The position numbers were made by a program, and so were the translations under genes. This document shows positions 1 through 31,454 of a stretch of 31,454 nucleotides of DNA, one piece after another (position 1 is the stretch's first letter; each line of letters begins with the position of its first letter). Under the pieces are notes generated by a model, which saw nothing but the letters and a program-made list of their open reading frames with translations, did no database searches and was not told the DNA's origin. The stretch lies in assembly GCA_003819975.1 (NCBI GenBank), contig RPPU01000003.1, positions 1 through 31,454 of the forward strand, in the 5' to 3' direction. Origin of the DNA: Desulfobacteraceae bacterium (GTDB lineage Bacteria; Desulfobacterota; DSM-4660; Desulfatiglandales; HGW-15).

Positions 1-20
1 AGACGTATGGATCAAAGCGT

Positions 21-164
21 TCATATAGACTTTGAAATAGATTGAGATGGCGGTATCCGGTTTTTCATTTCCAGGTCCAATTCGTGACGGGTCAAGCCGT
101 ACAGAACTTCCCGGGCGATTTTTTTCCAATGCCGGAGGGTTGCTTTTATCCGGTCCCTTTCCAT
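21..164 (-). CDS. Possible 47-residue small protein
   Basis: An ATG lies two bases after the stop codon of the preceding minus-strand gene and opens a 47-codon frame ending in TGA at 21-23. The product would be strongly basic in its first half (MERDRIKATLRHWKK). I do not recognise it, and no good ribosome-binding site is visible beyond possible translational coupling to the upstream frame. It could be a remnant or chance. Confidence 0.2.
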   Translation of the reverse strand: MERDRIKATLRHWKKIAREVLYGLTRHELDLEMKNRIPPSQSISKSI

Positions 165-166
165 GG

Positions 167-961
167 TTAATTCTTTATCAATATCGACAGATGCGCCCGG
201 TCCAGATAACCCAGCCGGCCGAGCTGTTCCATGATGCTTGAAAAAAATTTTTCCTTATGTACGATATTCCGCGAAAAAGAATAGACCAATTCCAGAACGA
301 TTTCGGGACTGAAGGTTTCTTTGTAAAACGCGCACAAGCCGATCAAATATATTTTCAGCAGGGCATAATGCAGAACCAATTCGATGAAATGGGTGAAGGG
401 GCTTAAATTTTTTAGGGGAAACAGATTCGAAAAAACGTAATGGACCAGGTAATTTTCAAAAATATGTTCATGCTTCCGGATAAAAGGCTCGTAATGATTT
501 TTAAAAGCTTCATCATAACGAGCGGCTCTGACAGCTTGGTCGGCTTCCGGATCGGGAACGAGGCCGAGCAGGCATTCTTTTACCAATCTTTTAAACCGGT
601 CCGTGCCTCCGCCGGCCGATAGGTGCGCCCGAATGATTTGACTTAATAGTATCATCTGAATATCCGTTCGAATCGGTATTTTTTGCAGGCTATCGTGAAA
701 GCGGTTTTGCAAGATCTCATCCAAAAAAGATTGAATCAGGTCCGGAATTTGTTCCCTATGATTTTCTTTGAAAAGCCGGTCTGCTTGTTCGAAAAACAGA
801 CAAAGGATGATCAGGCGTTCCCACAAAGGCAGGTCCCGGCTTTTGAGCAATTGCATGCTGAACGTTCGCAATTCCCAGAGCAAATCCACCAGATGGTCGG
901 GCACACTCGATCGATTCAATCCGGTTTTATTGAAATCATTTTTCCTCGCATTTTTGCGCAA
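167..961 (-). CDS. FliB-like (flagellin lysine-N-methylase family) C-terminal fragment
   Basis: The 264-residue product resembles the middle and C-terminal part of FliB-type proteins, which transfer methyl groups to flagellin lysines. The resembling stretches are LLWELRTFSMQLL, LPLWERLIILCLFFEQAD, ENYLVHYVFSNLFP and LIGLCAFYKE. Full-length members are about 400 residues and start with a cysteine-rich segment (CxxCxxCC-like) that probably binds a metal cluster. That segment is absent here. The frame starts at a TTG (961), stays open upstream only to about 1015, and the DNA beyond is AT-rich and non-coding. No clear ribosome-binding site precedes it and no flagellar gene is near. I see an intact but truncated frame. 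It is probably a decaying or recombined remnant. The family assignment comes from remembered motifs, not a search. Confidence 0.5.
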   Translation of the reverse strand: MRKNARKNDFNKTGLNRSSVPDHLVDLLWELRTFSMQLLKSRDLPLWERLIILCLFFEQADRLFKENHREQIPDLIQSFLDEILQNRFHDSLQKIPIRTDIQMILLSQIIRAHLSAGGGTDRFKRLVKECLLGLVPDPEADQAVRAARYDEAFKNHYEPFIRKHEHIFENYLVHYVFSNLFPLKNLSPFTHFIELVLHYALLKIYLIGLCAFYKETFSPEIVLELVYSFSRNIVHKEKFFSSIMEQLGRLGYLDRAHLSILIKN

Positions 962-1039
962 TGCATTGGAAAGAACGCATATAATCGGGCATGATGAGGG
1001 TTGTATTTTTTCCCGTCATAAGTGCGCGTTACCCTAAAT

Positions 1040-1142
1040 GGAATGCAGCGTTGCGAATCGATTTAAAAAAAATATAATGTTAAATTATTTTTAAATTTAT
1101 TTAAATTTGAGTTATTTGAAATAATAATATAAAATTTTAAGA
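1040..1142. promoter_or_regulatory. Very AT-rich divergent intergenic region
   Basis: About 100 bases almost entirely of A and T separate the minus-strand FliB-like fragment from the plus-strand serine hydrolase. A region like this between divergent genes usually carries promoters, but no unambiguous -35/-10 pair stands out because nearly every hexamer looks like a -10 box. Confidence 0.3.
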
Positions 1143-1166
1143 TTGAACAGGGTATTTTATAGAAAA

Positions 1167-2260
1167 ATGGGCGAAAATTTTAAAAAAATTCTGGCGCAAG
1201 GTGTTGAACAAGGCGTTTTCCCGGGTGGTGCTCTTTTAGCATCTTATCGCGGCCGTAAGGAGATTGTGGAATGGGCCGGTTCGGTGAGCAGCCTGCCGGA
1301 AGCTGCTGCCGTCACCCGGAGACGATTTTCGATTTGGCCTCTTTGACCAAACCTTTGGCGACCGGATTGGCCCTTATGAAACTGGTCCAGGATGAAAAAC
1401 TTCAACTCGATCAGCCTTTGACGGAGCTTGTCTCCAAACCGATTCCAAACGATAAAAGATCCATTACTTCGCGATTGCTTCTCTGTCATTCGGCCGGCTT
1501 AAAAGATTATCAAACTTTTTATCTTGAACTGGAAAAGATCGAACCGGAGCAAAGGAGACCTTTTTTAAGGGATTTGCTTATCCAAAGCCCTTTGGCCTAT
1601 GAACCGGGCCAAGGGGTTCTTTACAGCGATTTGGGTTTTATGATGCTGGAATGGATCGTCGCGGAAAAGGCCGAGATGCCTTTGCCCGGATTTTTGAAAA
1701 TGCATTTTTATAATCCGCTTGGCTTACAAAGCACTTTTTTGAAAGAAAATCGTTTGCCGCTTCCTTATCCCCTAAATCGGTTTGCGGCCACGGAAGATTG
1801 CCCCTGGCGCAAGCGGATGATTCAAGGCGAAACCCACGATGAAAATGCCCATGTTTTGGGCGGATACTCGGGTCATGCCGGTTTGTTCGGAACAATCGAG
1901 GAAGTCCATAGCCTGGTCAATTTTTTGCGCGAACATTATTACGGGATGAGAAGCGATTTTTTCACTCCGCCAACCGTGAAGACTTTTTTTACCAAACAAA
2001 AAATTTCGGCAGAGAGCACCTGGGCCTTGGGTTGGGATACGCCTTCATCGGAACATTCGAGCGCCGGCCGGTATTTTTCCGAAAACAGTTATGGGCATCT
2101 GGGGTTCACCGGGACTTCGGTTTGGATGGATCTGGAAAAGGACGTAATCGTCATTTTTTTAACAAACCGCGTGCATCCGACCCGCGAAAATATCAAGATC
2201 CGGCCGTTCCGGCCGCGGATTCATGATGCAGTCATGGAAGAACTGGGATTTAAACGGTAA
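1167..2260 (+). pseudogene. Beta-lactamase-family (class C-like) serine hydrolase, broken by one frameshift
   Basis: Two frames together make one PF00144-type serine hydrolase of about 364 residues. The first (ATG 1167, or TTG 1143) encodes the N-terminal part with QGVFPGGALLASYRG. It then runs into a stop after VTRRRFSIWPL. The second frame continues with PETIFDLASLTKP, which holds the catalytic S-x-x-K motif (Ser codon 1340-1342). The Tyr motif is YSD in LYSDLGFMMLEW, and the third motif is H-x-G in YGHLGFTGTS. One missing C in the CCC run at 1315-1317 would restore VTPETIFDL. Family members cleave or transfer acyl groups on cell-wall peptides or esters; the substrate is unknown. No signal peptide is evident. 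The break is either a real inactivating mutation or a base-calling error in a short homopolymer. Confidence 0.75.
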
Positions 2261-2318
2261 TAGATCGCAGCAACTTTTTTTTTCGGATATCGGCAAAGAA
2301 TACTATCAGACATCGGCC

Positions 2319-2346
2319 GTAGGGGCGACCGGCCGGTCGCCCCTAC
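2319..2346. repeat. Perfect 28-nt GTAGGGGC palindrome
   Basis: GTAGGGGCGACCGG is followed directly by its exact reverse complement. The element sits in the 203-base gap between the serine hydrolase and the glycosyltransferase. It belongs to the same GTAGGGGC...GCCCCTAC class as elements near 25342, 26331 and 30240, so it is probably a dispersed REP-like element and not a gene-specific operator. Confidence 0.75.
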
Positions 2347-2463
2347 CGGGATGATCGGGATAACCGCCATGAAAAACCAGGACGTTGCCATCGGGTGGGT
2401 TTTGTTTTTCGGCTATGATGCCGAACAACGTATCAATATCTTATTGCAGTGAAAGGTCCAAAC

Positions 2464-3591
2464 ATGAGAATCTTGATCTTATCGGCGTCCGTGGGCGCCG
2501 GGCATTTACGGGCGGCCGAAGCCGTGGAACTGGCGTTAAGGGAATTGGCGCCTGAAGCAATCATCCGGAATATCGACGTATTGCAATGGACCAGCAAGGC
2601 TTTTCGACGCATTTACGGCCGGGCCTATCTGGATCTGGTCAATAAGGCTCCGCATGTGTTGGGGTATTTTTACGATATGCTGGATCAGCCGCCCGGTCCG
2701 CATCGCAAGAGTGACCGCCTGAGGTTGTTGGTCGAACGGTTGAACTTGGGCAAGGTCACCCGTTTTTTGCAGGCTGAAAAATGGGATGTCATCGTGAATA
2801 CTCATTTTTTACCGGCCGAGATTATTGCTTTCTTAAAGCGTACTGAAAGAATCAATGTGCCGCAAATGACCGTGACCACCGATTTTGAAACCCATCGACT
2901 TTGGGTCGCAAATCCTTGCGAACGGTATTGCACGGCCACGGAGGAAGGCGCTGTTTATTTAGAGTATTGGGGAGTCCCGGCTCAAGATATCCGGGTTACG
3001 GGTATTCCCATTCATCCCGTTTTCAGTCAATCTTTTGACCGGGTTGCTTTATTAAATAAATACGGTTTAACCGGAAATAGACCTGTTCTTTTACAACTGG
3101 CCGGCGGGTTCGGCGTCGGTCCAATCGAAAAGATATTTCGCAACTTGCTGATGATCGGAATTCCCTTGGAGATCATTGCGGTGGTCGGCCGCAATGAGGG
3201 GGCCAAGCATGCATTGGAAAGAATCGAAATACCGGAGAGACACAATGCAAGGATTTTCGGTTATACGGATAAAATTCATGAACTCATGGCTCTATCCGAT
3301 TTGGTGGTATCCAAGCCCGGCGGGCTCACCACGTCCGAAGTCCTGGCCAGCGGAGCAGCCATGGCGATCCTGAATCCCGTGCCCGGCCAGGAAAGCCGAA
3401 ATAATGATTTTCTTTTGGAGAATAAAGCCGCCATTAAGATTAACAATATCGCCACTCTGGCTTTTAAAATCACCAAGTTGTTGGAACAAGAAGGCCGATT
3501 GGCGGAATTAAAACAAAATGCCCGCAAACTCGGCAAACCCCGAGCGGCTTTTGAGATCGGTGTCATAGCCAAGGAACTTATTACTCCATAG
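2464..3591 (+). CDS. MGDG synthase / MurG-type glycolipid glycosyltransferase
   Basis: The 375-residue protein has the two-domain GT-B layout of monogalactosyldiacylglycerol synthases and bacterial processive diacylglycerol glucosyltransferases. The N-terminal acceptor domain begins MRILILSASVGAGHLRAAEA, with the family's GAGH-xx-AA motif. The C-terminal Glyco_tran_28 domain carries QLAGGFGVGPIE, VVGRN and the nucleotide-sugar region LSDLVVSKPGGLTTSEVLA. It should transfer a sugar to diacylglycerol at the inner face of the membrane; donor and linkage cannot be read from sequence. A GTG at 2449 gives a five-residue longer frame, but I chose ATG 2464 because AAAGG at 2452-2456 lies seven bases before it. 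It stands alone, with a palindrome upstream and a 224-base gap downstream. Confidence 0.85.
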   Translation: MRILILSASVGAGHLRAAEAVELALRELAPEAIIRNIDVLQWTSKAFRRIYGRAYLDLVNKAPHVLGYFYDMLDQPPGPHRKSDRLRLLVERLNLGKVTRFLQAEKWDVIVNTHFLPAEIIAFLKRTERINVPQMTVTTDFETHRLWVANPCERYCTATEEGAVYLEYWGVPAQDIRVTGIPIHPVFSQSFDRVALLNKYGLTGNRPVLLQLAGGFGVGPIEKIFRNLLMIGIPLEIIAVVGRNEGAKHALERIEIPERHNARIFGYTDKIHELMALSDLVVSKPGGLTTSEVLASGAAMAILNPVPGQESRNNDFLLENKAAIKINNIATLAFKITKLLEQEGRLAELKQNARKLGKPRAAFEIGVIAKELITP

Positions 3592-3815
3592 GCGTTTCCG
3601 GGCTTTTCAGGGTCGAAAAATAATATTGCTTTATTCATGCGGATTTTGTATTCATCTGAATGTGGGACGAGATATGTTTGTTTGACCTCATTGATTTTCA
3701 TTTTCAGCCGCCGGCCGCGGAGCGTTCGGATTTTTGATTCCGGTGGCAAAGGATTTCAACCTTAAGACAGCCGGTCCTGTATCGGCTTGTAGATTCAGGG
3801 AAAAGGGATGAGAAA

Positions 3816-4379
3816 ATGAGTTTTCAAATTTTTATTGCGGATGATGAATCGATCATACGAATGGATCTGCGGGAATTGCTTGAGGAAATCGGCCATCAAG
3901 TTGTCGGCGAAGCCAAAGACGGGCTGGAAGCCGTTCGACTCATTAAAGAGAAAAAGCCCGAACTCGTGATATTGGATATTAAGATGCCGGGAATGGATGG
4001 AATCAGCGTGGCCCGTGAAATCGCAAAAAAATATCCGGTTATTATCTTGACCGCCTATTCCGAGCGCGATTTGATCCAGCATGCTCGCGAAGCAGGCGTC
4101 ATGGCCTATCTTTCCAAGCCTTTTCGTATCGAGAACCTGTCGCCGGCCATTGAATTGGCGGTGAGTCATTTTATCGAAAAATCGGAGTTGAACGATAAGG
4201 TTATGAAACTCAGCGAGGAACTGGAAAACAGAAAGCTGATCGAGAGAGCCAAAGGTTTGTTGATGAAGGTTGAAAAATTAAATGAGACCCAAGCCTATCG
4301 CAGGCTACAAGCCATCAGTATGGAAAAAAATATTCCCATGAAAAAAATCGCGGAAGCGATCATTACGATGCACGGTTGA
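3816..4379 (+). CDS. ANTAR-domain response regulator (AmiR/NasT/EutV type)
   Basis: The 187-residue protein has a receiver domain (residues 1-120): acidic pair Asp9/Asp10, phospho-acceptor Asp54 in LVILDIKMPGMDG, Thr79 and Lys101 in LSKPF. After a short coiled linker comes an ANTAR domain at about 137-183 (LIERAKGLLMKVEKLNETQAYRRLQ). ANTAR proteins bind paired RNA hairpins with AxxGxx hexaloops and stop terminators from forming. The ATG has a purine-rich GGGATGAGAAA leader. The likely partner kinase is the convergent HisKA_2 protein ending at 4828, since that kinase class commonly pairs with ANTAR regulators. A candidate RNA target lies about 390 bases downstream on the same strand (4764-4829). 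The family is secure; the pairing and target are inferred. Confidence 0.93.
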   Translation: MSFQIFIADDESIIRMDLRELLEEIGHQVVGEAKDGLEAVRLIKEKKPELVILDIKMPGMDGISVAREIAKKYPVIILTAYSERDLIQHAREAGVMAYLSKPFRIENLSPAIELAVSHFIEKSELNDKVMKLSEELENRKLIERAKGLLMKVEKLNETQAYRRLQAISMEKNIPMKKIAEAIITMHG

Positions 4380-4448
4380 TTGGATCGGACATATTAACGG
4401 TCTTAAAATAGTATCCCTATAGATTACGGCTTCCGCAGCTCTTTTTCA

Positions 4449-4530
4449 GGCGGCAACGAAGGGCACCCGGGCGGTAACGGCCAGGGCAGGAGCCCTCGCA
4501 TGACAAGCGCTGTTGCCGTCAAGCTTTTTT
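4449..4530 (+). terminator. Branched hairpin followed by a U-run after the ANTAR regulator gene
   Basis: GGCGGCAAC (4449-4457) pairs with GTTGCCGTC (4512-4520), nine pairs including one G-U, and encloses a smaller perfect hairpin AGGGC-AGGA-GCCCT (4483-4496). Six T residues follow at 4525-4530. It lies 70 bases after the regulator's stop codon and could end that transcript. The long enclosed loop is unusual for a simple terminator, and a dispersed structured repeat is equally possible. Confidence 0.4.
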
Positions 4531-4731
4531 GGAATCGGCAAATATCATTCAGGCGCCCGCGAAAATGAATGTTGTGCTTGCCGATCTTACGATAATCTTC
4601 GCCACTTAAGAAAGTTGCCGTCTGAAAAAGAGCCGCGGAAGCCTCATTTCGATAACGACGTGTGTATATATTATTATGAGACGATTAATAAGTCAGAGCA
4701 ATAAGCTTTTTAATACCGCAAGACTTTTTAC

Positions 4732-4759
4732 TTGACAGTTTTTACGACTCTGTTAACAT
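4732..4759 (+). promoter_or_regulatory. Sigma-70-like promoter for the ANTAR-element RNA
   Basis: TTGACA (4732-4737) matches the -35 consensus exactly. TAACAT (4754-4759) follows after 16 bases and matches four of six -10 positions. Transcription would begin near 4765, just before the first AxxGxx hairpin. Spacing and the perfect -35 make it credible; there is no experimental support. Confidence 0.5.
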
Positions 4760-4763
4760 TCGC

Positions 4764-4829
4764 TAAATTCCAATGAAGGATAATAGAGGTAACGAAGCCT
4801 CCCGGCCTAACAGCCGAGGGGCTTTTTTT
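4764..4829 (+). ncRNA. Candidate ANTAR-binding dual-hairpin RNA / attenuator
   Basis: Hairpin 1 is TCC-AATGAA-GGA (4769-4780). Hairpin 2 is GAGGT-AACGAA-GCCTC (4786-4801). They are five bases apart, and both have six-base loops with A at position 1 and G at position 4, the signature of ANTAR protein targets. The 3' arm of hairpin 2 (4797-4801) is also the base of the terminator stem at 4796-4823, so the two folds exclude each other, as in the nas and eut leader RNAs. Hairpin 1 has only three firm base pairs, which is the weak point. No gene follows on this strand before 18406; the transcript converges on the kinase gene. It may therefore be a small RNA that sequesters the regulator (as EutX and Rli55 do) or a switch for antisense RNA. 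The identification is inference from structure plus the adjacent regulator gene. Confidence 0.55.
4796..4829 (+). terminator. Intrinsic terminator between convergent regulator and kinase
   Basis: AGCCTCCCGGC (4796-4806) pairs with GCCGAGGGGCT (4813-4823) through 10 of 11 positions (one U-G pair, one C-A mismatch) around loop CTAACA, followed by seven T residues at 4823-4829. The U-run overlaps the kinase stop codon (TTA at 4828-4830). On the opposite strand the hairpin has no U-run. Confidence 0.8.
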
Positions 4830-7800
4830 AATTAAAAGACAAGGCGGGTTTAAACGGAAATCGAATGGAAAAAACAGTGCCGGGATGATCTTTAACCATA
4901 AGAGTTCCGTGCAATTGTTCTTCAACCAGAATGGAAACGAGTTTTAAACCCAGGGTATTGCCCGGCCTCGTGTTTGGATGGGTTTGAAGCCCGATGCCGT
5001 TGTCTTCCACGATTAATTCGACCTCGTTCGGATTGCAGGTCTGCAGGACAATCCGTATGATACCGGAATCGCGGGCGGCGGCCGGGAAGGCGTATTTCAG
5101 GGCATTGGAGACCAGTTCATTGATGATCAAACCACAGGGAATGGCGAGGTCGATACTTAAGAACACTTTTTCGATCATGATTTCGAGGCGTATCTTTTTC
5201 GGATCCGTTCCATAAGATTGATAAAGGCCGGAAGCGAGATTGCGCGCGTATTTTTCGAGATTGATGCGGGTCAGATCATCGGATTTATAAAGGATTTCAT
5301 GAATGAGCGCCATGGATTGAATGCGATCCCGGCTGTCTTTGAACATTGCCAGGGTTTTATCGTCTTTGGTATAGCGGGACTGCAAATTCAGCAGGCTTGA
5401 TATTATTTGCATGTTGTTTTTGACCCGATGATGTATTTCCTGCAGAAGCAATTCTTTTTCTTTTAACGACGCCTTGATGTGCGTTTCCATGCGGGATTTT
5501 TCCAAAATTTCCCGTTCCAGTTCTTTATTGGCCCGGATTAGTTCATTGGTCCGTTCTTCCACCAATTGGGTCAACTGATCTTTATATTGATCCAATTCTT
5601 TTTGGGTTTTTTTACGCGCTTCCAATTCATAATTAAAATCACGAAGGATCAGGGCATTTTTAAGGGAGATGGCCGCCTGGGACGCCAAGATCCTCAGCGC
5701 TTCCCGCCGTTCCGTGGTAAAAACACCGGGGCTGAGATTGTTTTCCATGTAACAAATCGCGGTAAGTTCATTTTGATAAATCAAGGGCATGCATAAAACG
5801 GATTTGATTTTTCGATCTTCGATATAAGGGTCTTCCGAGAATGGTTCATCGTTGCTGGCATCGTTCAGGACCAGGATCTCCCGCTTGCGGCTGACATAAT
5901 GGATAATGGACTTAGGAATGGAATTCATTTGTTGAATCGATAGGCCTTGTAAAACCATCGTGCTGCCTTCACCGGAAAGCCCTTCAGCTTCGAGAAAAAA
6001 CCGATCGCCGCGTTTCAACATCAATACTACTTTTTCGGCACCGGCATTTTCCATTAGGATGCGGATTAGTTTGCTCAATAGTTTGTCTATCATAATTTCA
6101 TCGGCAATGGCATGGCTGGCTTTTAAAAGAGCATGAAAATCGATTCTATCGCCAATTGGATCCATAGTCTGTATATTTTTTGATTGAACAGCCGTTGTTT
6201 TATTGGTAAAGTTTTTTTGAAACGAATTTATATTTTGAAAGATTTGATGATATTGGGTTTCAAGTTGTTTTGTTTTGGCTTTAGCGCCCCATCGATTATA
6301 AAGATAATGAGCATCCATAAGATAAGCTGAAGCGATTTTTAATAATTTACGAGAAATGTAAAATCTGGCAGCAAGCTCATTGGCCAGAGCTGCGTCATAA
6401 ATATAACCGCTGCCCTCGGCATAATGAATGGCCTGATGATAAGATTTCAATGCTGCAAAGTCCGCTTTCAATATGCGATATTTTTCTGCTTGGACAAGAT
6501 AATATTTATGCATATGATTCATGGGAGCATGCCGCATCCAAAATTTTAATTTTTTTTGATTTTGCTCTATTTGAACGAGAAATTGATGCTTTTGTTTTTT
6601 TGAAAGTTTTTCATAAAATGCTAATTTTATCAACGAATCATAAAAGTAAAAATAAGAATATCCCAACGTTCCGCTTATGGTATTAATATATGCTCTCGTC
6701 CGGTCGGCGATATCTAATAAGCGATCGTAGCGCTCAAATAGAAGGCCCAGATACATTTTTTCCATATAATAATTCGCAATAAAATTTTTATTTCCGGCAT
6801 TAATAAAAAGAGGTAACATGGTTTCTTCATCAAAAGCCGGTCCGGTTAACTCAAAAGGGTCTTGTGTTTCTCCTAGAATATTTAAAACACATTGATATGA
6901 GAGAGATAACAGATGATAAGCCGTTTCTTGTTTTAAAGTTTTGATGATATCGAGATTTCCTTCCATTTTCGCTTTGACCGTTTCAAGGGGGTTTCCCGCT
7001 CCGCGAAAATAAATGGAAGACATCATAAGAGACCAGGCGCCAAATTCAATATCGCCGGCTGTTAAACATTTTTTAAAAAGAGTATTTAATGCCTCTACGC
7101 TAGGCTTGATATGGTTTTTATAATGGTGAATATAGGTAAGAAAAACGAATTCCGCGCGAAGATGATTGATTTCACGATCGTCGTTAGAAGCAAGTTTTTG
7201 AGCCAGCAGGCCAAATCGATGTCCGGTATCGATTTGGCCAAGTCGGCAAAGAATTAACCCATATCCGGCATAGGAATAGGAGGCTTCAGGGCAATTTCCA
7301 TGTTTTACGACCGACTGAATGTTAAAAAAAACGAATAAAGGCAATAGGTTGGGGTCTGCCCAATAAATGGCTGACCCCAATGCGGAAACAATTTGCATTG
7401 CGGCTAATTGTTGAGGATCTGTCATCGGAGCAGATTCCAATATTCTTTCCGGTTTTTTAAACAAGAAAATAAGGTAGGTTTTGAGGAAATAAAATAGTAT
7501 ATGCCATTTTTTCGGTTTGACGGGAAACTTGATTCCCAACAATTCAAGCGCTAATAAACCGGTTCGAATGGCCTCTTCCAATTTATGTTGAGAAATGTGG
7601 GTCCTGACGAGAATTTCATATATCTTTATTTTATCGAGCATTGTACTGGTATTTCGAGTGACAATAGTAAATAACCTGTTAACAAAATCGAAATACCCGC
7701 ATACATAAGCGGCCTCCGCTAATTCGATATGTAAGGCAAGGGAAAGATCATAATGGGATGACCAGCTTTCCCGGGGCAATAACTGGAGCCCTATTTTCAA

Positions 7801-10119
7801 TTGATCGAATGACAATTGATAGGCGGAAGAATTTCTTGCCTTGTGTCCAGCTCGTAAATATAAGCAGGCTAATTCAAGACGTTCGGTAGAATCGGTAAGC
7901 CAACGCAGGCCTTGGCCATAATGGTAGATAATATCGAATAGGTTTTCTTCGAGATTTACTTCTCTTGCTTTTTTTCTTAAAAGCTGCCCGATTTTCAAAT
8001 GTTTTTTTTCGCGATCCTGTTCGGCAATAAGTATATAAGCCGCTTGCTGAATATGATCATGCGGAAATTTAAAATGAAGGTTTGTCGGATGATCGGAAGA
8101 AGATAACCGATTATCATGAAGAAACGATTCAAAAAATACGATAAATTGATTTTCCACGGCATGATCTAAATGACTAAGCAACTGCATCTCATTTATTTGA
8201 GTAGCCTGGGATAACGTATGCAAATCGAAAATATTTCCTATAGAAGCGGCTGTTTGAAGAACATCGCGGGTATCGGATGAAAGATCATTCAATCGCGATA
8301 CGATTATATCCGCGGTATCTTCGCTGAACGAAGTTTCATGTGCAGAAGACCAATCCAAAGACCATGATTGAGCGGAATGATTAAACTGTAAAATATGGCG
8401 ATGATAAAGTGATTGCAAAAATTGCATGGCGAAAAGAGGATTTCCTTGCGATTTTTTCATGATTAGTTTTGATAGATGGGCCAATTGAAAAGAAGTTTCA
8501 TGCAAGGTTTCTTTTAATAATTCATCCATCGATTCGATTAAAAGCGGCTGCAGTGCAATAAATTGCATGTGATGCGGGGTTTCGTTTTTTATGGCTCCCA
8601 ATGTGGCGAGACAATGCGAATTGGCGTTAAATTCTTGGTCGCGATAAGCACCGATAAACATGAGAAATTTTATTTCCGGATCGGTCAATATGGTTTTAAT
8701 GAGTTCTAAAGAGGCGAAATCAGCCCATTGACAATCGTCAATGAACATTACAAGCGGATGGCTGGAAGAAGCCAGTGCTCGTATAAAATTCGAGAAAGTA
8801 AGATGAAATCGGTTGCGGGATTCCAGATGGCCTAATTTCGGCACGTCAGGTTGTTTTCCAACGATTAATTCCAATTCAGGTAAAAGATCCGTGATAATGC
8901 ATCCGTTGTGACCCAAGGCATTCTGAATGCTTTTTTTCCATTCACTGAATGCACCTGAATGTTCAATAAGTATTTTATTTATCATTTTTTGGAGCGCTTG
9001 CCGGATGGCATGATAGGGCACGTTATTTTTGTATTGGTCAAATTTCCCCGAAATAAAATGACCTTGATTTTGGATAGCAAATTTGGAAAATTGTTCAATC
9101 AAAAAAGATTTTCCGATGCCCGGAGATCCGGAAACCATGATAATCTCTAGATTCTCTTGAAAGATTTTCTGAAAGGCGTTACAGATCGTTTTAAAGTCTT
9201 CTTTTCTGCCGTAAAGTTTTTGAGAAATTTCAAAACACTCATAAATTTCCGATTGGGCCAATGAAAAATCCTGAACGGTTCCCGTTGCGGAATACATTCG
9301 AAACGATTTTTCGAGATCCCTCAGCAAACCTGTTGCGCTTTGATAACGCTCCTTAGGCAGTTTAGCGATTAATTTCATAACCAAATTCGCGAGTGTAGGC
9401 GGGATATCGCGATTTAGTTTATCGGGTGCAAGCGGTATGTAGGCCAAATGGGCATAAATTATTTCCATGGGGTCTTGAGAATTAAAAAGATGTTTTCCCG
9501 TTAACATCCTGTAAAACGTGGCACCCAGGGAATACAAATCCGACCGCGAATCAGGACGGTTTTTGATTCTACCGGTTTGCTCGGGAGCGATATAAAAAAA
9601 ATTTATTTCCATGTCTTCAACGAATCGTGTTATTGTCTGGGCCTGATTGTTTTTGAAGGAAGAATGAAAATTAATAAGCTGAACGATTTTTTTTTCGGGA
9701 TTTATCAGAATATTAAAAGGAGTGACATTTCCATGAACGAAACCATCATGATGAAGTTCTTTGACAATTTGGACAAGATTAATGGATATTTTGAAAAAAT
9801 TATCCATACTGATAACGCTTTTTTCGAGATATTCCGAAAGTAAAATGCCTTCAAAATCTCTAAAACCAAGAACGGTCGAAGATCCGATTCTATCTAAAAA
9901 TAGAGGTTTCCATATGCCGGGAGTATTCAATTTTTTTAATAAAGCATATTCATATTCCAATTGATTAAGATCATTTAAGGTTGGGTCGTCAAGAGTGGGG
10001 AGTTTTAAAATACATTGAAATTGATCAAGCTTCCTAAGGGCTCGCACGATTGTTATTTTTTCATTTTGCTGCAATAATTGGATAAAATGAAAACCTTCCA
10101 GATATCGACGTTCTTTCAT
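4828..10119 (-). CDS. Giant sensor: pseudokinase-like domain, AAA ATPase, GAF and HisKA_2 histidine kinase
   Basis: The 1763-residue cytoplasmic protein has the layout of large Ser/Thr-kinase/ATPase/histidine-kinase hybrids. Residues 1-270 form a protein-kinase fold (Lys39, APE at 178-180, SDLYSLGATFYRML). The catalytic loop reads HGNVTPFN (129-136) and the DFG position reads NFH (150-152), so both catalytic aspartates are asparagine. An AAA_16-type ATPase follows: Walker A GSPGIGKS (331-338) and Walker B LVMFIDDCQW (456-465). Then comes a long helical, TPR-like region to about 1290, GAF at about 1328-1490, a coiled coil to about 1555, HisKA_2 with EIHHRVKNN (His1563/1564), and HATPase with INELVSNALKY and VEDNGIGL. 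No transmembrane segment is obvious, so it probably senses an internal cue and phosphorylates the ANTAR regulator next door. It starts at ATG 10119 with a weak ribosome-binding site. Confidence 0.93.
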   Translation of the reverse strand: MKERRYLEGFHFIQLLQQNEKITIVRALRKLDQFQCILKLPTLDDPTLNDLNQLEYEYALLKKLNTPGIWKPLFLDRIGSSTVLGFRDFEGILLSEYLEKSVISMDNFFKISINLVQIVKELHHDGFVHGNVTPFNILINPEKKIVQLINFHSSFKNNQAQTITRFVEDMEINFFYIAPEQTGRIKNRPDSRSDLYSLGATFYRMLTGKHLFNSQDPMEIIYAHLAYIPLAPDKLNRDIPPTLANLVMKLIAKLPKERYQSATGLLRDLEKSFRMYSATGTVQDFSLAQSEIYECFEISQKLYGRKEDFKTICNAFQKIFQENLEIIMVSGSPGIGKSFLIEQFSKFAIQNQGHFISGKFDQYKNNVPYHAIRQALQKMINKILIEHSGAFSEWKKSIQNALGHNGCIITDLLPELELIVGKQPDVPKLGHLESRNRFHLTFSNFIRALASSSHPLVMFIDDCQWADFASLELIKTILTDPEIKFLMFIGAYRDQEFNANSHCLATLGAIKNETPHHMQFIALQPLLIESMDELLKETLHETSFQLAHLSKLIMKKSQGNPLFAMQFLQSLYHRHILQFNHSAQSWSLDWSSAHETSFSEDTADIIVSRLNDLSSDTRDVLQTAASIGNIFDLHTLSQATQINEMQLLSHLDHAVENQFIVFFESFLHDNRLSSSDHPTNLHFKFPHDHIQQAAYILIAEQDREKKHLKIGQLLRKKAREVNLEENLFDIIYHYGQGLRWLTDSTERLELACLYLRAGHKARNSSAYQLSFDQLKIGLQLLPRESWSSHYDLSLALHIELAEAAYVCGYFDFVNRLFTIVTRNTSTMLDKIKIYEILVRTHISQHKLEEAIRTGLLALELLGIKFPVKPKKWHILFYFLKTYLIFLFKKPERILESAPMTDPQQLAAMQIVSALGSAIYWADPNLLPLFVFFNIQSVVKHGNCPEASYSYAGYGLILCRLGQIDTGHRFGLLAQKLASNDDREINHLRAEFVFLTYIHHYKNHIKPSVEALNTLFKKCLTAGDIEFGAWSLMMSSIYFRGAGNPLETVKAKMEGNLDIIKTLKQETAYHLLSLSYQCVLNILGETQDPFELTGPAFDEETMLPLFINAGNKNFIANYYMEKMYLGLLFERYDRLLDIADRTRAYINTISGTLGYSYFYFYDSLIKLAFYEKLSKKQKHQFLVQIEQNQKKLKFWMRHAPMNHMHKYYLVQAEKYRILKADFAALKSYHQAIHYAEGSGYIYDAALANELAARFYISRKLLKIASAYLMDAHYLYNRWGAKAKTKQLETQYHQIFQNINSFQKNFTNKTTAVQSKNIQTMDPIGDRIDFHALLKASHAIADEIMIDKLLSKLIRILMENAGAEKVVLMLKRGDRFFLEAEGLSGEGSTMVLQGLSIQQMNSIPKSIIHYVSRKREILVLNDASNDEPFSEDPYIEDRKIKSVLCMPLIYQNELTAICYMENNLSPGVFTTERREALRILASQAAISLKNALILRDFNYELEARKKTQKELDQYKDQLTQLVEERTNELIRANKELEREILEKSRMETHIKASLKEKELLLQEIHHRVKNNMQIISSLLNLQSRYTKDDKTLAMFKDSRDRIQSMALIHEILYKSDDLTRINLEKYARNLASGLYQSYGTDPKKIRLEIMIEKVFLSIDLAIPCGLIINELVSNALKYAFPAAARDSGIIRIVLQTCNPNEVELIVEDNGIGLQTHPNTRPGNTLGLKLVSILVEEQLHGTLMVKDHPGTVFSIRFPFKPALSFN

Positions 10120-10147
10120 TTCGAAATCTCACTTTTTTTTTGATGCC

Positions 10148-10174
10148 TTCAATCGTATTCTATTGCCGATTGAA
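10148..10174. promoter_or_regulatory. Inverted repeat upstream of the giant sensor kinase
   Basis: TTCAATCG and CGATTGAA form a perfect 8-nt inverted repeat around an 11-base spacer in the 59-base gap before the kinase gene. No U-run follows on the minus strand, so it is not an evident terminator for the upstream AAA gene. It could be an operator for the kinase or chance. Confidence 0.25.
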
Positions 10175-10178
10175 AAAA

Positions 10179-11657
10179 TTACGAAGCCGAACGGGCGCGT
10201 TTCTCGGCCCATTGCCTTAAAGCCGATATTTTTTCCTGATAGGTTACGGATAAAGGCACTGTTTCCTCGATTTCAAGCAGAATATCCTTGTTCTCAATCT
10301 CCCTCTGGGCGGCAAAGGCGCGATAGAGAGCGGAGATAACGAGTTGTTCGATTTCCGAACCGGTAAAGCCGACTGTTTTTTGCGTGAATAGATCCAGGTC
10401 GAAACGAACCGGATCGCGCTTTCTTTTTTTGAAGTGAATCTCAAAGATGTTGCGGCGCTCCTCATTCGTGGGCAGATCGATAAAGAAGATTTCATCGAAG
10501 CGTCCTTTTCGGATCAATTCCGGAGGCAGATTCTCGATATTATTGGCGGTTGCCAGTACAAAGACCGGAGAACTTTTTTCCTGCATCCAGGTCAGGAAAG
10601 TCCCGAATACTCTGGCGGAAGAGCCGAAATCGCCGGAATGAGGGGAGCCCATTCCTGAAAACGCTTTATCGATTTCATCGAGCCAGAGAATGTTGGGCGC
10701 AATCGCTTCGGCCACGCGAATGGCTTCGCGGATATTTTTTTCAGAAGAACCTAAGTAGGCGTCAAATATTTTTCCCATATCCAGTTTTAACAGGGGTAAG
10801 CTCCAAAGCGCGGAGGTCGCTTTGGCGGCCAATGATTTGCCGCAGCCCTGCACGCCCAGCAAGAGCATGCCTTTGGGTTCAGGCAAGCCGAAATCCCGGG
10901 CTTTTTGGCTGAAGGCCGTACCGCGCTGGGCCAACCAGATTTTCAATTTATCCAATCCGCCGACCGAGTCCATGTTTTCCGAAAAAGCGTAATATTCGAG
11001 CAAACCCGATTTGCGGATTAGTTTTTTCTTTTCAGCCAGCACAAACGGCAAATCCTGCTCGTTAAACGACTGATCCCGGATGATCAGCTTGGCGAAAAGA
11101 TTTTCAGCTTCATTCAGAGTCAGACCGCGGGCGGCATTGATGATTTTTTCAATCAGAGCGTCATCGGCCTGAATCGTGATTTTTTTCGAATTTTTCAGGG
11201 AATCCAGTATATCGAGGAGAATTTTTTTCAATTCATCGGCCGTGGGCAGGGGTATATCGATGGGGCTGATGTCTTTTTCCAAACCCGGAGGCAAAATCAG
11301 AAGCGGCGAGATCAGGATCAGGGTTTTATAGCTTTTTCTCAGATGGGTCGCAAGGTCGCGAAGTTTTCTGACGATCTGATGGTCTTCCAGGTAAGGATGA
11401 AAGTCTTTGAGAATGAACAAGCCGGGCCCGGTAAAATTAAAAATGACCTGCAAAGCATCCAATGCATTCAAGGACTTGTCGAATTTATTCGAATTATAAA
11501 AGCCTTCGGAACCGGTCCAGAAAAAACAGTCTTTTTGGGTCGCTTCGGAAACTTGTTTGACCAGGGTTTCCGCCCGGGTCTCTTCCGATGTGACTAAGTA
11601 AAGAATGGGGTAGCGGGATCGGATGCAGACGGCCATTTCCTGCAAAAGATGATTCAT
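10179..11657 (-). CDS. Ycf46-like AAA-family ATPase
   Basis: The 492-residue protein has an N-terminal alpha/beta region (1-220) beginning with [16 protein letters not shown], typical of Ycf46-type proteins, and a C-terminal AAA module. Walker A is GVQGCGKS (268-275), Walker B ILWLDEID (323-330), sensor 1 lies in VLATANN (367-373), and arginine-finger candidates are in RKGRFDE (383-389). Such ATPases remodel protein partners; the substrate of this family is unknown. The ribosome-binding site AAAGGAG lies nine bases before the ATG. It is the last gene of an apparent operon, 15 bases after the beta-propeller-like gene, so that protein may be its partner or substrate. Confidence 0.88.
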
Positions 11658-11672
11658 CAGCTGTTTCTCCTT

Positions 11673-13547
11673 TCAGATCTCCAGAAATTTGGAAAGTTTG
11701 CTTTCGGTTTCCGGCCGGTCGGATATTCGGATATATTGAATAGTATTAGCCGTAAGAAAAATCAAGCCGTTTTCCATCAAGGCGGAAGCGACGATCGGGT
11801 TCGCGGACCGGCAACGCCAGGACAAGTTTTGATTTGGATCGTGACCGAACAGACCGTCACGCGTGCCGACGATTTCCTGCACAACGGCATTTTGAACAAA
11901 AAACAGAGAAGCAGCCGATTTTCTTTTCACATGAACAATCGTGTCAAGTTCGAGATTCAAATACCGCAACCAACCGTTTTCATCCATACAAAGCAGCGGT
12001 TGCGCGCACACGATCGGAACCTCGGGATTGAATGCGTTCAAGCGGCAAAAACGGCCTTTCAATGTTTCGAGATCGAATGAAAAAAGCGAGCGATCCGTCA
12101 GGGCGCCGACGAGACGGCGTTCCGTATAAAACAATTGGCGGATATCGGACTTGAACGTATGACTGAAGAGCAATCGGCCTTCCGGAGAGAGGGCCTTTAA
12201 AATGTTTTTATGAAAAAGAGCGACGCCGTCTTTTTCACAGGAGAGAGGCGTTGACGGCGTTTGCGGCGACGGAAGGTCGGCCCGGATCGATCCTTTAAAA
12301 TCGTAAATCAGCAACCGCGCGTTTTGCGACAGCATCCAGACTTTTTGCAGGCCGAAATTGATTGCGACGCCGTGAACGCCATAGGGATCGAAAGCAAAAT
12401 AAACTGAACGGTTTTCCGTAACATCGATCAACCGGGCTTGCTTCCTTCCGGTTATGAAAACCCAGGTTAGGTCATCGTCTAACGCGAGATTTTGAATCGG
12501 ATCGGGAAAAGTCGTTCGGTAACGGAGTGAACCTTGTTCATCGAAAAAATCGATGCCGCCTTTTTGATTGACGATGCCGGCATGCCGTCCCGATCGATTG
12601 ATGGTTATGTTTTTTAACACGATGTCGGAAGGGAGCGACCAGGACGGCAGGCGCTCCCGAACCCGCGGACCGGGAACGGTTTCCAGGAAATCGGCCGTGG
12701 GTTTTGCATCTGTGTGCACCGCAAAACAGGTGAGGATGCCGTCTTCATCGATGATTGCAAAATAATCGCCGCGCGACGCCATTTTGATTTGCTGGATCCG
12801 ATGAGATAAGTGCTCATTCCAGAGACAAACCTCGTATTCATCGAACAATCTCAGGTTGTTTTCAATGTCGAAAACCAGCAATAAAGCGCCGTCGGCCGGG
12901 ACGGCCATCAAAGTACACAGCGGAATGCCGCTCAGTTCGACGAAGGCCTGGGTCTCGAGGTTGAACTTAATCAGGTTGCGGTTGTAATCCAAAAAATAAC
13001 CGTTGCGGCCGTCATGGCTTACCAGGAGTTCGCCCGCAATAAAGAGTTTTTCCGCAAACCAGAGCGTTTTCCCGTTCAGATCGGCAATGGCCAGATCGTG
13101 TTTTTCATTGTAGATCAGGATTTGCTCGGTTTTCGGCACCGTTCTTAATTGCCGAATATATTCAGCGACCGTAAAAGCATTCCATTTGCGGCCGTGCGGT
13201 TTCATCATCAAAACCTGTTTTTGCATCCCGTACAAAACAGCGCAATCTTTATAACACTCGAGACGGCTGAAACGATCGTCGATAAGGCATTCCGTGTGCC
13301 TTTTGGAGGGGATATGGAAAGTGATCAAAAATCCTTCACATAAAATATAAGCCAGAGAACCGTCCGCCGTGATGCGGAAAGCCAGCGGTTTATGACCAAA
13401 GGAGAAAAGGTCGGCTCGTTCTCCGGAGAGGGCCACCGATTCGAGTTGACCGTTTTCATAAAGCAGAAAAATGGAATGATCCAGCGGATGAAACTCGGCT
13501 TGTACATATTCTTTATGCAAAGGGATTTGATAGATCGAAAAGGGCAT
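11673..13547 (-). CDS. Beta-propeller-like cytoplasmic protein of unknown function
   Basis: The 624-residue protein has no signal peptide or membrane segment. It is built of recurring short strand patterns of the type found in WD40/PQQ-like propellers, for example DHSIFLLYENGQLESVA, LNGKTLWFAEK, QKGGIDFFDEQGSLRY and FKGSIRADL. I do not recognise a named family. A GTG at 13565 would add six residues and overlap the upstream gene by 14 bases; I chose ATG 13547, four bases after that gene's stop, which fits translational coupling. It sits between a lipid kinase and a Ycf46-like AAA ATPase, all on the minus strand. A scaffold or adaptor for the ATPase is plausible but is inference. Confidence 0.75.
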   Translation of the reverse strand: MPFSIYQIPLHKEYVQAEFHPLDHSIFLLYENGQLESVALSGERADLFSFGHKPLAFRITADGSLAYILCEGFLITFHIPSKRHTECLIDDRFSRLECYKDCAVLYGMQKQVLMMKPHGRKWNAFTVAEYIRQLRTVPKTEQILIYNEKHDLAIADLNGKTLWFAEKLFIAGELLVSHDGRNGYFLDYNRNLIKFNLETQAFVELSGIPLCTLMAVPADGALLLVFDIENNLRLFDEYEVCLWNEHLSHRIQQIKMASRGDYFAIIDEDGILTCFAVHTDAKPTADFLETVPGPRVRERLPSWSLPSDIVLKNITINRSGRHAGIVNQKGGIDFFDEQGSLRYRTTFPDPIQNLALDDDLTWVFITGRKQARLIDVTENRSVYFAFDPYGVHGVAINFGLQKVWMLSQNARLLIYDFKGSIRADLPSPQTPSTPLSCEKDGVALFHKNILKALSPEGRLLFSHTFKSDIRQLFYTERRLVGALTDRSLFSFDLETLKGRFCRLNAFNPEVPIVCAQPLLCMDENGWLRYLNLELDTIVHVKRKSAASLFFVQNAVVQEIVGTRDGLFGHDPNQNLSWRCRSANPIVASALMENGLIFLTANTIQYIRISDRPETESKLSKFLEI

Positions 13548-13551
13548 GAAT

Positions 13552-14439
13552 TTATTCCGCCACACAAAAGGAAACCGCTTCGGGAAGTATCCCGAAAGTC
13601 ACGGGCAGTTGACCGGCCGGGTCGCCGTCTATTTGGATCTTGATCGGATCAAGGGCAAGGACCTGGATTTCACGACCTTGGTAGTGAGTCATATCCGGAC
13701 AAGAAGAAAAGCGGCCAAGTAAACCGTAGCGGGCATACGTTAACCAATCGCCGGGCTTTTTCATGTGCATGGCGCATACATCCAACAAGCGATCGGCCGG
13801 ATCGGCGTTGCGGAAAGGGTGAAAGTGCCCGCCGTATAAAGAGCAATTGCCGACCAGCGTGAAGGTGGCGGTTTCATCGACCATTTTGCCGTCTACGATG
13901 ATCCGCATGGTCGGATAGGGGTAATGAAAAATAGTGTGATAAGTAGGAGCAATATAATTTAATTTGGAGATTCCTTTATGATCGCGCTTTTCGGCAATCC
14001 GGGTCACGATTTCGGCATCCGGCCCGATTCCGGCCGCCATGATAAAAGGGCGATGGTCCGCCAGCCCCAAGTCCAATTTGCGGCATGGTCCTTCAAGGGC
14101 AATATGTATTTGGGATTCAAGATCTTTGGGTATCTTCAGTTCCAAGGCGACTACATTGGCCGTGCCCGCCGGAATGACGGCAATGGGAATATCGCTATGG
14201 GCGTCCAACAGGCCGTTGATGACTTCGTTTAGGGTGCCGTCGCCGCCGATGCTGATTATCACTTCAACTTTTGAAGCATGCTCTCGCGCCAGAAAACGGC
14301 CATGACCCTGATAAAGGGTGGGCAGTAATTGAATTTTAACTCCGGCCTTTTCAAGTAAGCGAATGGCTTTGCGGGCTTTTTTCATGGTTTGACCCCGCCC
14401 GGAGACAGGGTTGACAATAATGGCGGCGGAACGGCGCAT
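13552..14439 (-). CDS. Diacylglycerol/sphingosine-type lipid kinase (DagK/YegS family)
   Basis: The 295-residue protein begins with the family's NPVSGRGQ motif and carries the nucleotide-binding GGDGTLNEVING (65-76), PAGTANVVA and a later GIGPDAEIV. The second domain contains the usual beta-sandwich and ends with IQIDGDPAGQLPV. The enzyme should phosphorylate a lipid hydroxyl, most likely diacylglycerol, at the inner membrane, recycling it into phospholipid synthesis. AAAGGA lies about 12 bases before the ATG, a little far. It is the first gene of a tight three-gene minus-strand run with the propeller-like protein and the AAA ATPase. Confidence 0.92.
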   Translation of the reverse strand: MRRSAAIIVNPVSGRGQTMKKARKAIRLLEKAGVKIQLLPTLYQGHGRFLAREHASKVEVIISIGGDGTLNEVINGLLDAHSDIPIAVIPAGTANVVALELKIPKDLESQIHIALEGPCRKLDLGLADHRPFIMAAGIGPDAEIVTRIAEKRDHKGISKLNYIAPTYHTIFHYPYPTMRIIVDGKMVDETATFTLVGNCSLYGGHFHPFRNADPADRLLDVCAMHMKKPGDWLTYARYGLLGRFSSCPDMTHYQGREIQVLALDPIKIQIDGDPAGQLPVTFGILPEAVSFCVAE

Positions 14440-14470
14440 GAATTTAAAAATCCTTTGTATTTACTTAAGC

Positions 14471-14500
14471 AGCCAGAAGTCAGAATCCAGGAGTCAGAAT
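14471..14500. repeat. AGTCAGAAT dispersed repeat, two units
   Basis: AGTCAGAAT occurs at 14478-14486 and 14492-14500 in the gap upstream of the lipid kinase gene. The same word recurs at 25300-25308 and 26229-26237, all between genes, so it is a dispersed low-complexity repeat of this genome. Confidence 0.5.
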
Positions 14501-14611
14501 GAGGAGATCAGCGACAAAATTTACAGAGACACACAACCTATTAAAATAAAATTCACCGATCTCCTTTTTCTTCCTTTATTCTAAAAGTCAACAGTCTATC
14601 AGCCTTTGGCC

Positions 14612-15676
14612 CTACCCTTTAAAGATTTCAATATAGGCATAGGCCATGGCGCCGTGAAAAATAGGCATGGTTACAAACATGCCTATACAACATAAAAGGA
14701 TGCCTAATCCGCCGATTAGACCGCAAACAAACATTAAACCAAAAACCTTAAACCAATGTTTGTTGACCATTTTAAAACTGATTTGCATGGCGGGCCAAAA
14801 ATTCAACTCCTTGTCGATAATCAGAGGCAGAGTAAAGGACCAGGAGATAAATAAGTAAGCGAATCCGACAAAGATCAACAGGAATAGGGGGATAAGAAAA
14901 ATTAGATAGGAACTGTCGAATAATGTATCCGCTTTAAAAGAAGATAAGCCGACAAATAAAGCGATAATCAAAACAATGACGATAATTGCGATGGCAAAAA
15001 AAAGCATTGGGACTGCGTAGCCCAGCATCAGTTGCAAAAAATTTCGGCCTTTAAACCCGTCAAAGGCATCGCCGAGCTCAAGATGTTGGCCGCGTGCCAA
15101 ACGAATGAAAAAATAAAATAAGCCTCCGGTCAACGGTCCCGATAAAACGAGGCTGAATACATACCCGGCATAAGGGATGATCCCGCTGACAGAGGAAATA
15201 ATCATGATAATAAACGTGGCTCCCACAACCAGCCAGAAATATTTTTTCAATAATGCAAAACCATTTTCTATGCATTCCCCAATGCTTAAGTCGTAGTCTT
15301 GATGAATGATCTCACGCGTAAAATCTTTAAAATCGACGGGTGCTCCCGGCAAGGGGGCGCCTTCTTTCAGACGTTGGACAAATTCGGGTTTGCAATTCGG
15401 GCAGATGTGTTTATTGTCATACAAAATGACTTCGGTAACGGGGTAGGTCTTGTTGCAATTGACGCAAGTGACCCGTTGTTTGTCCGTTTCAAGGTTCGGG
15501 AGCATGGCTAATATTTCGGGTTGGCGAGAGAGATCTTTGAAGCGCTGCCAACCCTTCATGCCCGGTTTCCAGATCAAGGTCGTGTCTTTGATTTTTCCGG
15601 AAGCGATCGCTTGTTTGAACGGTTCGTCGTCTAAGGGACCCACTCTGTCTTTGCCGTCATAATAATACCAATCCAT
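14612..15676 (-). CDS. GYF_2 / zinc-ribbon polytopic membrane protein (copy A)
   Basis: The 354-residue protein starts with a GYF_2-type domain (residues 1-55: WYYYDGKDRVGPLDDEPF, TLIWKPGMKGWQRF), followed by a treble-Cys zinc ribbon (Cys71, Cys74, Cys92, Cys95). From about 145 it has several hydrophobic segments and ends LPIFHGAMAYAYIEIFKG-like. GYF_2 domains are adaptor modules; the membrane part is of unknown function. The ATG has a good GGAGG site nine bases upstream. The next gene upstream, at 15735, is a close paralogue, so this is a tandem duplication. The membrane part also resembles the 206-residue protein at 22058. Confidence 0.8.
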   Translation of the reverse strand: MDWYYYDGKDRVGPLDDEPFKQAIASGKIKDTTLIWKPGMKGWQRFKDLSRQPEILAMLPNLETDKQRVTCVNCNKTYPVTEVILYDNKHICPNCKPEFVQRLKEGAPLPGAPVDFKDFTREIIHQDYDLSIGECIENGFALLKKYFWLVVGATFIIMIISSVSGIIPYAGYVFSLVLSGPLTGGLFYFFIRLARGQHLELGDAFDGFKGRNFLQLMLGYAVPMLFFAIAIIVIVLIIALFVGLSSFKADTLFDSSYLIFLIPLFLLIFVGFAYLFISWSFTLPLIIDKELNFWPAMQISFKMVNKHWFKVFGLMFVCGLIGGLGILLCCIGMFVTMPIFHGAMAYAYIEIFKG

Positions 15677-15734
15677 CTTTATTCCTCCCTCTTTTTGGTA
15701 TTGAAGCTGTTTTAGAATTTACAAAAGGTTCATT

Positions 15735-16802
15735 TTACCCTTTAAATATTTCAATATAGGCAAAGGCCATGGCGCCGAAAAAAATCGGCAGCGTAACCAA
15801 TAAGCCAATTCCCAAGAGAAATATGCCGGAGATACCGACAAGGCCAGAAAGAAAGAATAAGCCGAACACCTGAAACGAATGTTTGTTCACCATTTTGTAG
15901 CTGATTTGCATAGCGGTCCAAAAATACAACTCCTTGTCGATAATCAGGGGTAAAGTAAAAGACCAGGAGATGACTAAATAAGTTAATCCGGCAAAGATTA
16001 GCAAGAAAACGGGGAGGCAAAAAAAGAAATAAGCGGTATTGAATAATGTGTTAACTTTGAAAGAAGATAAGTTGATAAATGCGGCTAAAATCAAAACAAT
16101 GGCGAAAATTGTGATTATCAGAAAAAGAATCGGAACCGCATACGCCAGCATAAGTTGTAGAAAATTTTTTCCTTTTAACCCGTTAAAAACATCACCGATT
16201 TCAACATACTTATTACGGCCCAATCGAATAAATAAATGGAATAAACCGCCGATCAAGGGGCCGCTCAGAATCAGGTTGGCGACCGTGCCGAGAAGAGGAA
16301 TAAGATGATACATGACAAGAAAAATAACCGATACAATGAAAGTCGCCCATACCACCGCCCAAAAATTATTTTTCAGCAAAGCAAAACCGTTTTCAAGGCA
16401 TTCCTTGGTTTTTAGATCGTAATCCAGATGGATGATTTCACGGTTAAAATCTTTAAAAGTAATGAGCACTTCGGGTAAGGGGGCGCCTTCCTTGAGACGC
16501 TGGACAAATTCAGGTTTACAGTTTGGGCAGATGTGCTTATTATCATAAACAATAAGTTCAGTAACGGGATATGTTTTATTGCAATTTGCGCAAATGACCA
16601 GTTGTTTGCCCGTTTCAAGATTCGGGAGTATAGATGATATATCAGGGTGAATCCGAATTTCGGCAAAACGCTGCCACCCTTTCATGCCCGATTTCGAGAT
16701 CAAAGTCGTGTCATTTATTTTTCCGGAAATAATCGCTTCTTTGAATGATTCGTCATCTATTGGTCCCACTCTTTTTTTTCCGTTTTGATAAAACCAATCC
16801 AT
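15735..16802 (-). CDS. GYF_2 / zinc-ribbon polytopic membrane protein (copy B)
   Basis: The 355-residue paralogue of the gene at 14612 keeps the same order: GYF_2 domain (MDWFYQNGKKRVGPIDDESF), zinc ribbon (CANCNKTYPV...CPNCK) and a multi-pass membrane domain ending FGAMAFAYIEIFKG. TTG 16808 and ATG 16805 are alternative starts. I prefer ATG 16802, because AAGGA lies seven bases before it and the protein then begins MDW like its paralogue. It starts 22 bases after selD ends, on the same strand, so it may share the selD transcript. Function unknown. Confidence 0.8.
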   Translation of the reverse strand: MDWFYQNGKKRVGPIDDESFKEAIISGKINDTTLISKSGMKGWQRFAEIRIHPDISSILPNLETGKQLVICANCNKTYPVTELIVYDNKHICPNCKPEFVQRLKEGAPLPEVLITFKDFNREIIHLDYDLKTKECLENGFALLKNNFWAVVWATFIVSVIFLVMYHLIPLLGTVANLILSGPLIGGLFHLFIRLGRNKYVEIGDVFNGLKGKNFLQLMLAYAVPILFLIITIFAIVLILAAFINLSSFKVNTLFNTAYFFFCLPVFLLIFAGLTYLVISWSFTLPLIIDKELYFWTAMQISYKMVNKHSFQVFGLFFLSGLVGISGIFLLGIGLLVTLPIFFGAMAFAYIEIFKG

Positions 16803-16824
16803 CATCAATTCCTTGGCGGGGTGA

Positions 16825-17874
16825 TTAAGCCACCATTATTTTTTTGGCAGGGTCCTTCTGTGCTTCGCCTATTATTCGGGCTTCAAGGATTTGTTCCCGT
16901 TGTAATGCGTCCAACAATCCGGCAGCATTTTTCTCGGGAACGGCAATCAGCAGGCCGCCCGAAGTCTGCGGATCGAAAAGAACATCCTGCAGCACAGGAG
17001 CCACGGACGGAGCAAAGGCGATCATGGGTGCGCGGAATTCGCGATTGCGCAAGGCGCCGGCGGGCACGATACCTATGGACGCAAAGTGCAATACTTCCGG
17101 CAGAAGAGGGACCTGGGCGGCTTGCAGGCGTACGCTGCATCCTGAAGCCGCAACCATCTCGGCCAAATGTCCCAAGAGTCCGAAACCGGTAATATCGGTG
17201 CAGGCGTTGACCGGATAGTTCGACATGATTTGGGCGGCTTTTTTGTTCAATTCAGCCATGACGCGGGTCACTTTTTGAATCAAGGCTTCTGAGGCCAATC
17301 CGCCTTTGACGGCCGTGTTGATGATTCCGGTTCCCAAAGGTTTGGTCAGGATGAGCCGGTCGCCGGGTTTGAGGCCGCCTTTAACCAGCACGCGGGACGG
17401 GTGCACGAATCCGGTTATGGAAAGGCCGTATTTAAGTTCTTTGTCCTCGATACTGTGACCGCCGAGCAAGACTGTTTCGGCTTCTTTGAGTTTATCAATG
17501 CCGCCTTCAATGATCCGGCGCAGAACAGAGATGTCCATTTCCTTGACCGGAAAAGCGATCAGATTCATGGCGGTCTTGGGCGTGCCGCCCATGGCATAGA
17601 CATCGCTCAAAGCATTGGCGGCCGCGATCTGGCCGAACCAATAGGGATCGTCCACAATGGGCGTAAAAAAATCCACGGTCTGGATCAAAGCCAGCTCATC
17701 CGAGATTTTATAAACCCCGGCGTCGTCCGGCTTTTCCAAGCCCACCATGACATTGGAGTCGGTCGGAAAAGTAAGCCCGCATAATGCGCGGTCCAGGTCC
17801 CCCGGACCCAATTTGGAGGCTCAGCCCGCTCCGCTGACCAAGGTTGTCAGCCGCGGTTCTTTGGGATTGCTCAT
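16825..17874 (-). CDS. selD: Selenide, water dikinase (SelD), itself a selenoprotein
   Basis: SelD makes selenophosphate from selenide and ATP for selenocysteine and selenouridine synthesis. The obvious frame opens only at 17811 (MGPGDLDRALCGL). Reading upstream in the same frame gives an ATG at 17874 and an in-frame TGA at 17821-17823 (codon 18) within VSGAG-U-ASKLGPGDL. This is exactly where SelD enzymes carry their active-site Cys or selenocysteine. The full protein is 349 residues. AAGGAG lies seven bases before the ATG. A GGTCC-GGG-GGACC hairpin (17796-17808), extended by CCA/TGG, follows the UGA and may be the bacterial SECIS. Downstream motifs include DFFTPIVDDPYWFGQIAAANALSD and TDITGFGLLGHL. 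The organism must therefore have SelA, SelB and tRNA-Sec elsewhere. An annotation starting at 17811 would lose the catalytic residue. Confidence 0.95.
17793..17816 (-). promoter_or_regulatory. Candidate SECIS hairpin in selD
   Basis: Just after the selenocysteine UGA, CCA-AATTG-GGTCC-GGG-GGACC-TGG can form a five-pair apical stem plus a three-pair base with an asymmetric internal loop. It begins five bases after the UGA, the distance at which bacterial SECIS elements lie. Loop details needed by SelB cannot be judged. Confidence 0.45.
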
Positions 17875-18405
17875 GTTGCAGCTCCTTTAAAAATCCTTGG
17901 ATAATTAAGATGATAGACTAAAAGAGGAAGCCGGATTTGTCAATGTGAAAGGGAGATTTTTGGGGGTTTGTGATCAAGAGATCATCCGTAAAATTAGCGA
18001 GGCATGATTCGATTTTTGTTTTTTTTTGGACATCGGATAGCGAGGCAAAATCCATGGATGTTGCCGGCCATAATTGAGAACCGGGAGCGTTGTAAAATTA
18101 TTTCAAGACAAAAACCGGGAGATAGGGGAGCCAATACGGTAAATAAATTTTCCGTATGTAAAAAAAAATGCCAGGAATAGCGTTGCTTAATTTATCTTTT
18201 AATTTGTCTCTTGTAATTTATTTAGCCTTATCAATAGTTTAAATTTTTTTTTTGCAATTAGATAATGGCCTTGATATTGCTATGTCCCGAAGAAGATGTA
18301 ATGAAACAATCTGCGATATTCATTTTTATGGGTCGCAAGAGATCAATGTTTTTGAAAACCACATCGCTATCATGATCTAAGCGATTCTTTGAAAGTGAAA
18401 AATCA
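17875..18405. other. 531-base divergent intergenic region without a visible gene
   Basis: Apart from the selD ribosome-binding site at its left edge I see no gene. It holds A- and T-runs and a ten-base direct repeat TAGCGAGGCA (17995-18004 and 18037-18046). I looked for a sigma-54 pattern around TTGCA near 18253 and found no matching GG at -24. It presumably carries the divergent promoters for selD and the 183-residue gene. Confidence 0.4.
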
Positions 18406-18957
18406 ATGCTGAATAATTTAAAAGATTTTTATAAAGCCAAAACAAATCAAAAATTTTCCTCATCCATGCAAATCGGAATGGTCACGCGAAAATATCCTTC
18501 TGAAAATTGTTTGCAGGCAAACCGTTATCTCCATATAGCTGAAACCTATTGTGCGGATGTTAAAAATAAAGATTCGCTTTGTGTGTTTTGCCTTGAAAAA
18601 AGCGCCTTGGGTCAATCGGTCGACTTATCGCTTTACCGCAGCCATTGCCGGGAAATGAGCGAACGTATCCAAGCCAAACAGGATTTGCGGCCGCCGACAA
18701 AGGCCGAAATGTTTGTTTTTCTGAAAGAGCTGTCCATGCAAACCCAACTAAGCTTTCAAACCAAATATATGCTCACCAAATTATACGGCGATATCCTTGG
18801 CGCCGATCAGTCTTCATTGACCCTGGACGACCATTTTTTAAACACTCAATTGACCGGCGCTTTTGATCTATTGCGCAAAAAAATAAAAACGCCGCGTTTC
18901 GAGAACATGCAGATTTGCTCCAGCCGACCTTCCGAACCGACGCAGGAGAATTCATAG
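18406..18957 (+). CDS. Unrecognised 183-residue protein
   Basis: The product is soluble-looking, with no signal peptide or membrane helix. It has five cysteines in its first 85 residues, including a CVFC pair (in SLCVFCLEKS), and a mostly helical second half (TKAEMFVFLKELSMQTQLSFQTKYMLTKLYGDIL). The clustered Cys residues could bind a metal. The ATG has only a weak purine-rich leader. It has no operon partner: selD is divergent, and the next plus-strand gene has its own promoter-like sequence. I do not assign a function. Confidence 0.6.
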   Translation: MLNNLKDFYKAKTNQKFSSSMQIGMVTRKYPSENCLQANRYLHIAETYCADVKNKDSLCVFCLEKSALGQSVDLSLYRSHCREMSERIQAKQDLRPPTKAEMFVFLKELSMQTQLSFQTKYMLTKLYGDILGADQSSLTLDDHFLNTQLTGAFDLLRKKIKTPRFENMQICSSRPSEPTQENS

Positions 18958-19002
18958 TCGTCGGTGCGAATCGATCCCGGTTTTTTTTAATTTTGAAGCA
19001 GC

Positions 19003-19032
19003 TTGACTTTCACAACCGTTCCTGTTTAAAAT
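19003..19032 (+). promoter_or_regulatory. Sigma-70-like promoter of the Cys-rich secreted protein gene
   Basis: TTGACT (19003-19008) and TAAAAT (19027-19032) are 18 bases apart, and each matches its consensus hexamer at five of six positions. They lie about 60 bases before the ATG at 19093. Confidence 0.5.
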
Positions 19033-19092
19033 AAAATATCTTTTTGTCATTAAAATAATAAACATTTAATATCATTAAAAGGAGGTCTGCTA

Positions 19093-19569
19093 ATGCCGAT
19101 TCGGAAAAAATCAGTCAGTTCCCAAGCGTACATGACTTTGTCGATCGCGTTGTTCTGTTTTACGGGCGGGTTAATGTTTTTTGCCGTGGATGCTTCCGCG
19201 GATATATGGGGTTGCATGGATAATTGCCTCACTCAAAAACACATTTGCATTTGCGATGAGTGCGAAGCCTATTCGCCGGAACAGTGTCCCCAGAATCCTT
19301 ATTGCGCCGCAGGCTCTCCGATTTATCCGGGGTGTCGTTCCTGTATTCAGAATTGCCAAAAGGTATTCCAGGAATGCAAAAGAGCCTGTGCTGGAAGTAT
19401 CGAAGACGTATTATGCGTCGGCGTAAAGTGCCCGTCCGGATACAAATGCGAAGATGGGAACTGTGTTCCAAAAACGAACCCGCCTCCGATGGAAGATCCG
19501 TGTAAATATCTGAATTGCGGGCCCGGATATAAGTGCAAAAACGGCGCTTGCATTCCCAAGAAAAATTAG
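19093..19569 (+). CDS. Secreted cysteine-rich protein with two C-x4-C-x5-C-x4-C repeats
   Basis: The 158-residue product has a signal peptide with likely cleavage at ASA|DIWG (near residue 37), so it is exported. The mature part has 20 cysteines, an even number that fits disulfide bonding. The C-terminal half holds two repeats of identical spacing, CVGVKCPSGYKCEDGNC and CKYLNCGPGYKCKNGAC, joined by a proline-rich linker. These resemble short EGF-like or knottin-like modules in bacterial secreted proteins. The N-terminal half has a different, irregular Cys pattern. A strong GGAGG lies before the ATG, with a promoter at 19003-19032. Function is unknown; adhesion or surface binding is only a guess. 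Confidence 0.75.
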   Translation: MPIRKKSVSSQAYMTLSIALFCFTGGLMFFAVDASADIWGCMDNCLTQKHICICDECEAYSPEQCPQNPYCAAGSPIYPGCRSCIQNCQKVFQECKRACAGSIEDVLCVGVKCPSGYKCEDGNCVPKTNPPPMEDPCKYLNCGPGYKCKNGACIPKKN

Positions 19570-19685
19570 GTTTTGCTTAAAAAACAGGAATCGAATATCG
19601 GGCGGTTTGTAGCCGGTGAATCGGGCGACGGGGATCCCCAACGAATACGTTTTTCGAAAAAAGCTTACTGAATGGAAAGTAAAGG

Positions 19686-19722
19686 AGCCTGCCGCCTCCG
19701 GCGATCTTCCGGAGGGGCGGGC
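19686..19722. repeat. GC-rich imperfect hairpin between convergent genes
   Basis: GCCTGCCGCCTCCGG and CCGGAGGGGCGGGC form a long GC-rich stem with one bulge around a seven-base loop. It lies between the Cys-rich protein gene and adenosine deaminase, which converge. No strong U-run follows on either strand, so it is more likely a structural repeat than a clean terminator. Confidence 0.35.
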
Positions 19723-19785
19723 TTGCCTATGATAGCCGGAGCCACCCGACATTTCAGCCTGCATGCCATTCTATTCTTAGGGCCC

Positions 19786-20868
19786 TTATGCAGCCTTTCT
19801 TTTTGCAGCCGCATATCCCGGTTTAATCACGTCATAGATGAGGGCGAGTCTCTTTTTGTACGGGAAAAACGCGCTTTTCATGGCATTGAGGGTCAATTTT
19901 TCCAGATCGTCCAAAGTCAATCCAAAAACTTCAACTGCGGTTGCGTACTCATCGCTTAAGGTGAGCCGGCTCATTAACCGGTTGTCGGTATTCAAAAGGA
20001 CCCGGAATTTATAGCGATAGAAAATGCTGAAAGGATGTTCTTCGATTTTTCGAACTGCGCCCGTGTGCACATTGCTGGTCAGGCAAATTTCAAGGGGGAT
20101 GCGTTTATCCAAAATATATTGGGCCAGCGTTCCCATGCTCCGGACTTCACCGTTTTTGATTTTCATATCCTCGATCAAGCGGGTGGCGTGGCCGATGCGA
20201 TGCGCGCCGCACCATTGAATCGCCTGCCAAATGGACTCCTTGCCGAAGGCCTCGCCGGCGTGGATCGTTATATTGAAGTTTTCCCGCTGGATGAAATGAA
20301 AAGCGTCCACGTGCTTTTTGGGGGGATAGCCGCCTTCTTCGCCGGCAAGGTCGAAGCCCACAACGCCTTGATTGCGAAAATCGACGGCGAGTTCCGCGAT
20401 TTCCATGGAAACTGAAGGTTTCATGTTGCGCATGGCGCAAAGAATCAGACCGTATTCGACACCGAAATCCTTTTTTCCCTTTTCAAGCCCTTTCAGAACG
20501 GCTTTCACGATCGTCTCGAGGTGCAAGCCTTTTTGCTGATGAAAAACCGGGGCAAAACGGGTTTCAACATAAATGATCCCGTCTTTTTTCATGTCCTCAA
20601 TCAATTCATAAGCAACGCGCTCCAAGGCCTCTTCGGTTTGCATCACGCCGCAGGTGTGGGCGAACCCCTCCAAGTACAGCGCAAGACTGCCGCGGTTCGC
20701 GCCGCGATAAAACCATTCGGCCAGATCCTCGGGATTATGGGTCGGCAGATTTTTATAGCCGGTTTTCTCGGCCAGCTCGATCACGGTGGCGGGCCTTAGA
20801 CCGCCGTCAAGGTGTTCGTGAAGCAGAACTTTCGGAATTTTTTTAATGATTTCTCTTGAAATGGTCAT
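19786..20868 (-). CDS. add: Adenosine deaminase
   Basis: The 360-residue cytoplasmic metalloenzyme should deaminate adenosine or deoxyadenosine to inosine. Metal and catalytic motifs are in order: HEHLDGG (the H-x-H-LDG motif), HAGE (catalytic Glu), HRIGHATRL, and LLNTDNRLMS (the metal/catalytic Asp). Related amidohydrolases that deaminate aminofutalosine or adenine look similar, so exact substrate is slightly uncertain. The ribosome-binding site GGAG lies eight bases before the ATG, inside a five-base direct repeat flanking a MITE-like element (20881-20978). The native promoter may therefore have been displaced. No neighbouring purine gene. Confidence 0.9.
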   Translation of the reverse strand: MTISREIIKKIPKVLLHEHLDGGLRPATVIELAEKTGYKNLPTHNPEDLAEWFYRGANRGSLALYLEGFAHTCGVMQTEEALERVAYELIEDMKKDGIIYVETRFAPVFHQQKGLHLETIVKAVLKGLEKGKKDFGVEYGLILCAMRNMKPSVSMEIAELAVDFRNQGVVGFDLAGEEGGYPPKKHVDAFHFIQRENFNITIHAGEAFGKESIWQAIQWCGAHRIGHATRLIEDMKIKNGEVRSMGTLAQYILDKRIPLEICLTSNVHTGAVRKIEEHPFSIFYRYKFRVLLNTDNRLMSRLTLSDEYATAVEVFGLTLDDLEKLTLNAMKSAFFPYKKRLALIYDVIKPGYAAAKRKAA

Positions 20869-20875
20869 ATCTTTT

Positions 20876-20983
20876 CTCCACGGGATCTCTAAAAATACGC
20901 CTTTTGAGAAATTTACTGTTCATATTTAGCTGTTTTTTAAGGGTATCGTAGTCGATAAAGTAAATTTTTAGAGATCCCCTCCA
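20876..20983. mobile_element. MITE-like element with 15-nt inverted ends and 5-bp target duplication
   Basis: GGGATCTCTAAAAAT (20882-20896) and its exact reverse complement (20964-20978) bound an element of about 98 bases with no coding capacity. CTCCA stands on both outer sides (20876-20880 and 20979-20983), consistent with a target-site duplication; one extra C at 20881 makes the left end asymmetric. It lies immediately upstream of add, and the duplicated CTCCA (TGGAG on the coding strand) supplies the add ribosome-binding site. No transposase is present. Confidence 0.6.
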
Positions 20984-21084
20984 GTAAATATGGGCAGGTA
21001 AAATACTGTAACAGAGTAAAAGAGATACTTTGATTTGTCAATGAAAAAGGGTAGTTATCTATGCCGATTTGATTATGGTAGGGT

Positions 21085-21822
21085 TCATTTATTTTTTAGA
21101 GAAGGGTCTTGTTCCAAACCGCTGAGTTGATACATCTCCCTTAAAATCCAGGTCTGACGTTTTAACACGTAATAGGATGGCCGATCGACGTGCAGCCGAG
21201 TGGGGCTGGGCAGAACCGCTCCCAAAAGGGCGCATTCATATTTAGTCAATTTTTTAGCCGAGTGTCCGAAGAATTTTTTACTGGCTGCTTCAACTCCATA
21301 AATACCATTCCCAAATTCGGCAATATTGAGATAAACTTCCATAATCCGTTGTTTCGGCCAAAGAATTTCGATTAAAAGGGTAAAATAGGCTTCGAGGCCT
21401 TTTCTGAAAAAACTTTTTCCGGGCCAGAGATAGAGATTTTTGGCGACTTGCTGAGAAATGGTGCTGGCGCCGCGCACTTTTTTGCTGTGCTGATTTTTTT
21501 GCCAGGCTTCATTAATGGCTTCATAATCAAATCCATTATGATCCAGAAACTTCTGGTCTTCAGCCGCCAACACTGCCAGCGATGCATTGGGCGAAATTTG
21601 GTCCCATTTAACCCATTCATATTGGAATGTGGCTCCTTTGACCTCATGATACCAGGTGTTCAAACGATATCTAAGCATAAAGGCGCTGGCAGGCGGATGC
21701 ATCCACCTTAAGGGTAAGATAAGAATTACGCTAAGAATTAAAAAAATGAAGGCATATCTTATCAGCTTGGATATGAATCTTTGGAATAACGATTTGTTTT
21801 TATTTGATTTTTTTATTAACAT
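21085..21822 (-). CDS. mtgA: Monofunctional biosynthetic peptidoglycan transglycosylase
   Basis: The 245-residue GT51 enzyme polymerises lipid II into glycan strands at the outer face of the inner membrane. It has one N-terminal membrane anchor (about residues 22-42) and then the glycosyltransferase domain. Motifs include AAEDQKFLDHNGFD (with the catalytic Glu), RGASTISQQVAKNLYLWPGKS, KQRIMEVYLNIAEFGNGIYG and LLGAVLPSPTR. It has no transpeptidase domain, and its length suits MtgA. The ATG at 21822 lacks a strong ribosome-binding site. It is divergent from the membrane protein gene at 22058 and about 200 bases upstream of add on the same strand. Confidence 0.93.
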   Translation of the reverse strand: MLIKKSNKNKSLFQRFISKLIRYAFIFLILSVILILPLRWMHPPASAFMLRYRLNTWYHEVKGATFQYEWVKWDQISPNASLAVLAAEDQKFLDHNGFDYEAINEAWQKNQHSKKVRGASTISQQVAKNLYLWPGKSFFRKGLEAYFTLLIEILWPKQRIMEVYLNIAEFGNGIYGVEAASKKFFGHSAKKLTKYECALLGAVLPSPTRLHVDRPSYYVLKRQTWILREMYQLSGLEQDPSLKNK

Positions 21823-22057
21823 TCAGGATAATGAACATTCTTATTTATAGGTGACAATCCATTATATCTTATATCAGGTTTTCCAGCCCAGGCGGTAATG
21901 TTTCTTGACCGATTATGAAATTTGGGCTATTTATCCGGAATTATTCTTTTTGTCAATAAAACGGATTTTTTTGATCCAGGTTTCATCGGGTCCGGGAATC
22001 TGAAGATGTTTTAGAAGTTTTAGATATTCCAGAAACCATATAACAAGGAGGTAAAAA

Positions 22058-22678
22058 ATGGAGAAAGCGGAAGTCAAATTTGAAAAATGGATCGGTGAAG
22101 GTTTCAATCTATATAAAGAAAACTTTAAGGTCCTACTTGTTCCCTCACTTGTCGCCATGTTGTTGAGTTTTACATTTATTTTGGCGGGTCCTATGATGGC
22201 CGGTATGATTTTAATCACTTTTGCCCTTCTGGATAAAAAAGAACCAAAACCTCAGTTAAACGATCTTTTTAAGGGTTTTGATCATTTTGTACAGACCTTG
22301 TTGTTTGTCCTTGTTTGGGGTATTGCACTTTTCATCATTAACATCGTGCTGGGTTTTATCCCTTGTCTTGGGCAGATTCTTGCCATTGCAGTGGGGCTTT
22401 TTGCATCAACCGCTTTGATGTTCGGGCTTTTCCTGATCGTCGATAAAAAGATGGATTTTTGGGCTGCTTCCCTGGCCAGTTTTGAAAAAGTAAAAACAAA
22501 CTTTTTCCCTTTCCTTGGCCTTGCGTTTATTGCCGGAATCCTCGGATATATCGGCGTTATTCTTTGCGGTATCGGGCTCTTTTTAACATTGCCGCTTTAT
22601 TTCTGCATTATGTCCATTGCCTATCGCGAAGTTTTCGGCAGCGGCGCCTCTCCGACGCCTCCGGCCGGAAATGCGTAA
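22058..22678 (+). CDS. Polytopic membrane protein related to the membrane half of the GYF_2 proteins
   Basis: The 206-residue protein has about four to five hydrophobic segments after an amphipathic start (WIGEGFNLYKENFKVLL). Its C-terminal part (LIVDKKMDFWAASLASFEKVKTN...LFLTLPLYFCIMSIAYREVFG) closely follows the C-termini of the proteins at 14612 and 15735 (LIIDKELNFW...MPIFHGAMAYAYIEIF). It lacks the GYF and zinc-ribbon parts. A strong AAGGAGG lies before the ATG. The next gene follows after nine bases, so the two are probably co-transcribed. Function unknown. Confidence 0.8.
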   Translation: MEKAEVKFEKWIGEGFNLYKENFKVLLVPSLVAMLLSFTFILAGPMMAGMILITFALLDKKEPKPQLNDLFKGFDHFVQTLLFVLVWGIALFIINIVLGFIPCLGQILAIAVGLFASTALMFGLFLIVDKKMDFWAASLASFEKVKTNFFPFLGLAFIAGILGYIGVILCGIGLFLTLPLYFCIMSIAYREVFGSGASPTPPAGNA

Positions 22679-22687
22679 TCAAAAAGA

Positions 22688-23131
22688 ATGGGCAATCCCT
22701 TATTTTCCTGGAGATGCCCGCGCTCTTTTTGGAATGTAGTGGGGAATCATCTGCCTGTGGCTTTGGTCACGGGGATTCCCCTTTTATTGGCAGGTTGGCT
22801 GCCGCTTGAGCGGTTGCCTTTGATAAAGTGCACTTTTCTGCAATGGACCGGTTATCCCTGTCCGTTTTGCGGGTTCACCCGTTCTTTTTGGGCTTTAGCA
22901 GAGGGTAATTGGAAATGGGCTTTTTCCAATTGCCCTCTTTCTATTGCGGTATATACGATCATTCTTGGCGTTTTTTTATGGAATAGTGCGGCTCTTTTGC
23001 TCGGAATCGAACTTGAACGCGGCCCTTGGTTAAGATTGCCTTCCCGTCGCAGCCGCTGGATTGCGGTGTCCGTTATCATTCTTTTGTTTGCATTAAATTG
23101 GATTTATCGGTTGAAAAACGGGCTTCAATAA
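22688..23131 (+). CDS. DUF2752-type small membrane protein
   Basis: The 147-residue protein carries CTFLQWTGYPCPFCGFTRSF, the DUF2752 signature in which a P-C-x-x-C-G-x-T-R core follows a first cysteine, with flanking membrane helices and a C-terminal helix. The family's function is unknown; the conserved cysteines suggest redox or metal chemistry at the membrane. The ATG lies nine bases after the previous stop without a strong ribosome-binding site, suggesting translational coupling. Confidence 0.75.
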   Translation: MGNPLFSWRCPRSFWNVVGNHLPVALVTGIPLLLAGWLPLERLPLIKCTFLQWTGYPCPFCGFTRSFWALAEGNWKWAFSNCPLSIAVYTIILGVFLWNSAALLLGIELERGPWLRLPSRRSRWIAVSVIILLFALNWIYRLKNGLQ

Positions 23132-23296
23132 GAATCCAAGGCGAATAGATAGCTTTTCAAGCCTTCATTAACTTTTCACTCCCTCTCAAATCTTTTCATT
23201 TTTTTAGAATCCCTTTGATTGCCCAAGGCTTTTAATGATAAAACGGATTCGATGCCATTCATTGCGATGTAAACGGAATCAGGAGATATATTCATT

Positions 23297-23986
23297 ATGC
23301 CCTTGATTGAAATGAAAAACATAAAAAAAGATTATTTTCTGGGAGAGACGGTGGTGCATGCGTTGCGCGGGATTGACCTGGAGATCGATTCCGGGGAGTT
23401 TATCGGTATTTGGGGACCGTCCGGTTCCGGGAAAACCACGCTGCTGAATCTGATCGGCGCCATTGATGAACCCACGGAAGGATCCCTGATCATGAACGGC
23501 CGGGAAGTGTCCCGGCTTTCGGACAATGCCTGCAGTGAGCTGCGCAACAAAACCGTGGGTTTTATTTTCCAGGGTTTTAATTTAGTGCCGGTCTTGTCTG
23601 CTTTGGAAAACGTGATGTTGCCGTTGCAAATCAAGGGAACACCCATGGCAGAGGCCAGAACCAAGGCTTTGGGGCGTTTGCAAGAGGTCGGTTTAACAGG
23701 GTTGGATGCCCATCGGCCGTCTAAAATGTCGGGAGGTCAACAGCAACGCGTGGCCATTGCCCGGGCTCTCGTGACCACCCCGTCGCTCGTGATTGCGGAT
23801 GAACCGACCGCCAATCTGGATTCTGAAAACGCACATCTCATTATCGACTTGATGCGCGCGTTGAATGAAAAGGATCAGACCACTTTTATTTTTTCAACCC
23901 ATGACCAACGCCTCCTGGATCGGGTTAAGCGTCTGGTGCGCCTGGAAGACGGCCGGATCGGGAACGGAGGCGCCGCGTCATGTTGA
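23297..23986 (+). CDS. LolD/MacB-type ABC transporter ATPase (module 1)
   Basis: This 229-residue ATPase powers the FtsX-type permease that follows. Walker A is GPSGSGKT (40-47), the Q-loop Gln is 92, signature MSGGQQQ (144-150), Walker B LVIADEP (164-170) and the switch His lies in STHD. AGGAGA precedes the ATG. The permease start overlaps its end by seven bases (ATGTTGA), so the two are translationally coupled. Sequence and partners suit lipoprotein or envelope-lipid export (LolCDE/MacB class); the cargo cannot be stated. A close paralogue is at 28238. Confidence 0.93.
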   Translation: MPLIEMKNIKKDYFLGETVVHALRGIDLEIDSGEFIGIWGPSGSGKTTLLNLIGAIDEPTEGSLIMNGREVSRLSDNACSELRNKTVGFIFQGFNLVPVLSALENVMLPLQIKGTPMAEARTKALGRLQEVGLTGLDAHRPSKMSGGQQQRVAIARALVTTPSLVIADEPTANLDSENAHLIIDLMRALNEKDQTTFIFSTHDQRLLDRVKRLVRLEDGRIGNGGAASC

Positions 23987-25218
23987 ACTGGGTAAAATTG
24001 GCTTTCCGAAATATCTTGAGAAATAAACGCCGTTCTTTTGTCACCTTGCTCGCCATCGGCGTCGGTTTCGCGGCCATCAGTCTTTTTCGCGGTTACACGG
24101 ACGCCACCTATAACGCCCTTAGGCAAACGGCCGTGCGCGGCGAAGGTCTGGCCCATTTGACGGTTGCCAAACAGGGTTGGTTTGAAAAAGGGAAATTGGA
24201 TCCGCAGCAATATATGTTTTTGGAAGAGGATGTTCAGCGGATCATCAAACTCATTAAAGAAGAGCCGGATGTTTTGGTGGCCACCCCGCAAATCATGATT
24301 GCCGGCCTGGTCTCCAACGGCACGGTTTCGACTATTTTTGTGGCTCAGGGCGTGATCCCGAAAGAAGACAAGATTATTAAAGGGATCTTTAGTTCTTACG
24401 GCCCGATCAAAGGAGCGGCTCTGGACGATCAAAAAATGTACGGCGTAGAGATGAGCCGGGGACTGGCCGAATTTTTAGGCCTGGAAGCGGGCAAAGACGG
24501 TGTGGCCATGGCTGCGACCTTGAACGGACAAATGAATGCCATGGATATTCAGGTGATCGGTGTTTATGAAACCGGCACGGACATGACCAATGACAAATTC
24601 ATGCGGGTCAACTATGGTTTTGCCCAAGCTCTTTATGACGCTAAAATGGCGGAAAAAGTCGTGGTCCTTTTGGACGATTGGCGCAAGACCGATTCAATGC
24701 GAATAAGGCTTTTGGATAAATTAACCCGGGCGGGATTCAACTGTGATATAAAAACCTGGAACGAATTATCCATATTTTATTCCAAAGTCAAAGCCATGTT
24801 CGACAGCATTTTCTTTTTTCTGTTTACGATTGTCATGATCATCGTGGTGATGAGCACGGTCAACACCATGGGTATGGCGGTTCTGGAAAGAACCCGGGAG
24901 ATCGGGACCTTGCGGGCTTTGGGCTTGAAGCGCAGGGGCGTGAATTTGCTTTTTGCCTTGGAAGGCGGGCTTTTAGGCCTTTGCGGCAGCCTTTTCGGCA
25001 TGTTTTTACATGTCGCGACCTGGGCCGTGATTCGGATTTTTCAACCAACCTATACACCGCCCGGCACATCCATCTCCGTACCAATGGTTGTACACCTGGT
25101 ACCCCAGGTCATGGTGGTCTTAATGGCCTGTCTGATCGTGCTTTCCTTAATGGCGGCGGTTATTCCGGCCAGGCGCGCGGCCGGGCAAAAGGTGGTGGAT
25201 GCCTTATGGCACGTTTAG
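23980..25218 (+). CDS. FtsX/LolC-type ABC permease (module 1)
   Basis: The 412-residue inner-membrane permease begins LAFRNILRNKRRSFVTLLAIGVGF (cytoplasmic basic patch plus first membrane helix). A MacB-type periplasmic domain follows (about 45-265), then three more helices containing the FtsX core VVMSTVNTMGMAVLERTREIGTLRALGLKRR and the end VIPARRAAGQKVVDAL. Four helices in total fit the LolC/MacB family. It works with the ATPase at 23297 and probably passes substrate to the LolA-like protein at 25416. Confidence 0.92.
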   Translation: MLNWVKLAFRNILRNKRRSFVTLLAIGVGFAAISLFRGYTDATYNALRQTAVRGEGLAHLTVAKQGWFEKGKLDPQQYMFLEEDVQRIIKLIKEEPDVLVATPQIMIAGLVSNGTVSTIFVAQGVIPKEDKIIKGIFSSYGPIKGAALDDQKMYGVEMSRGLAEFLGLEAGKDGVAMAATLNGQMNAMDIQVIGVYETGTDMTNDKFMRVNYGFAQALYDAKMAEKVVVLLDDWRKTDSMRIRLLDKLTRAGFNCDIKTWNELSIFYSKVKAMFDSIFFFLFTIVMIIVVMSTVNTMGMAVLERTREIGTLRALGLKRRGVNLLFALEGGLLGLCGSLFGMFLHVATWAVIRIFQPTYTPPGTSISVPMVVHLVPQVMVVLMACLIVLSLMAAVIPARRAAGQKVVDALWHV

Positions 25219-25298
25219 GTTTTTTTAAGCTTGAAAAATATAGGATCAAAAAACCTCAATGGGATGAGTAGGAATAAAGTATTTGTTCAGTCAACCGG

Positions 25299-25308
25299 AA
25301 GTCAGAAT
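25299..25308. repeat. AGTCAGAAT dispersed repeat, single unit
   Basis: One copy of the nine-base word found also at 14471-14500 and 26229-26256. It lies between the module 1 permease and LolA-like genes. Confidence 0.35.
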
Positions 25309-25341
25309 GCGGAAACCGGCGGCAATATGGGATTGCGCCTA

Positions 25342-25395
25342 TAGGGGTGGGTCACAATTTTTTCCTGAAATTGTTTGCTTTGAAACCCGCCCCTA
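25342..25395. repeat. Long imperfect GTAGGGGC-class inverted repeat
   Basis: TAGGGGTGGGT (25342-25352) and ACCCGCCCCTA (25385-25395) pair with one mismatch, and CACAATTT / AAATTGT-type inner arms extend the fold. It lies directly before the module 1 LolA-like gene, the same place where module 2 carries a similar element (30240-30269). Confidence 0.6.
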
Positions 25396-25415
25396 CTCAA
25401 AATTGGAGAGAAAGA

Positions 25416-26204
25416 ATGATTAGTCGCTTCAAAATCAAAATGGGCGTTCTATTTATCTTTATGATATTTGTTATAGCCGGTTTGCCTGCTCCGGTTGTCA
25501 TGGCTTTGACTACGCAAGAGATTTTGAAAAAAGCAGATGAAGCCAGAGGCGGTAATTTTGACGGGTTGGAATGGGAGATGGTCATTGATACGGTTGAAAA
25601 AGGCCGACCCCGGCAAAGGACCCTGCAGGTGACCTTGCGCGGTTATGATGCGGTGGTTGAATTCCTGACCCCGGCCGAAACCAAGGGCATGAAACTGCTC
25701 GTCGTCGACCGGAATATGTGGTTTTCAAAACCCGGTCTTTCCATGCCCGTGGCCATTTCGGCCAGGCAAAAATTGGCCGGCGGCGCAGCCGGCGGGGATA
25801 TTGCGGCGACCAATTATGTGGCGGATTATAGGGTGATCCATGAAGCGGAAGAGGTTCTAAGCGGCGAACCCTGTTATCTCTACGATCTAAGTGCGATTGA
25901 AAAAAAAGTCACTTATGAGCGCATCAAATACTGGATTTCCAAAGAACGACTGGTGGGCCTTAAAGCGGAGTTTTATACCGTATCGGGCAAGCTGTTCAAG
26001 ACCGCCTTATTCGAATATGATAACCGTGTGTTCGTTCAGGGCCAAAACCGGCCTTTTATATCCAAAATGACCATAACCGGCGCTCTGCTGAAAGACGATG
26101 TGACCATTATGACGTACCGCAAGCCGGTGTTGAAGAAAGTGCCGGATGAGATGTTTCATCTGAATCTGCCGGTGAAAAAGCCGGAAGAGAAAGATAATAG
26201 ATAA
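25416..26204 (+). CDS. LolA-like periplasmic outer-membrane lipoprotein-sorting protein (module 1)
   Basis: The 262-residue protein belongs to the LolA-like COG2834 group. It has a signal peptide with likely cleavage at VMA|LTTQ and family motifs FLTPAETKGMKLLVVDRNMWF and ARQKLAGGAAGGDIAATNYVADY. Family members have a half-barrel that shields a lipid while carrying it through the periplasm. A GTG at 25347 would add 23 residues but lies inside a palindromic repeat; I chose ATG 25416, which has GGAGAG seven bases upstream, exactly as in copy 2. It follows its ATPase and permease and presumably receives their substrate. Confidence 0.88.
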   Translation: MISRFKIKMGVLFIFMIFVIAGLPAPVVMALTTQEILKKADEARGGNFDGLEWEMVIDTVEKGRPRQRTLQVTLRGYDAVVEFLTPAETKGMKLLVVDRNMWFSKPGLSMPVAISARQKLAGGAAGGDIAATNYVADYRVIHEAEEVLSGEPCYLYDLSAIEKKVTYERIKYWISKERLVGLKAEFYTVSGKLFKTALFEYDNRVFVQGQNRPFISKMTITGALLKDDVTIMTYRKPVLKKVPDEMFHLNLPVKKPEEKDNR

Positions 26205-26228
26205 ATCACAACCGCTCAGGTAGCCGGG

Positions 26229-26256
26229 AGTCAGAATTCAGAATTCAGAATCAGAA
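26229..26256. repeat. AGTCAGAATTCAGAATTCAGAAT tandem repeat
   Basis: TCAGAAT is repeated about three times in a 28-base tract, starting with the AGTCAGAAT word seen at 14471 and 25299. It lies in the non-coding gap between the module 1 LolA-like gene and the radical SAM gene. Confidence 0.5.
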
Positions 26257-26330
26257 AGGGGTCAAGGGTAAAAACAAAGAGCATTGAAACGAGATTAAGA
26301 AGGCTCGGAATTAAAGCAAGGACCGATGGG

Positions 26331-26359
26331 TGTAGGGGGCAGGCCCCTGTGCCTGCCCA
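26331..26359. repeat. GTAGGGGGCAGG palindromic element
   Basis: GGGCAGG (26337-26343) and CCTGCCC (26352-26358) are inverted around CCCCTGTG, beginning with the GTAGGGG end typical of the other palindromes here. The right-hand CCCCTAC end is missing, so it is a partial copy. Confidence 0.45.
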
Positions 26360-26449
26360 GCATGATTCTATAAATAAATATCGAACATGGAATATCGAAT
26401 AACGAAGGAGTGAAAAGCGCAAACATTTAGAGTGCGGCGACGCGTCACA

Positions 26450-26465
26450 CGAGGGCTCCTGCCCT
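26450..26465. repeat. 16-base hairpin repeat shared with 4483-4498
   Basis: CGAGGGCTCCTGCCCT occurs here on the plus strand and at 4483-4498 on the minus strand. Its core AGGGC-TCCT-GCCCT is a perfect five-pair hairpin. Two identical copies 22 kb apart in non-coding DNA suggest a small dispersed element. Confidence 0.4.
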
Positions 26466-26534
26466 TATCCGCGCATTCCAAGGAATGTAAAAAAAAGTGA
26501 CAACTTTAAATCAGGACTTGACCTAACGAGGTTT

Positions 26535-26587
26535 GTAGAGACGCACGGCTCAGTAGAGCGCGGCTCTACTGAGCCGTGCGTCTCTAC
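26535..26587. repeat. Perfect 25-bp inverted repeat around a 3-base loop
   Basis: The arm 26535-26559 (starting GTAGAGACGCACGGCTC) is the exact reverse complement of 26563-26587, with loop GCG. It would form a 25-pair hairpin in RNA or a cruciform in DNA. There is no U-run after it, and it lies 125 bases before the radical SAM gene. The GTAGAG...CTCTAC ends make it a cousin of the GTAGGGGC elements. Confidence 0.8.
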
Positions 26588-26711
26588 CGATAGAATAGCG
26601 TTTATCTCGGACATTCTCCGGATCTGAAATCTATTTAAAGGTTCTGAATGCCATCTATTGGAGTAGTAATTTATTTCAATTATAAATTTTTCAGAAAGGA
26701 CTGTTTAAATT

Positions 26712-28040
26712 ATGCGCCCGACAAAAATTCTATTGGTTTCACCGGTCAGTCAAAACAAAATCCTAGGTGAGGATTTTTATTTTAAACTGCCGCTCTTGGC
26801 GTTGCCCTCGCTGGCCGCCTATACGCCGCCGGATTGCGAAGTCAGCATGATCGACGAGCGCGTGCAAAAGCTCGATGAAAACGTCGATGTCGACTTGGTG
26901 GGTATTACCTCCATGACCGCGTTGGCGCCGCGCGCCTATCAGATCGCCGATCGCTTCCGCAGCCGGGGTGTAACGGTGGTGATGGGCGGCATGCATCCCT
27001 CGGCCCGGCCCGAGGAGGCGCTGAACCATTGCAACAGCGTAGTGGTGGGCGAGGGTGAATTGGTTTGGCCGCAATTGGTGGAGGATTTTAAACAAGGCCG
27101 CCTGAAACGGATTTACAAGGCCGAGCAGTTATTCGATATGACCGGTACGCGATTACCGCGCTGGGACATTACGGATAAGAATTTGTACAGTCCGGTGGAT
27201 TTCATCGAAACCACCCGGGGTTGTCCCTTGAGTTGTCATTTCTGCGCGGTTACCAACTTTTTCGGCGGGCATTACCGCACCAAACCTTTGGAGCTGATCG
27301 AGCGCATGGTCGCGGAAGTCAAACCCACGCCTAAACGACTGGCGCTTAAAAATATGGTATTTTTCGTGGACGACAACATCGTGGGCAACCGCACTCATTG
27401 CAAGGAACTCTTGACCATGTTGAAAGCTTATAAGATCCAGTGGGTGGGTCAGGCTTCCATCACGGTCACCCGCGATGAAGAAATCATGAAATTGATGTCG
27501 GAAACCCGCTGTCTGGGCCTGCTGATCGGCATGGAAAGTCTTTCGGAAGAAGTCTTGGCCGAGTGTCACAAAAAAGTCAATCGGCCGTCCGAGTATCTGG
27601 CGGCGGTGGAGAAGCTGCATCAATACGGGATCGGCGCCAAGGCCAGTTTTATCGTGGGTTTCGATCACGACGACGTGACCGTGTTCGATCAGCTCGCCGG
27701 TTTTGTGCGCAAATCCAATCTGGACAGTGTTTATTTCAGCATCCTGACTCCTTATCCGGGCACGCGCTTTTACGATCAGATGGAGAGCGAAGGCCGGATC
27801 CTGCACCACAACTGGGAGAAATACGATACGGCCCATGTGGTTTTCAAGCCCGCGCGTATGACGCCGGAACAACTCCAGCAAGGTTTTTTCAAGCTTTACA
27901 AAAAAGCACTCTCTTTTTCTTCCATTGCCCAGAGGCTCTGGCGCGCCAGGACCCAGTTGCAGTTTTTTTTGCCGGACAACTTGGCGTTCCGGTATTGCAT
28001 ACGCAAACTGGCCAAAGCCCGACGCAACGAGCCGGACTAG
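26712..28040 (+). CDS. B12-binding-domain radical SAM protein
   Basis: The 442-residue protein has an N-terminal cobalamin-binding-like domain (about 5-140: KILLVSPV, VDLVGITSMT, VVMGGMHPS, VVVGEGELVWP). A radical SAM core follows with the cluster motif CPLSCHFC (Cys171, Cys175, Cys178), then FVDDNIVGN, LLIGMESL and ILTPYPGTRFYD. A D-x-H-x-x-G motif is absent, so cobalamin would bind without a lower His ligand, as is usual in this class. Members methylate or rearrange unactivated carbons in lipids and pigments; the substrate is unknown. AGAAAGGA lies about 11 bases before the ATG. It stands between two Lol-like modules, and a terminator follows at 28075. A role in modifying the lipid those modules carry is inference only. 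Confidence 0.88.
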   Translation: MRPTKILLVSPVSQNKILGEDFYFKLPLLALPSLAAYTPPDCEVSMIDERVQKLDENVDVDLVGITSMTALAPRAYQIADRFRSRGVTVVMGGMHPSARPEEALNHCNSVVVGEGELVWPQLVEDFKQGRLKRIYKAEQLFDMTGTRLPRWDITDKNLYSPVDFIETTRGCPLSCHFCAVTNFFGGHYRTKPLELIERMVAEVKPTPKRLALKNMVFFVDDNIVGNRTHCKELLTMLKAYKIQWVGQASITVTRDEEIMKLMSETRCLGLLIGMESLSEEVLAECHKKVNRPSEYLAAVEKLHQYGIGAKASFIVGFDHDDVTVFDQLAGFVRKSNLDSVYFSILTPYPGTRFYDQMESEGRILHHNWEKYDTAHVVFKPARMTPEQLQQGFFKLYKKALSFSSIAQRLWRARTQLQFFLPDNLAFRYCIRKLAKARRNEPD

Positions 28041-28074
28041 ATTTTTAAAACCAATAATCAACGATCGGATCCGA

Positions 28075-28099
28075 CCTCGGGCATGCCCGGGGTTTTTTT
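28075..28099 (+). terminator. Intrinsic terminator after the radical SAM gene
   Basis: CCTCGGG-CATG-CCCGGGG forms a seven-pair stem with a four-base loop, followed by seven T residues (28093-28099). It separates the radical SAM gene from module 2. Confidence 0.85.
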
Positions 28100-28237
28100 A
28101 TTACCGGGTCAGATTTTCCCCTTCATTCCCTGCGATACCCCTTTGTCGCCAGCTCTGTCCTTTTATCGCTTAATCATTCAAAAAGAGTAGGCCCTTCTTT
28201 ACATTAGATACAGAAATGATCAAAAGGAGGTTGCCGC

Positions 28238-28927
28238 GTGTCATTAATTGAAATGAAAAATATAAAAAAGGACTATTTTTTAGGAGAAACCGTGGTGCGG
28301 GCATTAAGGGGAATCGATTTGCAGGTTGAAGCAGGCGAGTTTATCGCCATCTGGGGGCCATCCGGTTCCGGAAAAACCACGCTCCTGAATCTGATCGGAG
28401 CGATCGATGAACCTACGGAGGGTGAATTAAGCATGAGGGGCCGGGAGGTTTGTTCTTTGTCTGATAATCAATGCAGCGAATTGCGCAATCAGACCGTTGG
28501 TTTTATTTTTCAGGGTTTTAATTTAGTACCGGTGCTTTCAGCTCTTGAGAATGTGATGTTGCCGCTGCAGATCCGGGGCCTGTCCGCGGCGGAAGCCAAG
28601 GCTAAAGCACTGGTTCGTTTACAGGAGGTGGGCTTGGCCGATCTGGTCCAAAATCGGCCGTCCAAAATGTCGGGCGGCCAGCAACAACGCGTAGCCATTG
28701 CCCGAGCTCTGGTGACCGGCCCTGCGCTGGTCATTGCCGACGAGCCGACCGCCAACCTGGATTCGGAAACCGCGCGCATGATCATTGATCTGATGCGGGC
28801 GTTGAATGAAAAAGACCAGACCACTTTTATTTTTTCAACCCATGACCAGCGCCTTTTGGATCGGGTCAAACGGCTGGTGCGTTTGGAAGACGGTCGGATC
28901 GTAAACGGAGGATCCAAACCATGTTGA
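28238..28927 (+). CDS. LolD/MacB-type ABC transporter ATPase (module 2)
   Basis: This 229-residue paralogue of the ATPase at 23297 has the same length and near-identical motifs (GPSGSGKT, MSGGQQQ, LVIADEPTANLDSE, FSTHD). It starts at GTG 28238, preceded by AAAAGGAGG at a suitable distance. As in module 1 it overlaps the permease start by seven bases. The last 100 bases are especially close to copy 1: 23878-23907 and 28818-28847 look identical. This suggests either strong constraint or gene conversion. Confidence 0.93.
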   Translation: MSLIEMKNIKKDYFLGETVVRALRGIDLQVEAGEFIAIWGPSGSGKTTLLNLIGAIDEPTEGELSMRGREVCSLSDNQCSELRNQTVGFIFQGFNLVPVLSALENVMLPLQIRGLSAAEAKAKALVRLQEVGLADLVQNRPSKMSGGQQQRVAIARALVTGPALVIADEPTANLDSETARMIIDLMRALNEKDQTTFIFSTHDQRLLDRVKRLVRLEDGRIVNGGSKPC

Positions 28928-30159
28928 AATGGATGAAATTAGCGGTTCGTAATGTTCTCAGAAACAAACGCCGATCACTGGTTACCTTATCGGCCGTTGG
29001 GTTCGGTTTTGCAGCGATCAGTCTGTTTCGAGGTTACACGGATAATATGTATTATGGCGTTCGAGAGTCGTCCATCCGCGGTGAGGGTCTCGGACATCTG
29101 ACGATTTACAAGGCCGGATGGTTAGTAAAAGGCAAACTCGATCCACAGCGCTATATGTTTTCAAATGCGGAGATCAAGCAGATCATAAAAACAATCGAAG
29201 AAGAAAAGGCGGTGATCGTGGCCACTCCGCAGATCCATATCGCCGGACTGGTTTCCAATGGGAAGATTTCCACTATTTTCATGGCGCAAGGAGTTATTCC
29301 CAAAGATGATAAAATCATCAAAGGACGATGGGGTACATTCAGACCCGTTCAGGGCGAACTTTTAAGCGAAAAAAAAGACTATGGAGTGGAAGTGGCCCAG
29401 GATCTGGCCAAATATCTGAGTCTGGAACCCGGGAAAGAAGGCGTCGTTATGGCCACGACCCTTGCGGGACAAATGAACGCCATGGACATGTACGTGTCGG
29501 GTATTTACGATTCCGGTTCCGATGCGACCAATGACAAATTCATGCGGGTTAATTACACTTATGCGCAAGCCCTGTATGATACGGATAAAGCCGAAAAAAT
29601 CGTGGTTTTATTGGATGATTGGCAAAAAACCGAGCCGATGCGCTTACGCCTTTCAACCAAACTAGCCAAAGCCGGTTTTGCGGTTGAGATCAAAACCTGG
29701 AGGGAATTATCCGTTTTTTATCTAAAAGTTAGAGGAATGTTTGACATGATTTTCCTCTTTTTGTTTTCTATTGTTTTGATCATCGTCGTCATGAGTACGA
29801 TCAATACCATGAGTATGGCTGTTTTGGAAAGAACAAAGGAGATCGGAACCCTGAGGGCTTTGGGTTTAAAACGCAGAGGCGTCTCATTGCTTTTTGCCAT
29901 GGAGGGCGGTTTGTTGGGGCTTCTCGGGAGCCTGATGGGGATAATATTGCATTGCGCAGCCTGGTCCCTGATTCGTGTGCTTGCGCCGACCTATACTCCG
30001 CCCGGGATCTCCACGCCCGTGCCTTTGGTTGTACATCTGGTGCCCCAGTCTTTGCTGGTATTGATGATCTGTTTGATGTTCCTTTCTTTAATAGCGGCAA
30101 TCATACCGGCCAGGCGAGCAGCCGGGCAGAATGTCGTGGATGCCCTTGGGCATGTCTAG
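28921..30159 (+). CDS. FtsX/LolC-type ABC permease (module 2)
   Basis: The 412-residue paralogue of the permease at 23980 has exactly the same length and fold: LAVRNVLRNKRRSLVTL start, periplasmic domain, VVMSTINTMSMAVLERTKEIGTLRALGLKRR core and IIPARRAAGQNVVDAL end. The membrane parts are nearly the same, while the periplasmic domain differs more, for example around residues 145-165 (WGTFRPVQGELLSEKKD against FSSYGPIKGAALDDQKM). That fits two pumps with different partners or cargo. Confidence 0.92.
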   Translation: MLKWMKLAVRNVLRNKRRSLVTLSAVGFGFAAISLFRGYTDNMYYGVRESSIRGEGLGHLTIYKAGWLVKGKLDPQRYMFSNAEIKQIIKTIEEEKAVIVATPQIHIAGLVSNGKISTIFMAQGVIPKDDKIIKGRWGTFRPVQGELLSEKKDYGVEVAQDLAKYLSLEPGKEGVVMATTLAGQMNAMDMYVSGIYDSGSDATNDKFMRVNYTYAQALYDTDKAEKIVVLLDDWQKTEPMRLRLSTKLAKAGFAVEIKTWRELSVFYLKVRGMFDMIFLFLFSIVLIIVVMSTINTMSMAVLERTKEIGTLRALGLKRRGVSLLFAMEGGLLGLLGSLMGIILHCAAWSLIRVLAPTYTPPGISTPVPLVVHLVPQSLLVLMICLMFLSLIAAIIPARRAAGQNVVDALGHV

Positions 30160-30239
30160 ATTTTTTCGATTCCGTAAAAACAGGGAATCGGAAAAACCGC
30201 ATAAGATAATTGTTGCCGAGAAACGTTTCATATAATGCC

Positions 30240-30269
30240 GTAGGGGCAGGTTTTAAATCTGCCCCTTAC
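30240..30269. repeat. GTAGGGGCAG palindromic element
   Basis: GTAGGGGCAG (30240-30249) and CTGCCCCTTAC (30259-30269) pair with one extra T around an AT-rich centre. It lies directly before the module 2 LolA-like gene, matching the element before the module 1 copy. Confidence 0.65.
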
Positions 30270-30300
30270 CAAAAAAAACAAATCTGTTTGGAGAGAAAAA

Positions 30301-31056
30301 ATGTTTTCAAGATATAAATATCGTTTATTCGTTTTAGTGCTCGGCTTTATTCTGCTTTGTTTTCATGCTCCGGCTTCAGCCGACCTGACACCCCGGGACA
30401 TTCTCAAAAAGGCGGACCAAGCCCGGGGGAACTTGGGAGGGGTGGAGTGGGAAATCGAAATCCAATCGATTGAAGAAGGCCGGCAACAAGATAGGGTTCT
30501 TAAGGTGACGGCTCGTGATTTTAATTCCTTGGCCGAATTCCTGGAGCCGGCCAAGGTCAAGGGGCAAAAAATTCTGATGATCGACCGCAATATGTGGTTC
30601 ATGAAACCGGGTCTCTCCAAGGCCGTGCCGATTTCGCCCAGGCAAAAATTAATGGGCGGAGCAGCCAACGGCGACATCGCTTCCACCAATTATGCCGGCG
30701 ATTATGAGGTCAGCCGATTCTCCGAGGAGCAAGCTGACGGTGCGGCTTGTTATCTTTTCGATCTGAAGGCGATCGACAAGAAGGTGACCTATGATCGCAT
30801 CAAATACTGGGTTTCAAAAGAGCATCTGCTTGGAGTGAAAGCCGAATTCTATACGGTTTCCGGCAAGCTGTTCAAGACCGCTGAATTCAGATATGAGAAC
30901 AGCATTACGGTTGACGGCCAAATCCATGCTTTTATCTCGCAGATGATCATCATGGATGCGGTTATCAAAGAAGATATTACGACTATGATCTATCGCAGAG
31001 CGGTCGTGAAGAAGGTGTCGGATTCCGTTTTCAATTTAAATCTGTTGTTGCGATAA
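30301..31056 (+). CDS. LolA-like periplasmic outer-membrane lipoprotein-sorting protein (module 2)
   Basis: The 251-residue paralogue of the protein at 25416 has a signal peptide cleaved near ASA|DLTP and motifs FLEPAKVKGQKILMIDRNMWF and SPRQKLMGGAANGDIASTNYAGDY. The ATG has the same GGAGAGAAA leader as copy 1, which confirms both starts. It follows the module 2 permease after 141 bases that hold a palindromic element. Unlike copy 1, it is followed closely on the same strand by a further secreted-protein gene, which may be its outer-membrane acceptor. Confidence 0.88.
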   Translation: MFSRYKYRLFVLVLGFILLCFHAPASADLTPRDILKKADQARGNLGGVEWEIEIQSIEEGRQQDRVLKVTARDFNSLAEFLEPAKVKGQKILMIDRNMWFMKPGLSKAVPISPRQKLMGGAANGDIASTNYAGDYEVSRFSEEQADGAACYLFDLKAIDKKVTYDRIKYWVSKEHLLGVKAEFYTVSGKLFKTAEFRYENSITVDGQIHAFISQMIIMDAVIKEDITTMIYRRAVVKKVSDSVFNLNLLLR

Positions 31057-31081
31057 AGTCGGCCCTGTTTTTCCTTTTTAT

Positions 31082-31186
31082 TTGAATGCCATAATTCTTA
31101 TTCTGGGAGCTTTGATAGTGGCGGTTAGGCTGCGTGAATCGGTTGCCTCCGGCATAAAAACGCTGCAAAAGGCAAGCGTCCTATGA
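31082..31186 (+). CDS. Possible 34-residue membrane peptide
   Basis: A TTG-started frame encodes a hydrophobic helix (NAIILILGALIVAV) followed by a basic tail, and its stop overlaps the next gene's start (CTATGA). No ribosome-binding site is visible, and the frame may be chance. Confidence 0.15.
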   Translation: MNAIILILGALIVAVRLRESVASGIKTLQKASVL

Positions 31187-31454
31187 ACAAAATCCATAAA
31201 TCGGTTTTTATATTGCTTTTACTTTTATCCTGGATTTGCAAGGTGCAAGTCGCTATTGCCGCTGATCTTTATTTAACAATGGAAAATCAAATTCAAACAG
31301 ACCCGGCCGACTCTTCTCTATTGGTAGATCTCTTTGAAAATCATTTCAATTATGAGTTGCGGGTTTTGACCTATGGTCTGTATCAGGATCCGGCCGCCTC
31401 CACGCAGAATCCGGACAATCGTTTTTTGGATCTACCGCGCTATAAAGGCGATCT
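31183..31454 (+). CDS. N-terminal part of a secreted protein, possibly an outer-membrane beta-barrel
   Basis: The frame starts at ATG 31183, with AAAGG about ten bases upstream, and runs off the window after 90 codons. It begins with a signal peptide (KSVFILLLLLSWIC, likely cleavage at AIA|ADLY). The mature start contains short alternating stretches (FNYELRVLTYGLYQD, NRFLDLPRYKGD) of the kind seen in bacterial outer-membrane barrels. Position right after module 2 suggests it belongs to that transport system. The barrel reading rests on few residues. Confidence 0.55.
   Translation, partial: MNKIHKSVFILLLLLSWICKVQVAIAADLYLTMENQIQTDPADSSLLVDLFENHFNYELRVLTYGLYQDPAASTQNPDNRFLDLPRYKGD

Follow-up and report, generated by a model that had tools for sequence, protein, structure and literature searches.

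A probably orphaned ANTAR attenuator beside a REC-ANTAR response regulator gene in a Desulfobacteraceae bacterium

The closest described systems are the dual-hairpin antiterminators EutV, NasR and AmiR (Ramesh et al. 2012, PMC3369931). The phosphorylated ANTAR regulator binds the hexaloops of two RNA hairpins, P1 and P2, and P2 excludes the terminator (PMC3369931; PMC8934654). In the eut leaders, the linker between the two hairpins measures 5-12 nt, and linkers of 3 nt and 14 nt both impair the system (PMC3369931). ANTAR elements are also known at the nitrogenase genes of Pelobacter carbinolicus (PMC3369931). In actinobacteria, where ANTAR targets outside nitrogen metabolism are known, 37% of the ANTAR RNAs overlap a ribosome binding site or a start codon, 24% lie inside an ORF and few overlap a terminator (PMC8164766). 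The ANTAR site of EutX lies on a riboswitch RNA and has no terminator associated with it (PMC5821096).

The window, i.e. the whole stretch of 31,454 nucleotides that was analysed, carries an element of this type between the gene of a REC-ANTAR regulator and the convergent gene of a large kinase. The features of the locus are the following:

3816-4379, forward strand: REC-ANTAR response regulator of 187 aa (PF00072, 1.5e-29; PF03861, 4.5e-19)
4428-4643, no strand assigned: inverted-repeat element with 30-nt arms, 93% complementary, between the regulator gene and the promoter-like site of the attenuator
4732-4759, forward strand: sigma-70-type promoter-like site TTGACA-16-TAACAT with the TG of an extended -10, from a promoter-site search
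4769-4829, forward strand: whole ANTAR element (P1, P2 and terminator), behind the promoter-like site
4769-4780, forward strand: hairpin P1, TCC(AATGAA)GGA, three pairs, A1/G4 loop
4786-4801, forward strand: hairpin P2, GAGGU(AACGAA)GCCUC, five pairs including the closing U.G, A1/G4 loop, conserved in relatives
4794-4829, forward strand: intrinsic terminator whose 5' arm contains the 3' arm of P2, U-run at 4823-4829
4828-10119, reverse strand: convergent kinase of 1763 aa (Pkinase, AAA_16, GAF, HisKA_2 and HATPase domains), whose stop codon overlaps the U-run

The TTGACA box, the two AxxGxx hexaloop hairpins (AATGAA and AACGAA) and the terminator that the initial annotation had described are all present. 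In the promoter-like site, TTGACA (4732-4737) and TAACAT (4754-4759) are separated by a 16-nt spacer, a TG stands upstream of the latter and 10 of 12 positions match, so that transcription would be expected to start near 4766. Alone, the site is weak evidence since three such sites were observed in the region for 2.8 expected; an equally good site within 120 nt before P2 occurred in 0.5% of 200 shuffles. P1, with its three pairs and a stability of -2.1 kcal/mol, is as weak as had been stated. A P1 of such quality before P2 arose in 1.0% of 20,000 shuffles, or in 0.06% if the loop had to be AAYGR, a criterion picked afterwards. P1 is followed by a linker of 5 nt (4781-4785) and then by P2, whose 3' arm had been proposed to be shared with the terminator. 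It is taken up entirely by the terminator 5' arm (4794-4801 and 4803-4806), and the T-run (4823-4829) does overlap the stop codon of the kinase gene (4828-4830). The minimum free energy fold of 4766-4829 consists of P1 and the terminator at -21.2 kcal/mol, for -8.5 kcal/mol in the alternative with P1 and P2.

A scan of both strands of the 31,454 bases for two A..G.. hexaloop hairpins with an overlapping terminator returned exactly this one site, and none in 30 dinucleotide shuffles. A second match to the P2 core at 12729 lies opposite a coding ORF, and no terminator was seen there by eye. No Rfam family, riboswitches included, reached its gathering score in the 31 kb, and a relaxed cut-off over 3500-5600 gave weak matches only (E 6.7-8.4). 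The fold z-score of the element is only -2.34. Given this modest value and promoter-like sites at chance frequency, the case rests on the motif. As in the leaders controlled by EutV, NasR and AmiR, two A1/G4 hexaloop hairpins of at least 3 bp are joined by a short linker, here of 5 nt, P2 overlaps the terminator and an ANTAR gene is found in the locus; unlike those leaders, the element has no gene downstream. It differs from the actinobacterial ANTAR RNAs by its clear terminator. The inverted-repeat element upstream (216 bp) is a candidate MITE-like element or insulating hairpin, linked to the switch by position alone: the sequence 4420-4652 folds with a z-score of -6.67 and a 22-nt piece recurs at 26444-26465.

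The regulator could be aligned over its full length with Rv1626 (1s8n), its best PDB match, and with the response regulator 6wsh. A REC-ANTAR regulator is also found in the PdtaS-PdtaR system. The partner kinases there are of the HisKA_2 type. The structure 6wsh was taken to be EutV on the ground that the residue numbers of PMC8934654 fit it with an offset of 2. Twelve EutV residues named in that article for RNA contact or dimerization were checked (PMC8934654). The regulator is identical at seven of them (R142, K143, E146, K149, E160, Y164 and M172, so that the equivalents of Tyr164 and Met172 are kept), K147 is replaced by R and the remaining four (R168, N173, R175 and R177) are changed. The receiver domain has D54 and K101. 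An ANTAR regulator with RNA-contact residues is thus encoded beside the element. Regulators 79-93% identical to it are known as proteins, among them P0001 (93%, encoded on a metagenome contig of 2308 bp) and P0002 (79%, longest contig 4055 bp).

The regulator from 3816-4379 would read the attenuator at 4732-4829. By default, the RNA would fold into P1 and the terminator and transcription would stop near 4829, giving an RNA of about 64 nt. A dimer of the phosphorylated regulator bound to the hexaloops would hold P2 and let transcription continue. Read-through past 4829 would yield RNA antisense to the 3' end of the kinase gene, which is mechanically possible according to this model.

An initial scan of genome contigs for regulators returned mostly distant ones. 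Orthologous regulators, 61-67% identical, were finally collected from nine genomes (designated here by G numbers, and their loci by L numbers), all of which carry ANTAR elements. Four came from 395 genomes sampled from the phylum (G341, G242, G116 and G366). G432 makes, with three of these, four of the 46 genomes of the order of G341; G491 and G499 make, with G366, three of the 85 genomes of its class; G738 and G584 are two of 389 genomes of another class. The nine relatives presumably all belong to Desulfobacterota. Near these regulators, a terminator with covarying pairs comes after a core resembling GGAGGUAAYGAAGCCUC. Among 18 aligned elements, the window's included, the P2 loop has A1 in 17 and G4 in 18, and the top three pairs of P2 (U.G, G-C, G-C) hold in all 18, the closing U.G among them. 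In the terminator helix, 96.6% of cells are paired and 7 of 12 pairs have changed on both sides. None of 500 shuffles reached any of the five measures, a control that may be too lenient for related sequences. As the alignment had been fitted to the model and the long gap of the window placed arbitrarily, weight was put on P2 and not on the terminator columns of the window. The compensatory changes that the initial annotation had asked for are thus found in the terminator of the relatives. Its dual-hairpin attenuator is borne out in its anatomy and in its mutually exclusive P2 and terminator, both of which are conserved.

A covariance model (R1) built from seven elements of relatives, the window being excluded, found the window element with 31.2 bits (E 9e-6 in about 140 kb). 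The covariance search that had been proposed therefore detected the element, with the reservation that bare terminators score alike: when model R2 was run over 395 genomes, eight other terminators reached 30.0-33.6 bits (in nine rows, two of which form a pair on opposite strands), and none of them has a P2 core at the match. The score alone is no proof of membership, which rests on the P2 sequence and on the place beside the regulator. Matches of at least 50 bits occurred in 4 of the 395 genomes, the same four that carry the regulator at E < 1e-70; their presence there is by construction, these genomes having supplied seeds, and their absence from the other 391, which is not by construction, refers to a search with stricter filters that scored only 15 candidates for each genome. 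G738 and G584, which were used for no model, have one and four elements, respectively, with 57-69 bits, and all five keep the 12 terminator pairs. A strict P2-plus-terminator pattern was too strict, being found in two of seven relatives (G366 and G491, L148 holding one of the G491 matches), and a similar pattern had no match in viral contigs.

Outside the close regulator clade, R1 returned two matches in 56 loci (L001-L026, L082, L115-L137 and six loci of relatives), namely L131 (22.2 bits) and L128 (15 bits). At L131, a 42%-identical regulator is followed about 1.2 kb further on by a P2-like GGC(AACGAG)GCC with an overlapping terminator (3248-3290). In the first 138 loci, the dual-hairpin scan had a single match, L125, beside a 47%-identical regulator, where a P1 GGATAC(AAAGGC)GTATCC with an overlapping terminator is located at about 2990. 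L125 and L131 are candidates for further ANTAR attenuators near more distant regulators.

The conservation of the A1/G4 loops, which had been named as a test, holds for P2 and is seen for P1 at a minority of elements. A canonical P1 (hexaloop with A1/G4, stem of 4 bp or more, no further than 75 nt away) was found at 6 of the 25 elements of the relatives; the window's own P1, with 3 bp, would not pass this test. The clearest examples are in G491, with GAGUCU(AAUGAC)GGACUC and AGAGAUGU(AAUGGC)GCAUCUUU, and in G584. In the latter, P1 (L243 6450-6550 and L244 5190-5290) is a near copy of P2 about 27-33 nt upstream, a linker much longer than the 5-12 nt of the eut leaders. The P1 of L185, also counted here, may be due to chance; its loop reads AUAGCU and resembles none of the rest. 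Some of the 19 elements that lack a canonical P1 have hairpins with other loops, and the clade may tolerate other recruiting hairpins. The P1 of the window is plausible, with a good loop match and little conservation support. The family thus differs from the EutV, NasR and AmiR leaders in its constant closing U.G of P2 and in a canonical P1 that is often not found.

A difference between the window and its relatives lies downstream. Each of the 25 elements of the relatives is followed within 400 nt by the start of an ORF of 80 aa or more on the same strand, and that of the window is not. Of 1014 places drawn at random in these loci, ORF cores excluded, 56% had such an ORF, which puts the gene placement of the relatives far above chance, with the reserve that elements of one genome are not independent. 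Conversely, since 44% of random intergenic places are gene-less, a single element that lacks a gene is weak evidence that an event took place. At 5 of the 25, the start of the longest ORF falls inside the element, by up to 66 nt, and the true start is probably later. The count of 25 includes three elements at 24-27 bits (G499, L187 and L147:4273) that were kept for their P2 core. It leaves out matches on the opposite strand of counted elements, the weak rows G491:C13, G366:C58, G366:C86, G499:C93, G499:C920, G116:C9 and G432:C189, and six weak matches (L188-L193) with no P2 core (L188, L191 and L192) or with one only away from the match (L189, L190 and L193). Four of these loci (L188, L189, L191 and L193, from G116 and G242) share a second recurrent leader hairpin, GGYGUCUUU..CCGAUGAYGGAU..AAAGAC with a U-run; it has no ANTAR P2 core at the match and, in three of the four, precedes a gene starting with a signal-peptide-like sequence. 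Tandem ANTAR attenuators before one gene were observed in three genomes (L142 14364/14499, L143 14220/14350 and L144 9320/9574).

According to Pfam, the genes after the elements of the relatives include those of aldehyde dehydrogenase, short-chain dehydrogenase, acyl-CoA dehydrogenase, Peripla_BP_6, molybdenum hydroxylase, URO-D and Fe-S proteins, and one small protein with a sub-threshold HapK match. The gene after one G584 element presumably resembles AOR. The ORF closest to the G738 element, a frame of 99 aa, is doubtful, and a homologue of the aldehyde dehydrogenase lies behind it. Unlike the EutV, NasR and AmiR leaders, these elements thus precede aldehyde/acyl-CoA and uptake genes and not nitrogen genes. 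The position of the window element after its regulator gene had been called unusual; it is ordinary, as three of the nine relatives (G432, G499 and G738) have an element after the regulator on the same strand, followed by a gene. The absence of a gene behind the window element was confirmed: once ORFs nested opposite longer ones were dropped, the next same-strand ORF of at least 60 aa starts at 18406. Raw same-strand ORFs of 60-88 aa start from 4994; those listed as far as 9964 are opposite the kinase gene. The 31-kb window was searched for eight representative target genes of the relatives, and none was found. Further along, at 23297-26204 and 28238-31056, ORFs of 229 aa and 412 aa and a LolA_like protein follow in the same order twice, apparently a duplicated transporter cassette, for which the LolA_like proteins alone were compared.

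At 11 of 19 elements of the relatives, and at the window's, the best promoter-like site has a perfect TTGACA as its -35. With this shared box and the missing genes, the window resembles a complete leader unit without its operon. The reading that we favour, with a probability of about 0.6, is that of an intact ANTAR attenuator orphaned by the loss of its operon. Sequence comparison shows the element, its family, its co-occurrence with the regulator and the absent downstream gene; we infer its transcription and binding, the loss of an ancestral operon and any present function. The short RNA or, on antitermination, the antisense RNA would be the remaining products. The intact state of the promoter-like site, P1, P2 and terminator speaks against orphaning, as a dead relic would not need them, and implies that the operon was lost recently or that the element is still used. 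The relatives compared have regulators 61-67% identical, and none is a close relative with an intact operon.

A continued use could be that of an antisense switch, in which the active regulator would antiterminate and the read-through RNA would lower kinase expression in a feedback. The promoter-like site and the ANTAR terminator do point into the 3' end of the kinase gene, with the U-run on the stop codon, and the site is still intact without a target gene. The convergent kinase had been claimed as the likely kinase of the regulator and probably is not its partner. In the first seven relatives, a FIST_C-GAF-HisKA_2-HATPase kinase is encoded directly upstream of the regulator on the same strand, FIST_N being present in the six with a complete gene. 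By homology, G738 also has a FIST kinase adjacent upstream. That of G584 is encoded on a different contig, at distances of about 2.4 kb and 7.5 kb from two of the elements; the stretches read on its sides showed no ANTAR gene. The FIST kinase is therefore present in all nine relatives and adjoins the regulator in eight. A tblastn search of the window with the first 400 residues of a FIST kinase gave no match; only its HK domain matched, at 30%, the convergent kinase, whose HK domain is 28-32% identical to those of the relatives' FIST kinases. A FIST-domain sensor kinase side by side with a REC-ANTAR regulator, and at least one attenuator in the vicinity, was observed at L141-L147 and L235.

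A general pairing of such kinases with ANTAR regulators was rejected on short flanks. None of 30 loci with similar kinases showed an ANTAR gene in the flanks covered, which were at most 1.5 kb long and lay mainly on the side after the kinase; these were the most similar kinase regions, with partial matches, taken from 69 genomes with a match, and the ANTAR profile recovered 56 of 56 control loci. The convergent kinase may phosphorylate the regulator, their adjacency being the sole argument. Against the antisense switch also stands the fact that none of the 25 elements of the relatives is arranged in this way. In addition, untranslated antisense RNA is prone to Rho termination. We consider the antisense switch unlikely. 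A wider version is rather unlikely, in which the attenuator would have been re-used as a gene-less control point, giving a small RNA by default and regulator-dependent antisense RNA when activated, with the orphan ANTAR regulator re-wired onto a large multidomain sensor kinase.

The other proposal of the initial annotation was a titration resembling that by EutX and Rli55, in which the RNA of about 64 nt would draw the phosphorylated regulator from other targets. The element would resemble EutX and Rli55 as a non-coding ANTAR site with an own promoter, for which it has a promoter-like site. It has a regulator-binding motif and no downstream gene and, as EutV binds single hexaloops (PMC8934654), P1 alone might bind. 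Nevertheless, the EutX site is free of a terminator and coupled to a riboswitch (PMC5821096), and neither is true here: no riboswitch was found in the window at gathering score and the ANTAR site lies inside a terminator. The terminated RNA would hide P2, in view of the large stability difference between the two folds, and leave the weak P1. The buried P2 and the distinct type of the EutX site both disfavour the titration, which was not supported and is quite unlikely.

The missing gene might finally be artificial, if the regulator and the element came from one place and the kinase from another by a chimaeric assembly. In a protein search, the sole near-identical match of the kinase was the window's own contig, the next match by E-value being 42% identical over 63% of the searched region, and the G+C content of the kinase gene is 39% for 45-47% around. 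On the other side, tetranucleotide use shows no jump at 4829 (z -0.2), the kinase C-terminus is complete in comparison with the homologues compared, and the only repeat found to touch the junction in 3590-4840 is an inverted pair of 17 nt (82%). A truncation of the kinase by the element was also rejected, as most homologues among the matches listed end within about 10 residues of the same position and some within about 20. An assembly chimaera is very unlikely and was ranked last, after the orphaned attenuator, the antisense switch and the titrating RNA, in this order.

Beyond the window, the relatives have a coherent ANTAR regulon. It combines a sensor kinase of the FIST-domain type and a REC-ANTAR regulator with P2-terminator leaders that recur before aldehyde dehydrogenase, acyl-CoA dehydrogenase, SDR, molybdenum hydroxylase and uptake genes. 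A literature search for ANTAR with the FIST domain, with subscription papers and supplementary tables outside its scope, found no paper, and none appeared for related terms among the papers listed. This FIST-kinase/ANTAR regulon appears to be undescribed and not tied to nitrogen. The type of sensor and the set of targets appear new; ANTAR elements in the phylum and non-nitrogen targets were already known. Overall, in a family where P2 is nearly fixed and P1 is variable, the window offers a natural leader without a gene, on which it can be tested if attenuators, once orphaned, turn into small RNAs or into antisense switches.
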